Source of the DNA: Aquamicrobium zhengzhouense
GTDB taxonomy: Bacteria > Pseudomonadota > Alphaproteobacteria > Rhizobiales > Rhizobiaceae
DNA length: 64,000 nt
Direction of reading: 5' to 3'
Assembly (NCBI RefSeq): GCF_016124105.1
Contig: NZ_JADGMQ010000002.1
Span: 310,001 to 374,000, forward strand
This document shows, piece after piece, positions 1 through 64,000 of this stretch. Made by a program: the position numbers and the translations under genes. Under the pieces are notes generated by a model. It ran no database searches and was not told the DNA's origin. It was given only the letters and a program-made list of their open reading frames with translations. Each line of letters starts with the position of its first letter. Position 1 is the first letter of the stretch.

Positions 1-2
1 AT

Positions 3-80
3 GGCCAGAAGGTCACCTTCGACACCGAGCCGGATCGTATGGGCAAGGGTCCGAAGGCTGTGAACCTTTCGGCAGAATAA
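3..80 (+). CDS. Cold-shock protein, C-terminal fragment
   Basis: The window opens inside a reading frame that gives 25 residues before a TAA at 78-80. The visible part contains GQKVTFDTEPD and ends KGPKAVNLSAE, which matches the last beta strands of CspA-family single-strand nucleic-acid-binding proteins. These small OB-fold proteins act as RNA chaperones in the cytoplasm. The start and the RNP1/RNP2 motifs lie upstream of the window, so only the family can be given. A strong terminator follows 16 bases after the stop codon. Confidence 0.75.
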   Translation, partial: GQKVTFDTEPDRMGKGPKAVNLSAE

Positions 81-96
81 TCCCGCAAGAGTTTGG

Positions 97-127
97 AAAG
101 GCGGTGCGAGCGATCGCGCCGCCTTTT
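97..127 (+). terminator. Intrinsic terminator after cold-shock gene
   Basis: AAAGGCGGTGCG pairs with CGCGCCGCCTTT across a short loop (one G-U pair) and is followed by a run of T. It lies just downstream of the cold-shock stop codon and separates it from uvrB. Confidence 0.8.
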
Positions 128-292
128 TCGTTTCAGGGGCCAAGTAAGAGCAGAGAACTACTTGTACGCCCGGACATCGCTGCTGCGTCGCATGACGGAT
201 CCTGACAACCTCCTGTCAGGATCACGTGAATTGATCGAGGCGTGGGGGCCGCAGGCCTTTCCATTTGATGTGGCACCGACCATATTCCCGCC

Positions 293-3154
293 ATGGCACG
301 ATCTCCAGACATGAAGCGCGGCGCGGCCGCAAAGGCCGGAAACGCGCGCAAAGGCCCCCTGACAGAGTTTCTTGACGCTTCCGAGCGCGTGGATGCGCCA
401 GAAGGGTTTGATGAGGCACCTCAGGCAGCGATCGAAGGCGTGCCGCTGAGCGGCTCGATTTCAGATTGGGCTCGGGAGATCTCGGAGCAGGCGGAAAGGC
501 CTGCCGCCAAGCCGAAGAAGAAGGTCGCTGAGCGCTCGAGCGCGCCCACGCGTTCTTCGCGCGGCACGTCGATGGGCGGCGCGGCGTCGCCGAAGGAGCG
601 GGCTGCGGCCGGTCTCAATCCTGTCGCTGGTCTGGATATTGCGCTCGAGGACGTCGATACACTCGCTTCTTCGGGTGTGACAGCCACGGTCGCGGCGCTC
701 TCCAAGCTGATCGAAGGCGGCGACCCGAACCTGCGCGACGAAAAATGGGTGCCGCACCGCCCCGAACGGCCGAACAAGTCTGAGGGCGGCATCGCACTCA
801 AGATGGACACGGAATTCAAGCCGTCGGGCGATCAGCCGACAGCGATCCGTGATCTTGTCGCCGGCGTTGCCGAGAAGGAGCGCACGCAGGTGCTGCTCGG
901 CGTTACCGGTTCGGGCAAGACGTTTACGATGGCGAAGGTAATCGAGGAAACGCAGCGCCCGGCGCTGATCCTCGCGCCCAACAAGACGCTGGCGGCGCAG
1001 CTTTATGGCGAGTTCAGAAGCTTTTTCCCCAACAACGCGGTCGAATATTTCGTCTCGTATTACGACTACTACCAGCCGGAAGCCTACGTTCCGCGCACCG
1101 ACACCTATATCGAGAAGGAATCCTCGATCAACGAGCAGATCGACCGCATGCGCCACTCGGCGACGCGCTCGCTGCTGGAGCGTGATGACGTCATCATCGT
1201 CGCGTCGGTGTCGTGCATCTACGGTATCGGCTCGGTCGAAACCTATACGGCGATGACCTTCCAGATGGAGGTGGGCGACCGGCTCGACCAGCGGCAGTTG
1301 CTCGCCGACCTCGTGGCGCAGCAATACAAGCGTCAGGACATCAATTTCACGCGCGGCTCATTTCGCGTGCGGGGCGACACGATCGAGCTGTTCCCTGCCC
1401 ACTTGGAAGACCGCGCCTGGCGCATTTCGATGTGGGGCGACGAGATCGAGACGATCACCGAGTTCGACCCGCTGACGGGTCAGAAAACCGGCGACCTCAA
1501 GAGCGTCAAGATCTATGCGAATTCGCACTATGTGACGCCGCGCCCAACGCTGAACCAGGCGATCAAGTCGATCAAGGAAGAGCTGAAGCATCGGCTGGCC
1601 GAGCTCGAGCGGGCAGGGCGTCTGCTCGAAGCCCAGCGCCTCGAGCAGCGCACCCGGTTCGACCTTGAAATGCTTGAAGCAACCGGCTCCTGCGCCGGCA
1701 TCGAAAACTATTCGCGCTACCTCACCGGCCGCCGCCCCGGCGATCCACCGCCGACCCTGTTCGAGTACGTGCCGGACAACGCCATCGTTTTCATCGACGA
1801 GAGCCATGTGACGGTGCCGCAGATCGGCGCGATGTATCGCGGCGACTTTCGGCGCAAGGCAACGCTTGCCGAATACGGTTTCCGCCTGCCTTCATGCATG
1901 GACAACCGTCCGCTGCGCTTCGAGGAGTGGGACGCGATGCGCCCTCTCACGGTCGCCGTGTCGGCTACGCCCAGCAGCTGGGAGATGGAAGAGGCCGGCG
2001 GCGTCTTCGCCGAGCAGGTCATTCGCCCGACCGGTCTGATCGATCCGCCGGTCGAGGTGCGTCCGGCCAAGAGCCAGGTCGACGACGTTCTGGGCGAGAT
2101 CCGCGAGACGACGGCCAAGGGCTATCGCACGCTTTGCACTGTTCTGACCAAGCGCATGGCGGAAGACCTTACCGAATATCTGCACGAGCAAGGCGTTCGC
2201 GTGCGCTACATGCACTCGGACATCGACACGCTGGAGCGCATCGAAATTTTGCGCGACCTGCGCCTTGGCGCGTTCGACGTGCTCATCGGCATCAACCTTC
2301 TGCGCGAAGGTCTCGACATTCCCGAATGCGGGTTCGTTGCGATCCTCGATGCCGACAAGGAAGGCTTTCTGCGGTCGGAAACATCGCTCATCCAGACGAT
2401 CGGCCGTGCGGCGCGTAACGTCGACGGCAAGGTCATTCTCTATGCCGACCAGATCACCGGCTCGATGGAGCGGGCGATGGCGGAGACCAATCGCCGCCGC
2501 GAAAAGCAGATGGCCTACAACGAGGCCAACGGCATCACGCCGGAGAGCGTGAAGAAGAATATCGGCGACATTCTCGACTCGGTCTACGAACGCGATCACG
2601 TGCGCGCCGACATTTCCGGCTTCACAAAGGACGGCAAGGACAACCTCGTCGGCAACAATCTTAAGTCGCATCTCGACTATCTCGAGAAGGAGATGCGCAA
2701 TGCGGCAGCCGATCTCGACTTCGAGAAGGCCGCGCGACTGCGCGACGAGATCAAGCGCCTGCGTGAAACCGAGCTTGCGATCTCCGACGACCCGATGGCC
2801 CGCGAGGCCGATCTGATCAGCCCGGCCTCGGGCCGCGAAAAGGGCAAGCACAACAAGGGCATCGCCAAGCACAAGACGGCGGAAGAGCTGGAGCGTATCC
2901 AGAAGTACCGCGAAGCGCAGGCCGCCGAAGAAGCCGCCAAAGCCGCACGCCCCAACCTCTTCCGCAAGAACACCCTCGACGAAATGACCGTCGGCCGCAC
3001 CGAAAAGCCAGTCCAAGGCAAGCTGCCGGTCAAGCCGGAGAACGACGCCAAAGCGGTCAAACGCGAACGCGCCGGAATCGGGTCTTATGAAGACCCGGCC
3101 GATGTGCGGAAGGAAACGAGGCGGTCACGGAAGACGGGGCGGCCGGGGAGGTGA
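293..3154 (+). CDS. uvrB: UvrABC excinuclease subunit B
   Basis: UvrB is the damage-verifying helicase-like subunit of nucleotide excision repair; it is loaded by UvrA and then recruits UvrC. The 953-residue frame has the Walker A motif GVTGSGKT near residue 205, the DNA-inserting beta-hairpin region ([17 protein letters not shown]) near 258, the motif II region IDESH near 500, the helicase motif [13 protein letters not shown] near 670, and a C-terminal UVR domain ([14 protein letters not shown]) near 807 that contacts UvrC. About 170 residues precede the normal UvrB start ([12 protein letters not shown] region), a Lys/Pro/Ala-rich extension of the kind seen in rhizobial UvrB, and the tail is also long and basic. 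The start at 293 is chosen as the first ATG; 311 is an alternative. Confidence 0.96.
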
Positions 3155-3398
3155 TTGGGGGGCTGAGAAAGGGGGCCGTCGGGAATTCGGCTTAGGGCCG
3201 GCACCGATGGTTGAGGCGCGTCTCTTCCAGTGGATGGCCGTTACCAGCCCTTGAGTTTGCGTGGCTCCCAATTGCCGCCATCACCCCATCCCTTCACCCC
3301 CACAAATAATCCCATAAAAAATATTCGTTTCCCCCTCGCGCCCTTCGCGATCATCATTCCGCCCTTCGCATGCATCCTGCGATCAGGGAGGACTAGAC

Positions 3399-3824
3399 AT
3401 GACCCACGAAAAATTTCCGCCGATGCCGCCGGCTAAGGGCGGGTTGATTGCGTATTTGGAAGTTGATGGCGCGCTGAAGGCGTCGGAGTTTTATGGTAAG
3501 GCTTTTGGGGCGGAGACGGCTTTAGTGGTGCCGCCGGACGAGAAGGGGCGGACGATGCATGTGCATCTTTACGTCAACGGCTCGTCACTGATGCTGGGCG
3601 ATCCGTTTCCCGAGCATGGCCACCCGCATATGCCGGCGCAGGGCTATTCGCTGCAACTGATCCTGAGCAATGACGAGATCGACAGCTGGTGGCAGCGCGC
3701 GATTGATGCTGGCTGTGAGGTCGTCACGCCGCTCGATGTGATGTTCTGGGGCGACAGATGGGGAAGCCTGCGCGATCCTTTCGGTGTATCCTGGGCGATG
3801 AACGCATCGGTGAAACCGAGCTAG
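3399..3824 (+). CDS. VOC-family (PhnB/glyoxalase-like) protein
   Basis: This is a 141-residue protein of the vicinal oxygen chelate fold. It shows YLEVDGALKASEFYGKAFGA near the N-terminus and a C-terminal WGDRWGSLRDPFGVSWAM motif, the pattern of PhnB-type proteins (COG2764). Members bind a metal or a small substrate in a paired beta-alpha-beta-beta-beta cup; the substrate here cannot be told. AGGGAGGAC precedes the ATG. The next gene, a DUF1428 protein, begins 12 bases downstream with its own AGGAGG, so the two form an operon. Such pairs are common among small stress or detoxification genes, but that role is inference. Confidence 0.85.
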   Translation: MTHEKFPPMPPAKGGLIAYLEVDGALKASEFYGKAFGAETALVVPPDEKGRTMHVHLYVNGSSLMLGDPFPEHGHPHMPAQGYSLQLILSNDEIDSWWQRAIDAGCEVVTPLDVMFWGDRWGSLRDPFGVSWAMNASVKPS

Positions 3825-3836
3825 GGAGGAAAGCAG

Positions 3837-4190
3837 ATGGCGTATGTCGATGGCTTTGTCGTCGCGGTTCCGACCGCGAACCTGGAGCAATACAAACAGC
3901 TGGCGACCCATGCCTGCAACGTATGGATCGAGCACGGCGCACTTTCTTATGTCGAAGCGTATGCGGATGACGTGCCCTACGGTGAGCTGACATCTTTCCC
4001 GCGCGCGGTGCAGGCAAAGGACGATGAGACGGTGATATTCGCCTGGATCACCTATTCGTCGCGCGAGAGCCGCGACGAGATCAATCAAAGGGTGATGGGC
4101 GATGAGCGCATGAAGAGCGAAGCCTGGAAGGGCGTATTCGATGCGCAGCGCATGATCTACGGTGGCCTCAAGACATTCGTGGAGGCCTGA
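3837..4190 (+). CDS. DUF1428 (YbaA-like) protein
   Basis: A 117-residue protein beginning MAYVDGFVVAVPTANLEQY and containing PRAVQAKDDETVIFAWITY, which is the signature of the DUF1428 family (E. coli YbaA). The fold is a small ferredoxin-like alpha/beta dimer; no reaction is established for the family. The frame starts 12 bases after the VOC gene behind a strong AGGAGG, so translation is probably coupled to it. Length is normal for the family and the frame is intact. Confidence 0.88.
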   Translation: MAYVDGFVVAVPTANLEQYKQLATHACNVWIEHGALSYVEAYADDVPYGELTSFPRAVQAKDDETVIFAWITYSSRESRDEINQRVMGDERMKSEAWKGVFDAQRMIYGGLKTFVEA

Positions 4191-4270
4191 GGATCCACAT
4201 AATTGAGGATCTCATGGCCGCTGGACCTGATTGCAGGTCAAGCGACACTGGCGTGCCATAAGCCAGTCAA

Positions 4271-4501
4271 TTAAGGGCAGGCACTATCGGTCAGTCCTGC
4301 GCTGACCATGTTGAGCGGCAGGCGGTTTCCGCGCGCATAAGCACTGAACACGCGATCGGCTATGATTTCCCGCCGCGCATGATTATGCGCAGGGATACCC
4401 AGCTCATTGCTGACAGCCTCTATGATGGACTGCATTTGAGCGAGGTCTGGCGGGGCCACAAGGACGCCGTCGAATGTGGTGGGAGTCTCGGGGGCGGGCA
4501 T
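4271..4501 (-). CDS. Hypothetical 76-residue protein
   Basis: A small leftward frame with no family I recognise. The start at 4501 is chosen because AAGGAG lies seven bases upstream; an ATG at 4507 leaves only one base after the Shine-Dalgarno sequence. The product is mostly helical by appearance (DLAQMQSIIEAVSNELGI, then HARREIIADRVFSAYARG) with a short Pro/Thr-rich N-terminus and no membrane segment. It is convergent with the DUF1428 gene. The good ribosome site is the main support that it is real. Confidence 0.5.
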   Translation of the reverse strand: MPAPETPTTFDGVLVAPPDLAQMQSIIEAVSNELGIPAHNHARREIIADRVFSAYARGNRLPLNMVSAGLTDSACP

Positions 4502-4507
4502 ACTCAT

Positions 4508-4817
4508 ACTCCTTAATGCCAGGCGCGTGTGCGCCATTCTTCATAAGAGACTATCCTTTTGCAGGATTGCCGGAATCTTTTGTTGCGGCAAATGCAAAAT
4601 TGAAAATGTGTCCTCTTGTGGCAGCAGTGAAACATTTGTTGATCGGTTTTCCGCCAAATGGCGCTGGGAAGAGGGGTGCAGCGCCGATTTGATCGCGGCT
4701 GGCTTTGGCCATTGTCGATCGCCCGTGCTATTGGCAGATCGTTTCTGAAATTCGGCGTTACGAAATGCCTGCCAGCCCTTCCGCCTGCAAAACTGATAGT
4801 GTCACGGTGGCGACATC
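4508..4817. other. Intergenic region between 4271 gene and exporter
   Basis: About 310 bases without a convincing gene. Short frames on both strands lack ribosome sites and resemble nothing I know. The stretch is more AT-rich around 4580-4620 and presumably holds the divergent promoters of the flanking genes; no terminator or clear operator is visible. Confidence 0.4.
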
Positions 4818-5663
4818 GTGAGCATTGGTGTCTTCTTCGCCGTACTGGCCGCGGCACTGATGCATGCATCGTGGAACGCGCTGCTCAAGGTTCGTCTCGA
4901 CCGCTTCGCGTCCATCTCTCTGATGAGCTTCGGAACCGGTTTGGTTGCAGCGCCGCTGTTGCCGTTTGTTTCGGTGCCAAATGGGGTCACCTGGGGCTGG
5001 ATCGCTCTCTCGCTGTTTTTCCATACAGGCTACAAATACTACCTGACCCGAGCCTATGAGCACGGCGACCTGACACTGGCTTATCCGCTCGCTCGTGGGA
5101 CAGCTCCTCTCCTTACGACGATTGGCGGTGCCATCTTGCTCGGCGAGGCGCCGGGGCCGGTGACGCTGGCAGGGATCGTTCTTTTGTGCGGCGGCGTATT
5201 CCTGATGTCTTATCGCGGTGGCGCGAGCGCTGATGCGTTTCGCGCCCGCGCCGTATTCTATGCGCTCCTGACCTCTGTCTTCATTGCAGGGTACACCATC
5301 AGCGATGGCTCGGGTGCACGCTCCTCCGTGGACGCAACGAGTTATGCTGTCTGGTTGTTCGTGTTCGAAGGCATCTGGTCGATGCTCTTCTGCATCATGC
5401 TGCGCGGGCCGCGGGTCATCCGCGTCATGATCCCTGAGTGGAAGATCGGATTGCTGGGCGGTCTCCTCAGTGGCATCGCCTACTGGATTGCGATGTGGGC
5501 AATGACGAAGGCACCGATCGCAGCCGTCGCCGCCCTGCGCGAAAGCTCGATCTTGTTCGCAATGCTGATTTCGGTCGTGATGCTGGGCGAGGCGGTCTCG
5601 CGGTGGCGGGTTTTAGCGGCCCTGCTGATCGTAAGCGGCGTGGTCGCACTGCGGCTTGCCTGA
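4818..5663 (+). CDS. EamA/DMT-family transporter
   Basis: The 281-residue product has about ten hydrophobic segments arranged as two repeats of five, the layout of drug/metabolite transporter (EamA) permeases in the inner membrane. AYEHGDLTLAYPLARGTAPLLTT and the C-terminal APIAAVAALRESSILFAMLISVVMLGE are typical repeat-end motifs (a conserved Pro or Ala-rich helix followed by GE). The start is a GTG at 4818 with only a weak GGTGG upstream. Substrate is unknown; relatives export amino acids, purines or small metabolites. It stands alone, with about 125 bases to the thioesterase gene downstream. Confidence 0.88.
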   Translation: MSIGVFFAVLAAALMHASWNALLKVRLDRFASISLMSFGTGLVAAPLLPFVSVPNGVTWGWIALSLFFHTGYKYYLTRAYEHGDLTLAYPLARGTAPLLTTIGGAILLGEAPGPVTLAGIVLLCGGVFLMSYRGGASADAFRARAVFYALLTSVFIAGYTISDGSGARSSVDATSYAVWLFVFEGIWSMLFCIMLRGPRVIRVMIPEWKIGLLGGLLSGIAYWIAMWAMTKAPIAAVAALRESSILFAMLISVVMLGEAVSRWRVLAALLIVSGVVALRLA

Positions 5664-5789
5664 GGTGCGGGATCGTCCACAGCTGAGGCCCAAACCTGTA
5701 ATATTTGTCCGCAACGTCATGGTGGCAGGCTACTTGTTCGCTCCGGAAGACGCAGGTAGGGCTTCTATAGACCTTGCAGTGAGGGGAAC

Positions 5790-6182
5790 ATGAACAGGAC
5801 AGATGTAAAGCCCGTGGGCGAGCTGACCTTGCGCACGCTTGCCATGCCAGCCGACGCAAACGCCGCAGGCGATATTTTTGGCGGTTGGGTCATGGCCCAG
5901 ATGGACCTGGCCTGCGGTATCCGCGCAGCCGAGCGCGCCAGGGGCAGGGTGGTCACTGCTGCAGTCAAGGAAATGTCCTTTGCCAAACCTATGAAGGTTG
6001 GCGATACGCTTTGCGTTTACATCGACATCACGAAGGTGGGCACGACTTCGCTGACGCTCCGCGTCGAGGCTTGGGCACAGCGATATCTTTCCGATTTGAT
6101 GGAACGCGTAACCCACGCTGATTTTGTCATGGTAGCAGTCGACGCGGATGGGAAGCCGACACCCGTGCCGCAGGAAAGCTGA
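5790..6182 (+). CDS. Acyl-CoA thioesterase, YciA-type hotdog
   Basis: A 130-residue hotdog-fold protein. MPADANAAGDIFGGWVMAQMDLACG is the YciA/BACH signature, in which the Asp of GDIFGGW activates water for acyl-CoA hydrolysis; RVVTAAVKEMSFAKPMKVGD completes the substrate pocket. It acts in the cytoplasm on acyl-CoA esters, usually as a hexamer. GAGGGGA lies just upstream of the ATG. It is convergent with the HxlR gene, with only three bases between the stop codons. Confidence 0.9.
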   Translation: MNRTDVKPVGELTLRTLAMPADANAAGDIFGGWVMAQMDLACGIRAAERARGRVVTAAVKEMSFAKPMKVGDTLCVYIDITKVGTTSLTLRVEAWAQRYLSDLMERVTHADFVMVAVDADGKPTPVPQES

Positions 6183-6185
6183 CGA

Positions 6186-6554
6186 TTAGTCTCTCTCCGC
6201 ATCGAAAACTCGCCGTGCATCGTTGATGCGATCGATGTTCGCGCGGGCCCAATCGCTGAGCGCTTTTACAGGCTCGTGAAGTCCGCGGCCGAGAGTTGTC
6301 AGCTCATAATCGACCCGCGGCGGGATCGTGGGGTAGACTGTGCGCGTCACGAGTCCGTCCCGCTCGAGGCCCCTTAGCGTCGTCGTCAGCATTTTTTGCG
6401 AAATGTTGCCGATACTGCGCTGAAGTTCCGTGAAGCGCAGTGGTCCATTGCACAGCAGTTCCACGACCAAAACCGCCCATTTGTCACCTACTCGTGCAAG
6501 CACATCGCTGATTGCGCGGCAGGCGGTTGGGTTGTGGTGACTGAGTGTCAACAA
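6186..6554 (-). CDS. HxlR-family transcriptional regulator
   Basis: A 122-residue winged helix protein. The N-terminal NPTACRAISDVLARVGDKWAV and RFTELQRSIGNISQKMLTTTLRGLERDGLVTR are diagnostic of HxlR/DUF24 regulators. The Cys at about position 12 is where many members (YodB, HypR, QorR) sense electrophiles or oxidants. The gene is divergent from an NADPH/FMN reductase gene and the gap between them holds a nested palindrome, so it very likely represses that reductase and itself until a reactive quinone or aldehyde modifies the cysteine. The role is inferred from the arrangement. Confidence 0.92.
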   Translation of the reverse strand: MLTLSHHNPTACRAISDVLARVGDKWAVLVVELLCNGPLRFTELQRSIGNISQKMLTTTLRGLERDGLVTRTVYPTIPPRVDYELTTLGRGLHEPVKALSDWARANIDRINDARRVFDAERD

Positions 6555-6590
6555 AGTCGCTCCTTGCGGACAGCCTCATTAGTTACATAT

Positions 6591-6628
6591 CTAGCGTTAG
6601 TATCATTCTGATACCGAGTTAACGCTAG
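6591..6628. promoter_or_regulatory. Nested palindrome, likely HxlR operator
   Basis: CTAGCGTTA at 6591-6599 is matched by TAACGCTAG at 6620-6628, and inside it GTATC-N5-GATAC occupies 6600-6614. The element lies between the HxlR start (6554) and the reductase start (6641), where it would cover the promoter of either gene. Confidence 0.7.
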
Positions 6629-6640
6629 AAGGACTTTACC

Positions 6641-7246
6641 ATGGCCAAACCTAAAATCGGAGTGATCATCGGTTCTACCCGTCAGGGTCGCTTCGGTGAC
6701 AAGCCTGCAGAATGGATTGCCGAACTGGCCAGGGCGACGGGAGACTTCGAAGTCGAGATCGTCGATCTGCGCGATTTCCCGCTGCCGTTCTTCGAAGAGC
6801 CGGCATCACCGGCATGGGCTCCGTCCCAGTCTGAAGTGGCGCGTAAGTGGCAGGAGAAGGTTGCGAGCTTCGACGGCTACATCATGACCGCAGCCGAGTA
6901 CAACCACAGCCCGACCGGTGTTCTCAAGAATGCGCTCGACTACGCCTACAATGAGTGGGCCAACAAGCCGGTGGCGTTCGTCGGCTACGGCGGTGTCGGC
7001 GGTGCACGTGCGGTCGAGCACCTTCGCCTTATCGCAATTGAGCTGCAGATGGCACCGATCCGCACTGGCGTTCACATCGTGTGGGCTGACTACGCGCAGA
7101 TCGCTTCTGGCGACAAGAAGGTTGCCGACTTCCCGCACCTTGTGCAGTCCGGCAGCGACATGCTCTCACAGTTTGCCTGGTGGGTGAACGCGCTCAAGTC
7201 CGCGCGCGACGCTTCTTTGGAAGCTGACAAGGCCGCTGCCGAGTAG
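6641..7246 (+). CDS. NADPH-dependent FMN reductase
   Basis: A 201-residue flavodoxin-like protein of the NADPH-dependent FMN reductase family. GVIIGSTRQGRFGDKPAEW is the phosphate-binding loop for FMN, AAEYNHSPTGVLKNALDY binds the isoalloxazine ring, and VAFVGYGGVGGARAVEHLR is the third conserved block. Enzymes of this group reduce flavins, quinones, chromate or azo compounds in the cytoplasm. It is divergent from an HxlR regulator. That context suggests a quinone or electrophile defence role. A strong terminator follows at 7270. Confidence 0.93.
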   Translation: MAKPKIGVIIGSTRQGRFGDKPAEWIAELARATGDFEVEIVDLRDFPLPFFEEPASPAWAPSQSEVARKWQEKVASFDGYIMTAAEYNHSPTGVLKNALDYAYNEWANKPVAFVGYGGVGGARAVEHLRLIAIELQMAPIRTGVHIVWADYAQIASGDKKVADFPHLVQSGSDMLSQFAWWVNALKSARDASLEADKAAAE

Positions 7247-7269
7247 GATTGAGCGGAACATCAAAATGA

Positions 7270-7296
7270 AAAGGCCGGCTTGTGTTGCCGGCCTTT
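7270..7296. terminator. Bidirectional terminator
   Basis: AAAGGCCGGC and GCCGGCCTTT form a 10-bp stem around a 7-base loop, with A-rich and T-rich flanks. It lies between the convergent reductase and CNNM genes and can serve both. Confidence 0.85.
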
Positions 7297-7299
7297 GTC

Positions 7300-8613
7300 T
7301 TATGCGGGAAGCATCCCGCGATGGGTCTTGATGCTGCGCGTTGCAAGAATTTTGTCGATGCGCCGACCGTCCAGGTCAACCACTTCAAAGCGCCAGCCCA
7401 GGGCATCTACATATTCGCCAATTTCTGGCAGTTTGTGCATGTGTGACAGGACAAATCCCGCGAGCGTTTCATAATCCCGTTTCTCTGGCAGTTCGATGTG
7501 GAGGATTTCGGCCATTTCGTCCGTCGGCAGATAGCCGGCGAGAAGCCAGGAGCCGTCCTCGCGTTCGATTGCTGAAGGCTCCTCTTCATCGTCGAGGTCC
7601 GAACGGAAAGCACCAACGATCGTCTCGAGAATGTCCGCAGGCGTTACGACGCCTTCGAAGTTGCCATACTCGTCATGGACGAGAGCCATGGGCGTTTCCG
7701 CCTCTTTGAGCGTCGTCAGGACATCAAGTGCGTCCGTGTTGTCGTGTACAATCGGTGCCGGCTGGATCAGTTCTGACAGTTCAAAGGGCTTGCGCTCGAT
7801 CAGCATTGCAAGCACTTCGCGAGCGCGAATGACGCCGACCATCTGGTCCACGCTGCCATCACCAACTGGCAGGATGGAACGTGGCGTTTCAACCAGCTTT
7901 CGGCGAAGCGTGGTCTTGTTGTCGTGCAGATCGATCCAATCGATTTCGGTACGGGGAGTCATGAGTGCACGAACGCTGCGATCTGCAAGGCGCATCACGC
8001 CTGCGATCATCTTGCGTTCGTCGCTTTCCACCACGCCATGGCTTTCGGCCTCAGCAATAAGGCTGGCGATCTCTTCGTCGGTGACCTTTGTCGTGCCTTC
8101 TTCGGATTGCCCCAGCAGCTTGAGGACCGCCTTGCCCGAAATATCGAGAAGCCAAACCAGGGGAGCAGCGACGATGGAAAGGATACGCATGCCGCCAGCA
8201 ACGCGCGAAGCGACCGCTTCCGGGTTGCGAAGGGCGATCTGCTTTGGAACGAGCTCGCCAATAATGAGCGAGCCGTAGGTGATCAGCGCCACGACAAGGC
8301 CGACGCCCAGCGTGCCTGCAACGCCTTCCGGTACTCCAACGGAGATCATCCAGTTTGAAAGCCGCAGGCCGAGCGTCGCTCCCGAAAATGCACCGGAAAG
8401 GACGCCCACGAGGGTGATGCCGATCTGGACGGTCGAAAGAAAACGCCCCGGGTCAGATGCGAGCTTGTTGGCGATAGCCGCGCCGGTGTTTCCCTTTTCG
8501 CCCATTGCCGACAGGCGGGATGGGCGGGAAGAGACGACGGCCAACTCGGACATGGCCAGAAGCCCGTTGACGCAGATGAGAACGACGACGACAGCGATTT
8601 CAATGTACAGCAT
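7300..8613 (-). CDS. CNNM/CorC hemolysin-family transporter
   Basis: The 437-residue product has an N-terminal DUF21/CNNM membrane domain of about four segments (residues 1-150, with SELAVVSSRPSRL and GSLIIGELVPKQIALRNPE), a pair of CBS domains (about 205-325, starting SDERKMIAGVMRLADRSVRALMTPR), and a C-terminal CorC/HlyC domain (about 345-425, DGSWLLAGYLPTDEM). Proteins of this type sit in the inner membrane and take part in Mg2+/Co2+ homeostasis; the hemolysin label is historical. Length and domain order are normal. The gene is a single unit with a shared terminator at its 3' end. Confidence 0.93.
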   Translation of the reverse strand: MLYIEIAVVVVLICVNGLLAMSELAVVSSRPSRLSAMGEKGNTGAAIANKLASDPGRFLSTVQIGITLVGVLSGAFSGATLGLRLSNWMISVGVPEGVAGTLGVGLVVALITYGSLIIGELVPKQIALRNPEAVASRVAGGMRILSIVAAPLVWLLDISGKAVLKLLGQSEEGTTKVTDEEIASLIAEAESHGVVESDERKMIAGVMRLADRSVRALMTPRTEIDWIDLHDNKTTLRRKLVETPRSILPVGDGSVDQMVGVIRAREVLAMLIERKPFELSELIQPAPIVHDNTDALDVLTTLKEAETPMALVHDEYGNFEGVVTPADILETIVGAFRSDLDDEEEPSAIEREDGSWLLAGYLPTDEMAEILHIELPEKRDYETLAGFVLSHMHKLPEIGEYVDALGWRFEVVDLDGRRIDKILATRSIKTHRGMLPA

Positions 8614-8751
8614 CGGTTCCAGATAGCACTAGGCGCCAATTATGGCGACAGCATTTTTCAGGGGTAGCGATTATCTCCGCAAAGGACAGGGTACAGCGGC
8701 GGTTTCTCGTCGAAATTGTCGCCGCATCTGTCGGTTGATAAGCTCATCTTG

Positions 8752-9450
8752 TTATTGGCAGAAGGTTGAACCATTGCGCCGTTGAGCGAGGTCAAGATGC
8801 AGATGGTCGGAGTGGTCCGCGTCACTGCCGGGTCCCAAAACAGATTTAAACGGTCCGCACGCGGCCGTCCTAATACGCTGCAAAAGGCTGGCCTCTTTCG
8901 CCTCCTTCTTGCCATAGGCGCGAATATCGAACCGTGTTTCATCCTTGAATATTAAGGCAGAGACGTCGAGCGCGTTGGCGAAAGCGTGTTCGGATAGCTT
9001 CTGAGTGCCATTTCTGGGGCGGCAGACATAAGCGGACGCCTGATTGATCGCAGCCAGTTCTTGGCCCAGTTCGTCGCGTACGGCTCTTATCAGCGCGTTA
9101 TCCACGAACTTTGCGGTGGCGAGCGCCATGGGGCAGGAGAGCGTTGCCGCAGGTCGGAGTTCAACCCCGCCGGGCAAGAGGCCGACCTCGACCGGATGGT
9201 CGGCTCTACAACCTCCATCCCGTAGTGCGTCTGCGGCCGTGAACCCGACGCCTAGCTTCTTGAGTCGCTCCCTGCAGAGGCGCTCGCTTTCGGGAAGAGT
9301 GCGGATTACTGACGTTTTCTCGGCTTCCGGTTCAATGGTTGCGGGCTTTGCAGGTGGCGGCTGCATTGTCGCGGGCAACTCCACTGCATTTGTTGGCGCG
9401 ACAATTAAGCAGACCAGCGCGATCACGGCTGGTTTGTTGATGAAGCTCAT
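8752..9450 (-). CDS. Secreted extensin-like protein
   Basis: The 232-residue product carries an N-terminal signal peptide (SFINKPAVIALVCLIVAP, cut after about residue 22), a Pro-rich linker, then an extensin-like C-terminal domain (PF06904) with CRERLKKLGV, SEHAFANALDVSAL and DADHSDHLHLDL. The last two blocks hold the His/Asp residues that resemble peptidase M15/VanY-type metal sites. Four or more cysteines fit a periplasmic protein. The start at 9450 is chosen to begin with the signal peptide; an upstream GTG at 9501 is possible. Function in peptidoglycan trimming is inference. Confidence 0.85.
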   Translation of the reverse strand: MSFINKPAVIALVCLIVAPTNAVELPATMQPPPAKPATIEPEAEKTSVIRTLPESERLCRERLKKLGVGFTAADALRDGGCRADHPVEVGLLPGGVELRPAATLSCPMALATAKFVDNALIRAVRDELGQELAAINQASAYVCRPRNGTQKLSEHAFANALDVSALIFKDETRFDIRAYGKKEAKEASLLQRIRTAACGPFKSVLGPGSDADHSDHLHLDLAQRRNGSTFCQ

Positions 9451-9638
9451 GAGGTTGAAACTGGTGCACGGCGCCGAATTCGACAACCACCGCACGATCA
9501 CATGCGGTAACGCGCTGTCTCGAATCTCATCGCGGAGCTATGCAGGTGACGGGAACGCGCGGTTCAAACTGTGAATCCCGTTGAAAATCGGGCAAGAAGT
9601 GACGCCCACCGTTTGCTAACCCTTTTTGCGGAAACACC

Positions 9639-9989
9639 ATGTCGCTGCTTCTGTCCCCGAAGATATTGCCGATACTTCTTCTTGTGGCGTCGAACGTTTT
9701 CATGACGTTCGCCTGGTATGGTCATCTCAAGTTCAAGACAGCACCACTTTATGCAGCGGTGATGTTCAGCTGGATGATTGCCTTTGTCGAGTACTGGTTC
9801 GCTGTTCCTGCCAACCGTATTGGTCATCAGGTCTACTCGGCAGCAGAGTTGAAGACGATGCAGGAAGTAATAACGCTTGCAGTCTTCGTGGTTTTCTCAG
9901 TCTTCTACCTGAAAGAAGCTATTACGTGGAACCATGTCGCGGGGTTTGCACTCATCGCAGCAGGCGCCGCCGTCATCTTCCGCGCGTAA
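9639..9989 (+). CDS. DMT-family protein, DUF486
   Basis: A 116-residue membrane protein with four predicted helices. SNVFMTFAWYGHLKF and SWMIAFVEYWFAVPANRIGH are the hallmarks of DUF486 (COG3169), a short relative of drug/metabolite transporters that probably works as a dimer. The C-terminal helix ends in the usual VFSVFYLKEAITWNHVAGF pattern. Substrate is unknown. It stands alone between the divergent extensin gene and greA. Confidence 0.88.
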   Translation: MSLLLSPKILPILLLVASNVFMTFAWYGHLKFKTAPLYAAVMFSWMIAFVEYWFAVPANRIGHQVYSAAELKTMQEVITLAVFVVFSVFYLKEAITWNHVAGFALIAAGAAVIFRA

Positions 9990-10059
9990 GCCTTTTGTGG
10001 AAGTGGCGAATTTGCCGCTGCTTTGTGCGAAATTGTTCGTGAAAACTGCCTCAGACTTG

Positions 10060-10125
10060 CTATATTTGGCGCTGAATATGCGATGAACGGTTCGTTGGCC
10101 GAGGCTGCCGAGCCGTTTTATTTTT
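10060..10125 (+). terminator. greA leader: promoter-like box and terminator
   Basis: CTATAT at 10060-10065 resembles the alphaproteobacterial -10 box. About 20 bases on, AACGGTTCG (10086-10094) pairs with CGAGCCGTT (10109-10117) and is followed by TTTTATTTTT. The greA start codon is 53 bases further down, so the terminator lies inside the probable greA leader rather than after a gene. It could also terminate read-through from DUF486, which ends at 9989. Confidence 0.6.
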
Positions 10126-10177
10126 GTCTTTGCCCCCGGCGAGCGGGGCAGTGGATGTGCAGGAAAGGTCGACTGAG

Positions 10178-10651
10178 ATGAACAAGGTCCCGATGACGGT
10201 CCGCGGATTCGAGGCGCTTAAGGAGGAACTGCGCTGGCGCCAGCAAGAAGAGCGTCCGCGCATCATTGAGGCTATCTCCGAGGCCCGCGCACATGGTGAC
10301 CTGTCCGAGAACGCGGAATACCATTCCGCTAAAGAGGCACAGAGTCTCAATGAAGGCCGCGTCAACGAGCTCGAGGATCTGATCGCCCGCGCTGAAGTCA
10401 TCGACGTGGCGAAGCTTTCCGGCGAGACCATCAAGTTCGGCGCCACGGTCGTCCTCGTTGATGATGAAACCGAGGAAGAGAAGACGTACCAGATCGTTGG
10501 CGATCAGGAAGCTGATGTGAAGGCTGGCCGCATCTCGATTTCATCCCCGATTGCGCGCGCACTTATCGGCAAGAGCGTCGGCGACGAAATCGAGGTGAAT
10601 GCGCCGGGCGGTGCCCGCGGCTACGAGATCGTCGAGCTGCGCTGGGTTTAG
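10178..10651 (+). CDS. greA: Transcription elongation factor GreA
   Basis: GreA enters the secondary channel of RNA polymerase and stimulates cleavage of backtracked transcripts. The 157-residue product has the N-terminal coiled coil ([25 protein letters not shown]), the acidic tip region [15 protein letters not shown] around residues 43-57 that carries the catalytic Asp and Glu, and the C-terminal FKBP-like domain ending GYEIVELRW. The ATG at 10178 is preferred over upstream starts because AGGAAAGG precedes it. The glycosyltransferase gene follows within a few bases, so the two are probably cotranscribed, as greA and lps genes are in Sinorhizobium. Confidence 0.96.
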
Positions 10652-10656
10652 GTTTG

Positions 10657-11739
10657 GTGATTTCCGATAAGGAAAATAAGAGCACCCGCGTCGACCCGGC
10701 ACGGGTGCTCGTCATTGTGCCTAACTTCAAGCGTCGGCTCTCAGGGGTGACGAGCACGATTATCCAACTCGTTCCTCTGCAAGCAAAGCGTATCGGTCTT
10801 GCAACGCTTGGCCCGGGACTGCCGGAACATCTGCCCAAATTGAAATGGTGGCAGCTTCCTCGCCTGTTGCGCCGGCCGCAGGGCAAAAAGGTCCGCGTGT
10901 GGCATGCGCGTCGCAATGTTGAGATGATCGGTGGTCTTCTTCTGCGCGACCTGTTTCGCGCGCCTATGAAGATCGTCTTCACATCAGCGTCGCAGCGTCA
11001 TCACAAGAGCTTCACGCGCTTTCTGATCAACCAGATGGATGCGGTGATTGCGACCAGTAGCAAGACGGCGGGCTATCTCAAGGTGCCCAACACCGTGGTC
11101 ATGCATGGCATCGATGTCGACCGTTTCAGCCCGCCTCAAAGCCGTGCCGAAGCGTCGGCAGAGCTTGGACTTGATCCCGCGAGATTATACGCAGGTTGCT
11201 TCGGTCGCGTCCGTCACCAGAAGGGCACGGACGTCTTCGTCGACGCGATGATTGCGCTCCTTCCCAAGCATCCTCAATGGTCCGCGATTGTTGCGGGCAG
11301 GGCGACGTCGCAGCACAAAGAGTTCGAAGATGGTCTGAAGGAGAAGGTTGCGCAAGCAGGCCTCTCAGATCGAATCCTGTTCGTTGGCGAGCACACCGAC
11401 ATTGATCGTTGGTACCGCGCATTGTCGCTCTATGTAGCGCCGCAGCGCTGGGAAGGCTTTGGCCTTACACCGCTTGAGGCGATGGCAAGCGGTGTTCCTG
11501 TGGTGGCAACTGATGTCGGCGCATTTTCCGAGCTGGTGCCGGCGCACGCCGGTGTGATCGTCCCGCCCGGAAGCGGTGATGCTATGATCGCGGCGGTCGA
11601 ACCTTACCTTGCTGATGATCAGATGCGTGAGCGGCAGGGTGAAGCTGCCATGGCTCACGTGCTGGAAAACTTTCAGCTGTCGGGCGAGGCGAACAAGCTG
11701 ATCGCACTCTATGAGGAGTTGATGGCCTCGGCACGCTGA
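10657..11739 (+). CDS. lpcC: LPS core glycosyltransferase, LpcC/LpsB-like
   Basis: A GT4-family glycosyltransferase of 360 residues with two Rossmann domains. It shows RRLSGVTSTIIQLVPLQA near the N-terminus, a central VMHGIDVDRFSPP linker, then GRVRHQKGTDVFVDA and the C-terminal sugar-nucleotide motif EGFGLTPLEAMASGVPVVATD. That is the pattern of LpcC of Rhizobium leguminosarum and LpsB of S. meliloti, inner-core mannosyltransferases that act at the cytoplasmic face of the inner membrane. Its place directly after greA agrees with the Sinorhizobium lps cluster. The start is a GTG at 10657 or a TTG at 10654, six or three bases past the greA stop. The exact sugar is inferred from the family. Confidence 0.85.
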   Translation: MISDKENKSTRVDPARVLVIVPNFKRRLSGVTSTIIQLVPLQAKRIGLATLGPGLPEHLPKLKWWQLPRLLRRPQGKKVRVWHARRNVEMIGGLLLRDLFRAPMKIVFTSASQRHHKSFTRFLINQMDAVIATSSKTAGYLKVPNTVVMHGIDVDRFSPPQSRAEASAELGLDPARLYAGCFGRVRHQKGTDVFVDAMIALLPKHPQWSAIVAGRATSQHKEFEDGLKEKVAQAGLSDRILFVGEHTDIDRWYRALSLYVAPQRWEGFGLTPLEAMASGVPVVATDVGAFSELVPAHAGVIVPPGSGDAMIAAVEPYLADDQMRERQGEAAMAHVLENFQLSGEANKLIALYEELMASAR

Positions 11740-11780
11740 ATCCGAGGCTCATCTTCTGTCCAGTTGGTATTCGTGTGAAG

Positions 11781-12254
11781 TCAGTCGATCGCGACGGCGC
11801 CTTCGTCCTTTACGGATCGAATTGTCAGTGCGGTGCGGACGGTGCCGACATTTGGTGCCGATGTCAGCGCCTCGATGACAAAGTTCTGAAACGTCGCAAG
11901 GTCGCTCGCGACGCAGTACAGCATGAAATCGGATTCTCCGGATACCATCCATGCCTGCCGGACGATCGGCCAGGACCTGGTGCGTTCAGCAAATGCCTTC
12001 AGCTCGGTCTCTGACTGATTGTTGAGGCCCACTGAGCAGAACGCAACCACATCAAACCCGAGCTGGGGAGTGTCGAGAATCGCGCGATAGCCGCGGATGA
12101 TCCCGGCGTCCTCAAGGCGTTTGACACGGCGCAGACAGGGGGGAGCGGAGATGCCAACACGCCTCGACAATTCGACATTCGTCATCCGGCCATCTTCCTG
12201 AAGCTCCTTCAGGATTTTCCAGTCGATATTGTCTAGTTCGGCCTTAAGCGGCAT
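11781..12254 (-). CDS. Lrp/AsnC-family regulator
   Basis: A 157-residue regulator with an N-terminal HTH (DNIDWKILKELQEDGRMTNVELSRRVGISAPPCLRRVKRLEDAG) and a C-terminal RAM ligand-binding domain ending TALTIRSVK. These proteins form dimers to octamers and bind amino acids. The sequence is close to the Lrp copy found beside trxB in many Hyphomicrobiales. It is divergent from trxB; a perfect 17-bp palindrome lies in the 249-base gap. The regulon cannot be read from the sequence. Confidence 0.92.
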   Translation of the reverse strand: MPLKAELDNIDWKILKELQEDGRMTNVELSRRVGISAPPCLRRVKRLEDAGIIRGYRAILDTPQLGFDVVAFCSVGLNNQSETELKAFAERTRSWPIVRQAWMVSGESDFMLYCVASDLATFQNFVIEALTSAPNVGTVRTALTIRSVKDEGAVAID

Positions 12255-12383
12255 GGTCGGGTTCCAGATAGCTGTTTTGTGGACAGATTGGGGTCGACGC
12301 TATAGCGAGAATCGCGGCAGGTCCAAGGCAATAAAGTGATTGTGCCTCCGGGGTGGTAAGGTCGGCAAACCTATCCCCAGACA

Positions 12384-12400
12384 TTGTTGCGACGCAACAA
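12384..12400. promoter_or_regulatory. 17-bp perfect palindrome between lrp and trxB
   Basis: TTGTTGCG-A-CGCAACAA has 8-bp arms around one central base. It lies 130 bases before lrp and 104 bases before trxB. A site for the adjacent Lrp-type regulator is a plausible reading; the symmetric shape alone does not name the protein. Confidence 0.5.
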
Positions 12401-12503
12401 ATCGTCACCTTGCAAGCATATCGTGCGAGCACCTAGATTAGGCGCTACTAACCAGTAAATTTTAGCCGCGCTGATCACTGCGAGGCGGGAGAAGGTAAAG
12501 AGT

Positions 12504-13478
12504 ATGACCGCGACACACGCGCCCGTTCTGATCATCGGGTCCGGCCCGGCAGGTTACACCGCCGCGATATACGCAGCGCGGGCGCTGCTCAAGCCGGTGC
12601 TGATTGCCGGGCTGCAGCAGGGTGGACAGCTGACGATCACTACGGATGTCGAAAACTACCCGGGTTTTGCCGATCCGATCCAGGGACCCTGGCTGATGGA
12701 GCAGATGCGGGGCCAAGCCGAGCATGTCGGCGCCACCATCGTCTCCGACATGGTCACCGAGGTCAATCTGGACGTTCGTCCCTTCGTCATTTCGACGGAT
12801 TCCGGCGCGACCTACACCTGCGACGCGTTGATTATCGCGACCGGGGCGCAGGCGAAGTGGCTTGGGCTTCCGTCCGAGCAGACGTTCATGGGCTTCGGTG
12901 TCTCGGCCTGTGCGACCTGCGACGGGTTCTTCTATCGCAACAAGGACGTTGTGGTCGTCGGCGGTGGCAACACGGCGGTTGAGGAAGCGCTTTACCTTTC
13001 CAATATCGCAAAGAGCGTGACTGTCGTTCACCGGCGCAATGAGTTCCGTGCAGAACGCATCTTGCGGGAGCGGCTGGCACAGCGGGAAAATGTGAAGGTT
13101 CTTTGGGACCACGAAGTAGACGAGATTGTTGGCGAGCCGGGCAAGGCTCCGATGCCGCCATCGGTAAATGGCCTGAGGGTGCGCAACGTCTACACCGGCG
13201 AGGTCACAGAACTCGATACCCACGGCGTCTTCGTCGCCATCGGCCATGCGCCTGCCGTTGAACTGTTCAAGGGCAAGCTCAAGCTGAAAGCGAATGGCTA
13301 CCTCTGGACGGCGCCAGACTCCACGGCGACAGACGTTCCAGGCGTGTTTGCAGCGGGCGACGTTACGGACGACATTTATCGTCAGGCGGTAACCGCTGCC
13401 GGAATGGGCTGCATGGCAGCGCTCGAATCCGAGCGCTATATCGCTGAACTAGAAATGCACCGCGAAGCTGCGGAATAA
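12504..13478 (+). CDS. trxB: Thioredoxin reductase
   Basis: TrxB passes electrons from NADPH through FAD and a redox-active disulfide to thioredoxin in the cytoplasm. The 324-residue product has the FAD-binding GSGPAG at 12-17, the CATC active-site pair at Cys136 and Cys139, the NADPH-binding GGGNTA near 153, and the C-terminal FAD block VFAAGDVTDDIYRQAVTAAGMGC. Length and motifs are normal for low-molecular-weight TrxB. It is followed after about 25 bases by the LysR regulator lsrB/vtlR, a linkage conserved in rhizobia and consistent with a redox role for that regulator. Confidence 0.96.
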   Translation: MTATHAPVLIIGSGPAGYTAAIYAARALLKPVLIAGLQQGGQLTITTDVENYPGFADPIQGPWLMEQMRGQAEHVGATIVSDMVTEVNLDVRPFVISTDSGATYTCDALIIATGAQAKWLGLPSEQTFMGFGVSACATCDGFFYRNKDVVVVGGGNTAVEEALYLSNIAKSVTVVHRRNEFRAERILRERLAQRENVKVLWDHEVDEIVGEPGKAPMPPSVNGLRVRNVYTGEVTELDTHGVFVAIGHAPAVELFKGKLKLKANGYLWTAPDSTATDVPGVFAAGDVTDDIYRQAVTAAGMGCMAALESERYIAELEMHREAAE

Positions 13479-13505
13479 TCCTCCAATCTAGAAGGATCTG
13501 TGAAT

Positions 13506-14402
13506 ATGGCACTCGACTGGGACAAGCTGCGCGTTTTCCACGCGGCCGCCGAAGCCGGGTCTTTCACACATGCTGCGGAGGCGTTGCGCCTCTCGCAGTC
13601 CGCTATCTCTCGCCAGGTGGGCGCTCTGGAGCAGGATGTTGGTGTGCCGCTCTTCCACCGCCACGCACGTGGTCTGGTGCTGACCGAGCAAGGCGAAATC
13701 CTCTATCAGACCGCACATGAAGTGCTGATGAAGCTGGAAACTGTGCGGATGCGGCTGACGGAAGCCAAGGACCGTCCGTCGGGCCCGCTGCGTGTGACCA
13801 CGACGGTGGGTCTCGGCTCTGGCTGGCTCACCGAGCGCGTGCAGGAGTTCCTGGATCTCTACCCGGAGATTCAGCTGCAGCTGCTGCTTGCCAATGAGGA
13901 GCTGGATCTGACGATGCGTCAGGCGGATTGCGCTATCCGGCTTCGCCAGCCGCAGCAGCCAGACCTCATCCAGCGCAAGCTGTTTACCGTCCATTTCCAC
14001 GTATATGCGGCGCCGTCCTACATCAACAAGTTCGGCAAGCCGCGGTCGATGGCAGATCTGGACGAGCACCGTATTGTCACTTTCGGCGAGCCGGTGCCGG
14101 CGCATCTTGCCGACATGAACTGGCTGGAGACGGCCGGGCTTCCGGAAGGCCAGCGACGTACGGCTGCCCTCCAGATCAACAATATCATGTCGTTGAAGAT
14201 CGCAGTTCAACGCGGGGCGGGAGTGGCGATTCTTCCCGATTACATGGTGGACAAGGAATCAGGCCTGTTGCAGCTCATGCCCGAGACCGAGGTGCCGTCT
14301 TTCGACACTTATTTCTGTTATCCGGATGCCATGAAGCATCAGGTCAAGTTGCATGTTTTCCGCGATTTCCTGCTCGCGAAGGCGCGTAGCTGGGCTTATT
14401 GA
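13506..14402 (+). CDS. lsrB: LysR-type regulator LsrB/VtlR
   Basis: A 298-residue LysR protein with the N-terminal HTH (LRVFHAAAEAGSFTHAAEALRLSQSAISRQVGALEQ) and a periplasmic-binding-like effector domain. The opening MALDWDKLRVFHAAAEAGSF and the central RQADCAIRLRQPQQPDLIQRKL match LsrB of S. meliloti and VtlR of Brucella and Agrobacterium, needed for symbiosis or virulence and for stress tolerance. Known targets of this family include the abcR small RNA genes. Here an AbcR-like RNA lies directly downstream. The protein has two cysteines (142 and 271). ATG 13506 follows AGAAGGATC; a GTG at 13500 is the alternative. Confidence 0.9.
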   Translation: MALDWDKLRVFHAAAEAGSFTHAAEALRLSQSAISRQVGALEQDVGVPLFHRHARGLVLTEQGEILYQTAHEVLMKLETVRMRLTEAKDRPSGPLRVTTTVGLGSGWLTERVQEFLDLYPEIQLQLLLANEELDLTMRQADCAIRLRQPQQPDLIQRKLFTVHFHVYAAPSYINKFGKPRSMADLDEHRIVTFGEPVPAHLADMNWLETAGLPEGQRRTAALQINNIMSLKIAVQRGAGVAILPDYMVDKESGLLQLMPETEVPSFDTYFCYPDAMKHQVKLHVFRDFLLAKARSWAY

Positions 14403-14428
14403 GGGCAAACGATTGCGCTTTGTGCAGG

Positions 14429-14476
14429 CGCATTGCTCCGCGGTGCAGCTATGCACTGCCGCATAGGTGCAATGCG
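14429..14476. repeat. Inverted repeats upstream of AbcR-like RNA
   Basis: CGCATTGC (14429-14436) is matched by GCAATGCG (14469-14476), and inside lies GTGCA-N4-TGCAC (14443-14456). The stretch sits between the lsrB stop codon and the RNA promoter. No T-run follows, so it looks more like a regulatory site or a lsrB 3' hairpin than a terminator. Confidence 0.5.
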
Positions 14477-14486
14477 TCAGCAGCTG

Positions 14487-14515
14487 CTTGCAATTTAATC
14501 AGCAACCGCCCATAT
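14487..14515 (+). promoter_or_regulatory. Promoter of the AbcR-like RNA
   Basis: CTTGCA (14487-14492) and CCATAT (14510-14515) are separated by 17 bases and resemble the rhizobial housekeeping consensus CTTGAC-N17-CTATAT. A start near 14521 would follow. Confidence 0.6.
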
Positions 14516-14520
14516 GACAG

Positions 14521-14636
14521 CCATCTCCCGGGCGCGTTCCTCCTCCCATTAGCGCCCGCGAGTGTTCCCCTCTGGAGGTTTAGCCTAACGGCACTTCCAT
14601 AAACTCAGCCGGGTCTTTCAGATCCGGCTTTTTTTC
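14521..14636 (+). ncRNA. AbcR-like (alpha-r15) trans-acting small RNA
   Basis: About 115 bases are predicted to fold into three stem-loops. SL1 is a 7-bp stem (14529-14535 with 14552-14558) whose 16-base loop presents CCTCCTCCC, an anti-Shine-Dalgarno sequence like the exposed loop of AbcR RNAs. SL2 closes with AGTG (14561) and CACT (14592). SL3 is a terminator, AGCCGGGTC with GATCCGGCT (14607-14628, one G-U pair), followed by seven T. AbcR1/2 are Hfq-dependent repressors of ABC-transporter mRNAs in rhizobia, Agrobacterium and Brucella, and in S. meliloti they lie next to lsrB. Size, motif, fold and location all agree; no alignment was run. Confidence 0.75.
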
Positions 14637-14664
14637 TGCCTGTACCCAGCTGGCCTCCTTCGCA

Positions 14665-16713
14665 TCAGGCGGCCTTGCTCGCCTGGGCCTGCATTACAGC
14701 CTCCGCCAGCCGGCCTGTCAGTTCAGACAAATGATCAAACTTTGCGCGGTAGGACGCAGAGCCGGATGTGGCCGATCGCAACTCGATAATGAGGTCGCCG
14801 ATTTCTGCTTGGGGAATGGTTGCCTCGACGACATCCCAGCCTTCCCAACCCGGTCGCGTATCATAACCCAGGATCTGGCCTCGGCGCTGAGGGACAAGAC
14901 CGGTGATCTTTGCGGTGGCATCTGACGGCGTGTAGATCTCGACCTTGAGGATCGGCTCCAGCAGGACGGGCGAACACTCGGCCATCCCCTCGCGCATTGC
15001 CAGGCGCGCCGCCAGCTGGAACGCCATGTCCGATGAATCGACGCTGTGATAGGAGCCGTCGGCAAGATTTACCGCGACATCGACAACCGGAAACCCGAGC
15101 GCGCCGCATTTCAGAAAATCCCGGACACCGGCTTCAACCGAGGGAATGTACTGCTTGGGAACAACGCCGCCGGTGATCGTATCAGTGAACTCGAAACCCG
15201 TGCCGCGGGGCAGCGGTTTGATGTCGAGCACCACGTCTCCAAACTGTCCGTGACCTCCGGACTGTTTCTTGTGGCGTCCGCGCTGGGTTGTACCTTTGCG
15301 GATCGTTTCCCGGTAGGGAACCCGAAGCGGGTGGCGATCTATCGGAATCTGATACTTTCCCTCCAGTCGCTCAACTGTGACCCGCATGTGCATCTCGCCG
15401 TGACCGGAGACGATCGTCTCGCCGCTATCCTGGTTCTGGTCCATTCGGAGGGAAGGGTCCTCCTGCAACAGCCGTTGAAGTGCAGTGTGGAGCCGCACAT
15501 CATCCTTACGCTCTCTTGGGCGCAGGACGGTTGCATAGACATGAGTGGGAAACTCTATCTCGACTAGCTTGTCGATCGACCGCTCGAGAGACAGCGTGTC
15601 GCCTGTTTCAATGTCTTCGAGCTTGCCAAGGGCGACGGTTGCGCCTTCCTCCGCGACGGGCACCTTCTTTTGTTCATTGGCGAGCAAGGCATAAATGCCC
15701 GAAATTTTCCCGGACTTGCCGCGAGATGAGAAAGCCTCTGAGCCATCGGGAAACTTGCCGCCAAGTATGCGGCACACGGAGAGCTTGCCGCCATGGGGGG
15801 TATGCACCGTCTTCATGACCTGAAGTGCGGATTTTTCAGCCGGCACTCCAAGCCGTTTCCGCGTTTCCTCCACATCCGGCGCATCGTGGCGGATCGCCTT
15901 GAGCAATCGAAGGGCGCCGTTTCCTTTCTCAGCTGTTCCGATGAGTACGGGTGTAACGTTGCCAGCCCGCAGATCTGCAGAAAGGTCGTCGAAAACCGCG
16001 TCCTTGGGTGGGTCAATCTCTTCGAGAAGTTGCTCCATGAGCGCGTCGTCGTGATCGGCGAGCGTCTCCAGCATGGAAAAGCGTGCTTCCATTTCTCGCG
16101 CCTTATCGTCGTCGGGAATGGTAGCCGTTTCAGAGGGTTGATGCTCGCGATAGATATAGGCGCGCTCTAGTGCCAGGTCGATCGAGCCAATGATCGTGTC
16201 ACCGTGGCGCAGCGGGATCTGACGCAGGAGGAGGGGAGTGGAGCTGGCTGGCTGTAGCAGTTTCAGCAGGTCTCGGACGCTTCCGCTGGCCTTGTCGATC
16301 TTGTTCAGGAACAGCATCCGGGGAATGCCAAGATCATCCAGCTGGCGCATGATCAGTTGGAGCGCGGGTATCTTCTTTTCATCCGGCTCGGCAACCACCA
16401 CCGCCATGTCACACCCTGCCAGAACGGGCTGTGCTTCAAAGGCGAATTCGATCGACCCCGGGCAGTCAACGAAGGTGATGCTCTCGCCCATGAACTCGGT
16501 CGTGACGAACGATGCCTCAACGCTCATCAGATGACTACGTGCTTCAGGAGAGCTGTCGCCGACGGTATTTCCTGATGAAACCTGGTTCTGGCGCGGGATA
16601 CTGCCTGTCCGCGCCAAAATTGCTTCAAGAAGCGTTGTTTTGCCGCTGCTGAAGGGACCAACGATGGCTATGCATTTTGGTCCCTTGCATCGGTCTCCTG
16701 CTCTAGTGCCCAT
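14665..16713 (-). CDS. EF-G-like GTPase (elongation factor G paralogue)
   Basis: The 682-residue product follows EF-G throughout: a G domain with GPFSSGKTTL (G1), DCPG (G3, the usual DTPG with Cys in place of Thr) and NKID (G4); domain II; domain III; domain IV with GGHGQFGDVVLDI and GGVVPKQYIPSVEAGVRD; and domain V near the end. Paralogues of this kind (FusA2-type, EF-G-like) occur beside a normal FusA and their exact roles differ, including ribosome recycling or stress translation. It is not in a str operon here, which argues for a paralogue. GGAGG lies nine bases before ATG 16713. It is convergent with the AbcR-like RNA. Confidence 0.85.
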   Translation of the reverse strand: MGTRAGDRCKGPKCIAIVGPFSSGKTTLLEAILARTGSIPRQNQVSSGNTVGDSSPEARSHLMSVEASFVTTEFMGESITFVDCPGSIEFAFEAQPVLAGCDMAVVVAEPDEKKIPALQLIMRQLDDLGIPRMLFLNKIDKASGSVRDLLKLLQPASSTPLLLRQIPLRHGDTIIGSIDLALERAYIYREHQPSETATIPDDDKAREMEARFSMLETLADHDDALMEQLLEEIDPPKDAVFDDLSADLRAGNVTPVLIGTAEKGNGALRLLKAIRHDAPDVEETRKRLGVPAEKSALQVMKTVHTPHGGKLSVCRILGGKFPDGSEAFSSRGKSGKISGIYALLANEQKKVPVAEEGATVALGKLEDIETGDTLSLERSIDKLVEIEFPTHVYATVLRPRERKDDVRLHTALQRLLQEDPSLRMDQNQDSGETIVSGHGEMHMRVTVERLEGKYQIPIDRHPLRVPYRETIRKGTTQRGRHKKQSGGHGQFGDVVLDIKPLPRGTGFEFTDTITGGVVPKQYIPSVEAGVRDFLKCGALGFPVVDVAVNLADGSYHSVDSSDMAFQLAARLAMREGMAECSPVLLEPILKVEIYTPSDATAKITGLVPQRRGQILGYDTRPGWEGWDVVEATIPQAEIGDLIIELRSATSGSASYRAKFDHLSELTGRLAEAVMQAQASKAA

Positions 16714-16882
16714 GACGACCTACCTCCCTCTCCTGTGTTCCTCATGAGCGGCGGCCGGCCTTCGACCGTCGCATGGCGGCATCGGCACGCGGCCTAGCTG
16801 GCCATCGCTTATGCAAACACGGAGAGAAGTAGAGAGCAAGGGGCGGCTTCCCTTTGGACGCCAGGGTGCCAGAGCCACAAAG

Positions 16883-16908
16883 AAAAAACGCGGTCCGAAG
16901 ACCGCGTT
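16883..16908 (-). terminator. Terminator of the aminotransferase gene
   Basis: AACGCGGTC (16887-16895) and GACCGCGTT (16900-16908) form a 9-bp stem with loop CGAA; on the minus strand a T-run follows (A-run at 16883-16888). It lies just past the stop codon at 16924. Confidence 0.85.
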
Positions 16909-16923
16909 TCCAATTATTACTGC

Positions 16924-18174
<1,251 letters not shown>

Positions 18175-18312
18175 TCATGTCTGATCCTGCGAAGAATCTC
18201 AAGTAAAATGCCGAATTGGGAGGAGGATGGCAGCAGCTTTAACGAAATGATAAACTGCAATATGCATGCTTCGTAACGGAGCGTCGCAGCGGGGCGGCAT
18301 GGAGTAGGGTGC

Positions 18313-19209
18313 TTGTCGCGCAGCACGATATACGCACATATAGATCGACGGGAAACCGGGGTCGCGACAGCGGCTTGGGCGGGATATGTGCTGCACACTG
18401 CCTTCCAGCCGATCTATACACTGCACGGCGGTAAACCCGTTATTGAAGCGTATGAGGGCCTCTTGAGGCCATTCCGCGACGGCGAGGCCATTCCTCCAAT
18501 CCAATTTTTCAGGAACGTGCCTGCGCAAGATCGTCTTGGCGTAGAGACATTGACGAGAACGCTTCACCTCCTGAATGCCGGCCGCTTTCTCGATCGCTCG
18601 AGCCTCATCTTCGTGAATTTTGATCCGTCGATTTTCAGCGACCGCAAGATCATCGAGGATTCACTGCGCGACATGCGGCTCGTGCTTCATGAGGCCGACA
18701 TCGATCCGAGCCGCATTGTGTGCGAAGTGACAGAGAAAAAGGCGATATCGCAGTCAACGCTTGCATCATTCGTTACTGCGTTGCGCGAACACGGTTTCAT
18801 GATCGCAGTCGATGACTACGGAGCAGAAGATTCCGACATGGCGCGGGTCAGCGCGCTCAAGCCGGATATTGTGAAATTTGACGCTCAGTGGACGGCGCGG
18901 TTGATGGACACCAGCCCGGGTGTCGCTCTCTTGTCGCTGATGGTTCAAGAGTTCGCCGCCAATGGCATGAAAACGGTCTTCGAAGGCATCGAAGAGACCT
19001 GGCAGCTGGAAATTGCCGAGAATTCGGGTGCCCATATGGTCCAAGGCTTCGCGCTTTCGCGGCCTGAACTTGCCCCGTCTAGTTTTGCAATTGCCACGCC
19101 TGAGGAAAGTGGCACTCCGCCGGGGCAGGTCGCCCCAGACAAAGGTGTGACGCGTGTGTCAGCGCGCAGATTGTCACCCAAACTATTCGGCAAGCGTCCC
19201 TTATCATGA
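18313..19209 (+). CDS. EAL-domain cyclic-di-GMP phosphodiesterase
   Basis: A 298-residue protein made of one EAL domain and a short basic tail, with no sensor or membrane segment. The catalytic positions are present: EGLLR at 48-52 (EAL motif), Asn102 in VNFDPS, Glu138 and Glu141 in CEVTE, the metal pair Asp167-Asp168 in VDDYG, Lys188 in VKFD, and EGIE at 224-227. It should therefore hydrolyse cyclic-di-GMP to pGpG. The start is a TTG at 18313 with GGAG eight bases before; no better start fits. Its stop overlaps the start of a second, degenerate EAL gene by four bases (ATGA). Confidence 0.85.
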   Translation: MSRSTIYAHIDRRETGVATAAWAGYVLHTAFQPIYTLHGGKPVIEAYEGLLRPFRDGEAIPPIQFFRNVPAQDRLGVETLTRTLHLLNAGRFLDRSSLIFVNFDPSIFSDRKIIEDSLRDMRLVLHEADIDPSRIVCEVTEKKAISQSTLASFVTALREHGFMIAVDDYGAEDSDMARVSALKPDIVKFDAQWTARLMDTSPGVALLSLMVQEFAANGMKTVFEGIEETWQLEIAENSGAHMVQGFALSRPELAPSSFAIATPEESGTPPGQVAPDKGVTRVSARRLSPKLFGKRPLS

Positions 19210-20048
19210 GCCTGAGCAAGCAAATCGAAGATGCGATTTCGTTCGACGAGATCGGTATCGCCACTGCGCGTCACGGTAGTCTGGTGCTGCGCAGCGCCTT
19301 TCAGTTGATCTATGCACTTGAGGGCGAGGAGCTGCGCGCTGCAAGTGTTCAGGGGTACGTTCGGCCCAATTTTCGCGGTTCGGAAACGGATGCATCCGCA
19401 TTCTTTAACGGGCAGCACGGGGCGGACCGTTCTTTTGCTGAAAACCTTGCGGTCAGCCTGCATCTCTTCAACCATCAGCATGTCGAGATCGAAGGTCTTG
19501 ATCACCTGATCGCCGTCGGCTCGGCGTCAGCCGTCCATCCCGCAACTGCCGAATGTATCAAAGAGCAGGCTCTCGAAGCGGCGGCACACTCCATGACCGA
19601 GCCTCGGATTATCTGCAGTCTTGTCGATGATGGCGACGGAGCAGCTGCAGGCATCGCAGAAGCCTTGGCGCTTCGCGGGTTCGAGCTCGCGATAGGTTCT
19701 GCCGATGCCTGCCAACCGCCTGTCCATACGCTCAAGCAGTTTAATCCGGCCATAGCCCGCTTCGATGGAAGATGGTTTCAGCGCATTGCGGCAGATGAGG
19801 GGGCGTCGCGCCTTTTGACCCATCTGGTGGCCGATCTCCACGATCGGCGCATCGCCGTTTTGATTGACAGGATCGAGACACCCGAAGTCCTGTTTGCCGC
19901 GATTGATGTGGGTGCTGACTATTTCAAGGGGTATCTGCTATCGCGTCCTCAATTGGCAGGCGTTCCCGTCGCGGATCAGGAGACGCTGTTGCTGGAAGAC
20001 TTTCGGACTCGCTCGGCTGCCATCCTCCCGTTCATGACGGCTCGATGA
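19206..20048 (+). CDS. Degenerate EAL-domain protein
   Basis: The 280-residue product aligns over its length with the preceding EAL protein but lacks the active site. EGLLRP becomes QGYVRP, VNFDPS becomes AVGSAS, CEVTEK becomes CSLVDD, VDDYG becomes IGSAD, VKFD becomes ARFD (Lys lost) and FEGIE becomes IDRIE, while the fold-defining ends such as GYLLSRPQL remain. It cannot be a phosphodiesterase by the known mechanism. It could bind the nucleotide, dimerise with its partner or act as a regulator. The ATGA overlap implies translational coupling at similar dosage. The frame is intact, so it is a selected protein and not a pseudogene. Confidence 0.8.
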   Translation: MSLSKQIEDAISFDEIGIATARHGSLVLRSAFQLIYALEGEELRAASVQGYVRPNFRGSETDASAFFNGQHGADRSFAENLAVSLHLFNHQHVEIEGLDHLIAVGSASAVHPATAECIKEQALEAAAHSMTEPRIICSLVDDGDGAAAGIAEALALRGFELAIGSADACQPPVHTLKQFNPAIARFDGRWFQRIAADEGASRLLTHLVADLHDRRIAVLIDRIETPEVLFAAIDVGADYFKGYLLSRPQLAGVPVADQETLLLEDFRTRSAAILPFMTAR

Positions 20049-20061
20049 GTGGAGCCACCGC

Positions 20062-20307
20062 TCAGGCAACCTTGCTTAGGGCTTCAGGCAGAGTGGCTCT
20101 TGGCGTGTTTGGCGATCTACGGGACAGTGCATCGACGACCTCGTTCAGGAGGTCGATGTCGACATAATAATGTCGGGAAAGTTTCACGCCAATGTCTTCA
20201 GGGCGCACGCCGTGAAGAAGCATAAGCCGCGCGGCGACCAACAAGTCAGCCTTTTCCGTCAGGCGCCGCTTGAGATCGTCAGCTTGTCCGTCAGACACGA
20301 TCGCCAT
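20062..20307 (-). CDS. Hypothetical 81-residue protein
   Basis: I do not recognise this family. The product is charged and helical (ADDLKRRLTEKADLLVAARLMLLHGV) with LLNEVVDALSRRSP following, and no membrane segment. The ATG at 20307 is chosen; a GAGG sits too close to it, and an upstream TTG at 20331 is the alternative. It is convergent with the degenerate EAL gene, 13 bases from its stop. Similar short proteins occur in rhizobial genomes, but that is impression and not a search result. Confidence 0.55.
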   Translation of the reverse strand: MAIVSDGQADDLKRRLTEKADLLVAARLMLLHGVRPEDIGVKLSRHYYVDIDLLNEVVDALSRRSPNTPRATLPEALSKVA

Positions 20308-20331
20308 CCTCGCGTTCAATTTATGTATCAA

Positions 20332-20726
20332 CGCACTGCAACCCGTGATCGCAACTTACAGGCCTTCTGGGAAAAGCATCAGCCGAAATTGCCCGACTCG
20401 TTAAGATGAGTATGAACCCATTCGCATCTGTTGCAAGAACACAGTCGATGGAGGGAAGGGATATCCATATCCGATTGAGGTCTGTCAAAGCACGGTGTGT
20501 GATGTATTAGGTGTATTCCTTTGTCGACTTACGCCCGGGCGGGATAATGGCGGAGGCTGTACTGTGGGCGATCTCAAACCTGTTAGGCCACATCGGATGC
20601 AGAATTTGGTGTTTGCGCGGCTGCGCCCGAATGAGCTGCGTGCGCTTTACATCCGCGGGTTGCGGTAGCCGGATCCGTCCTGTATTTCATCGCCGGGATG
20701 GGACTGTTGATTAGTTGAAGAGCGCC
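20332..20726. other. Intergenic region before lytic transglycosylase
   Basis: About 395 bases without a supported gene. A small symmetric element GGATAT-CC-ATATCC lies near 20459-20472. A short rightward frame at 20511-20714 has no ribosome site and no resemblance to a known family. The region should hold promoters for both flanking genes. Confidence 0.4.
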
Positions 20727-21416
20727 ATGCCTCGTTTCCTTCCCAATGTCGCGCTGAGCGCCATGCTTTCCGCGGGGTTCTTGTCGGCCTGCTCCACCTC
20801 AGGTGGCTTAGAGGCTATCGCGCCAACGTCGGCATCGGTCATTGAAGATGGCGATCCGTTGCTCCCCGATGAAGTGGCAGAAGTTCCGACCCCGTCTCAG
20901 CTGTCGGCTGTCGCAGCGATCGATGCCGTGACCGAGGGAACGGAAGGTCTCGATGCCGCTGTCGTGACTGCTGCATATGCTGGTCCTACCGTTGAGAACG
21001 CAGCTGCAGCTGCCATCCGTACAAACAACGTACGCGCACGCAGCCCGGAACTTGACGCGTTGATCGAACGCTACGCCGCTTACCACGAAATTCCGGTCGA
21101 TCTCCTGCGTCGCGTTGTCAAACGCGAGAGTACGTTCAATCCGGCTGCGCGCAACGGTCCGTACTGGGGGCTGATGCAGGTTTTGCCGGCTACAGCCCGC
21201 TCGATGGGCTATCAAGGCTCTCCGTCGGGCCTGCTCGATGCAGAGACCAACCTGAAATATGCCGGGAAGTATCTAAAGGGTGCTTATTTGGTGGCGGACG
21301 GGGACCATGATCTGGCAGTGCGGTACTACTCGCGCGGCTATTATTATGATGCCAAGCGTAGGGGAATGCTAGGCATCACCGGTCTTGGAAAAGACCGCAA
21401 GCGCATGCGTCCATAA
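20727..21416 (+). CDS. Lytic transglycosylase lipoprotein
   Basis: The 229-residue product starts with a lipoprotein signal (LSAMLSAGFLSAC, the Cys at about 22 being the lipidation site), has an Ala/Glu-rich linker, and then a C-terminal SLT domain (about 125-225). In that domain RRVVKRESTFNPAARNG holds the catalytic Glu and GLMQVLPATARSMGY the conserved following block. Such enzymes cleave peptidoglycan with formation of 1,6-anhydro-MurNAc. It would be anchored in the outer membrane facing the periplasm. The ATG at 20727 is preferred over a TTG at 20715. Confidence 0.88.
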   Translation: MPRFLPNVALSAMLSAGFLSACSTSGGLEAIAPTSASVIEDGDPLLPDEVAEVPTPSQLSAVAAIDAVTEGTEGLDAAVVTAAYAGPTVENAAAAAIRTNNVRARSPELDALIERYAAYHEIPVDLLRRVVKRESTFNPAARNGPYWGLMQVLPATARSMGYQGSPSGLLDAETNLKYAGKYLKGAYLVADGDHDLAVRYYSRGYYYDAKRRGMLGITGLGKDRKRMRP

Positions 21417-21500
21417 GTTTTCCGTAAACGCGAATTATTTCATGATCTTGGCGGCGACGGTTACGCGTCTTTAAGGGACGCGTTTTAGGTTCGCGGGATC

Positions 21501-21965
21501 ATGAGTAAAGTTCCTGCCAAGTCTGCCGCTGCCAAACCCACATCTGCTTCACCTCGCTTTCGCAAGAAGATCGCGGTGTTTGCGCTTTTTCCGGTGATCG
21601 CGCTGGCCGCTGGCGGCTATGCGGGCTGGAGTTATTACGAAAGCGCAGCAAATGCTGCCGCGCATGATCTGCCCGACCCGATTTCAGTATCGACGATTCC
21701 GACCGAGCTCGCAGCGGAAACGTCATTCACCCATTCCTACGCGCTTGCCTCAATCATCGCCAATCAGTGCGGTCGCATGAAGATCGACGCGCTAAAGAAA
21801 GCCAGCGACACTGAGGCGCGTATGGATGGCGTTCTGGTCAATATGTCCTGGGCCGCCGCCGCGCGCCGCGTCTATCTGCTGGACGAGCGCCAATGCCGCC
21901 TGTTCCTGCGCGAAATCCGCGCTGCCAACGCGAAGGCAGAAGAAAAGGCCGCTGGCACGAGCTGA
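21501..21965 (+). CDS. Hypothetical single-pass membrane protein
   Basis: The 154-residue product has a short Ala/Lys/Pro-rich cytoplasmic N-terminus, one membrane segment (about residues 24-43, KIAVFALFPVIALAAGGYAGW) and an outer helical domain with two cysteines (NQCGRMKIDALK and DERQCRLFLREI) that could form a disulfide. No known domain is recognised. The gene stands 84 bases after the transglycosylase on the same strand and could share its transcript. Function unknown. Confidence 0.65.
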   Translation: MSKVPAKSAAAKPTSASPRFRKKIAVFALFPVIALAAGGYAGWSYYESAANAAAHDLPDPISVSTIPTELAAETSFTHSYALASIIANQCGRMKIDALKKASDTEARMDGVLVNMSWAAAARRVYLLDERQCRLFLREIRAANAKAEEKAAGTS

Positions 21966-21981
21966 GGGGCTCGACAAAAGC

Positions 21982-22305
21982 TTACCTACTCTTGCCCATT
22001 CTCTCCTTGATGCCCATGGCCCATTGCCAGCCTTCGTCGCCGCCCCAGAGTAGCCAGGCGATGCGGCCGGCAGAGGGGTTTTCGTCGTTGAAGAAGTTCT
22101 TGCCGCGCTTGTCGACTTCGTGGCGGGCGAAGTAGCTCACCATCCGGCGGATTGTTTCCGGTGAAAGATCACGCCGGGAGACGAGCTCGCGTGCGCGGGC
22201 TACACCTATTTCCGTTCCGCCACGCCCAAAGCGCTCGCGCCATGCGAGGCCCTGCGCTGCATTTTGTGCGACGATCTCTGGTGGGGTGAAATCGATAATG
22301 TCCAA
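21982..22305 (-). CDS. Conserved hypothetical protein, SPETIRRM motif
   Basis: The product contains SRRDLSPETIRRMVSYFARHE followed by PSAGRIAWLLWGGDEGWQWA, a compact block I associate with small conserved proteins found alone or within phage proteins; I cannot give a function. Start choice is difficult: the terminator of carB lies at 22312-22341 on the same strand, so translation most likely begins at the TTG at 22305, giving 107 residues, with AGGGAG from the 3' arm of that hairpin as ribosome site. An upstream TTG at 22359 would place the hairpin inside the gene. The gene would then rely on read-through from carB or a promoter of its own. Confidence 0.6.
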   Translation of the reverse strand: MDIIDFTPPEIVAQNAAQGLAWRERFGRGGTEIGVARARELVSRRDLSPETIRRMVSYFARHEVDKRGKNFFNDENPSAGRIAWLLWGGDEGWQWAMGIKERMGKSR

Positions 22306-22341
22306 AAGAAAAAGCTCCCTGCCGGTGAGGGCAGGGAGCTT
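22304..22341 (-). terminator. Terminator downstream of carB
   Basis: AAGCTCCCTGC (22312-22322) and GCAGGGAGCTT (22331-22341) form an 11-bp stem with an 8-base loop. On the minus strand the stem is followed by TTTTTCTTTT. It lies 66 bases past the carB stop codon. Confidence 0.85.
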
Positions 22342-22406
22342 GCTTGACGATTGTGTCAACGCGGGGACTGAACGCCCAGAGGGCGACTGGTCCTCGACTT
22401 CAGGCC

Positions 22407-25886
<3,480 letters not shown>

Positions 25887-26521
25887 GGGGAGGATCCGTC
25901 TTTTGGGCTTGCACAAACACCGGACGCGGATTCCCCATTTTGAGCGCATCTGCGCCAGGGGAGGCCTCGGCCGGTTGTGACTAGTTTTAAATCTGTCAGG
26001 CTAAGCGGGCCTTATAGGGTAAGGATCGGGGTGTGGGAACCCCGGAAATGAAGCTTACCCAGCTGTTCCTTTGACACGGTTGTTTTTCTGTCGCGGGAAT
26101 TTGCTGCGTGCTTCTCTCACTGGCCAGGTCGCGCGTAACTCTGCTGCGGCGAAGGCACCTCGCGGAGTGAGCAGACGATGCGCTCCTTTGCTTTCGCGTG
26201 GACGCCCAGCGGACTTAATCCCCATCCGGCCTGAGGCTGGCCTTGCTGGCGAAGCGTTCCGGCCAGATAGCCCTGGCCCGCTCGGAAGAAGAGATCCAGA
26301 CTCCTCTGCTGGGCAAGTTCAATCAGTGGAACGAGGGAACTCATAAGTGGAAATGGCCTGGCAATTAGCAATTCCGGCACGCTATCGGTGCAGGCTTAAC
26401 GGCTGATTAACGATAAATATCGACACCGATCTAGGACCCGCGACATGGAAGATGGCGCCGCGGGAACGACGGCAGTCGTGGGACGTTGTTCCAGTTCAAC
26501 ATCCGCCAGGAGGAGTGGAGT
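25887..26521. other. Intergenic region upstream of carB
   Basis: About 635 bases with no supported gene. Overlapping frames on both strands (26071-26346 and 26117-26380) have no ribosome sites and match nothing I know. CGGGG-N8-CCCCG near 26026-26044 can form a small hairpin. The left end should carry the carB promoter, possibly with a long leader; the right end carries the ribosome site of the next gene. Confidence 0.4.
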
Positions 26522-26695
26522 ATGGGCAAGGAAAACGCACCCACCGAGAAGGGCAAGAAGTCATCTGAGGGGCTGCACGAAGCGACCCGTGAGGAAGAAC
26601 GTGAGGTCGAGCAGGAAAAGGGCTCGGACCTCAAGAAGGGCGCCGACCGTTTCATCGAGCGCGCAAAGAGCGCCGGCGGCGACGCTAAAGGCTGA
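26522..26695 (+). CDS. Small highly charged hypothetical protein
   Basis: A 57-residue product made almost entirely of Lys, Glu, Arg and small residues (KKSSEGLHEATREEEREVEQ, then KGADRFIERAKSAGG). It should be disordered or a single amphipathic helix. The start at 26522 is well supported by AGGAGGAG at 26508-26515, six bases away. The composition recalls small stress-response proteins such as CsbD or Con-10 types, without a firm match. It is followed at about 100 bases by the YpfJ-type peptidase gene on the same strand. Confidence 0.6.
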   Translation: MGKENAPTEKGKKSSEGLHEATREEEREVEQEKGSDLKKGADRFIERAKSAGGDAKG

Positions 26696-26792
26696 ACTTT
26701 TCCCCGCGTTGGAGAGGCGCGGGCTTCTCATCTGACTTTGAACAAGGGAATCGTTCGTTTAAGCTCGGGCGATCATTAATGGGACATGTGAC

Positions 26793-27704
26793 ATGCTCTG
26801 GAAGGGTCGTCGTCAAAGCAGTAATATTGAGGACAGGCGCGGACGCTCGGGCATGCCGGGTGGTCGCCTCGGTGGGGGCGGCCCAATCAGGCTGCCGATT
26901 GGACGTGGTGCGGGCGGTGGCGGCCTTTCAGGCATCATCATTCTCGTCGTCATCTTCTTCGCCCTTCGTGCCTGCGGTATCGATCCGATGCAGATCCTTG
27001 AGGGCGGTAGCGGCGCGGGCAGCCAGCAGATCAGCTTTGACCGTTCGGAAGGATCGAGCCAGGTCAGCGACGAAGAGGCTCAGTTCGTTTCGGTGGTTCT
27101 TGCTGAGACGGAAGACGTGTGGAACGGTATCTTCCAATCTCAAGGCCAAAATTATACCGAGCCGCGGCTTGTTCTGTTCACGAACCAGATCCAGTCAGCT
27201 TGCGGCTACGCGTCTTCAGCCTCAGGTCCGTTCTATTGTCCGGGTGACTCACGCGTTTACATTGATCTCGGGTTCTTCCGAGAACTGGCTCAGCGCTTTG
27301 CAGCCTCAGGCGACTTTGCTCAGGCCTATGTCATCGCGCATGAGGTGGGGCACCACGTGCAAAATCTGATCGGTGTGCTGCCGGAGTTCAACCGTCAGCG
27401 CCAGCGCATGAGCCAGCTCGAGGCCAATCAGATGTCTACGCGGGTCGAACTGCAGGCGGACTGCTTTGCCGGGATCTGGGCGCATTTCACTGCGCAGAAA
27501 GGCCTTCTCGAAGATGGGGACATAGAAGAAGCGCTGAATGCGGCCCATCAGATCGGGGACGACACCTTGCAGAAGCGGACGCAAGGCTACGTCGTGCCGG
27601 AGAGCTTCAACCACGGAACATCGGAACAGCGGATGACCTGGTTTGCAAACGGCCTGCGCAACGGCCGTCTCGAAGATTGCGATACGTTCAACAATCCCGT
27701 GTGA
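26793..27704 (+). CDS. Neutral zinc metallopeptidase, YpfJ family
   Basis: The 303-residue protein begins with a Gly/Arg-rich cytoplasmic stretch, has one membrane segment (about residues 47-65, LSGIIILVVIFFALRACG) and then a large outer domain of the PF04228 family. HEVGHH at 183-188 is the zinc-binding and catalytic motif and ELQADCFAGIWAH provides the third ligand region. Members are called YpfJ/KPN_00238; substrates are unknown. Length and layout are typical. A strong terminator follows the stop by about 20 bases. Confidence 0.92.
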   Translation: MLWKGRRQSSNIEDRRGRSGMPGGRLGGGGPIRLPIGRGAGGGGLSGIIILVVIFFALRACGIDPMQILEGGSGAGSQQISFDRSEGSSQVSDEEAQFVSVVLAETEDVWNGIFQSQGQNYTEPRLVLFTNQIQSACGYASSASGPFYCPGDSRVYIDLGFFRELAQRFAASGDFAQAYVIAHEVGHHVQNLIGVLPEFNRQRQRMSQLEANQMSTRVELQADCFAGIWAHFTAQKGLLEDGDIEEALNAAHQIGDDTLQKRTQGYVVPESFNHGTSEQRMTWFANGLRNGRLEDCDTFNNPV

Positions 27705-27724
27705 GGCATTTGGCAACGGTGCGA

Positions 27725-27750
27725 AGGCGGGCGTCCGGCCCGCCTTTTTT
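27725..27750 (+). terminator. Terminator of the zinc peptidase gene
   Basis: AGGCGGGC (27725-27732) and GCCCGCCT (27738-27745) form a stem with a 5-base loop, followed by six T. Confidence 0.9.
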
Positions 27751-27802
27751 GATCACGGCGTGTGCGCGTTCCTTCCTGATTAATGTCATTGAGGGACGAG
27801 CA

Positions 27803-27830
27803 TAAAAAATGGCGGCCATGGCCGCCATTT
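27803..27830 (-). terminator. Terminator of carA (24-bp palindrome)
   Basis: 27807-27830 is a perfect palindrome built on AAATGGCGGCCA and its complement. On the minus strand it ends in a T-run (A-run at 27803-27809), as expected for the end of carA, whose stop is at 27860. Confidence 0.8.
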
Positions 27831-27859
27831 CTTGAACATCTGTGCTGGATCTTGCCGTC

Positions 27860-29071
27860 TTAGCGATCAGCGACGACTGGCTCGCTCTTGCGCTCGTGGA
27901 TCATGTCCACGAAGCGCTGGAAGAGATAGTGCGAGTCCTGCGAGCCGGGCGATGCTTCCGGATGGTGCTGCACCGAGAACACCGGCTTTCCGGTTAGGGC
28001 AATGCCACAGTTGGAATTGTCAAAGAGAGAGATGTGAGTCTCAACAACACCGTCCGGCAGAGACTTGGAGTCGACTGCGAAGCCGTGGTTCATCGACACG
28101 ATCTCAACCTTGCCGGTCGTATGATCCTTGACCGGATGGTTGGCGCCGTGATGCCCCTGATGCATCTTCTCTGTCTTTGCGCCGAGAGCGAGCGCGAGGA
28201 TCTGGTGTCCCAGGCAGATGCCGAAGATTGGCAGCTCGGACTTCAGAAGCTGCTGAACGATCGGAACGGCATACTCGCCCGTCGCGGCCGGATCTCCAGG
28301 CCCGTTTGAAAGGAAGATGCCATCCGGGTTCATGGCAAGAATCTCTTCAGCAGAGGTCTTGGCCGGAACCACGGTAATCTTCGCGCCGAGGCCGGAGAGC
28401 AACCGAAGTATGTTGCGCTTTACACCGTAGTCGATGGCGACAACGTGCATGGCCGGCGTGTCGAGTTCGCCGTAGCCTTCGTCCCAGACCCAAGGTGTCT
28501 CGGTCCAGGTTGAAGACTGCCCGGAGGTGACGACATCAGCCAGATCGCGTCCGACGACGCCCGACCATTCGCGCGCTTCCTTCTTGAGAGCTTCGATATC
28601 GAAGATGCCGTCCGGATTGTGCGCAATGACCGCATTCAGTGCGCCCTGTTCGCGGATCAGCGCAGTCAGAGCGCGCGTGTCCAGACCGCACATGGCGATG
28701 ACGCCCCGGCGCCTGAGCCAGGTGTCGAGGCCCTCGCTGTTGCGATAGTTGGAGGGGCTGGTAATCTCCGCCTTGAAGATAGCGCCTACGGGACCGTGCT
28801 TGGCGGCAGGGGCGAGACCCTCAATATCTTCCTCGTTGGTTCCGGAATTTCCGATGTGGGGGAACGTGAAGGTGACGATCTGGCTGACATAGGAAGGATC
28901 GGTGAGGATCTCTTGGTAGCCGGTCAGTGCGGTGTTGAAGCAGACTTCGCCAGCCACATGGCCGGTTGCGCCGACGCCGGTACCTTCAATCACCGTTCCG
29001 TCGGCCAGCACCAGCAATGCGGTGGGCTTTTTCGTCTGCCAAGGTTGTGTCGAGGCGGTCGTACCAGTCAT
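27860..29071 (-). CDS. carA: Carbamoyl-phosphate synthase small subunit
   Basis: CarA is the glutamine amidotransferase subunit that supplies ammonia to CarB. The 403-residue product has the N-terminal CPSase small domain (ALTGYQEILTDPSYVSQIVTF, GVIAMCGLDTRALT) and a class I glutaminase domain with the nucleophile in GICLGHQ near residue 283 and the His/Glu pair in SVQHHPEASPG. The second ATG at 29071 is chosen because GGAG lies seven bases before it; with the ATG at 29077 the spacing would be one base. It is divergent from the yqeY gene and ends in its own terminator. Confidence 0.96.
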   Translation of the reverse strand: MTGTTASTQPWQTKKPTALLVLADGTVIEGTGVGATGHVAGEVCFNTALTGYQEILTDPSYVSQIVTFTFPHIGNSGTNEEDIEGLAPAAKHGPVGAIFKAEITSPSNYRNSEGLDTWLRRRGVIAMCGLDTRALTALIREQGALNAVIAHNPDGIFDIEALKKEAREWSGVVGRDLADVVTSGQSSTWTETPWVWDEGYGELDTPAMHVVAIDYGVKRNILRLLSGLGAKITVVPAKTSAEEILAMNPDGIFLSNGPGDPAATGEYAVPIVQQLLKSELPIFGICLGHQILALALGAKTEKMHQGHHGANHPVKDHTTGKVEIVSMNHGFAVDSKSLPDGVVETHISLFDNSNCGIALTGKPVFSVQHHPEASPGSQDSHYLFQRFVDMIHERKSEPVVADR

Positions 29072-29265
29072 GGCCATTCTCCGTTTGTGGCAGGCCGTGC
29101 ATGAACTTGTCCTGCTTGCAGGACGTATCGCGCAGGCGTATGCGCGGCGGGGAGCCGTTTGCCTCTGTCGCGCAACATTGTGATAGTTTCGCCCGGTCCA
29201 TAGGTGAAGCCATCGGCGCGGTCAATCATCGGTGAGAGCCGACCCAAAGAAGAAGGTAAAAAAAT

Positions 29266-29715
29266 ATGCGCGAGACCATCACCAAAGCCCTCAGGGATGC
29301 ACAGAAGTCACAAGACAGGGAGCGCACGTCGACCTTGCGCATGGTGAACGCAGCGATCCAGGACAGAGATATCGCAAATCGCGGCACCGGCAAGGACGCT
29401 GCCGGAAATGACGAGGTCCTGCAAATCCTCACCAAGCTGGTGAAGCAGCGCGAGGAATCAGCCAAGGCTTACGAGGAGGGCGGTCGCGCGGAACTCGCAG
29501 CAAAGGAGCGCAGCGAGATCGCTATCATCCGCGAGTTCCTGCCACGGCAGATGGATGAGGCAGAGACACGCAAGGTGATCGCAGATGCGGTTGCCGAAAC
29601 CGGTGCCGCCAGCATCAAGGACATGGGCAAGGTGATGGCCATCCTCAAGGAACGCTATACCGGGCAGATCGACTTTTCGAAGGCGAGCGGAATCATCAAG
29701 GAAGCGCTTAGCTGA
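29266..29715 (+). CDS. yqeY: GatB/YqeY domain protein
   Basis: The 149-residue product has the YqeY layout: an N-terminal helical part (MRETITKALRDAQKSQDRERTSTLRMVNAAIQDR) and a C-terminal domain shared with the tail of GatB (EFLPRQMDEAETRKVIADAV, then GKVMAILKERYTGQIDFSKA). The shared domain binds tRNA in the amidotransferase; a role of stand-alone YqeY in tRNA-dependent amidation is suggested but not proved. It is divergent from carA, about 190 bases apart. A long hairpin lies between it and the folate gene. Confidence 0.93.
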   Translation: MRETITKALRDAQKSQDRERTSTLRMVNAAIQDRDIANRGTGKDAAGNDEVLQILTKLVKQREESAKAYEEGGRAELAAKERSEIAIIREFLPRQMDEAETRKVIADAVAETGAASIKDMGKVMAILKERYTGQIDFSKASGIIKEALS

Positions 29716-29727
29716 GGTGATCTATCC

Positions 29728-29762
29728 GTCTGCGACGGTTTTTCCGTCTCTCCGTCGCAGAC
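29728..29762. repeat. 11-bp inverted repeat after yqeY
   Basis: GTCTGCGACGG and CCGTCGCAGAC pair perfectly around a 13-base loop that begins TTTTTCC. There is no T-run after the stem, so it is a poor intrinsic terminator; it may act as an mRNA 3' end or as a regulatory site before the folate gene. Confidence 0.6.
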
Positions 29763-29813
29763 GCGCGCGTAGTCTGGGCATGCATTTGCAAAGCTGGCTC
29801 GAGGAGCAAAGCC

Positions 29814-30482
29814 ATGACCGAAAATGAGGAGAAGGCTGCGACAGGCCAGCAATATGCATCACCGCCTTGTTTCATGCATGAGCTCGATGGGGAGCAAGCT
29901 GCTTTCACTCCCAGTGATGCAACTGCGGCCGCGGATTTGCGGCGTTGGCGAAAATCGGAGCGCGAACGCCTGATTGCCGCGCGGTTGGAGCTACCCGCCG
30001 ATACCCGTGCTTCACACGCCAAAATCATTTGCGAGAAGATTGACAAGCTAGTCGGCGATTACGCCGGAAAAAGTGTCTCGATCTACTGGCCGTTCCGTGG
30101 CGAACCCGACTTGCGCGAGTGGGCGCAGCTGGTGATCGACGGGGGCGGGCGGGTCGCCTTGCCTGTGGTGATCGCGAAGGCGACGCCGCTCATTTTTCGC
30201 GCCTGGACGCCCGGTGACAAGCTGGAGAAGGGCGTGTGGAACATTCCGATTCCGGTCGAGGATGTCAGAATTGTTCCGGACGTTGTCATTTCGCCGGTCG
30301 TTGGTTTCGATGCACACAGCTACCGCCTCGGATATGGCGGTGGTTTCTATGACCGGACGTTGGCCTCGTTGCCGCGCAAGCCCGTGGTAATTGGCATTGG
30401 CTATGCACAGCAACGGATAACAACCATCTACCCGCAACCGTACGACATTCCGATGGATGTCATCTTCACGGAAGCGGAGTAG
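29814..30482 (+). CDS. 5-formyltetrahydrofolate cyclo-ligase
   Basis: This ATP-dependent enzyme converts 5-formyl-THF to 5,10-methenyl-THF, returning a stored folate to one-carbon metabolism. The 222-residue product has an N-terminal extension of about 40 residues, then ADLRRWRKSERERLIAARLEL, the substrate loop IYWPFRGEPDLREW and the nucleotide motif YRLGYGGGFYDRTLA, the family hallmark. Length is slightly above average because of the extension. In many proteobacteria the homologue (ygfA/fau) follows 6S RNA; here only 98 bases separate it from yqeY, too few for a 6S gene. It is convergent with the phosphate transporter. Confidence 0.94.
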   Translation: MTENEEKAATGQQYASPPCFMHELDGEQAAFTPSDATAAADLRRWRKSERERLIAARLELPADTRASHAKIICEKIDKLVGDYAGKSVSIYWPFRGEPDLREWAQLVIDGGGRVALPVVIAKATPLIFRAWTPGDKLEKGVWNIPIPVEDVRIVPDVVISPVVGFDAHSYRLGYGGGFYDRTLASLPRKPVVIGIGYAQQRITTIYPQPYDIPMDVIFTEAE

Positions 30483-30485
30483 GGG

Positions 30486-32147
30486 TCATTCTGCAGCTGG
30501 GGCGAGGCGCGAGCCCCGCAGTAATCCATGCTCTTCCAGCACCGGATAGGCGATCGAGGCCAGCAGCGAGTTGATCTGCTTGAGGTCGCGGATCGTGTCG
30601 AGATGGATAGAACTCGTTTCCAGGCTCTTCTTGGTGCCGACCCGAAGCCGTTCAAAGTGGCGTTCGCTGGTCTCGCGCTCTAGATCGCGCATGCGATCCT
30701 TTTCGCGCACCAGGGCCTGAGCCGTGCCCGGATCCCGGGAAATCACTACGTTGAACGCAAGTCGAGCGTTGTTCAGGACGGTCGCATGGAGGTTTGACAA
30801 TTCGCGCCAGCCTTCCGGCGTAAAGGTCAGCCCACGGTCGAGTTTCTTTTTCACATGCACCAGCATGTTGCGGGTGATGATGTCGCCCACCTGCTCCAGC
30901 TTGACGCATGCGTCCAGGAGCTCGCGGGTACGTTGCACGTCATGCTCGTCCATCTGCTCGGGAGGGATACGTGCAAGATAAAGCTTGATCGCCGCGTGCT
31001 TGCGATCGACGCGGTCATCGAGGGATGCGAGCTCCGCCATCCGTTCACGATCGGGCTCTTCGTAAAGCTCCATGATGTTCTTGAGCATGACCTCCACGGT
31101 CTCGCAGACACCGACAACAGCGCGCGTGACATTGGCAAGGGCACGGGAGGGGATCGAGAGCGCCGATGGGTCGAGGGCGCTGGCTTCGCGATCTTCGAGC
31201 GTCGCTGCTGCAGGACCAGACGGGCTCACATTCTCCAAGATCCGCGTGACGAGGCCCGCGATCGGCATTCCGACGATGACGAGCGCAATGTTGAACACGA
31301 TGTGGGCATGGATGATCTGGAGAGGTGCGGTGGCGCCCAGATATTCAAGCGGTGGTTTGAAAATTGTGAGGGCAGCCAGCGCTATCACCGCGCCAATTCC
31401 GCGTATCGCCAAGTTCCCGAAGGGGACCACACGGCTTGCCGGGGCCATGGTGCGGGACAGGAGCCCGGCGATAAGCCCGCCACCGAGGTTCGCGCCAAGT
31501 GCCAGAACGACCCCCAGCTCAGCCGGAATCAATCCCCGGCTGGCAAGGGCAACGACGAGAAGGATAAAGGCAATGCTTGAGTGGAAAAGCCACGTCATCA
31601 ACGCCGCGAGCAGGAAGGCAGTTACCACGTCGCCCGAAAGATAATTTATAACGATTGGCAGGAGATCACTGTGGCGCAGCGGTTCGGAAGCGTTACCGAT
31701 GAGCTGCAGCGACAGCAGAAGCAGGCCTACACCGACGAGGATGCGGCCAAATTGTCGCCATGCGCGCCGTTCAGTCGCGAGGAATATTGCCGTGCCGCTG
31801 AAGATGAGGATTGGGACAAGCAAGGACAGATCGAACGAGAGCAGCTTTACGACGAAGGCCGAGCCAAGATCCGCGCCGAGAACTGCGATCAGGCCAGACG
31901 CGGCGCCAACGATGCCGGAACCGACAAATGATCCGACCAGCAGGGACACGGCGGTCGAGCTTTGAAATGCAATCGCAAGAAGCGCGCCAGCAGCAACGGC
32001 CGCCAGCGGGTTCTTGAGGGTTCCGCGCAATTTGCGGCGCAAGATGTCGCCATAAGCTCTCTCCACTCCCGTCCGCACCGTTCGGGTTGCCCAAAGAAGA
32101 AGTGCCACCGCACCCGCAAGATGGATGAGTACAACAGAGCCGCTCAT
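30486..32147 (-). CDS. Na+/phosphate symporter with PhoU domain
   Basis: The 553-residue product has an N-terminal membrane part with two NptA/Na-Pi cotransporter repeats (about 1-300); the QSSTA motif in AIAFQSSTAVSLLVGSF and the second WLFHSSIAFILLVVAL mark the repeat cores. The C-terminal 200 residues form a cytoplasmic PhoU-like helical bundle (DDRVDRKHAAIKLYLARIPPEQ, then EQVGDIITRNML). Such NptA-PhoU fusions import or export phosphate coupled to sodium, with the PhoU part likely sensing phosphate or metal. Its stop lies three bases from that of the folate gene. Confidence 0.93.
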   Translation of the reverse strand: MSGSVVLIHLAGAVALLLWATRTVRTGVERAYGDILRRKLRGTLKNPLAAVAAGALLAIAFQSSTAVSLLVGSFVGSGIVGAASGLIAVLGADLGSAFVVKLLSFDLSLLVPILIFSGTAIFLATERRAWRQFGRILVGVGLLLLSLQLIGNASEPLRHSDLLPIVINYLSGDVVTAFLLAALMTWLFHSSIAFILLVVALASRGLIPAELGVVLALGANLGGGLIAGLLSRTMAPASRVVPFGNLAIRGIGAVIALAALTIFKPPLEYLGATAPLQIIHAHIVFNIALVIVGMPIAGLVTRILENVSPSGPAAATLEDREASALDPSALSIPSRALANVTRAVVGVCETVEVMLKNIMELYEEPDRERMAELASLDDRVDRKHAAIKLYLARIPPEQMDEHDVQRTRELLDACVKLEQVGDIITRNMLVHVKKKLDRGLTFTPEGWRELSNLHATVLNNARLAFNVVISRDPGTAQALVREKDRMRDLERETSERHFERLRVGTKKSLETSSIHLDTIRDLKQINSLLASIAYPVLEEHGLLRGSRLAPAAE

Positions 32148-32391
32148 TCGCCTGCTCGCATGAAACGCGCGCCGCGTTCAAAAGAATAAAGGATAATCAT
32201 CCCTCTAATGTAGCAAAAACCTAGCGCATTCCAAGGGATATGAAATTAGCCGGTTAAATGAATTTAGGCTCTTCTCCGTGGAGGTTGGAGCGGTCGCTAC
32301 CATATGAATCTCGGTGATTGCTCTTGCTAGGCGGTCGCTTCTTGACGAACGAGGTCGTATATAGGGTTCCCGTAGTCAGTCCGGTTGCCCG

Positions 32392-34350
32392 ATGCGTTTT
32401 CCGCCATCCTTTCTCGATGAGGTCCGTGACCGAGTGCCGATTTCGGCCCTCGTGGGCACTCGTGTGACCTGGGACAAGCGCAAGACCAATGTTCAGCGCG
32501 GCGATTACTGGGCCTGTTGCCCCTTTCACGGCGAGAAATCCCCCTCCTTCCATTGCGAGGATCGTAAGGGACGTTACCACTGCTTTGGTTGCGGCGCGTC
32601 AGGCGATCACTTCAAGTTCCTGACCGAGCTTGATGGCATGAGCTTTCCCGAGGCAGTGGAACGGGTCGCCGAGATGGCAGGCGTTGCCCTGCCGGTTCGT
32701 GACGCCCAGGCCGAGCGGCGGGAGCAAGAGCGCGCAACTCTGACGGACGTGATGGAGCTTGCCGCGAAGTTCTTTCAGGAGCGGTTGCACGCCTCCGATG
32801 GCGCGAAAGCGCGTGCCTATCTGCGTGACCGAGGCCTCTCGTCCGCTACGCAACAGACATTCAGGCTCGGCTACGCACCCGACAGCAGGAACGCGCTGAA
32901 AGAGTTTCTCGCCAGCAAGGGGGTGGCGAGGGATCAGATCGAGGCCGTCGGGCTGGTCGTTCACGGACCGGATATCGCCGTGTCCTATGACCGCTTCCGT
33001 GATCGGGTCATGTTCCCCATCGAGGATTCGCGCGGGCGGGTCATCGCCTTCGGTGGGCGCGCTCTTTCAAGTGATGCTCCTGCAAAGTACCTCAATTCCA
33101 ACGACACAGAGCTCTTTCACAAGGGCAGCGTTCTCTACAATTTTGCACGCGCCCGCCGGGCTCAGCAAAAGGCCGGGACGGTCATTGCCGTCGAGGGTTA
33201 CATGGACACGATAGCTCTGGCCCAGGCCGGCTTCGAGCATGTTGTGGCCCCACTTGGCACTGCGCTGACCGATAATCAGCTTGAGCTGCTATGGCGGATG
33301 ACAGGAGAGCCGATCCTTTGCTTCGACGGCGACCAGGCGGGGCTCAAGGCCGCCTGGCGGGCCGCCGATATGGCCCTTCCGTTTATCGAGGCCGGAAAGA
33401 CCCTCCGCTTCGCGCTGTTGCCTGAAGGTCAGGACCCCGACGATCTGGTCAAGGATGGCGGTCCCGAAGCGTTTCGGGCTGTGCTTGATCAAGCAAGGCC
33501 CTTGGCTGAGTTGTTGTGGCAGCGGGAAACCTCAGGAGGCGTCTTCGACACTCCGGAGCGCCGGGCGGAGCTGGAGAAGAATCTTAGAGAGCTCACCGGT
33601 CGTATTCGCGACGAGAGCCTGCGCCGTCACTACCAGCAGGACATGCGCGATCGGGTGCAAAGCTTCTTCGGTCGCGAGCGCTCCCAGCAAGGCGGACGTT
33701 TCCAACAAGGCGGGCGTTTCCAGAACGCGCGCGGTTTTCCGGGCGGGCGTGGCGGAAAAACTGGCCAAATCGTAGCAGGGCGTCTGGCCGTCAGCGAGAG
33801 CTTGACCCGCTCAGCGTTGGTCCGTTCGAGCGGGGGCACGCTTCCACTACGTGAGACCGCGATGCTCGTCGCCATGATCAACCATCCCGAGCTTATCGAC
33901 GAGCATTTCGAAGAATTCGCGGAAATGGACCTGCCGCATCCGGAACTCCGAAAGCTCCATGGGGCAGTATTGGATGCGCTGGCCCACGGCGTGGAGCATG
34001 CTCGCAAGCCGCTGATTGATGCCTTGTCCCAAGACGGGTTGGAAGAGGCATGGTTGAGGGCGGTCGCGCTCGTTCGCAAGGCGCGGATGTGGCCGGCGCT
34101 CGAGGATGCCGCGATTGAGGATGTGCGTGAGGCATTCAGTCAGGCGGCAGCGTTGCAAACGCGCGCAAGAGAACTGAGGCGGCAACGGACAAGTGTTCAG
34201 GCTGCGCTCGCGGAGGCAGTAGAGCGGGGTGAGGAGCAAGCGTGCGAGCATCTTCTGAATGTCTTGAACACTCTCAGCGTAGACATTGCGAATGTCGAGC
34301 AGCTTGAAGCGCTGGTGGACGGTTTTGGGGTTTCATCTGGCAGGGGATAG
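32392..34350 (+). CDS. dnaG: DNA primase
   Basis: DnaG makes the RNA primers of replication and works with the DnaB helicase. The 652-residue product has the N-terminal CHC2 zinc site (Cys43, His46, Cys64, Cys67 in CPFHG and CFGC), the catalytic TOPRIM core with VEGYMD (Glu) and DGDQAG (Asp-x-Asp) and a C-terminal helicase-binding region. A Gly/Gln/Arg-rich linker with two similar QQGGRF units sits at about 430-460. The start at 32392 begins MRFPPSFLDEVRDRVPIS, as in other rhizobial primases. It is followed by rpoD, the usual macromolecular-synthesis arrangement. Confidence 0.96.
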   Translation: MRFPPSFLDEVRDRVPISALVGTRVTWDKRKTNVQRGDYWACCPFHGEKSPSFHCEDRKGRYHCFGCGASGDHFKFLTELDGMSFPEAVERVAEMAGVALPVRDAQAERREQERATLTDVMELAAKFFQERLHASDGAKARAYLRDRGLSSATQQTFRLGYAPDSRNALKEFLASKGVARDQIEAVGLVVHGPDIAVSYDRFRDRVMFPIEDSRGRVIAFGGRALSSDAPAKYLNSNDTELFHKGSVLYNFARARRAQQKAGTVIAVEGYMDTIALAQAGFEHVVAPLGTALTDNQLELLWRMTGEPILCFDGDQAGLKAAWRAADMALPFIEAGKTLRFALLPEGQDPDDLVKDGGPEAFRAVLDQARPLAELLWQRETSGGVFDTPERRAELEKNLRELTGRIRDESLRRHYQQDMRDRVQSFFGRERSQQGGRFQQGGRFQNARGFPGGRGGKTGQIVAGRLAVSESLTRSALVRSSGGTLPLRETAMLVAMINHPELIDEHFEEFAEMDLPHPELRKLHGAVLDALAHGVEHARKPLIDALSQDGLEEAWLRAVALVRKARMWPALEDAAIEDVREAFSQAAALQTRARELRRQRTSVQAALAEAVERGEEQACEHLLNVLNTLSVDIANVEQLEALVDGFGVSSGRG

Positions 34351-34760
34351 CCAAGAGTTTCCATTGCAAAATGGACGCCACTTGCAGAAATTGTTATGCA
34401 TCCTACATAGGCATCACGATCGGGCGCTGGCATGGCCCGAAGCCGTACGTCGTGCAATTGATTCGCTTTTTTGTCGCGAATCAGGTTTCTGACGCTTGAC
34501 CTTCCGCAATGATGGCGGAATCAGGATCAATAGAAATCTGCCGTGAGCCGGGGAAAAATTCAAAAGCGCCTACAATTGTGATCGTATTGGCGGCTGGTCG
34601 GATCCATGGCGATGTCTATATGCCGAATGTGACAGGGTTAATCGAGCATTAAGGCAGAAGCAGGTATCGCGATTCGCGGGCTTAAATCAGATGATTGGCC
34701 ACATACGTTGGGGTCTTAAAGGCCTCGATTGAAGCTTCAGCCTCTTGGAGAAGAGACGAT
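34351..34760. other. dnaG-rpoD intergenic region
   Basis: About 410 bases without a gene. TTCCGC-N7-GCGGAA occupies 34503-34521 just after a CTTGAC at 34495. CTATAT at 34616-34621 resembles a -10 box but no good -35 stands 17 bases before it. The stretch should hold the rpoD promoters and a long leader. No terminator after dnaG is obvious, so read-through into rpoD is possible. Confidence 0.45.
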
Positions 34761-36770
<2,010 letters not shown>

Positions 36771-36808
36771 TTGAGCTTTCCGGGCCAAGTGCCTGAATTT
36801 GGAATCGA

Positions 36809-36839
36809 AACGGCCCGCTCACAAGGCGGGCCGTTTTTT
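36809..36839 (+). terminator. Terminator of rpoD
   Basis: AACGGCCCGC (36809-36818) and GCGGGCCGTT (36826-36835) form a 10-bp stem followed by six T. Confidence 0.92.
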
Positions 36840-36926
36840 GTGCGGCTTCGGTGGCGTAGCATATTGAGGGCTGGGCTGAACGGCGTATAGAATTGCAATC
36901 CGTAGCGAACGATACCCCGGACCCCA

Positions 36927-37490
36927 ATGCCCCACCGCAACACCCTGCCGACTGTGCGTGACAGCACGGTCGATGACATGGCCGCCGTGCACGCGATCTA
37001 TGCGCATCACGTGCTTTACGGTAGCGCCACCTTTGAAGAAGTCCCGCCGTCGCTGGAAGAAATGCTCACCCGTCGCGAGGCGGTGCTTGGCAGCGGCTTG
37101 CCGTATATCGTTGCCGAGGTGGAGGGCGTCGTGCAGGGCTATGCCTATGCCGGCATGTTCCGCCCGCGTATCGCCTATCGCTACACGATCGAAAATTCCG
37201 TCTATCTCGCGCCCGATATGGGCGGGCGAGGGCTTGGCAAGGCGCTTTTGATCGAGTTGATCGCCCGCTGCGAGAAGGGTCCGTGGCGGCAGATGATTGC
37301 GGTCATCGGTGACAGCGAAAATCACGGCTCGATTGGCCTTCATCGCAGCCTTGGCTTTCACCACACCGGCACGCTCACCTCGACCGGCTTCAAATTCGGC
37401 CGCTGGGTCGACACGGTGATGATGCAGCGTTCGCTGGGCGACGGCGATGCTTCCCTGCCCGAACAGCCGACAATCAAGTCCTCGAAATAA
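36927..37490 (+). CDS. GNAT acetyltransferase, phosphinothricin-type
   Basis: The 187-residue product belongs to the Pat/Bar/YncA group of GNAT acetyltransferases. It shows VRDSTVDDMAAVHAIYAHHVLYGSATFE near the start, ENSVYLAPDMGGRGLGKALL as the acetyl-CoA loop (motif A) and SIGLHRSLGFHHTGTL as motif B. Enzymes of this group acetylate phosphinothricin, methionine sulfoximine or related amino-acid analogues. The last 17 bases overlap the end of the convergent TetR gene. The true substrate is unknown. Confidence 0.88.
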   Translation: MPHRNTLPTVRDSTVDDMAAVHAIYAHHVLYGSATFEEVPPSLEEMLTRREAVLGSGLPYIVAEVEGVVQGYAYAGMFRPRIAYRYTIENSVYLAPDMGGRGLGKALLIELIARCEKGPWRQMIAVIGDSENHGSIGLHRSLGFHHTGTLTSTGFKFGRWVDTVMMQRSLGDGDASLPEQPTIKSSK

Positions 37491-38073
37491 ACAAGCTCTC
37501 GATCACCGCGGCGATGACAGTACGGTGATCCTCGGCGCTCGCGCCGGCCTCAATGGCTAGAGCAGCGCGATCGCTCATCGCAGAGAGCTGCGTTGCCAGC
37601 GCATCAGTGGGCAGGGGGCACATCTCGCCCGCTTCAATAGCAGCTGCTAGGCCCTCACGCAGAGTTCGCCCACCGTGGCGCTGATCAATCTCATCCAACG
37701 TTTTGGGGCCAAGCACCGCGGGTCCATCAAGAAGCAATAGGCGCGTGCGACCGAGCACAGCCATTGCCGCGAAAAACGCATCCATCCCTGATAGCAGGCT
37801 TTGCTTGGTGGAAAGCGGTGCTGCGGTTGCAGCGTCGATCTCGGCCGCGACAGCTTGCGCCTCTGCTTCAACGACGCCCGCAAACAGCGCCTGCTTGTCC
37901 GCAAAGTGGTGATAAAGCGCGCCGCGTGTGACGCCGGCTGCGGCGACGATCTCCGGCGTGCCGGTTTCCGCATAGGATTTTTCGACGAACAACGTGCGCG
38001 CTGCCGCCAGCAGTGCGGCGCGGGTTGCTTCGGTCCGTTCGCGGTTCGAGCGGCGAGGTGGCGCTTCTTGCAT
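37474..38073 (-). CDS. TetR-family regulator
   Basis: The product has a TetR N-terminal HTH (RAALLAAARTLFVEKSYAETGTPEIVAAAGVTRGALYHHFADKQALF) and a helical ligand-binding domain of the usual length, about 199 residues in all. It is divergent from a VOC-family gene and a palindrome lies in the gap, so it most likely controls that gene, and perhaps the GST that follows it, in response to a small molecule. Starts at 38097 or 38106 are possible but would run into the palindrome. Its 3' end overlaps the convergent GNAT gene by 17 bases. Confidence 0.9.
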   Translation of the reverse strand: MQEAPPRRSNRERTEATRAALLAAARTLFVEKSYAETGTPEIVAAAGVTRGALYHHFADKQALFAGVVEAEAQAVAAEIDAATAAPLSTKQSLLSGMDAFFAAMAVLGRTRLLLLDGPAVLGPKTLDEIDQRHGGRTLREGLAAAIEAGEMCPLPTDALATQLSAMSDRAALAIEAGASAEDHRTVIAAVIESLFISRT

Positions 38074-38100
38074 GCATGCAGCCTGTATGTTATTCATAAG

Positions 38101-38117
38101 ATACATGCGGAATGTAT
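38101..38117. promoter_or_regulatory. Likely TetR operator
   Basis: ATACAT-N5-ATGTAT, a perfect inverted repeat, stands between the divergent TetR gene and the VOC gene (start 38144). Position and symmetry fit a TetR dimer site; no experiment supports it. Confidence 0.6.
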
Positions 38118-38143
38118 GTTAGTGATGAGCGGAAGGGAAGGCC

Positions 38144-38569
38144 ATGAAGGCGACCAGCTACTACCCTGTGATCATGACTGGCGATGTTGCCGGGACCGCC
38201 CGCTTCTGGGTCGAGCATTTCGACTTCGTCCAGGCATTCGAAAGCGACTGGTATGTCCATCTCACCTCGAGCGCGGACGAGGCGATCAACCTCGCGATCC
38301 TGGACGGAGAACATGAGACCATTCCGCCAGAAGGGCGAGGGCGGATAAGCGGTCTGCTGATCAACTTCGAGGTCGACGATGTGGACGCCATTCACGACAG
38401 GCTGGCTGCAGCAGGATTGCCAATTCTGCGCTCGCTGCGCGACGAGGCATTTGGGCAACGACATTTCATCACCAGCGATCCAAATGGCGTCCTGATTGAC
38501 ATTATCAAGCCGATCCCACCCACGGGCGAATATGCGGATCAGTATACGGACGCGTACCGCCCAGTCTGA
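38144..38569 (+). CDS. VOC-family (glyoxalase-like) protein
   Basis: The 141-residue product has the VOC double motif: [27 protein letters not shown] in the first half and [22 protein letters not shown] with [14 protein letters not shown] in the second. Such proteins include glyoxalases, dioxygenases and antibiotic-binding proteins; the metal ligands are not clear here. It is divergent from a TetR gene with a palindrome in the gap and followed by a GST gene on the same strand. That suggests a small inducible detoxification group, by inference. Confidence 0.85.
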
Positions 38570-38638
38570 TAGAGGCATATTTGCAATCACCGCCAAAGAG
38601 GTTCAGCCTGCCGCCTTTCAAGATTCGTGGAGGCCTTA

Positions 38639-39262
38639 ATGCTGACGCTCTATTTCGCCCCCGGTGGTTGCTCGCTCGCACCGCACATTGCGCTTGAGGA
38701 GGCAGGTGCGGAATATGAGGCGCGCAAGGTAGATTTCGCGGCCAATGAGCAGCGTTCGGCTGAGTATCTGGCGATAAACCCGAAGGGACGTGTTCCGGCA
38801 CTGGTCACCCCGCGCGGGATCCTGACCGAAACGCCTGCCATACTCGCTTATATCGCCCAGTCCTTTCCCGGGGCCGCGCTGGCGCCGGTGGCAGATTTTT
38901 ATGAGTTCGCCGAGATGCAGGCGTTTAACGCCTATTTGAGCTCAACGCTGCACGTAGCGCATGCCCATGGTGTCCGGGGAACGCGCTGGGCCGATGCGCC
39001 GGAAGCCATCGACGATATGAAGCGGAAAATGCCGGAAGTCGTCACATCCTGCTTCGAGATGGTGGAGCAAAAAATGCTGCGCGGGCCGTGGGTTATGGGT
39101 AAGCGCTACACGGTCGCGGATGCCTATCTCTTCACAGTCGCGCAGTGGATCGAGAAGGACCAGGTCGATACTTCCGTGATCCCGCGGGTGCTGGAGCATC
39201 GCGAGCGGATGAAGCAGCGGCCGGCGGTCGCCAAGGTGTTGGCGCGCGAAGCGGCCGCCTAG
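38639..39262 (+). CDS. Glutathione S-transferase
   Basis: The 207-residue product has a thioredoxin-like N-terminal domain (LTLYFAPGGCSLAPHIALEEAG, with a Cys at the position where bacterial beta-type GSTs use one) and an all-helical C-terminal domain. The conserved LTETPAILAYIAQSFPG closes the glutathione site and KRYTVADAYLFTVAQW carries the N-capping box. It conjugates or reduces electrophiles with glutathione. The ATG at 38639 is preferred because GGAGG precedes it by about seven bases. Confidence 0.92.
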   Translation: MLTLYFAPGGCSLAPHIALEEAGAEYEARKVDFAANEQRSAEYLAINPKGRVPALVTPRGILTETPAILAYIAQSFPGAALAPVADFYEFAEMQAFNAYLSSTLHVAHAHGVRGTRWADAPEAIDDMKRKMPEVVTSCFEMVEQKMLRGPWVMGKRYTVADAYLFTVAQWIEKDQVDTSVIPRVLEHRERMKQRPAVAKVLAREAAA

Positions 39263-39271
39263 GCAAGCGAG

Positions 39272-39693
39272 ATGGTCCAGTCAGTTCTGACGATATCAAC
39301 GCAAGGGCAGGGCTCTACGAGTTCACGGATGAGGTGTCTGCCTTCGTACGTGAGGCCGATGTTGAAGCCGGTCTTATTGCGGTTTTCGTGCGCCATACAT
39401 CGTGCTCGCTGATCATACAGGAGAACGCAGACCCGGACGTACAACGCGACCTCAACGAGTTTTTCCGCAGGCTGGTGCCCCCTTCGAGTGATCCCTCGAT
39501 GCGTTGGGTGACACACACATCCGAGGGGCCGGATGACATGCCGGCTCATATCAAGGCCGCGCTGAATGCTGTGTCCATTTCGATCCCGGTAATGGGCGGG
39601 CGCCTTGCTTTGGGAACATGGCAGGGCATCTATCTGTTCGAGCATCGCGACCGGCCGCATAGGCGCGAAGTTGTGCTGCATCTTGCCCGGTGA
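39272..39693 (+). pseudogene. yjbQ-like gene (UPF0047) with -1 frameshift
   Basis: From ATG 39272 the frame reads MVQSVLTISTQGQG, the normal N-terminus of YjbQ/UPF0047 proteins. At about 39310 the reading must shift back by one base to continue as LYEFTDEVSAF and on to the family motifs HTSCSLIIQENADP, EGPDDMPAHIKAAL and GTWQGIYLFEH. One base is missing in CAGGGCTCTAC (one more G or C would restore the frame). As given, translation ends after about 46 residues. Everything after the break is intact, so it is either a recent mutation or a sequencing error. The family was linked to thiamine-phosphate synthase activity; its physiological role is unclear. Confidence 0.8.
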
Positions 39694-39753
39694 ACGGTTT
39701 TCTTTCCTGTCTCGCTGCGGCATAGACAAGAGCAGTGAGCGACGGAGACGAAT

Positions 39754-40032
39754 ATGTCATTTTGGAAAAAGCTGTTTGGCGGAGGCTCCCCGACTGCGGA
39801 AGCTCCGGGAGAGCCAGTCGAGCATAAAGGCTACACCATTCTGCCGACCCCGTTCCTCGAAGGAGGCCAGTTTCAGACCTGCGGCGTGATCTCCAAGGAG
39901 ATCAATGGCGAGGTCAAGGAACACCGGTTCATTCGTGCCGATCGCTTCAGTTCGAAAGAAGATGCCGTCGAAGTCACGATCCGCAAGGCGCAGCAAGTGA
40001 TTGATGAGCAGGGAGACCGGATTTTCGGGTAG
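39754..40032 (+). CDS. HlyU-family protein
   Basis: A 92-residue product matching the HlyU family (PF10115): MSFWKKLFGGGSP at the N-terminus, then EHKGYTILPTPFLEGGQFQTCGVISKEI, EHRFIRADRFSSKEDAVE and the final QVIDEQGDRIF. The family was named for a Vibrio hemolysin activator, but the rhizobial proteins have no HTH and no proved role. The frame is intact and follows a weak AG-rich site. A tiny lipoprotein gene begins five bases after its stop. Confidence 0.85.
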   Translation: MSFWKKLFGGGSPTAEAPGEPVEHKGYTILPTPFLEGGQFQTCGVISKEINGEVKEHRFIRADRFSSKEDAVEVTIRKAQQVIDEQGDRIFG

Positions 40033-40036
40033 TGCG

Positions 40037-40210
40037 ATGCGCTTGATGCTCAGCCTTCTGCTTTTAAGCGCGCTGTCCGGATGCGCCGCCTATGGAGGCA
40101 TTGCGACGGCGCGGGTTAGTGAAGACCGAATTGTAGCTTCGGGCAATAGCGTAAGCGTAGCGCCGTCCGGCATCACCACGCGATCAGAGCGATCCGAGAT
40201 TCGCTACTGA
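40037..40210 (+). CDS. Small lipoprotein
   Basis: The 57-residue product begins with a lipoprotein signal peptide (MRLMLSLLLLSALSGCAAYGG) with Cys16 in the lipobox LSGC. The mature part is about 40 residues, polar and without a recognised domain. ATG 40037 is chosen to start with the signal peptide; longer in-frame readings would overlap HlyU. It probably shares the HlyU transcript and its terminator. Confidence 0.6.
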   Translation: MRLMLSLLLLSALSGCAAYGGIATARVSEDRIVASGNSVSVAPSGITTRSERSEIRY

Positions 40211-40243
40211 GCGCGCAATTTACCCTGCTCAGCCACCGCGTTG

Positions 40244-40276
40244 AAAAAAATCCGACTGGGTGACCAGCCGGATTTT
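40244..40276. terminator. Bidirectional terminator
   Basis: AAAATCCGACTGG and CCAGCCGGATTTT pair across GTGA with one A-C mismatch, with A and T runs on the two sides. It serves the lipoprotein gene from one side and the leftward OmpA-family gene from the other. Confidence 0.8.
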
Positions 40277-40300
40277 CTACTCGTCTGTGAGAGACGGGAA

Positions 40301-42313
40301 CTATCGAGAGCTTGCGACGGGTGCCACCAGTGGCGTGATGCGTCGGATCGCAACGCGGCGGTTCTCGCGTTCCGGAGATTCCGTGTTCACCTTCAGGTAG
40401 TTCTCGCCGTAGCCCTGGGTGACCAGATTCTCCGGCGGAATGCCGAATACGTTGGTCAGAGCGGTTGCAACGCCTTCAGCACGGCGGTCAGAAAGGGCGA
40501 GGTTTGCTTCGTCTGATCCCACAGCATCCGTATGCCCTTCAATCAGGAATACCTCGCCTGGGTTATCTTCAAGTAGACGATTAATCGCGTTCGCCACGCC
40601 CTCGAGGCGCGGAACGGCATCCTCAGAGATGTTGGGTGAACCAAATTCGAAGTTGATCGTGTCCAGTTCAACCCGCCGGACGCTGTCGCGCACGCGCGCC
40701 GAATAACGCACCTCGTCTACAGAGTAGAGACGGCGGACCGGCTCAACGGGGGGCTGCTCAAGGAACTCGTAGTAGATATCATCATCCTGGACGGTTCCAG
40801 CGTCGAGGATGTACTCGTTCGCCGGGATCGTCAGACGTAGAGGCGGAAGATCACGGCCTGGATCGCGCCAAGCACGACGTTCGTCCCGATCTCGACGCCC
40901 GCCATCGGAATAGACCAGGACATACTCACGACCATCGGGCGAAAAGCGCGAGCGCTCAACGACATCGCCATAACGATCATAAACCGTCACGACCTGAACG
41001 CCGTTACGACGGACGACGGTCTCGCGATAGCGACCGCGCGGAAGCTCTTCGTAATAGACCTCCTCGGCATCGCGTCCGATACGACCGCGGTCGTCGCTGC
41101 GCACGAACGTCTGGTTGTTGAACTGAAGGATGGTACGATCGCCCAGCTCCCTGACAGGTTCAAAACCTTCCCAACGCTCGCGACGACCTTCGTAGTTCTC
41201 GATTCGGCGGCCTTCTTCCGAGCGGAGTGAACGGAACTCGACTGGCTGCTCGAGCTGCTGTGCTTCGACATCAGAGGTAGGAGGTGGACCTGCCGGAGTT
41301 GCTGGTGCAGGCGCGGGTTGTGCCGCCTGAGGAGCCTGGCCACCATCAGGGGCCTGTTCGGGAGCCGGAGCCTCCTTTGCGCTATCCAGAAGCGGGGCCT
41401 GATCGCCGATAGCCTCGCTGGCTCCTTCTGTGACGGGTGGTTGCCCTTCTGCAGGAGCAGTCTCGGTCTGAGGGGCCGGCTGTGCCGGCTGCTGCTCAGC
41501 AGGTGCGGCTGGCTCGACAGGCTCGGCAGGCTCGGCAGGCGCAGCATCCGTGGGCGCCTCTTGAACCGGGGGTGTCGGAGCCTCGTCTTCAGGCGCTGCT
41601 GGTTCCTCCGGGGCTGGAGCGGGGGTAGGCGCTTCTCCGGTCGGAGGAGTCGGTGCCTCAGGTGCGTCAGTCGGCGTTGGAGCGTCCTGCGGCGTCTCAG
41701 CCGGTGCCGCTTCCTGTTCACCCGCTGGCTGCTCACTTTCCGCTTCCGGTGAGGGAGTGGGCGTGGGAGCTTCCTCAGGTGGCGGAGTAGCCTGCTCGGG
41801 TGCACTCTCCTGCGTTGGAGCCGCCGGTTCCTCGGCAGGAGCCGGGGAGGTGGGCTCTTCAACCGGAGGGGCCTCTGCTGGCGGCTCTTCTGCTGGTGGA
41901 GGAGGGGCTGCCGGCTCCTCCACTGGTGCAGGAGGAGGAGCCTCGTCTGCTGGCTGAGGCGCTTCAGGTGCAGGCGGTGGCGCCTCTTCGCCGGGGGCAG
42001 GCGCTTCCTCTACAGGGGCCGGTGTCTCTTCCGCTGGAGGAGGCGGAGGTGCCTCTTCCGCAGGAGCAGGCACTTCCTCAGCTGGCTGCTGTCCTTCAGC
42101 ATCCTCGCGAGCTCGGCGGGCCTCTTCCTCGGCCCGACGTCGCAATTCTTCTTCGCTTAGCCCCTCTTCGGCCTGGGCAACCATGAAGGACGCGCCGTCG
42201 CTTTCGGTAGACAGCAGCGTATCCGCAATTGCGGACTGAGCCGCGGGTGCCTGTCCGGCAAGCATCACCAATGCCAGCGCGGTGCCCGTTAGAATTTTGG
42301 ATCGGGTTCGCAT
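40301..42313 (-). CDS. OmpA-family protein with Pro/Ala/Glu-rich linker
   Basis: The 670-residue product has a signal peptide (about 1-28), a helical acidic block with EELRRRAEEEARRAREDAE, a region of about 280 residues dominated by Pro, Ala and Glu in short irregular units such as APAEEAP and PPPAEE, a central part rich in Arg and Tyr, and a C-terminal OmpA/Pal domain (about 550-660; LIEGHTDAVGSDEANLALSDRRAEGV) that binds peptidoglycan. It is probably an outer-membrane or periplasmic protein that spans to the cell wall. ATG 42313 follows AGGAG. Rhizobial relatives with similar layout are known; function is not established. Confidence 0.88.
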   Translation of the reverse strand: MRTRSKILTGTALALVMLAGQAPAAQSAIADTLLSTESDGASFMVAQAEEGLSEEELRRRAEEEARRAREDAEGQQPAEEVPAPAEEAPPPPPAEETPAPVEEAPAPGEEAPPPAPEAPQPADEAPPPAPVEEPAAPPPPAEEPPAEAPPVEEPTSPAPAEEPAAPTQESAPEQATPPPEEAPTPTPSPEAESEQPAGEQEAAPAETPQDAPTPTDAPEAPTPPTGEAPTPAPAPEEPAAPEDEAPTPPVQEAPTDAAPAEPAEPVEPAAPAEQQPAQPAPQTETAPAEGQPPVTEGASEAIGDQAPLLDSAKEAPAPEQAPDGGQAPQAAQPAPAPATPAGPPPTSDVEAQQLEQPVEFRSLRSEEGRRIENYEGRRERWEGFEPVRELGDRTILQFNNQTFVRSDDRGRIGRDAEEVYYEELPRGRYRETVVRRNGVQVVTVYDRYGDVVERSRFSPDGREYVLVYSDGGRRDRDERRAWRDPGRDLPPLRLTIPANEYILDAGTVQDDDIYYEFLEQPPVEPVRRLYSVDEVRYSARVRDSVRRVELDTINFEFGSPNISEDAVPRLEGVANAINRLLEDNPGEVFLIEGHTDAVGSDEANLALSDRRAEGVATALTNVFGIPPENLVTQGYGENYLKVNTESPERENRRVAIRRITPLVAPVASSR

Positions 42314-42480
42314 CTTCGAAGTCTCCTGTCCGGGTCGTCCCAACTCATCGCAACATCATTTGCGGCGTTTGGTTCCTTTGACGGATGATGTTGGGTGAAG
42401 AACTGGCAATCGCACGGCAAAACCATTGCTGGGAGGCGCAGCCCTTGACGCCACGTGCCGTAGCGCCCAAGGGGGGACCC

Positions 42481-42924
42481 ATGGAACAGTTTTGGATTGA
42501 AAAGTCGCTCGAGGAGATGAGCCCGCAAGAGTGGGAACAGCTTTGTGACGGTTGCGGAAAATGCTGCCTGTCAAAGCTCGAGGACGAAGACACAGGCGAT
42601 ATCTACTGGACGAGTGTCGGTTGTCGCCTGTTCGACGATGAATCGTGCAGCTGCAGCGATTACGAAAACCGCCAGGCCAAGGTGCCTGACTGTGTTCGTT
42701 TGACGCCTGCAAAGGTACGTACCATCACCTGGCTCCCATCGACCTGCGCCTATCGTCTCCTCGCACAAGGACAGCCACTCTATTGGTGGCACCACCTTGT
42801 GTCCGGCAGCAGGCAGACGGTGCATGACGCAGGCATATCCATCAAGGGCTGCGTAACCGCGAGCGAGGATGACCTCGTGGCCCCGGAAGATTACTTCGCG
42901 CACATGCTGGCTGATGAGCCATAG
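42481..42924 (+). CDS. YcgN-family cysteine-cluster protein
   Basis: A 147-residue UPF0260 (YcgN) protein. [35 protein letters not shown] is its signature; CDGCGKCC with two later cysteine groups ([17 protein letters not shown]) suggests a bound metal or Fe-S centre. No role is known. The ATG at 42481 gives the usual length; the reading frame opens earlier but the extra 32 residues have no counterpart in the family. The gene is divergent from the OmpA-family gene. Confidence 0.93.
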
Positions 42925-42996
42925 ACCTTTGGCCACTTGGCAGAATTAATCCGCGCATTAAGGTCCCGATGGAATCACATTGCGAGGAAACTACCC

Positions 42997-43410
42997 ATGA
43001 GTGAAGCCAACACGATCGCCCTCATCGAGCGCTATATCGCCGCGTTCAACGCAGGAGATAGCGAAGGCATGCTGGCATGCCTGACGGATGATGTCGCCCA
43101 CGACATCAATGAAGGCGGCCGCGAAATCGGCAAAGAGCAGTTCCGTTGGTTCAACGGAATGATGAAGAAGCATTACCGGGAGGAGCTGACCGACGTTGTC
43201 GTCATGGTCAGCCAGGGCGGTGGCCGCGCAGCCGCGGAATTCACCGTAAACGGTACCTACCTTGTGACAGCCGAGGGACTGCCTGAGGCGAAGGGCCAGA
43301 AGTACGTTCTTCCGGCAGGTATCTTTTTCGAGATCGACAATGAGCTGATCTCGCGGGTGACAACCTACTACAATCTCGAGGATTGGACCGCTCAGGTCTC
43401 CAAGGGGTGA
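42997..43410 (+). CDS. SnoaL-like/ketosteroid isomerase-fold protein
   Basis: The 137-residue product has the SnoaL/NTF2-like pattern: ANTIALIERYIAAFNAGDSEGMLACLTDDVAHDIN at the start and AGIFFEIDNELISRVTTYYN near the end. The fold is a cone-shaped beta sheet with helices; members act as isomerases, cyclases or binding proteins. The ATG at 42997 follows GAGGAAA. The next gene begins two bases after its stop, so the two are probably translated together. Confidence 0.88.
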   Translation: MSEANTIALIERYIAAFNAGDSEGMLACLTDDVAHDINEGGREIGKEQFRWFNGMMKKHYREELTDVVVMVSQGGGRAAAEFTVNGTYLVTAEGLPEAKGQKYVLPAGIFFEIDNELISRVTTYYNLEDWTAQVSKG

Positions 43411-43411
43411 G

Positions 43412-43996
43412 ATGATGGAAGTCAGGCGGCTTTCCCGGTCGGAGGCGGAAGCCGCCTTCGACGAACTCGCACGATTGCGTATCGTCGTTTTCCGAGATTT
43501 TCCATATCTCTACGAGGGAGATCTCGACTATGAGCGCGATTACCTTTCGACGTTCCTGAAATCGCCGGGCGCCGTCGTCATCGGCGCGATAGACGGCTCA
43601 AAGCTCGTTGGCGCTGCGACTGCCTCGCCGCTGGCTGATCACTTCGACGAGTTCGGCAAGCCATTCATCGAGCGCGGCCTGGATCCTGCCAGTTATTTCT
43701 ACTTCAGCGAATCGGTGCTGGAGAAAGAATATCGCGGGCAGGGCGTAGGCGTTCGCTTCTTCGAAGAGCGGGAGAAAGCTGCCCGCGAGCAAGGCTTCCC
43801 CTCTTGCGTGTTCTCGTCTGTCGTTAGACCCGAGGGGCATCCAATGCTACCAGCTGGGTATCAACCGCTGGACGCCTTCTGGACCAAGCGGGGATATTCC
43901 AAGATTGACGGTCTTGTGAGCGAGTTTTCCTGGAAAGACATTGGCGAAGCTGAAGAGACGGCGAAGCCGATGCAGTTCTGGGCCCGCACGTTCTGA
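43412..43996 (+). CDS. GNAT-family acetyltransferase
   Basis: The 194-residue product has the GNAT core: SYFYFSESVLEKEYRGQGVGVRFFEEREKAA carries the acetyl-CoA motif RGQGVG. FWTKRGYSKIDGLVSEFSWKD forms the C-terminal strand. Its N-terminus (LRIVVFRDFPYLYEGDLDYE) resembles a subgroup often found in alphaproteobacteria. Substrate unknown. It is coupled to the preceding SnoaL gene (two-base gap), so a joint function is possible but not indicated by any known pair. Confidence 0.88.
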   Translation: MMEVRRLSRSEAEAAFDELARLRIVVFRDFPYLYEGDLDYERDYLSTFLKSPGAVVIGAIDGSKLVGAATASPLADHFDEFGKPFIERGLDPASYFYFSESVLEKEYRGQGVGVRFFEEREKAAREQGFPSCVFSSVVRPEGHPMLPAGYQPLDAFWTKRGYSKIDGLVSEFSWKDIGEAEETAKPMQFWARTF

Positions 43997-44116
43997 TCGA
44001 GGCATGATAGCCGCAAATGAACGGTAGATGAACGGCTGGTTCGAAAGCCGTTCAGGAGCCACGCTCCATGATACGAACATCAAATCCCGGCCCAGAAGTC
44101 CGACAGGAGAATCCCG

Positions 44117-44491
44117 ATGTTCAAGTTTGCCAAGACTGCCGCCCTTTCCGCTCTGCTCGGCCTCGGAGCGATTGCGGCCATCCCGACAGCTGCCCAGGCG
44201 CAAAGCGGTGGCGTCTATCTCGGCTTCGGTCAGGGACCGAGCGTTGGTTTTCACTTTGTTGATCGTGGCCGCCATGATCTCCGTGGCCGCGACCGTCATC
44301 CGCCTCGCGCTCATCACCGCGGCCACTGCTCGCCACGTGAAGCAGTTCGCAAGGCCTCGCGTATGGGCCTGCGCGATGTTCGGGTGGTCCGTGATGGCCG
44401 CCGTGTGGTCGAGGTCGAGGGCCGCCGTCACGGCAAGCGCTATTTCACGGTCGCCTTTGCCAATGAGCGCGGCTGCCCGACCCTTCGCTGA
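44117..44491 (+). CDS. Hypothetical secreted basic protein
   Basis: The 124-residue product has a clear signal peptide (MFKFAKTAALSALLGLGAIA, cleaved after AQA), then a Gly-rich strand region and a mature part full of His and Arg (RGRHDLRGRDRHPPRAHHRG). Two cysteines remain (HCSPREAV, GCPTLR). Similar small secreted proteins with an antifreeze- or PepSY-like C-terminus are common in rhizobia; no function is assigned. A terminator follows. Confidence 0.7.
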   Translation: MFKFAKTAALSALLGLGAIAAIPTAAQAQSGGVYLGFGQGPSVGFHFVDRGRHDLRGRDRHPPRAHHRGHCSPREAVRKASRMGLRDVRVVRDGRRVVEVEGRRHGKRYFTVAFANERGCPTLR

Positions 44492-44510
44492 TCCCGGCCT
44501 GCCGCCAAAG

Positions 44511-44540
44511 AAAAAGCCCGGCTTGAACCCGGGCTTTCTC
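44511..44540. terminator. Bidirectional terminator
   Basis: AAAGCCCGG (44513-44521) and CCGGGCTTT (44529-44537) form a 9-bp stem with A and T runs on the two sides, between the secreted-protein gene and the leftward SIMPL gene. Confidence 0.85.
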
Positions 44541-44597
44541 TATTCAGATTCTGATTCCGGAGACGGGCCTAAGTGCCTGTTTCCGAAACCAGACGGG

Positions 44598-45326
44598 TCA
44601 TTGAGGCTGGATGCCGAAAGTGACGCTCACCTGCACACGGTAGACATTTTCACCGGCCTCGAGCGGCACAGCGTCGGCTGACGCAGCTTCCATCCGCACC
44701 ATCTTGGCGCTGAGCGGCATCGGCGGAGGGGTCATCGATTGTTCGGAAATTTCGAGGACAGGTCCGAGCCCGACACCGGCCGCTTCCGCAAGCGTCTTCG
44801 CCCGTTCCATCGCGTCCTTCACCGCCCGTTTGCGCGCCTCGGTAACGGTCGCTGACAAATCGTCGTTGGTAAAGGAGATGCTGCCGCCCTGGTTCACGCC
44901 AAGCGTGACGGACTCATCGATGATCGCGCCTAGCTTTTCGATGTCGCGCACGCGCACTGTCAGCGTGTTCGAAACTTGGTAGCCCTGGATGCGGGGTGCT
45001 TCACCTGAATTGTCCTGCGGATAAACGTAGCGCGGATTGATCTGCAGACCCGAAGTCTGAAGATCGCGCCCCTCAATGCCGGCTTCCTTGAGAGCGGCAA
45101 TGACAGCGCTGATCGCCTCATTGTTTTGATCCAGTGCCTGGCGAGCCGTCTCCGCCTCGCGCATCACTGCCAGGCTGACGATCGCCATATCCGGCGCGAC
45201 CGACGCTTCGCCTTCGCCAACGACGAGAATGCGATTGTGGTGCGGTGGGTGTAGCTGCTGCGCTGCGGCGAGCGACGGTATAAACAGGGCGGCGGCGAGA
45301 AGGAGGGGCAGGTATCTGCGGTTCAT
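44598..45326 (-). CDS. Periplasmic SIMPL-domain (DUF541) protein
   Basis: The 242-residue product starts with a signal peptide (RRYLPLLLAAALFIPSLAAA) and consists of one SIMPL domain, with the opening RILVVGEGEASVAPDMA, then LQTSGLQINPRYVY and GYQVSNTLTVRVRD, and EARKRAVKDAMERAKTLAEAAG before the end. Family members (Omp28/BP26 of Brucella, YggE) form channel-like oligomers in the periplasm and are linked to oxidative stress; the role here is inferred. ATG 45326 follows GGAG. Confidence 0.92.
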   Translation of the reverse strand: MNRRYLPLLLAAALFIPSLAAAQQLHPPHHNRILVVGEGEASVAPDMAIVSLAVMREAETARQALDQNNEAISAVIAALKEAGIEGRDLQTSGLQINPRYVYPQDNSGEAPRIQGYQVSNTLTVRVRDIEKLGAIIDESVTLGVNQGGSISFTNDDLSATVTEARKRAVKDAMERAKTLAEAAGVGLGPVLEISEQSMTPPPMPLSAKMVRMEAASADAVPLEAGENVYRVQVSVTFGIQPQ

Positions 45327-45432
45327 GTCGGTCTCCGGATGAATGCCTACCAAGGCGGATAGTCATTCATTATGTGGGGAATGCGGCGAAGACCTTGTGC
45401 CGCAACGAAAAACCATTTAGGTCAGCCTCGTG

Positions 45433-45508
45433 GGGCCTGTAGCTCAATGGTTAGAGCCGGCGGCTCATAACCGCTTGGTTGGGGGTTCGAGTCCCTCCGG
45501 GCCCACCA
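45433..45508 (+). tRNA. tRNA-Ile2 (CAU anticodon), phage attachment gene
   Basis: A 76-base cloverleaf with encoded CCA: acceptor arm GGGCCTG/CGGGCCC, D stem GCTC/GAGC, anticodon stem GGCGG/CCGCT with loop CTCATAA, T stem GGGGG/CCCTC with TTCGAGT. A CAU anticodon fits Met or the lysidine-modified Ile2. The core GGTTAGAGC and GGCTCATAACCGCTTGGTT is close to E. coli tRNA-Ile2, so Ile2 is favoured. An integrase gene lies 209 bases downstream, so the 3' end is the probable attachment site. Confidence 0.9.
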
Positions 45509-45632
45509 TTTTCTTCCAGAAACCCCTGCAATTCCGCCACTTTCTCTGCTAGATTAACCTGCAAATGCAATGACTTAGCTTCCGCTACAGTTCTTTTGCG
45601 TTCGCGTTAGTTCACCTACAGCCGCGCGATTT

Positions 45633-45714
45633 GACGGTATCGAAAACCCCTCCGATACCGTCTTTCAAAAAGCCAAAATACCGTCGCGCGGTATCGAGCA
45701 GGAGAAATACCGTC
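45633..45714. repeat. Cluster of GACGGTAT boxes before integrase
   Basis: GACGGTAT or its complement ATACCGTC occurs at 45633-45640, 45655-45662, 45678-45685 and 45707-45714, and a 6-of-8 match at 45687-45694. The first pair forms a perfect 10-bp inverted repeat (45633-45642 with 45653-45662). The last copy lies between the ribosome site and the ATG. Arm-type integrase sites or an autoregulatory operator are the likely readings. Confidence 0.7.
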
Positions 45715-45717
45715 ACC

Positions 45718-47031
45718 ATGGCACTCAGCGACATCGCAATCCGCGCCCTCAAGCCACGCGACAAATCCTACAAGACCGCCGACAAAAATGGCCTCTACAT
45801 GATGGTCTCAACGACCGGGGCAAAGCTCTGGCGCATGGACTATCGCTTCCAAGGGGCGCGCAAGACGCTCGCCCTCGGCAGCTACCCCTCCATCACCTTG
45901 GTCGAGGCCCGACGCCTGTGCGACGACACCAAGACACTTCTGGCGCAGGGCGTCGATCCGGCCCACGAAAAGAAGGTCGAGAAGATGGAGCGCAATCACG
46001 CCTCCACCCTTTTCAAGGACGTGGGTGAGAACTGGTACGCGCTGAACCTGTCTAGCTGGAAGCCGAGCTACGCCGTTCGCCTGCGTGCCCGCCTCGTCGA
46101 TGATGTCTATCCCCAGATCGGGAACCTGCCCATCCGCGCGATCCGGCCCCAAGAGATCGTCCAGTGCGTGCGCAAGATCGAGGAGCGCGGTGCCATCGAA
46201 ATGGCGCGCCGGGTCCACGACATGATCCGCAACATCTGTGCGCTGGCCGTGGCCGAGGGCATCATGGATTTGAACCCGGCCCGCGACACCGCGACCGCGC
46301 TCGCCCCGCCGCCGCCCGTCAAGCACCGCACCGCGATCAAGGCGGTCGAGCTTCCCGAACTCATGGGCAAGCTGACTGAGCGCGCCGAGGGCAATGACGC
46401 GGTGACCATCTGCGCCCTGCAAATGACCGTCCACACCTTCGTCCGCACCAACGAAATCCGCTTTGCCGAATGGCACGAGTTCGAGGACCTTGGTGGCAAG
46501 AAGCCCCTCTGGCGCATCCCGCAGCACCGCATGAAGGTCAAATCCAACAAGACCCAGCCGCGCGGCGATCATCTGGTGCCGCTCACCCCGGCCACGGTCG
46601 CGATCATCGAGCGGGTGCGCAAGATCAACGGCGACAGCAAATACGTCTTCCGCTCGCCCACCACCAAAGCCGATCAGCCCATCTCGGAAAACGCCATGCT
46701 GTTCTACTTGTACCGAATTGGATACAGCGGGCGCGCCACGGTCCATGGCTTCCGCTCGACCGCCTCGACGGTGCTGAACGAGCATGAGTTCAATCCCGAC
46801 TGGATCGAGATGCAGCTTGCCCACATCGACGCTTCGATCCGTGGCGTCTACAACGCCGCTCTCTATCTCAACCAGCGCCGCGAGATGATGCTGTGGTGGT
46901 CGCGGTTTGTTGAGACCGGCGAGACCGACCGGCAGGTGAAGCCTGCGCCCGAGCCTGCGCCCGAGGGTAAATCCAAGGTCAAGGCGCGCATCGTGATTGA
47001 GGTGCATGACGACATCGACGAACTGCTCTGA
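45718..47031 (+). CDS. int: Tyrosine recombinase/integrase, P4 type
   Basis: The 437-residue product is a P4-like integrase that recombines the phage and tRNA attachment sites. It has the N-terminal DUF4102 arm-binding domain (MALSDIAIRALKPRDKSYKTADKNGLYM, KTLALGSYPSITLVEAR), a core-binding domain, and the catalytic domain with RTNEIRF (first Arg), HGFRSTAST (His-x-x-Arg) and the tyrosine in RGVYNAALYL near residue 377, followed by the usual QRREMMLWWSRFV. ATG 45718 follows AGGAG, although 13 bases away; an earlier in-frame start (45631) would read through the box cluster. A terminator follows. Confidence 0.95.
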   Translation: MALSDIAIRALKPRDKSYKTADKNGLYMMVSTTGAKLWRMDYRFQGARKTLALGSYPSITLVEARRLCDDTKTLLAQGVDPAHEKKVEKMERNHASTLFKDVGENWYALNLSSWKPSYAVRLRARLVDDVYPQIGNLPIRAIRPQEIVQCVRKIEERGAIEMARRVHDMIRNICALAVAEGIMDLNPARDTATALAPPPPVKHRTAIKAVELPELMGKLTERAEGNDAVTICALQMTVHTFVRTNEIRFAEWHEFEDLGGKKPLWRIPQHRMKVKSNKTQPRGDHLVPLTPATVAIIERVRKINGDSKYVFRSPTTKADQPISENAMLFYLYRIGYSGRATVHGFRSTASTVLNEHEFNPDWIEMQLAHIDASIRGVYNAALYLNQRREMMLWWSRFVETGETDRQVKPAPEPAPEGKSKVKARIVIEVHDDIDELL

Positions 47032-47036
47032 CGAAA

Positions 47037-47063
47037 AAGGCCCCGGCGATGAACCGGGGCCTT
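47037..47063. terminator. Terminator of integrase
   Basis: AAGGCCCCGG (47037-47046) and CCGGGGCCTT (47054-47063) form a 10-bp stem directly after the int stop codon. It lies between int and a leftward gene and may serve both. Confidence 0.85.
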
Positions 47064-47088
47064 CTCAATTCAGGGGCTCATCTGAGCC

Positions 47089-47433
47089 TTATGCGGGCAT
47101 CGGATAGCCGACCAGCGCCGCGATCTGGCGCAGGTGGTAGTCGAGGAAGCCAGTTTTGTCTGCCGCCCACTGGACGGTGCCTTCCATCGAGTCAACACGG
47201 ATGGTCAGCGCATCGACCTTGCCATCTGCGGCAGCGGCCTGCCCTGCGGCTGCGGGCACACTGGTGTCGAAGGCATCGAGGCGGGTGTTGGCCTGATTGG
47301 CATTGTACGAGGCTGCGCCCACTTCATCGGCAGCATATTGCGCTTTGCCGTAAATGGTGCCGAGCACGGTTTGCAGATCGTTGGCGGGGATGTCGTCGAT
47401 GGCGGCGACGGTAACGGAGGTGGCTGCGACCAT
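47089..47433 (-). CDS. Hypothetical prophage protein, leftward
   Basis: The 114-residue product is rich in Ala, Asp and Thr (PANDLQTVLGTIYGKAQYAADEVGAA, GQAAAADGKVDALTIRVDSMEG), with a helical heptad-like pattern and no membrane segment. I do not recognise the family; its composition recalls phage fibre or coiled-coil proteins. The start at 47433 is supported by TGAGGA six bases upstream. It points opposite to the late genes and faces the integrase, a position often held by genes expressed in the lysogen. Function unknown. Confidence 0.55.
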   Translation of the reverse strand: MVAATSVTVAAIDDIPANDLQTVLGTIYGKAQYAADEVGAASYNANQANTRLDAFDTSVPAAAGQAAAADGKVDALTIRVDSMEGTVQWAADKTGFLDYHLRQIAALVGYPMPA

Positions 47434-47702
47434 GATGGTCCTCACTTTCATTGATAGGTGTTTGGTTTCCGTAGGAAAATGATCCTCTATCCAGACACGC
47501 GAATCAACAGAAAGTGGTGCAGCCACGCAAAAAGAAACCCCGCCGAAGCGGGGCTAGTTTCTGAGGTTCTGAGACAGTGTGTCCACGGCAGTGAACGGGT
47601 TGAGCGCTTGCCTATCGTTGCAGGCTGACTAGGCCCGCTATTGTCGGCTGGCGTTTGAGGCTGTCCCACGCTCCGGTCAAGGAGCAGAATGACCGCCTTA
47701 CT

Positions 47703-47796
47703 ACCGCGCTCAGGAGGATAATGCGGGGCGATGGGCCCTATCGCCTTTATAAGGTCAGTGCCGTGAGGCTACTTGCATTATCCTCCTGAGCGCGGT
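47703..47796. repeat. 22-bp perfect inverted repeat with 50-base interior
   Basis: 47703-47724 and 47775-47796 are exact reverse complements; the arm contains CGCGCTCAGGAGGATAATGC. Two G-T and one G-C pairs can extend the stem inward. The interior holds a smaller hairpin, GGCGAT with ATCGCC around GGGCCCT. The whole could fold as a long structured RNA or be the footprint of a small mobile unit. Confidence 0.8.
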
Positions 47797-47892
47797 TGGC
47801 GTGAGAGTTGTTCCAGTGCCGGTGTGACTGTCACAAGCTGCAACCCGTCAGTGGCTCTCACGAATCCCTTCCTAAAGGCACCGGGGTTGCCA

Positions 47893-47909
47893 GTCAACCA
47901 ATTATTGAG
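47893..47909. repeat. Phage intergenic site 1 (ATCAAC-N5-GTTGAT type)
   Basis: GTCAAC-N5-ATTGAG, a partial match to the recurring near-palindrome, 37 bases before the alpA start. Confidence 0.5.
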
Positions 47910-47945
47910 TAGAAGGGAGAAAGTTGAAACGGAAACCCCTGACTC

Positions 47946-48125
47946 ATGAACGCACCACGTCTCATCCGTCTCCCAGAACTCACCTCGCACCTCGGCATCG
48001 GTAAGACCAAGCTCTACGCGATGATCAAGACCGGCGATTTCCCCGCACCCGTCAAAATCGGCAAGGTCTCTGCGTGGCGCGCCGACCGGGTGGAGAAGTG
48101 GGTGGAATCACTGCCCAAGTCTTGA
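47946..48125 (+). CDS. AlpA-family HTH regulator
   Basis: The 59-residue product has the AlpA/MerR-like winged helix: RLPELTSHLGIGKTKLYAMI as helix-turn-helix and the wing FPAPVKIGKVSAWRADRVEKW. Proteins of this family bind DNA as small dimers, act as excisionase-type or transcriptional regulators, and often sit near P4-type integrases. Here the gene lies between int and the terminase and is flanked on both sides by copies of the ATCAAC-type site, so it is a candidate binder of them. The start at 47946 is the only good one; GGGAGAAAG lies upstream. Confidence 0.85.
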   Translation: MNAPRLIRLPELTSHLGIGKTKLYAMIKTGDFPAPVKIGKVSAWRADRVEKWVESLPKS

Positions 48126-48132
48126 GTTGCTG

Positions 48133-48149
48133 TTCAACTATCTATTGAA
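48133..48149. repeat. Phage intergenic site 2 (ATCAAC-N5-GTTGAT type)
   Basis: TTCAAC-N5-ATTGAA, itself symmetric at the outer bases, between alpA and the small terminase gene and 38 bases before the latter. Confidence 0.5.
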
Positions 48150-48186
48150 TAGACTATCCGTCAAAGCGCCCTGACGGATACTCACC

Positions 48187-48861
48187 ATGGACGATGATTT
48201 TGACGATCTGCTCGGGACACCCGCGCCCGCGCAAGATGATGATTTCGACGACCTGTTCGATGATGACGAACCCGAGGTCGAATATGCCCGTGGCATCGGG
48301 AGCAAAGGCTTCAACAAGAGTCTGACTGCGGCCCATGTGGATCGAGCGCTCAAAGGTGCGCCACCGATCTGGTTCGCAAAGCTGCTGAATATTGGCCGCA
48401 CCACGGTGCAGCGTAAGCTCGAACACCTGACCCCGCGCGTCGTCGGAAATGGCACCAAGCTCTACGATCCGCGCGAGGCGCTGCCTTTCCTCGTTCAGCC
48501 CCATGACCTGAAAAAGCACATCGCGCAGATGAACCCTCGCGATCTGCCTGAGCGGCTGCGCAAGGAATACTGGACCGCCCGCAAGGTGGAGCAGCAGGTG
48601 CGCCGGGAAAGCGGCGACCTCTGGCACAGCGTTGATGTGGCGAAATCCCATGGCGACATCCTCAAGCTGGTAAAGGACACGGTGATCCTTTGGGCCGACA
48701 CCATTGACGAGTCCGTGGGCCTGACTTCGCCACAGATAGCTCTTCTCGACGACCTTGTGCGCGACCTGCTCACACAGCTTGCTGACAAGGTGGAGCAATA
48801 CGCCAACAACGACATGACCCTCAGCCACGAGGCCGAATATGCCGATGACGAGGACCTGTGA
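48187..48861 (+). CDS. Terminase small subunit, Nu1-like
   Basis: The 224-residue product begins with an acidic run rich in Asp (DDDFDDLLGTP and a second DDDFDDLFDDDE), then a DNA-binding part with APPIWFAKLLNIGRTTVQRKLEHLTP that fits a winged helix, and a long helical C-terminal half. Its place directly before the large terminase, with stop and start overlapping by one base (TGATG), supports the role of phage packaging small subunit, which recognises the packaging site and stimulates the ATPase. Sequence similarity to known Nu1 proteins is distant. Confidence 0.8.
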   Translation: MDDDFDDLLGTPAPAQDDDFDDLFDDDEPEVEYARGIGSKGFNKSLTAAHVDRALKGAPPIWFAKLLNIGRTTVQRKLEHLTPRVVGNGTKLYDPREALPFLVQPHDLKKHIAQMNPRDLPERLRKEYWTARKVEQQVRRESGDLWHSVDVAKSHGDILKLVKDTVILWADTIDESVGLTSPQIALLDDLVRDLLTQLADKVEQYANNDMTLSHEAEYADDEDL

Positions 48862-50984
48862 TGAAAACCCTCGGCGGCATTATCAAATCGACCCTCTCGG
48901 TCGTTCGCCCTTCTGAGAAGCTGACCATTTCCCAATGGGCGGCGAAGCGGCGCTATATCAACGTCCCCGGCGCGCACGTTGGCCTGTGGAGCGCAGACAA
49001 GACCCCATATCTGCCTGAACCCTTGGACACGCTGGGAAGCCTCGACTTCACCGCGATGGTGTTCGTCGGGCCCGCGCGGACGGGTAAGACCGACATGATG
49101 TTCAACTGGATGGGGTACACCGCCGACAACGATCCAGCCGACATGCTGATCTATGGCATGACGCAGAGCCGCGCCGAGGAAATCGGCAAGAGCGAGTGGA
49201 ACAAATTCGTCGCGGCCAAGCGCCCTGACGAAGAGCGCTCGATCATTCAGCGCCTTCTGCGCCCCGGCAAACAGAACGTCCTCGACAAGTATTGGCTCAA
49301 CGGCACCGAGACGATGTTCCGCTGGCCCTCGATCACCGAGCTTTCGGGTAAGACCAAGCCGCGCGTCTGGATCGAGGACTATGACCGTATCCAGCCTGAT
49401 CCTGACGACATCGACAAACAGGGCACCGCGTTCGACCTCGCGCGCAAGCGGACGACCACCTTCAAACGCTTCGCCATGACCGGCATCGAGGCGTCACCCG
49501 GCTTCGAGGTCTCCGACCCAAACTGGATCGCAGCGACACCTCATGAGGCCCCGCCAACCAAAGGCATCCTCGGCATTTACAACCGTGGTGACCGCCGCCG
49601 CTGGTATTGGCGCTGCCCGCACTGCAATGAGGCGTTCATCCCGCAGTTCAAGCTCTTGGCTTGGCCCGATGAGGGCGAGAACCTTGAGCGCTCCGAGCAG
49701 GTCTACATGGTCTGCCCGCAGAATGGCTGCGTCATCACCCCCGATCAGAAGTTCGAGTTGAACAAGAATGGCCGGTGGATCAAGGAAGGTCAGACGTGGA
49801 ACGAGGATGGCTCGATCACCGGCAAGGCGCGGCGCAGCGAGATCGCATCCTTCTGGATGGAAGGACCCGCCGCTGGTTTCCAGACATGGCAGGGCTTGGT
49901 CCTGAACTATCTCGACGCCATGGACGAATACCGGCGCTCGGGCTCTGAGGGTCCGCTCAAAAAGACCATGAACACCGACCAAGGTGTGCCCTACGAAAAG
50001 CCCAAGGACGAGAACGCGCGCCTGCCCGAAGTGCTCAAGGCCCGCGCCGAGGACTGGGGTGCAGGTCATTCCTTCGAGAGCAAAGAGCCGACTGTGCCCG
50101 AGTGGGTGCGCTTCCTCGTTGCGACCGTCGATATTCAGGCGCGCAGTTTCGTGGTGCAGGTCACCGGCTTTGGCGAATATGGCGAGATGACCCTCGTGGA
50201 CATGTTCAAAATCCGCATGTCGAACCGCGTGGATGAGAAGGACGCCCGCCGCCCGCTGCTGCCGATTGACCCTGCCGCGCACGCCGAGGACTGGGACATG
50301 CTCATCCCCGAGGTGATCGAGAAGACCTATCCGCTGGCCGATGGCTCCGGTCGCCGGATGCCGATCAAGATCAGCGGCTCGGACTCTGCCGGTAAGGACG
50401 GCTTCACCACCAACGCGGTCGCCTTCTGGCAACGCCTGCGCGACGATCCCGAGGGGCGCAACTATCACCGCCGCTTCCACCTCCTCAAGGGTGACCACCC
50501 GCGCGACGGGCAATGGCTTCGCTTGCAGTCGTTCTATGACAGCAACACCAATGGCAACATGGCCTTCCTGCGCGGTAAGATTCCCTATCAGCGCCTCAAC
50601 TCGAACGCGCTCAAGGACCGGCTGAACGTCATCCTGATGCGCTCCGATCCGGGCGGCGCGCGCTTCCGCTTCCCCACATGGGCCCCGAACTTCTTCTACA
50701 CCCAGCTTTGCGCTGAGAACCGGGTGTCGGGTAAGGGCTGGGTCGCCCCGAGCGGCAAGCGCAACGAGGCATTTGACCTTAGCTACTACAGCATCGCCCT
50801 TTGCCTCATGCCCGAGATCGCGCTCGACCGCATCAAATGGGATGAGCCGGATCGGGTGCCGGGTTGGGCGAAGCCGTGGGCTGAGAATGATTTCATCATC
50901 CAGCCGGATGGCGAGGTAATCTTCATGCAGAAACCGCCGGTGGATCGTAAGCAACTCGAAGACGCCGCAAGTGAGTGGGTCTAA
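48861..50984 (+). CDS. Terminase large subunit, lambda gpA family
   Basis: The motor and nuclease that packages phage DNA into the prohead and cuts cohesive ends. The 707-residue product has the Walker A motif GPARTGKTD at 70-78, an acidic motif II region in WIEDYDRI, and the gpA-type zinc-finger-like CPHC and CPQNGC pairs in the middle (about 252-292). The C-terminal nuclease part includes VATVDIQARSFVVQV, DSAGKDGFTT and SYYSIALCL. The ATG overlaps the small-subunit stop. gpA-type motors usually package with cos ends. Confidence 0.93.
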   Translation: MKTLGGIIKSTLSVVRPSEKLTISQWAAKRRYINVPGAHVGLWSADKTPYLPEPLDTLGSLDFTAMVFVGPARTGKTDMMFNWMGYTADNDPADMLIYGMTQSRAEEIGKSEWNKFVAAKRPDEERSIIQRLLRPGKQNVLDKYWLNGTETMFRWPSITELSGKTKPRVWIEDYDRIQPDPDDIDKQGTAFDLARKRTTTFKRFAMTGIEASPGFEVSDPNWIAATPHEAPPTKGILGIYNRGDRRRWYWRCPHCNEAFIPQFKLLAWPDEGENLERSEQVYMVCPQNGCVITPDQKFELNKNGRWIKEGQTWNEDGSITGKARRSEIASFWMEGPAAGFQTWQGLVLNYLDAMDEYRRSGSEGPLKKTMNTDQGVPYEKPKDENARLPEVLKARAEDWGAGHSFESKEPTVPEWVRFLVATVDIQARSFVVQVTGFGEYGEMTLVDMFKIRMSNRVDEKDARRPLLPIDPAAHAEDWDMLIPEVIEKTYPLADGSGRRMPIKISGSDSAGKDGFTTNAVAFWQRLRDDPEGRNYHRRFHLLKGDHPRDGQWLRLQSFYDSNTNGNMAFLRGKIPYQRLNSNALKDRLNVILMRSDPGGARFRFPTWAPNFFYTQLCAENRVSGKGWVAPSGKRNEAFDLSYYSIALCLMPEIALDRIKWDEPDRVPGWAKPWAENDFIIQPDGEVIFMQKPPVDRKQLEDAASEWV

Positions 50985-51030
50985 TCAACATTTGGTTGAT
51001 ACTAATACAGCCGATCAACAACTTGTTGCA
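50984..51030. repeat. Phage intergenic sites 3 and 4
   Basis: ATCAAC-N5-GTTGAT (50984-51000), a perfect copy that overlaps the terminase stop codon, and ATCAAC-N5-GTTGCA (51014-51030), 55 bases before the gpW gene. The two are 30 bases apart centre to centre, about three helical turns. Confidence 0.7.
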
Positions 51031-51084
51031 TGGTAAACTAAAACTGGGTTATACGGGCAAGTAACCCATGGAGTTAATGCTCGT

Positions 51085-51300
51085 ATGACCACCTATGTCA
51101 CTCAGGAGATGCTGAACGAGGCGCGCCAAGCCCGTCATCGCCTGCTCACTGGCGGCGGGGTCTATCAGTTCCGTGATCAGAACGGCGAACAGGTCTCCTA
51201 CGCGAAAACCGATCTCCCCAAACTCGACGCCTACATCCGCTGGCTCGAAACCGAACTTGGCGTCGGCATCCCCGTGCCTGTGATGAAGGTGTGGATGTGA
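51085..51300 (+). CDS. Head-tail joining protein, gpW-like
   Basis: A 71-residue product with the gpW pattern: YVTQEMLNEARQARHRLLTGGG, then VSYAKTDLPKLDAYIRWLETELG. In lambda, gpW binds the portal after packaging and prepares the head for the tail. Size and position between terminase and portal are as expected. Its stop overlaps the portal start (TGATG). Confidence 0.9.
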   Translation: MTTYVTQEMLNEARQARHRLLTGGGVYQFRDQNGEQVSYAKTDLPKLDAYIRWLETELGVGIPVPVMKVWM

Positions 51301-52985
51301 TGACGGTCAAGCTCGATAAAGAATCCGAAGAATTGCTCGGCACGCACACTGCCGACAATCCCCCCGTGGTTGATGGTTTCAGGGTGCCTGCGACCACGGG
51401 GCGCGAATTGGCTATCGCCGGTGACGCCTATGAAGGTGCGTCCCGCTTTAGCACGGAGCTTGGCTCCTACCAGCCCGCCACCCGCTCGGCGGATCAGGAC
51501 ATCGCCCCTGCCAAACGTCTGGCGGATGCTCGCTCCCGCGATCTGACGCGCAATGACGCCTATATCCGTGGCGGCGTCACCCTGCGCAAAGACAACATTG
51601 TCGGCTCTTACTTCATGCTGAACGCTCAGCCCAACAGCTTCCAGCTTTTCGGCAAGGAAGATGCAAAGTGGGAAGAGGAGTTTCAGGAAGAGGTCGAGGA
51701 GAAGTTCGCGGCCTATGTCGAGAGCCCGCGCAACTGGCTTGACGCGAGCGGTCACAGCACGCTGACCCAGATGGTCCGCATGGCCATCGAGCAGCACACC
51801 GTTCATGGCGAGGTGCTTGCCTCGGTCGAATGGCTGCGCGCCGGTCGCCGCCCGTTCCACACTGCGATCCAGATGATCGACGTGGACCGCCTGAGCACGC
51901 CGCCCGAGCAGAGCGGCAACCCGAACATCGTGATGGGCGTCGAACTGGGCCCAGTCTGGCATGAGCCGGTGGCCTATCACTTCCGCAAGGCGCATCCGTC
52001 CGACTGGTCCACGCCGAACTCGTTCCAGTGGCGTCGTCAGCCTAAGGAACTGCCGTGGGGTCGTCTTCAGATGATCCACCTTTTCGAGCAGTTCCGACCG
52101 GCCCAGACGCGCGGCATCGGCACGATGATCACGGCCATCCCAGAGATGAAGATGAGCCGCCAGTTCCGCGACGTGGTGCTGCAAAACGCCATCGTCAACG
52201 CGACCTATGCCGCGACCATCGAGTCCGACAGCTTCGACGCCAGCACGATCTTCGCCCAGTTGGGCGGCACCGACTTCCCGCCCGAGAAGGTGATGGAAGC
52301 GATGATGGCGATGTCCAAGGGCTACTACGAGATGGTCGCCTCGACGGTCGGCAAGTCCAAGAACCTGCAAATCGGGGGCGTCAAAATCCCGTGGCTCCCA
52401 CCGGGCTCGAAGCTGAACCTTCAGGGTGCAGGTCAAGGTGGCCCGCTTGGCACCGACTTTGAATCCTCGCTGCACCGCGCAATGGCAACGGCCTTCGGCG
52501 TCTCTTATGAGCAGTGGTCCAAGGATTATTCCAAGACCAACTACTCGTCCTACAAGGGCGCGATGACCGAGACCTACAAAGCGATGGCCTCGATCAAGAA
52601 GGCCGTGGCCGACACATTCGCCTCGTGGGTCTATCGCCTCTGGCTCGAAGAGGCCCTGAACCAAGGTCAGATCACCTCGATCCGCCGCAACATGCCCTCG
52701 TGGTACGAGGGGCAGAACGAGGAATGGTACTCCGATTGCGACTGGGTTGGTGCTTCGCGCGGTCAGGTTGACGAGGTGAAGGAAACCGAAGCTGCGATCC
52801 TGCGCATCGACAATGGCTTGTCTGATCTCAAGACCGAGAACGCCCGCCTTGGCCGCGACTGGCGTAAAGGTCTGCGTCAGATGAAGCGCGAGATGGAGTG
52901 GAAAGAGTTCTACGGCGTCATGCAGGAAGAGAAGATGAAGGAAGCCGCTTCCACGACCGCCGCCAAAAAGGATGCCAAGAAATGA
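51300..52985 (+). CDS. Portal protein, lambda gpB family
   Basis: The dodecameric portal at one head vertex through which DNA enters. The 561-residue product has the family pattern (PF05136): TRNDAYIRGGVTLRKDNIVGS near the start, IDVDRLSTPPEQSGN with GVELGPVWHEPVAYHF in the middle, and a C-terminal third ending in a Lys/Ala-rich tail. SYEQWSKDYSKTNYSSYKGAM is typical. The ATG at 51300 gives one-base overlap with gpW; a GTG at 51291 is also in frame. Its own stop overlaps the protease start. Confidence 0.94.
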   Translation: MTVKLDKESEELLGTHTADNPPVVDGFRVPATTGRELAIAGDAYEGASRFSTELGSYQPATRSADQDIAPAKRLADARSRDLTRNDAYIRGGVTLRKDNIVGSYFMLNAQPNSFQLFGKEDAKWEEEFQEEVEEKFAAYVESPRNWLDASGHSTLTQMVRMAIEQHTVHGEVLASVEWLRAGRRPFHTAIQMIDVDRLSTPPEQSGNPNIVMGVELGPVWHEPVAYHFRKAHPSDWSTPNSFQWRRQPKELPWGRLQMIHLFEQFRPAQTRGIGTMITAIPEMKMSRQFRDVVLQNAIVNATYAATIESDSFDASTIFAQLGGTDFPPEKVMEAMMAMSKGYYEMVASTVGKSKNLQIGGVKIPWLPPGSKLNLQGAGQGGPLGTDFESSLHRAMATAFGVSYEQWSKDYSKTNYSSYKGAMTETYKAMASIKKAVADTFASWVYRLWLEEALNQGQITSIRRNMPSWYEGQNEEWYSDCDWVGASRGQVDEVKETEAAILRIDNGLSDLKTENARLGRDWRKGLRQMKREMEWKEFYGVMQEEKMKEAASTTAAKKDAKK

Positions 52986-54292
52986 ACAACCCATTCCTCG
53001 CCACCTTCGAGAACCAGCCAGCGATGATCAGTCTCGGGACCGAGGCTCGGTTTAAGGCATTCCTCGACAAGGCCGTCTCGACGCTGGACACCATTGAGGC
53101 CAACACCTCGCCGGTGACGATGCAGGACGAGTTCTGGCCGACCGCCGATAGCTGGATGTCAGCCTACCGCCCGTATGTGGTGAAGAGCGGCATCCTGATG
53201 ATCCCCGTCAAAGGCGTGCTGCTGAACGACTTCGGCTACGCGCTCGGGAACTGGGCGACAGGCTATACCTACATCGCCAAGGCGTTCGACCGAGGACTTG
53301 CTGACCCCGAGGTGAAGGGTATTGCGTTCGTCATCGACTCGGGCGGCGGTGCTGTCGCTGGCAACTTCGATCTGGTGGACCGCATCTACGGTGCGCGCGG
53401 CCAGAAACCGACCCGCGCATTTGCTTCTGAGCACGCCTATTCGGCTGCTTATTCAATTGCAAGTGCCGCAGACAACATTGTAGTGTCCAGAACTGGTGGG
53501 GTTGGTTCCATCGGTGTGGTCACCTCCCACTTTGACATGTCAAAGCGCGTTGAGGCTGAGGGCTACAAGGTCACCTTCATCCACTTCGGAAAGCACAAGG
53601 TTGACGGCAACTCGTATGAGGCGCTGCCCCCCGAAGTGAAGGAACGCATCCAAGGGCGCATCGACACCCTTGGGCAAGTCTTCGTGTCCACCGTGGCACG
53701 GAACCGAGGCATGAAAGAGAAGGCCGTTCGGGACACCGAGGCTCTTACCTTCACTGCCGACGAAGCCCTGTCCAATGGCTTGGCCGACTCCATCGGCTCG
53801 CTTGAGGACGCAATCGTAGCGTTCGCTACTGACCTGTCCAAAACGGAGGACGACAACATGTTTACTCAGGAACAGTTGGACGCTGCTGTTGCAACGGCAA
53901 CCGCATCGGCCAAGGAAGAAGGTAAGAATGAAGGTATGAACGCAGGTGTCGCTCAAGAGCGTGCTCGCGTCTCGGCCATCGTGACCTCGGAAGCGGGTGC
54001 TGCCCGTCCGAAGGCTGCAATGAAAATGGCGCTGAACGAAAAGTTCGCCGCTCTGGACGCTGACGCCATCGTCGAACTTCTGGCTGAACTGCCGGAAGAA
54101 AAGGCCGAAGCTCCTGCCCCCGCTGCCGCCGAAGTCCCCAAAGGCAAAGATGGTGCTGCGGCTGACTTCAAGACCGCCATGGACAAAGCCGAGCATCCGC
54201 AAGCAGGCGCTCCCGGCGAGAAGCAACCCGACAAGTCGAGTGCCCGTGCCGCCGCCGCTCTCGGTGCCATCGGCGTGAACTACAAGCAATAA
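52982..54292 (+). CDS. Prohead protease, S49 (ClpP/SppA) type, with scaffold tail
   Basis: The 436-residue product has an S49 peptidase domain (about 60-290): DSGGG at 119-123, Ser154 in AYSAAY as nucleophile and Lys206 in GKHKVDGN as base. From residue 293 the tail is rich in Ala, Glu and Lys and looks like a scaffold; a separate internal start produces it alone (53858). This is the layout of lambda gpC with Nu3. The protease matures the head after assembly. The ATG overlaps the portal stop by four bases. Confidence 0.93.
   Translation: MNNPFLATFENQPAMISLGTEARFKAFLDKAVSTLDTIEANTSPVTMQDEFWPTADSWMSAYRPYVVKSGILMIPVKGVLLNDFGYALGNWATGYTYIAKAFDRGLADPEVKGIAFVIDSGGGAVAGNFDLVDRIYGARGQKPTRAFASEHAYSAAYSIASAADNIVVSRTGGVGSIGVVTSHFDMSKRVEAEGYKVTFIHFGKHKVDGNSYEALPPEVKERIQGRIDTLGQVFVSTVARNRGMKEKAVRDTEALTFTADEALSNGLADSIGSLEDAIVAFATDLSKTEDDNMFTQEQLDAAVATATASAKEEGKNEGMNAGVAQERARVSAIVTSEAGAARPKAAMKMALNEKFAALDADAIVELLAELPEEKAEAPAPAAAEVPKGKDGAAADFKTAMDKAEHPQAGAPGEKQPDKSSARAAAALGAIGVNYKQ
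53858..54292 (+). CDS. Internal scaffolding protein, Nu3-like
   Basis: An in-frame ATG at residue 293 of the protease gene is preceded by GGAGGA at 53845-53850, seven bases away, a far better site than is expected by chance. It would produce a 144-residue protein (MFTQEQLDAAVATATASAKE at its start) made of charged helix and an Ala/Pro/Lys tail, as expected for a scaffold that guides capsid assembly and is then removed. The case rests on the ribosome site and on the lambda precedent. Confidence 0.75.
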   Translation: MFTQEQLDAAVATATASAKEEGKNEGMNAGVAQERARVSAIVTSEAGAARPKAAMKMALNEKFAALDADAIVELLAELPEEKAEAPAPAAAEVPKGKDGAAADFKTAMDKAEHPQAGAPGEKQPDKSSARAAAALGAIGVNYKQ

Positions 54293-54317
54293 CCAACCGG
54301 CCTGAAGGAGAAGCCAA

Positions 54318-54764
54318 ATGGCTATCAACACCCCCTACCTCGCCCATCTGGCCGGTTTTCCGGGCCAGTGGTCTGACGAGATCAACCCCGTTCGCGAGGG
54401 CCTGATCCTGAACAACCCCGATGTCGTCACGGTGGACATGACCATCGCGGCCTCGCAGACCATCGCGGAATACACCCCGGTCGGCCTCAACGCCGCTGGC
54501 GATCTGGTTCCGGCTGTCTGGGCCGCTGATGAGACCGCAGTGAAACCTGTTGGCATCACGCTGTTCCCGATCACCACTCCGGCAGGGACGCCGCTGAAAG
54601 GCGTGCCGATCCTGATCCAAGGTGGTCTGAACGTGGACATGATCAAATGGCCTGTATCGTTCGACACCTTTGAGAAGAAGCTCGAAGCGTTCCGTGGCGC
54701 TCCGACGCCGACCAATATCGTGGTCAAGAAAGCGTACCTCGGCGCAACCGTGGCCCAACCGTAA
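54318..54764 (+). CDS. Head decoration protein, gpD-like
   Basis: The 148-residue product fits the lambda gpD family: a mostly beta protein with DVVTVDMTIAASQTIAEYTPVGL, AVKPVGITLF and VPILIQGGLNVDMIKWP. Trimers bind outside the expanded head and stabilise it against internal DNA pressure. GGAGAAG precedes the ATG, and the gene sits between protease and capsid genes as in lambda. Confidence 0.88.
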   Translation: MAINTPYLAHLAGFPGQWSDEINPVREGLILNNPDVVTVDMTIAASQTIAEYTPVGLNAAGDLVPAVWAADETAVKPVGITLFPITTPAGTPLKGVPILIQGGLNVDMIKWPVSFDTFEKKLEAFRGAPTPTNIVVKKAYLGATVAQP

Positions 54765-54800
54765 GCCGCTCGACGGCCCGATTTTTACAGGAGATACCAA

Positions 54801-55898
54801 ATGGCTATCGAGCTTTGGACCCCCAATGATCTCTACGCGCTGCGGCGCGATGATCGCATGGACGATGTTCCGTCCTACTGGCTGGACGAGCATTTCAATG
54901 CCGACCACTATGCTGAGGACGGCGAAGTCCGCTTCGGTGATCTGGAAGAATCGACCCGCTTCCTCGCACCGTTCGTCCTGCCCTATGAGCAGGGCAAGGC
55001 CATGCAGCACATGGAGCCCGAGAGCGTCGAGGCGTTCCGCGTGCCGTACATCAAGCTGAAGAACGCTGTTCGCCCGGAAGATGCCAAGAACATCAAGCCG
55101 AGCGACATCTTCCGCAACGGTGGTCAGCCGCCGAGCCTCGAAACGCGCTTCGACGCCCGCGTTGCTGAACTGGATCGTCGCCATCGCCGCGCGATCCGTA
55201 TGCGTGAAGCATGGATGGCCGCTCGTGCGATCATCGACGGTAAAGTCCAGATCGACTTCGAGCGCGATCAGGGCGCAGCCAGCCCGTCCGTTCTGCTGGA
55301 CTTCGGGCGCGATGCTTCGCTGAACGTGGTCAAGACCGCAGACTTCTGGAACGACCCCGACACCCCGATCCTCGACGATCTGGAATCGTGGCTGAACCGC
55401 ATGTACCTGATCCACGGTGGCGGCTCGGGCTCCCGCCTGACTGTCGGCGCTCAGGTGGCCGGTGTGTTCCGCAAGAACAAGCAGGTCCTCGACATGCTGG
55501 ACACCAAATACTACGGCGCGCCGGAAGGCGTCTCGATCAACCGTGGTATCAACCGCATCTCGCAGCCGCGCACCTACATCGGTCGTCTGGAATCGGGCCT
55601 TGAAGTCTGGTCCTACAAGGACACCATCGACGTTCCGACCGTTGGTGGCGGCAAGCAGCGCGTCGATCTCTTCAACGAGAAAGACATTCTGCTCGAAGCT
55701 CCCGGCGCAACCGGCGTCCGCGTCCGTGGCCCGATCTTCGACACCAAGGCCATCGAGTCTGGTCAGGTCGCGGCTGAGGTCTTTGCAAAGATGTGGGAGA
55801 CCGAGGACCCCGGCGAGAAGTGGCTGATGCACCAAGCATCGTTCCTGCCGGTGCCGCTCTACCCGAACCGCACCCTCAAGGCGCGCGTTCTCGCTTGA
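54801..55898 (+). CDS. Major capsid protein, gpE-like
   Basis: The 365-residue product has the gpE family pattern (PF03864): WTPNDLYALRRDDRMDDVPSYWLDEHF at the start, LAPFVLPYEQGKAM, a central KADFW-like segment, and a C-terminus ending FLPVPLYPNRTLKARVLA. It forms the HK97-fold shell. AGGAGAT lies before the ATG. A terminator-like hairpin follows the stop codon. Confidence 0.93.
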   Translation: MAIELWTPNDLYALRRDDRMDDVPSYWLDEHFNADHYAEDGEVRFGDLEESTRFLAPFVLPYEQGKAMQHMEPESVEAFRVPYIKLKNAVRPEDAKNIKPSDIFRNGGQPPSLETRFDARVAELDRRHRRAIRMREAWMAARAIIDGKVQIDFERDQGAASPSVLLDFGRDASLNVVKTADFWNDPDTPILDDLESWLNRMYLIHGGGSGSRLTVGAQVAGVFRKNKQVLDMLDTKYYGAPEGVSINRGINRISQPRTYIGRLESGLEVWSYKDTIDVPTVGGGKQRVDLFNEKDILLEAPGATGVRVRGPIFDTKAIESGQVAAEVFAKMWETEDPGEKWLMHQASFLPVPLYPNRTLKARVLA

Positions 55899-55904
55899 TG
55901 AACC

Positions 55905-55942
55905 GATTGGCCCACTGTTATGGTGGGCCAATCAACCTTTTG
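55905..55942 (+). terminator. Terminator after the capsid gene
   Basis: GATTGGCCCAC (55905-55915) and GTGGGCCAATC (55923-55933) form an 11-bp stem with a 7-base loop and are followed by AACCTTTTG. The right arm overlaps an ATCAAC-type site. Confidence 0.75.
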
Positions 55943-55977
55943 TAGATCAGGCATGGAAGGATCACCCCAATGTTGAT
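55931..55977. repeat. Phage intergenic sites 5 and 6
   Basis: ATCAAC-N5-GTAGAT (55931-55947) and ATCACC-N5-GTTGAT (55961-55977), each 11 of 12 to the consensus. The centres are 30 bases apart, as for sites 3 and 4. Site 6 covers the start codon of the next gene (ATG at 55970). Confidence 0.7.
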
Positions 55978-56272
55978 CAAAGCACTCACCTCCATCGAAG
56001 GTTCGCGCAAGTCGCAGAACCCCGTCATCAACCCGAACTCCGTGTTCGAGGCCGATGACAAGACCGCCAAGCGTCTGCTCGATATGGGCGCTGCTCGTGA
56101 GGCCACCAAAGAGGACATCGCTCTGGCGAAGGTCCATGGCCTGATGATCGAGACCGCCGACAAGCCCGCGCCCGACACTGGCAAGGCTGACACCAAACCC
56201 GCCGCCGCAAAGGGCGCTGACAAGCCCAAAACCGATGCGAAGCCGGACGCCAAGTCCGACGATCCGCTCTGA
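55970..56272 (+). CDS. Small head protein with repeat-type N-domain
   Basis: The 100-residue product has an N-terminal domain (about 1-58, with SVFEADDKTAKRLLDMGAAREATKED) and a Lys/Asp/Pro/Ala-rich tail that should be unstructured. The domain resembles small phage proteins found between capsid and tail genes. It is related to the product of the next gene, so the pair arose by duplication. A role in head completion, like lambda gpFI, is inferred from position only. Confidence 0.7.
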   Translation: MLIKALTSIEGSRKSQNPVINPNSVFEADDKTAKRLLDMGAAREATKEDIALAKVHGLMIETADKPAPDTGKADTKPAAAKGADKPKTDAKPDAKSDDPL

Positions 56273-56288
56273 TCCATAGGAGATCGTA

Positions 56289-56576
56289 ATGGCTAAGATG
56301 TACGCCCTTCACCAGATCATCCTCGAAGATGACAAGGTGGTTCCCCGTCACACCGTCTTTGACGCCACGCCTGCACAGGCCAAGCAGTTCGATGCGCTGA
56401 AAGCCGCACGTCCTGCGACCGCTGAAGAAGTTGCTGAGGCCAAGGAAGCTGCCGCGAAAGCGGATGGCAGTGCCTTTGCTGAAGGCCCGTCGCCCAATGA
56501 TCCGTCGCCTGCTGACAACCTGAAGCCCGCCTCGGGCGCGCCGGGTGATCCGCAGTCGCCGCCGAAGGGTAAGTAA
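56289..56576 (+). CDS. Small head protein, paralogue of the preceding one
   Basis: The 95-residue product has TVFDATPAQAKQFDALKAARPATAEE, which aligns with the same region of the preceding protein, and a Pro/Ala/Gly-rich tail (GPSPNDPSPADNLKPASG). GGAGATCGT precedes the ATG. The two may form a heteromer or act at successive steps of head completion; both points are inference. Confidence 0.7.
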   Translation: MAKMYALHQIILEDDKVVPRHTVFDATPAQAKQFDALKAARPATAEEVAEAKEAAAKADGSAFAEGPSPNDPSPADNLKPASGAPGDPQSPPKGK

Positions 56577-56577
56577 G

Positions 56578-56976
56578 ATGAGCATCCGCGACATCCGCAG
56601 GACCGCGCGCAGGCAACTGCACGACGCCTTCAAGGTCGCGGTGCTCTATATCCCGCGTGTGGGTAGCCCTGCGCTTCTCCATGCGCGGGATCACACCAAA
56701 TTCCGCGTGAACGCAATCGAGGGCGCTGTGCGATCCGGCAACGGCCAAATGGTCGGTCGTCAGGAGATGGAGCCTTCCATTATCTTCATGCGCGATGAGC
56801 TTGCCGCCAATGGCGTGACGCTCATCCGTGGTGGCGTGATCTCCATCGAACGGGGAGAAGCCTATACGCTCGACAACGCAGAAGCTCCCGACGACATCAC
56901 CGTCAAATGGTTCGTCACGGCCATCAGCAATGAGCGGGAGTTGGCTGAACTACCTGTGCCCGAGGACCTGTCATGA
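56578..56976 (+). CDS. Head-tail joining protein, gpFII-like
   Basis: The 132-residue product is a mixed beta protein with QLHDAFKVAVLYIPRVGSPALLHARDH near the start and TVKWFVTAISNERELAEL at the end. Its place between the small head proteins and the tail genes corresponds to lambda gpFII, which joins head and tail, but the identity is by position and size. The start at 56578 is one base after the previous stop; the stop overlaps the next start by four bases. Confidence 0.7.
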   Translation: MSIRDIRRTARRQLHDAFKVAVLYIPRVGSPALLHARDHTKFRVNAIEGAVRSGNGQMVGRQEMEPSIIFMRDELAANGVTLIRGGVISIERGEAYTLDNAEAPDDITVKWFVTAISNERELAELPVPEDLS

Positions 56977-57623
56977 GAGACACGTTCGCACTGGTGATTG
57001 AAGGGTTGACCCACATCAAGTCTCTTGAGGACCTGCCGCAGGACATTATCCGCGCGGCGCGCATCGCCGTAAACGATGCTGCAACCCGTGGCCGCACGGC
57101 CATGGCTAAGGAGGTTCTGCATCAAGTCAATCTGCCGAGGGATTATGTCTCCCCCAGCGGCAAGCGCCTGCACGTCTCTGATAAGGCCACCAACAAAAAC
57201 CTCGAAGCAGTGGTTTCGGCCCGCGTTCGTCCCACATCGCTGGCACGCTTTGCTCAAGGCGGCGCGACCCGTGGACAGCGTAACGTGCGCGTTGAGGTGA
57301 AACATGGCGCTGTTCGGCAGGTTCCGGGTGAGAAGCGGATGGATCAAGGCTACAGCGCCTTCCTGATCAAACTGCGCGCGGGTTCCGCCGACCTCGACAC
57401 CAAGAACAACCTTGGTCTGGCGCTCCGAGTCCCATCCGGCAAAAAGCCGAGCCGTGCTTACCAACCAAAAGCCCTCGGCAAAAACCTGTTCCTTTTGTAC
57501 GGGCCCTCGGTCGCACAGCTTCTTTTGCCCGTGCGCAATTCCAGAGGCGGCGTGGCCGAGCAACTGACCCCCGACATTCAGCAGATGCTGTCGGATGAGT
57601 TCTGGCGGCAGATGGAGCTTTGA
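56973..57623 (+). CDS. Minor tail protein, gpZ-like
   Basis: The 216-residue product has an N-terminal helical half (LEDLPQDIIRAARIAVNDAATRGRTAMAKEVLHQVNLP) and a beta-rich second half. PRDYVSPSGKRLHVSDKAT and the final DIQQMLSDEFWRQMEL agree with phage gpZ (PF06763). It acts when the tail is completed and prepared for joining. Close packing with both neighbours supports a single late operon. Confidence 0.82.
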   Translation: MRDTFALVIEGLTHIKSLEDLPQDIIRAARIAVNDAATRGRTAMAKEVLHQVNLPRDYVSPSGKRLHVSDKATNKNLEAVVSARVRPTSLARFAQGGATRGQRNVRVEVKHGAVRQVPGEKRMDQGYSAFLIKLRAGSADLDTKNNLGLALRVPSGKKPSRAYQPKALGKNLFLLYGPSVAQLLLPVRNSRGGVAEQLTPDIQQMLSDEFWRQMEL

Positions 57624-57624
57624 G

Positions 57625-58170
57625 ATGCCAATCACCAACATCCCACCCCGCCTGAAAATCCTGCTGGCGCTCACCGATGTGCTGAAGGAGATCAACCCGG
57701 CCAATGGCTATGAGTTTGATCTGACTGATGATGAACACGCCCGCCCGCGCGTGGTCCGTGGTCGCCTCGTGATTGGTGATGACGAGCCTCTGCCCATGGT
57801 GAGCATCCTTGAGCAACCCATGGCCGATGAGCCCATCCGCACCGAGCATCAGCGCGACAACACGATCAACGCTGGTAAGTGGTCCCTCATCGTTCAGGGT
57901 TGGGCTGAGGGTGACAAGCATAACCCCAGCGACATCGCATACCAGCTTGAAGCTGAGGTGCGTAAACGCTTCGCGCTCGAAAAGAAACGCCCTTCGGCGC
58001 GCCCCGGTCGCGGCGAGACCCGTAACTACTTCGGTCTCGGCGGGCTGATCTACAACTTCACAATCGGTCAACCTGTGGTTCGACCTGCGGAAGGTATCTC
58101 GCCTCACGGGACCTTCTATTTCAATCTGACGCTAGAAATAGCGGAGGACATGGCAACTGACTTAGGTTAA
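57625..58170 (+). CDS. Tail terminator-like protein, gpU position
   Basis: The 181-residue product has an alpha/beta pattern (PPRLKILLALTDVLKEINPANGYEFDL, SILEQPMADEPIRTEH, KWSLIVQGWAEGD) seen in phage tail-completion proteins of the gpU type. These form a hexameric ring that stops tail-tube growth. Identification rests on position between gpZ and the tail tube and on this pattern. Start ATG 57625 lies two bases after the previous stop. Confidence 0.72.
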   Translation: MPITNIPPRLKILLALTDVLKEINPANGYEFDLTDDEHARPRVVRGRLVIGDDEPLPMVSILEQPMADEPIRTEHQRDNTINAGKWSLIVQGWAEGDKHNPSDIAYQLEAEVRKRFALEKKRPSARPGRGETRNYFGLGGLIYNFTIGQPVVRPAEGISPHGTFYFNLTLEIAEDMATDLG

Positions 58171-58177
58171 GTTGCCG

Positions 58178-58202
58178 ATCAACTACTTGGTGATCAATCA
58201 AC
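58178..58202. repeat. Phage intergenic site 7 and a half-site
   Basis: ATCAAC-N5-GGTGAT (58178-58194, 11 of 12) and a single ATCAAC at 58197-58202, 24 and 16 bases before the tail tube gene. Confidence 0.65.
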
Positions 58203-58217
58203 TACGGAGTGGACCAA

Positions 58218-59030
58218 ATGGCCTTCGAGAACAACTATACCCTTGGTCGCGGCGAGGTCTACTTCGCCCGTCGCGATCCGATTACCGGACTGCTGGGCGG
58301 TGAGCGCTACATCGGCAACACCCCCGAGTTCAACCTGACCGCCGAAGAAGAGAAGCTGGAACACTTCTCCTCGGATCGCGGTATCCGGGTGAAAGACGCG
58401 ACGGTGACCCTTCAGGTGAACTACACCGGCACCATCTCGTGCGACAACATCGACGCCGAGAACATCGCGCTGTTCTTCCTTGGTGAGAACCAGCAACTGA
58501 CCGTGGCTCAGGCCACCGTCACGGACGAACAGGTCGGCGTGACCGGCGTGGGCGTCGAGAAGGGCATGTTCTATCAGCTTGGTGCATCGCCTGCGAACCC
58601 CTCGGGCGCGCGCGGCGTGATCTTCCCCGGCACGGCAGGCACGGCCTTCTCGCTGAAGAAGGGCTCGGTCGAACTGGTCTCGGGCGTGGACTTCGTGGTC
58701 AATGCTCAACTTGGTCGGATCGAAATCCTCGACACCTCGACCACCGTTGAGGATGGCGACATCCTGACCGCGACCTACACCGTGGCGGCTTCGACCCGCG
58801 AGCGTGTGATCTCGGGCTCGACCGCCATCGAGGGTGAACTGCGCTACATCTCGTACAACCCGAAAGGCGAGCAGCGCGACTTCTTCATGGCCGCAGCAAC
58901 GCTGTCCCCGAACGGCGACTTCCCGCTCAAAGCCGACGAGTGGCAGGTCATCCCGTTCAACGTGGAAGTGACCAAGAAGAACGACCAGACCCCTGCGATC
59001 ATCGCAGACGGTCGCCCGTTCACCGCCTGA
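58218..59030 (+). CDS. Major tail tube protein
   Basis: The 270-residue product is beta-rich: YTLGRGEVYFARRDPITGLLGGERYIGNTPEFNLTAEEE at the start and GSTAIEGELRYISYNPKGEQRDFFMAAATLSPNGDFPLKADEWQVIPFNVEV at the end, the usual signature of siphophage tail tubes (gpV type). It polymerises in hexameric rings on the tape measure. An inserted region in the middle may be a separate surface domain. The start ATG 58218 is preferred to an upstream GTG at 58209. Confidence 0.9.
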   Translation: MAFENNYTLGRGEVYFARRDPITGLLGGERYIGNTPEFNLTAEEEKLEHFSSDRGIRVKDATVTLQVNYTGTISCDNIDAENIALFFLGENQQLTVAQATVTDEQVGVTGVGVEKGMFYQLGASPANPSGARGVIFPGTAGTAFSLKKGSVELVSGVDFVVNAQLGRIEILDTSTTVEDGDILTATYTVAASTRERVISGSTAIEGELRYISYNPKGEQRDFFMAAATLSPNGDFPLKADEWQVIPFNVEVTKKNDQTPAIIADGRPFTA

Positions 59031-59046
59031 TCAACAAACAGTGGAG
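59030..59046. repeat. Phage intergenic site 8
   Basis: ATCAAC-N5-GTGGAG (10 of 12) at the stop codon of the tail tube gene, overlapping the left arm of the terminator that follows. Confidence 0.55.
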
Positions 59047-59068
59047 CGGGCAAGTCTCGCTCCACTTA
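59041..59068 (+). terminator. Hairpin after the tail tube gene
   Basis: GTGGAGCG (59041-59048) and CGCTCCAC (59058-59065) form a stem followed by TTATC. Partial termination here would lower expression of the chaperones and tape measure relative to the tube. Confidence 0.65.
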
Positions 59069-59099
59069 TCCCTGACACCCTGACTTCGGAGAAACCCCT

Positions 59100-59549
59100 G
59101 TGGCACTTAAATACACCGTGAAAACCAAGGACGTGAAAGACGGCGATGAAGTCGTTGGCTCCGTCCACGGCCTGTCCTTCAATGCCATCGTTGGCCTGAT
59201 CAATCTCAACCGCGAAGTGGTCGAGACGCTGTTCAACAAGTTCAGCGGGCGCGAGGCTGAATCCATCACCGACACCGAGATCAGCGCAGTCGGCATGGAA
59301 ATGCTGGAAACCGCACCGCTCTTCGTGGCGCAGGTAATCGCTGAAGCGACCGATGCCTTCGACGGTTACGACCCGAAAGACGAGAACGCGGTCAATCCGC
59401 TCGACACCATCATGTCGATGCCGCTCGGCCTGCAACTCGCCTTCCTGCAAGAGATCATGCCGCTGACCTTCAATGCCGGGGGCGGCGTAAAAAAAATGCT
59501 CGCTCTGGCCCTCAAGGCGAGTCAGGGCGCAAGCCAGAGCGGAAACTAA
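59100..59549 (+). CDS. Tail assembly chaperone, gpG-like
   Basis: The 149-residue product is helical (SFNAIVGLINLNREVVETLFNKF, EMLETAPLFVAQVIAEATDAFDG) and belongs to the position of lambda gpG. It binds the tape measure protein during tail assembly. The start is a GTG at 59100 behind CGGAGAAACC. An A8 run near its end (59489-59496) allows -1 slippage into the frame that continues to 59893, giving a fusion of about 264 residues. Confidence 0.88.
   Translation: MALKYTVKTKDVKDGDEVVGSVHGLSFNAIVGLINLNREVVETLFNKFSGREAESITDTEISAVGMEMLETAPLFVAQVIAEATDAFDGYDPKDENAVNPLDTIMSMPLGLQLAFLQEIMPLTFNAGGGVKKMLALALKASQGASQSGN
59489..59496 (+). promoter_or_regulatory. Slippery A-run for -1 frameshift
   Basis: Eight A in a row read in frame as GT-A AAA AAA ATG, which contains the heptamer A-AAA-AAA. 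After a -1 slip, reading continues NARSGPQGESG and stays open to 59893. Confidence 0.85.
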
Positions 59550-59893
59550 CCCTCGACGACTGGCTATGGAACATCCGGGGGCAAGTGAGTGAACTCGTTT
59601 CGGAGGGACACAATGAAGCCCCGGATTATCCAATCGCTTTCGTATGGGAGGAAGTTCAGATCGTTGCTGACCGGAAGAATAGAATACTGGCGAGCGAAGC
59701 AACGATCCTTCAGCGTGCAATCAACACCGGGGTTGCTTTGGCGGTCGCCAAGGACGGCGGTAAGAAAGCGAGTGCTGACTTCCGAAAATTGGTGAAGTCA
59801 CTGCTTGGTGACGACATAGTAAGTGAAGAGGCGCTGCCACCAACCCCGGCTCAGGAGCGCCTGAGAAAGCGGAGAGAGCGGCGAAATACTTGA
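59495..59893 (+). CDS. gpT-like extension of the tail chaperone (-1 frame)
   Basis: This frame has no need of its own start: after the -1 slip it reads on without a stop for 132 residues, through RKLTLDDWLWNIRGQVSELV, AFVWEEVQIVADRKNRILAS and ADFRKLVKSLLGDD to a basic end. The DDWLWNIRGQ block resembles DxxxW motifs of other phage G-T proteins. In lambda the G-T fusion is made at a few per cent of G and is needed for tail assembly. The second frame's own ATG or GTG would give only a truncated product. Confidence 0.85.
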   Translation, partial: NARSGPQGESGRKPERKLTLDDWLWNIRGQVSELVSEGHNEAPDYPIAFVWEEVQIVADRKNRILASEATILQRAINTGVALAVAKDGGKKASADFRKLVKSLLGDDIVSEEALPPTPAQERLRKRRERRNT

Positions 59894-59924
59894 TGTAGCC
59901 ATCGGCCACTGCTGTGTTATACCG

Positions 59925-59941
59925 AACAACAAATGGTGGAG
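59925..59941. repeat. Phage intergenic site 9
   Basis: AACAAC-N5-GTGGAG (9 of 12), resembling site 8 closely (CAACAAA and TGGAGC shared), 22 bases before the tape measure start. Confidence 0.45.
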
Positions 59942-59962
59942 CACACCACATGGAGTTGACTG

Positions 59963-62900
59963 ATGGCACGCAAGGACATTGAGGTACGCATCAAGGCGCG
60001 GGACGAAGCCTCCCGCAATGCCAAGAAGGTCGCAGACGCCCTCAAGCAACTCAGCACTACCGGCAACAACCTTGGCACCACTGGCACAAAAGTCGGTGGT
60101 GCCATGTCTGCTATTGGGGACGGCCTTGGTAAGCTGCAAGGCAAGCTCGGCGGGATCGACAATCTCGGCAAGCTGGTCACGGAACTCAACAAGACCACCA
60201 GCGTGGTGGATCGCCTTGAGAAAGAGCTTTCCGACAGCAAGCGCGTCCTCGAAGAGCAGTCCCAGAAGACCCGCGCCGCCGCCCAGACCTCAGCCGAATT
60301 GAAGGCCCGTCTCGAAGCCGAGACTGCTGCTCAGAAACAGCGCTCCGACCGGCTGAAGGAACTCACCAATACCCGGAACAAGGACACCAAGTCAGTTCTG
60401 GATGCCGCGCGTGCCGCAGAGAAACTTCAGAGCATTATCGACACCGGCAAGGGTGGCTTCTCGGGCCCCCGTTATCAGCGCAAGGGCGTTGGTATTGAGG
60501 CGGGTGCTCCGTTCAAATCCGCCCGTGAATCGTTCGGCGCATTCCTTCAGCCCGAGATCGAAGCTGGTCTCGGCGGCAAGGCCGCGCTGACGGCAGAAGT
60601 CAATGCGCTCAAGGCTGCAAACGATGCGTCCAAGACCTCGATCAGCGCGCTGCGCGGCGAGATCAAAGCCGCCTCGGCTGAGGAGCGTCAATTCGCAGCC
60701 GACACCGAGAAGGCCGCAGATCAGGTCACCAAGCTCAACGAGAAGGTGCTCGCGGCCACCGGCACATGGTCCAAGCTCGATGATGAGGCTACAAAAGCCT
60801 CGAAGGAACTCGGCGGCATCGCGATCTCGCAGGAAGCCGTGGCTGCGGCGACCGCAAAGGCTGAAGACGAACTGCGCAAGCAGGCTGCAACCCTTGCCGC
60901 CTACGAGCGCCTTGCGGCCAAGAAGCTGGTCGGCGGTGGCACCATCGGTGATCCGACCCAGCGTGATCAGGCCCGCGCTCAGGCCGATGCCCTGCGCCAA
61001 GCTCGCGAGGAGGTGAAGCTCCTGCGCGATGAGCAGGCACGCCTCGACGCCGCCATGCGCTCGGGCAGCGGCAACGTCAGCGCTCAGGTGGATGCCTATG
61101 ACCGCATGACCCGCGCCGTGAAGCTGGCTGAGGAGCAGGTTCGCAAGCTGGAAATCCAGCAGCGCCTCGCTCAGAACACCGGCGCGAGCGGCTTTGCCAA
61201 ATGGGCCAAGGTCTACAACCCGATCACCACCGGCGCTGAGGCAGCTGTCCAATCGCAGGAGCGGCTGAACCAGAGCACCCGTCGCACCGTGGCTGAGGCC
61301 GGTAAGATCGCGCCGATGGCGCAGCGGAACACCGGCGCTCTGCGCAACCAGTCTGCCGCGACCGACAAAGCCTCGACCTCGATTGTGAAGCTCGGGCGCG
61401 ACACGCGCACCACCCTGTCGTTCATGCAGCGTATGCGCGGTGAACTGCTCGCCATGACCTCTGGTTTCCTCGGCTTCTATGCGGCCATCAACCGTGGCCA
61501 GCAGGCTATGGAAGCCTTCATGAACGTCCAGAAGGCCGAGAACCGGCTGGGCGTGGCCTTTCAAGGTGACACCCAGAAGGTCGCCCGTGAAATCGGTTTC
61601 CTCAACGAGCAGGCTGACCGTCTCGGCTTCACTTTCGGCACACTGGCAGACGGCTACGGCAAAATCTCGATTGCAGCCTCAAATGCCGGTTTCGCGGTGG
61701 CCGATACCCGCGAACTTTTCCTCTCTGTTGCTGAAGCGGCCCGTGTCAACGGCTCGTCCATGGATGAGATGAATGGCGTACTTCGTGCGCTAGATCAGAT
61801 GCTTAGCAAGGGGAAGATTCAGGCCGAGGAACTTCGCGGCCAGCTTGGCGACCGTATGAGCGGCGCGTTCAAGATGTTCGCGGATGGTCTGGGGATGACC
61901 ACTGCTCAGCTTGATGAGGCGATGAAGAAGGGTGAGGTCTACGCGGATCGTGAGACCATGCTCAAATTCGCCCGCCGCCTGCAACAAGCATATGGCTCGC
62001 AGGTCCCCAAGGCGATGCAAACCCTTGCCGCCTCGCTCGGCACCTTCGAGCGCGACATGGAAAAGGCAAATGTCGCAATGGCCGAGGGGTTTGTCCCGGC
62101 TCTGCAAGAGGCGTTGAAAGCCTTCAATGAGTTTGCCAACAGCGCTGAGGGTCAAGCGACCTTCCGTGGCATCGGTGAGGCCGCTGGCAGCGTGATCTCG
62201 GTTCTGGCCCTTATCCCGCAGAACCTCGACCTGATCGTCTTTGGTCTCAAGGCCATCGCTGCGGTCGGTGTGGCCCGCGTCTTCGCCAGCTTGGTGGGTA
62301 CGCTCAAAACCACTGCCAACGACTTCATGACCTTCTCGGCCAACGCGGCTACGGCGACGGCGGCGACCACGCGCTTCGGTGCGGCGCAACTGCGCGCCAC
62401 CGGCATGATCCGCCAGACCGCATTCGCGCTGACCTTCTATGAGGCCCGCCTGCGTGGCAGCACCTCGTCAACCGCGCTCGCCCGCGCCGGGACTCTCGGC
62501 CTTGCCACTACTATCGGTGCGCTGCGCACGGTCATGCTCACGACCGCTGGTGCTGCGCGGGCCCTCTGGCTGGCGGTCGGTGGGCCGATTGGCGCTGCCG
62601 TTCTCGCCATCTCGGCGGTGATCGCTGGCTGGGGTAGCAACGCAGATGCGGCGACCAAGGCTCTCGATACCCACGAGAAGCATCTTCAGGCAGTTCGCAC
62701 GGCCTATGCTGAGGTTGGTGAAGGGGTCGATAACTGGGCTGACAAGATCAAGGGCTTGACGCTCCTTGATGCGATGAACACCGCCGACGAACTGGAAAAG
62801 CTCTACCTAGAGTCGATTCGCTCGATTGAGAGTGCTGCAACTCGACTCCAGCGGATGCTGAACCGTCAACTCGCAATCACCGGGGACTTTGGTGCAGGCT

Positions 62901-64000
62901 CCTATCGTGACGAACTGACCGCGCTCAACGAACTCATCAACGGGTTCATTGAAGGTAGTGTTGAGGTGAAGGCGCTCAAGGATGGTTTGAGCGATCTGGC
63001 GTTGAATGCTGAGAGTGAGGGTATCAGGCAGTGGGCCAAAGAACTCAATGACCTCGTGAACGCCACCGACGCTTCCGGTAAGTCGGTCGTTGACTACGCC
63101 GATGGGATGAAAAAAGCGCAAGCTATCATGCGCGTGCTGAATGGCACTGCGACCGAGGCAGATAAAGTCCTACTCGGCCTCGCCAAGGCGGTGGATGAGG
63201 TCAACACCTCTGTCGGCAAGAACAAGCTGATCGAAGCCTATGGTGAGGCCCTTGATGAACTGAAGAGCAAAATCCCCTCGCTCACTGAGGAGATGAAAAA
63301 GCTCAAGGACATCACCGACCTCAACGCCGCAGCTTGGAAAGCGCTGACGGCAGCATGGAAGACCGGCGACTTCTCCAAAATCGGTGAGGTTCTGAAGCTC
63401 TGGGGTCAGGGTGGTTATGATCTGGCCCAGAAAAACGCTCTCGGCATCTTCGACGGATCGAGCGGTGCCGGTGGCGGGACTGCCGCGCTGATCAAGAAGT
63501 TCGAGGGCTTCCGCTCTGAACCGTATTGGGATGTCAATGCGTATCGCGCAGGTTACGGGTCGGACACGGTGACCCTCGCTGACGGTAGCATCCAGAAGGT
63601 CGTTCAGGGCATCACCGTCTCGCGGGCCGACGCCGAACGCGATCTCGCGCGGCGGATCGTCGAGTTCCAGAACACCGTCAAGAGCCAGATCGGTGAGGGG
63701 CGCTTCTCGGCGTTCGACGACAAGCAGCAGGCTGTCCTGACCTCCATCGCCTATAACTATGGGTCACTGCCTGAGCGCATCCTTGACGCTGTGCGCAATG
63801 GCAGCGCGGAGGAAATCTCGAACGCGATTATGCGCCTCTCGGGCGACAACGGTGGCGTCAATGCCGAGCGCCGCACCCAAGAGGCCATGATCTTCAGCGC
63901 CGGTGGCGATGCCAACATTGGCACCATGGTCGAGGCCGAGCAGGAACGCCTCAAGCTCCTCAACGAGCAGAACGAGGCGACCAAGAAGCGTATCGCTGAT
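59963..64000 (+). CDS. Tape measure protein with lysozyme-like domain, partial
   Basis: The frame from ATG 59963 is open to the window edge (at least 1346 residues). The N-terminal 400 residues are long helices (KELSDSKRVLEEQSQKTRAA). A tape-measure domain follows at about 540-700 (SNAGFAVADTRELFLSVAEA, IQAEELRGQLGDRMSGAF). Hydrophobic stretches occur near 750-880. A peptidoglycan-cleaving domain begins at Glu1181 in KKFEGF, followed by PYWDVNAYRAGYGSDTVTL and AFDDKQQAVLTSIAYNYGSLP, as in GH24-like lysozymes embedded in tail proteins; the Thr of the T4 lysozyme triad is not at its usual place. It sets tail length and may open the wall at DNA entry. The end is missing. Confidence 0.9.
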   Translation, partial: MARKDIEVRIKARDEASRNAKKVADALKQLSTTGNNLGTTGTKVGGAMSAIGDGLGKLQGKLGGIDNLGKLVTELNKTTSVVDRLEKELSDSKRVLEEQSQKTRAAAQTSAELKARLEAETAAQKQRSDRLKELTNTRNKDTKSVLDAARAAEKLQSIIDTGKGGFSGPRYQRKGVGIEAGAPFKSARESFGAFLQPEIEAGLGGKAALTAEVNALKAANDASKTSISALRGEIKAASAEERQFAADTEKAADQVTKLNEKVLAATGTWSKLDDEATKASKELGGIAISQEAVAAATAKAEDELRKQAATLAAYERLAAKKLVGGGTIGDPTQRDQARAQADALRQAREEVKLLRDEQARLDAAMRSGSGNVSAQVDAYDRMTRAVKLAEEQVRKLEIQQRLAQNTGASGFAKWAKVYNPITTGAEAAVQSQERLNQSTRRTVAEAGKIAPMAQRNTGALRNQSAATDKASTSIVKLGRDTRTTLSFMQRMRGELLAMTSGFLGFYAAINRGQQAMEAFMNVQKAENRLGVAFQGDTQKVAREIGFLNEQADRLGFTFGTLADGYGKISIAASNAGFAVADTRELFLSVAEAARVNGSSMDEMNGVLRALDQMLSKGKIQAEELRGQLGDRMSGAFKMFADGLGMTTAQLDEAMKKGEVYADRETMLKFARRLQQAYGSQVPKAMQTLAASLGTFERDMEKANVAMAEGFVPALQEALKAFNEFANSAEGQATFRGIGEAAGSVISVLALIPQNLDLIVFGLKAIAAVGVARVFASLVGTLKTTANDFMTFSANAATATAATTRFGAAQLRATGMIRQTAFALTFYEARLRGSTSSTALARAGTLGLATTIGALRTVMLTTAGAARALWLAVGGPIGAAVLAISAVIAGWGSNADAATKALDTHEKHLQAVRTAYAEVGEGVDNWADKIKGLTLLDAMNTADELEKLYLESIRSIESAATRLQRMLNRQLAITGDFGAGSYRDELTALNELINGFIEGSVEVKALKDGLSDLALNAESEGIRQWAKELNDLVNATDASGKSVVDYADGMKKAQAIMRVLNGTATEADKVLLGLAKAVDEVNTSVGKNKLIEAYGEALDELKSKIPSLTEEMKKLKDITDLNAAAWKALTAAWKTGDFSKIGEVLKLWGQGGYDLAQKNALGIFDGSSGAGGGTAALIKKFEGFRSEPYWDVNAYRAGYGSDTVTLADGSIQKVVQGITVSRADAERDLARRIVEFQNTVKSQIGEGRFSAFDDKQQAVLTSIAYNYGSLPERILDAVRNGSAEEISNAIMRLSGDNGGVNAERRTQEAMIFSAGGDANIGTMVEAEQERLKLLNEQNEATKKRIAD

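Follow-up and report, generated by a model that had tools for sequence, protein, structure and literature searches.

What reads a 17-base near-palindrome, ATCAAC-N5-GTTGAT, that recurs in the gaps between the late genes of a prophage in Aquamicrobium zhengzhouense, and what would it do there? The window, meaning the whole stretch of DNA analysed (64,000 nucleotides of contig NZ_JADGMQ010000002.1, positions 310,001 to 374,000 of the forward strand), cuts through a Casjensviridae-type prophage of roughly 70 kb with the following landmarks:

45433..45508, plus strand: tRNA-Met gene (ARAGORN), the probable attachment site and left end of the prophage
45718..47031, plus strand: tyrosine integrase (Pfam Phage_integrase and Arm-DNA-bind_3; PHROG integrase)
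47946..48125, plus strand: AlpA-family excisionase/regulator (Pfam Phage_AlpA), weakly conserved
C12:424928-425689: CI-like repressor gene, outside the window at the other end of the prophage

TerL (49% identity to that of RHph_X2_30, classed in the Casjensviridae) and the gene order are Chi-like, and a lysogeny module lies between helicase and terS, as expected of the temperate branch of the family. Read across the prophage ends, the order helicase-repressor-integrase-AlpA-terS matches that of RHph_X2_30, whose integrase shows 33% identity to the one here; in Chi, Soft and BcepNazgul the helicase adjoins terS directly, and Chi, the type member of the family, is lytic. The 3' end of the tRNA-Met gene (GGGCCCACCA) is repeated just right of the repressor gene, and since this repeat is only 10 bases long both prophage ends are tentative. 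No empty attachment site was found in genomes of the same genus, where the right flank was unmatched beside the tRNA genes, so the right end depends on the 10-base repeat.

An earlier note, made from the letters of the window, had claimed nine copies of the motif, and every one of them was found where it had been placed. The nine are listed here without strand, with mismatches counted against the 12 fixed bases; within the 10-base core TCAAC-N5-GTTGA, eight of the nine have at most one mismatch.

47893..47909: site upstream of alpA; 3 mismatches, 1 in the core
48133..48149: site in the alpA/terS gap; 3 mismatches, 1 in the core
50984..51000: perfect 17-base site (0 mismatches), overlapping the end of the terL stop codon by one base
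51014..51030: second site in the terL/head-tail adaptor gap; 2 mismatches; a -10-like hexamer (4 of 6 bases) lies 18 bases downstream
55931..55947: site after the capsid gene; 1 mismatch; touches a terminator-like hairpin (55905-55933)
55961..55977: site spanning the start codon (55970) of the gene that follows; 1 mismatch
58178..58194: site in the tail terminator/major tail gap; 1 mismatch; start codon 24 bases downstream
59030..59046: site overlapping the end of the stop codon of the major tail gene by one base; 2 mismatches
59925..59941: weak site ahead of the tape measure gene; 3 mismatches, 2 in the core

The motif belongs to the prophage. All three perfect 17-mers in the 4.07-Mb genome lie inside it, as do 19 of the 35 listed copies with at most one mismatch, the other 16 lying elsewhere in the genome; for the perfect core the division is 17 of 19, with two in the remaining 4.0 Mb. 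The comparison of densities that the earlier note had proposed as a check points the same way: cores with at most one mismatch number 33 in the prophage against 2.0 expected, an enrichment over shuffled sequence, while 1 and 0 were counted in the host flanks (45.4 and 44 kb) against 1.2 and 0.8 expected, which is the level of chance. Gaps make up about 15% of the element and contain 26 of these 33 cores, the other 7 lying in coding sequence; gap counts are approximate because genes were called with a simple custom script. Many dispersed copies of one site, mostly in gaps, are what is expected of stoperators. A chance origin of the motif is ruled out by its clustering in the prophage, by counts far above expectation and by its de novo recovery in relatives, described below.

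The placement of the copies follows the rule suggested by the earlier note (copies in the gaps, save those under about 40 bases) within the late operon of the window, where all six gaps of at least 47 bases carry a copy (that at 59925 being weak) and the three shorter ones (16, 25 and 36 bases) carry none. The rule breaks down beyond the late operon, with perfect cores in a 27-base gap (86080) and at an overlapping junction (112427; both coordinates continue the numbering past the window end). When the late operon is taken in full, a core with at most one mismatch is present in 7 of its 11 gaps of at least 47 bases and the weak site at 59925 in one more; three such gaps, of 189, 55 and 177 bases, have no site. 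The 30-base spacing of two pairs (50984/51014 and 55931/55961) was correctly seen, and it is not a rule, since the prophage also has pairs spaced by 41 and 51 bases and RHph_X2_30 a pair spaced by 58. Likewise, the idea that one regulator acts at many points of the late operon keeps its single regulator and its dispersed, stoperator-like sites and loses its restriction to that operon: 15 of the 17 perfect cores fall in the early and replication regions, outside the window.

Several related phages and prophages carry the same motif, mostly in gaps, so the check on relatives proposed in the earlier note turned out in its favour. A de novo search returned TCAAC-N5-GTTGA as the top palindrome in four phages: 17 copies against 0.21 expected here, 8 against 0.12 in RHph_X2_30, 9 against 0.08 in AchV4 and 5 against 0.06 in N133, so that relatives from Rhizobium/Sinorhizobium, Achromobacter and Klebsiella are all represented. 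From RHph_X2_30 and from a Loktanella phage, 49,999 bases each went into this search; for AchV4, N133, SS2019XI, PS6, V18, RcCWillis, RcWhiteOak, AH2, Soft, Chi and BcepNazgul, 50,000 bases per record were analysed. In two bacterial genomes with repressor homologues most perfect cores lie within the homologue region (8 of 9 in G146, 8 of 11 in G004), although their placement in gaps is overstated, since the script left long stretches uncalled (gap shares of 0.32 and 0.31). Three genomes with weaker homologues (G034, G066 and G118; 2, 9 and 1 perfect cores genome-wide) showed no cluster of perfect cores beside the homologue, and the motif search found no clear motif in the repressor-bearing Ruegeria phage V18 and Rhodobacter phages RcCWillis and RcWhiteOak. 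Among phages without a repressor match, gap copies with at most one mismatch number 1 in pCB2051-A and 0 in Soft, Chi and BcepNazgul; BcepNazgul has 7 such copies in all against 1.4 expected, every one in coding sequence.

Several of the gaps occupied here are also occupied elsewhere: the terL gap (50984) in RHph_X2_30 and Marinobacter phage PS6, the gap after the capsid gene (55931) in RHph_X2_30, and the tail terminator/major tail gap (58178) in RHph_X2_30 and Klebsiella phage N133, while RHph_X2_30 has a perfect core (39243) upstream of its tape measure gene. As a general matter, conservation of individual gaps was not significant: of 55 shared junctions both partners are occupied at 12, one at 13 and neither at 30, and no pairwise p value reached significance (0.08-0.40). 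The gap preceding the repressor gene is occupied, at one mismatch or fewer, in this prophage and in four of the five relatives compared.

Of the two candidate regulators named in the earlier note, AlpA and a repressor outside the window, the second is favoured: the likely reader of the sites is the CI-like repressor at the other end of the prophage, the motif being conserved together with its recognition helix. Two sites lie immediately before the repressor gene, which suggests autoregulation. The protein, of 253 residues, shares 51% identity with its RHph_X2_30 counterpart, with the recognition helix nearly unchanged, and among the phage-collection matches listed the closest repressors are those of RHph_X2_30, AchV4 and N133 (51, 43 and 42% identity). 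Comparison with Pfam, PHROGs and the PDB indicates an N-terminal helix-turn-helix (HTH) of the lambda-repressor type (XRE/HTH_3), with a match to phrog_2967 at 5e-21 and an HTH_3 score of 22.9 bits against a cut-off of 23; the family profile matches PDB CI chains weakly (E 0.008-0.03), its best match being a putative DNA-binding protein (1e-4), and no LexA-like peptidase domain was found in Pfam at E 0.1 or better. An alignment query found 134 relatives of the repressor, the best 80 of which were kept; in a class sample of 385 genomes the only one with a match at E 1e-10 was the source genome itself, and among the 150 nearest relatives 7 genomes gave a match, source included.

The link between repressor and site was followed across 91 loci, each of their 73 clusters at 85% identity being represented by a single locus, with site counts on the 64 that offer at least 10 kb. 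A site with at most one mismatch lies close to the beginning of the repressor frame (at most 400 bases ahead of the open frame or 90 bases inside it) in 37 of the 64: in 31 of 34 with Ser at helix position 2 and RKWF, and in 6 of the 30 others, a split that, like the other helix groupings, was chosen after inspection of the data. The rule is loose, because clusters outside the Ser/RKWF group still have sites in 4- to 6-fold excess and G146, with Thr at the helix position, has sites nonetheless. At loci whose recognition helix begins with Gln, a type to which the repressor of Marinobacter phage PS6 belongs, the outer half-site base is A 57 times and T 36 times, against 6 A and 215 T elsewhere, in a comparison of the clustered loci and six named elements; G146 was part of this comparison and is outside the tree. 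The per-locus test kept 12 and 20 loci and the tree states 50 of 78 rows, those with enough sites. The half-site letters here are close to those of lambda and 434, with Gln and an outer A paired as in 434. Since one change on the repressor tree accounts for the Gln/A difference, the small p values do not count independent events; independent replication of the link between helix and half-site thus failed, and the difference could follow another co-inherited regulator.

Two kinds of placement can be recognised among the gap sites, 86 of 100 of which separate genes in tandem. Where the distance to a start codon is 32 bases or more, the commonest positions of -10-like hexamers are 17 and, next, 18 bases from the right TTGA (8 and 5 of 67 sites), all spacings having been scanned because a mirror control for -10 boxes may be confounded by base composition. 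Some sites thus seem to overlie promoter -35 boxes, judging from this spacing: the right half-site TTGA(C) would itself serve a sigma-70 promoter as its -35 box, and repressor binding there would block initiation. Candidates for this class in the prophage lie in the early region and in the divergent gap beside a Cro-like gene. The other kind comprises 35 of the 86 tandem-gap sites, which lie less than 30 bases from a start codon and are too close to it to be the -35 box of the downstream gene; four of the nine window sites (55931, 55961, 58178 and 59925) are so placed. A repressor bound at such a site would most likely act as a roadblock to polymerase in the manner of a stoperator, and the same role may extend to the remaining late-operon sites. 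Since the tRNA-Met gene and the integrase precede the late operon on the same strand, silencing of read-through would be useful to the prophage. The division into two classes is not clean, since the bias of TTGAC along transcription is clearer near start codons (8 of 35 against 1 of 35 in the mirror) than in the far class (12 of 51 against 8 of 51, no clear bias); over all tandem-gap sites it amounts to a slight orientation preference only (20 of 86 against 9 of 86), and the site is a palindrome, not the asymmetric, oriented element of known stoperators.

We consider it probable that the sites are operators and stoperators of one lysogeny repressor, spread across the whole prophage, which would bind them and silence the element partly by blocking promoters and partly as a roadblock. 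The strongest competitor, which we regard as unlikely though deserving of attention, is plain repression at many promoters: the same repressor would read the sites, each working site would be a promoter operator, those near start codons would serve unseen promoters or sit just downstream of them, and elongation would not be blocked. The -10 peak at 17-18 bases points to promoter operators at some sites, TTGAC follows transcription even near start codons, the late-operon site at 51014 has its partial -10-like hexamer at 18 bases, and the peaks of the SPbeta repressor MrpR lie in promoter regions, according to the available text of PMC10516654. Against it stand the large share of near-start sites, where -10-like matches are as frequent as in the mirror (2 of 35 each), and the late operon, where no site with enough distance to a start codon for the test qualified as promoter-like.

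Other readers and functions fare less well than the repressor. Lambda CI and Cro have operators in common, and a site occupies the divergent gap beside the gene of a Cro-like (YdaS-type) protein, which might read the sites alone or with the repressor; we think this improbable, and disfavour this protein as sole reader, because its helix differs from that of RHph_X2_30 while the motif is unchanged and counterparts occur in motif-free phages, namely the Loktanella phage (30% identity over 76 residues) and Chi, where a 'transcriptional regulator' beside the primase is matched by annotation alone. AlpA is a most improbable reader: two copies (47893 and 48133) do flank its gene, but these are among the weakest, the other half of the prophage holds most perfect cores, and AlpA shares just 28% identity with its RHph_X2_30 counterpart, whose recognition helix differs although the motif there is the same. 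It is just as hard to credit an RNA-level element, in which the palindromes would form transcript hairpins that terminate or process the RNA; as inverted repeats they could pair, many follow stop codons, and one touches a terminator-like hairpin, but the letters themselves are conserved, divergent gaps hold copies too, and the repressor-free phages have at most one such gap copy each. Dispersed palindromes of a similar kind serve partition in some phages, and a partition or packaging role is equally improbable here given the sites near repressor gene starts and the -10 peak that accompanies the sites.

A wider reading, possible and offered only tentatively, is that temperate Casjensviridae share an old, orientation-free network in which a dimeric CI-type repressor would use 20-30 palindromes, part operators and part roadblocks, to silence a 60-70-kb prophage, possibly as one nucleoprotein domain; the virulent Chi, Soft and BcepNazgul would then have neither repressor nor gap sites by joint loss or original absence. 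The motif offers a sequence test for temperate members of the family, one of which is present here as an integrated prophage, whereas stable lysogens of AchV4, a phage with both the repressor and the sites, were not obtained in laboratory work (PMC7996906). No description of these sites was found among the papers listed: the AchV4 paper uses none of the terms operator, palindrome and inverted repeat, and none of them appears as a word start in the AH2 paper.

Among known systems, the lambda- and 434-type CI proteins resemble the present case in combining an HTH repressor with a near-palindrome of about 17 bases; lambda has few operators, at two promoters, in contrast to the dozens of sites here. 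Dispersed repressor sites are known from phiC31 and P1 c1, those of phiC31 being 17-base inverted repeats. The 22-base repeat of T1 and Stevie is likewise dispersed, mostly intergenic and likened to stoperators, but it is asymmetric, belongs to lytic phages and has no known role, as far as the available text of PMC4319613 goes. In the Bacillus prophage SPbeta, dispersed SPBRE sites were found in silico long before their master repressor MrpR, which differs in its tyrosine-recombinase fold and in its ten peaks in promoter regions (PMC10516654, available parts); here the candidate has a CI-like HTH and many sites lie too near a start codon for its promoter. Close in layout are the cluster A mycobacteriophages (L5, Bxb1, TipsytheTRex), of another phage family and other hosts, in which, according to the accessible portions of PMC9283540 and PMC6550527, more than 20 copies of one repressor site occupy promoters and short gaps, a conserved site precedes the repressor gene, and the stoperators are proposed to halt both initiation and elongation. 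Their sites, as these portions describe them, are 13 bases long, asymmetric, mostly in one orientation and recognised by a monomeric repressor that has two DNA-binding domains, and known stoperators work in one orientation (PMC9283540); the site here is palindromic, so a dimer would be expected and no orientation is built in. Stoperators being best described in mycobacteriophages, as oriented and asymmetric elements, a palindromic version would stand in contrast to them and would make it possible to ask whether a CI-type dimer of the ordinary kind can halt polymerase at dozens of places irrespective of orientation.

All nine late-gene copies of the near-palindrome ATCAAC-N5-GTTGAT listed in the earlier note were found at their positions, with 0 mismatches out of the 12 fixed bases at 50984, 1 at 55931, 55961 (which overlaps a start codon) and 58178, 2 at 51014 and 59030, and 3 at 47893, 48133 and 59925. 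Because a scan of the whole window at 3 mismatches gives 49 matches against 18.5 expected, the weak copies alone are little proof; the genome-wide distribution is strong evidence for the motif. The 4.07-Mb genome contains three perfect 17-mers, all on a single stretch of C12, the contig of the window, and copies with at most one mismatch number 19 within 70 kb and 16 in the other 4.0 Mb. The core TCAAC-N5-GTTGA has 17 perfect copies inside the prophage, compared with 2 in the rest of the genome. At up to one mismatch the prophage holds 33 cores against 2.0 expected, 26 of them in gaps, although only about 15% of the element is gap sequence, and the counts in the two host flanks are at chance level; the comparison of prophage with host chromosome suggested earlier speaks for the motif.

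The analysis took in the C12 stretch beyond the window end; coordinates above 64000 continue the window numbering there, with 310000 subtracted from the C12 position. The sites are spread throughout a prophage of about 70 kb, which has the following landmarks:

45433-45508: tRNA-Met gene, probable left start of the prophage
next, in order: tyrosine integrase, small protein, AlpA, TerS, TerL, head and tail genes
after the tail genes: early region (mostly opposite strand), replication genes, helicase, CI-like regulator
106364-106675, minus strand: Cro-like HTH gene
114856 and 114897 (past the window end): sites directly 5' of the regulator gene, 114897 being a perfect core
114928-115689 (C12:424928-425689): CI-like regulator

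The last ten tRNA-Met bases, GGGCCCACCA, are repeated just past the regulator gene, and an empty attachment site was sought in same-genus genomes and not found; since this repeat is short and no empty site was found, the prophage ends as placed are tentative. The closest match of TerL in the phage collection is Rhizobium phage RHph_X2_30 (49%), a Casjensviridae member that shares the order helicase - regulator - integrase - AlpA - TerS with the Aquamicrobium prophage; the helicase directly adjoins TerS in Chi, Soft and BcepNazgul. Immediately beyond the probable right end of the prophage, C12:425872-427288 (115872-117288) carries a tyrosine integrase split into two separate frames, with a Pfam match in the shorter frame only, and an HTH_17-like gene, probably remnants of a neighbouring island. 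The prophage protein at 93147-93380 resembles an acyl carrier protein, judged by sequence, and RHph_X2_30 likewise has an annotated one. An acidic tail, -DL, -DLL or -ELL, ends 11 of the 89 called prophage proteins, namely TerS, the integrase and nine past the window end, from the early and replication region:

80415-81056
81244-81525
81522-81737
81734-81964
91736-92089
106816-107325
108747-109415
109717-110304
112446-112748

In Pseudomonas phage SS2019XI, 8 of 58 proteins end in -DDL or -EDL; acidic-tail matches number 2 of 62 in Achromobacter phage AchV4, 1 of 54 in Marinobacter phage PS6 and none in RHph_X2_30, Klebsiella phage N133 or the bacterial genome G146. The SSB tail is a binding tag, and by analogy the acidic tails may be a shared tag of this kind.

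Conservation in related prophages, named earlier as a check, was borne out by a de novo search, given no motif, for perfect palindromes with a gap that occur five times or more: TCAAC-N5-GTTGA is the top palindrome in the Aquamicrobium prophage (17 versus 0.21 expected) and in three related phages, RHph_X2_30 (8 versus 0.12), AchV4 (9 versus 0.08) and N133 (5 versus 0.06). The same search did not return it as top palindrome in seven other Casjensviridae. At up to one mismatch, the core occurs 32 times in RHph_X2_30, 22 in AchV4, 15 in N133, 14 in SS2019XI and 16 in PS6, each against 1.0-2.7 expected. V18, RcCWillis, RcWhiteOak and AH2, which have a repressor homologue, contain 5, 4, 4 and 1 such cores against 0.8-1.5 expected, and the four phages without the repressor (pCB2051-A, Soft, Chi and BcepNazgul) contain 3, 1, 2 and 7 against 1.3-2.4 expected, with 1, 0, 0 and 0 gap copies; the 7 of BcepNazgul exceed its 40 shuffles and all lie in coding sequence. 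Among bacterial genomes with repressor homologues, G146 has 23 of 26 sites outside called genes in a Chi-like prophage, which also holds 8 of the 9 perfect cores of that genome, and G004, of the same genus as the host, has 8 of its 11 perfect cores within 31 kb to the left of the homologue. The genome scan found no perfect-core cluster in G034, G066 and G118, whose homologues are weaker; in G034 two one-mismatch sites 60 bases apart precede the homologue.

Summed over five comparisons, 12 shared gene junctions are occupied in both elements, 11 in the Aquamicrobium prophage only, 2 in the partner only and 30 in neither; none of the five is significant singly. The gap 5' of the repressor gene is occupied in the Aquamicrobium prophage, RHph_X2_30, AchV4, N133 and PS6; in SS2019XI it holds a copy with two mismatches. 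The exonuclease gene contains a perfect core (108507-108523, past the window end) that recurs at the same codons with 0 or 1 mismatch in RHph_X2_30, AchV4, N133 and G146, in part a consequence of amino acid conservation; it is absent in G004, SS2019XI and PS6, though sites are present elsewhere in these three, and in V18, RcCWillis, the Loktanella phage and Chi.

AlpA had been put forward as a candidate regulator, but it is more diverged from its RHph_X2_30 counterpart (28% identity) than the CI-like regulator (51%, with recognition regions VSAEAVRKWFSGESRP versus VSPEAVRKWFAGEARP); the Cro-like protein stands at 35%. Relatives of the repressor, collected by alignment query (the best 80 of 134 viral plus 11 genome loci), fell into 73 groups when clustered at 85% identity. 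Among the clusters with 10 kb or more of sequence, 34 combine Ser at helix position 2 with RKWF and have 194 sites against 17.2 expected, and the other 30 have 68 against 13.2, in a split chosen after the locus table had been inspected; the repressor frame has a site close to its start in 31/34 and 6/30 of them, respectively. G146 breaks the Ser/RKWF rule, having Thr at helix position 2 and yet sites. De novo, eight VSHEAVRKWF loci gave TCAAC-N5-GTTGA (22 versus 0.19 expected), and eight VSQEAVRKW loci gave ACAAC-N5-GTTGT as top palindrome (8 versus 0.13), with TCAAC-N5-GTTGA at 3 versus 0.12. Across all gap sites that match CAAC-N5-GTTG perfectly, the outer half-site base was 57 A / 36 T in 23 Gln-type loci and 6 A / 215 T in 56 others. 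In the 434 repressor, a glutamine at the equivalent place reads an outer A. Since Gln is a single change on the repressor tree, this helix and half-site difference is one coordinated difference, not many.

Tandem-gap sites often follow a stop codon closely: 15 of 24 in the Aquamicrobium prophage and 44 of 86 in six phages are within 20 bases of the stop codon of the preceding gene. Thirty-five of the 86 are within 30 bases of the next start codon, too close to be the -35 box of that gene. Where the start codon is 32 or more bases away (67 site-directions, 26 spacings), -10-like hexamers matching at 4/6 or better peak at 17 bases from the right half-site TTGA (8), followed by 18 (5) and by 16 and 23 (4 each); matches to the looser NANNNT are likewise most frequent at 17 and 18 (14 and 11), other spacings reaching at most 8. 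Candidate promoter-operators of the Aquamicrobium prophage are at 99531, 100278, 101409, 103197 and 106733, which belong to the early region and to the divergent gap next to the Cro-like gene. None of the late-operon sites 32 or more bases away from a start codon qualified as such a candidate, but 51014 is followed at 18 bases by a 4-of-6 hexamer without the last T. The early gaps 99531, 100278 and 101409 have a longer block in common (site, TAGCTAGGGACA, -10-like hexamer, AGAATCACA), like duplicated promoter cassettes 5' of separate genes.

In our reading, the site has two uses in this family: as a putative operator overlapping the -35 box, and at places where it is not part of the promoter of the next gene. 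In the second case a predicted roadblock to elongating polymerase would be the simplest role. The orientation of TTGAC with transcription (8 versus 1 of 35 in the near class; 12 versus 8 of 51, not clearly, in the far class) speaks against a clean two-class split. In the prophage, the tRNA and integrase genes precede the late operon and share its strand, so guarding the operon against read-through would make sense.

In Casjensviridae the repressor gene has been noted before, in AchV4 together with an integrase (PMC7996906) and in AH2 (PMC3483164); the words operator, palindrome and inverted repeat are absent from both texts, and no paper on such sites was found among the matches listed. An elongation roadblock has been proposed for the L5 stoperators (PMC9283540). 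The likeness to stoperators drawn in the earlier note stands as far as the sites would work like those of cluster A, but not as to kind: in cluster A a monomer binds asymmetric, oriented sites, and the Aquamicrobium palindrome system falls outside that definition. It also resembles the repeated element and master repressor of SPbeta (PMC10516654).
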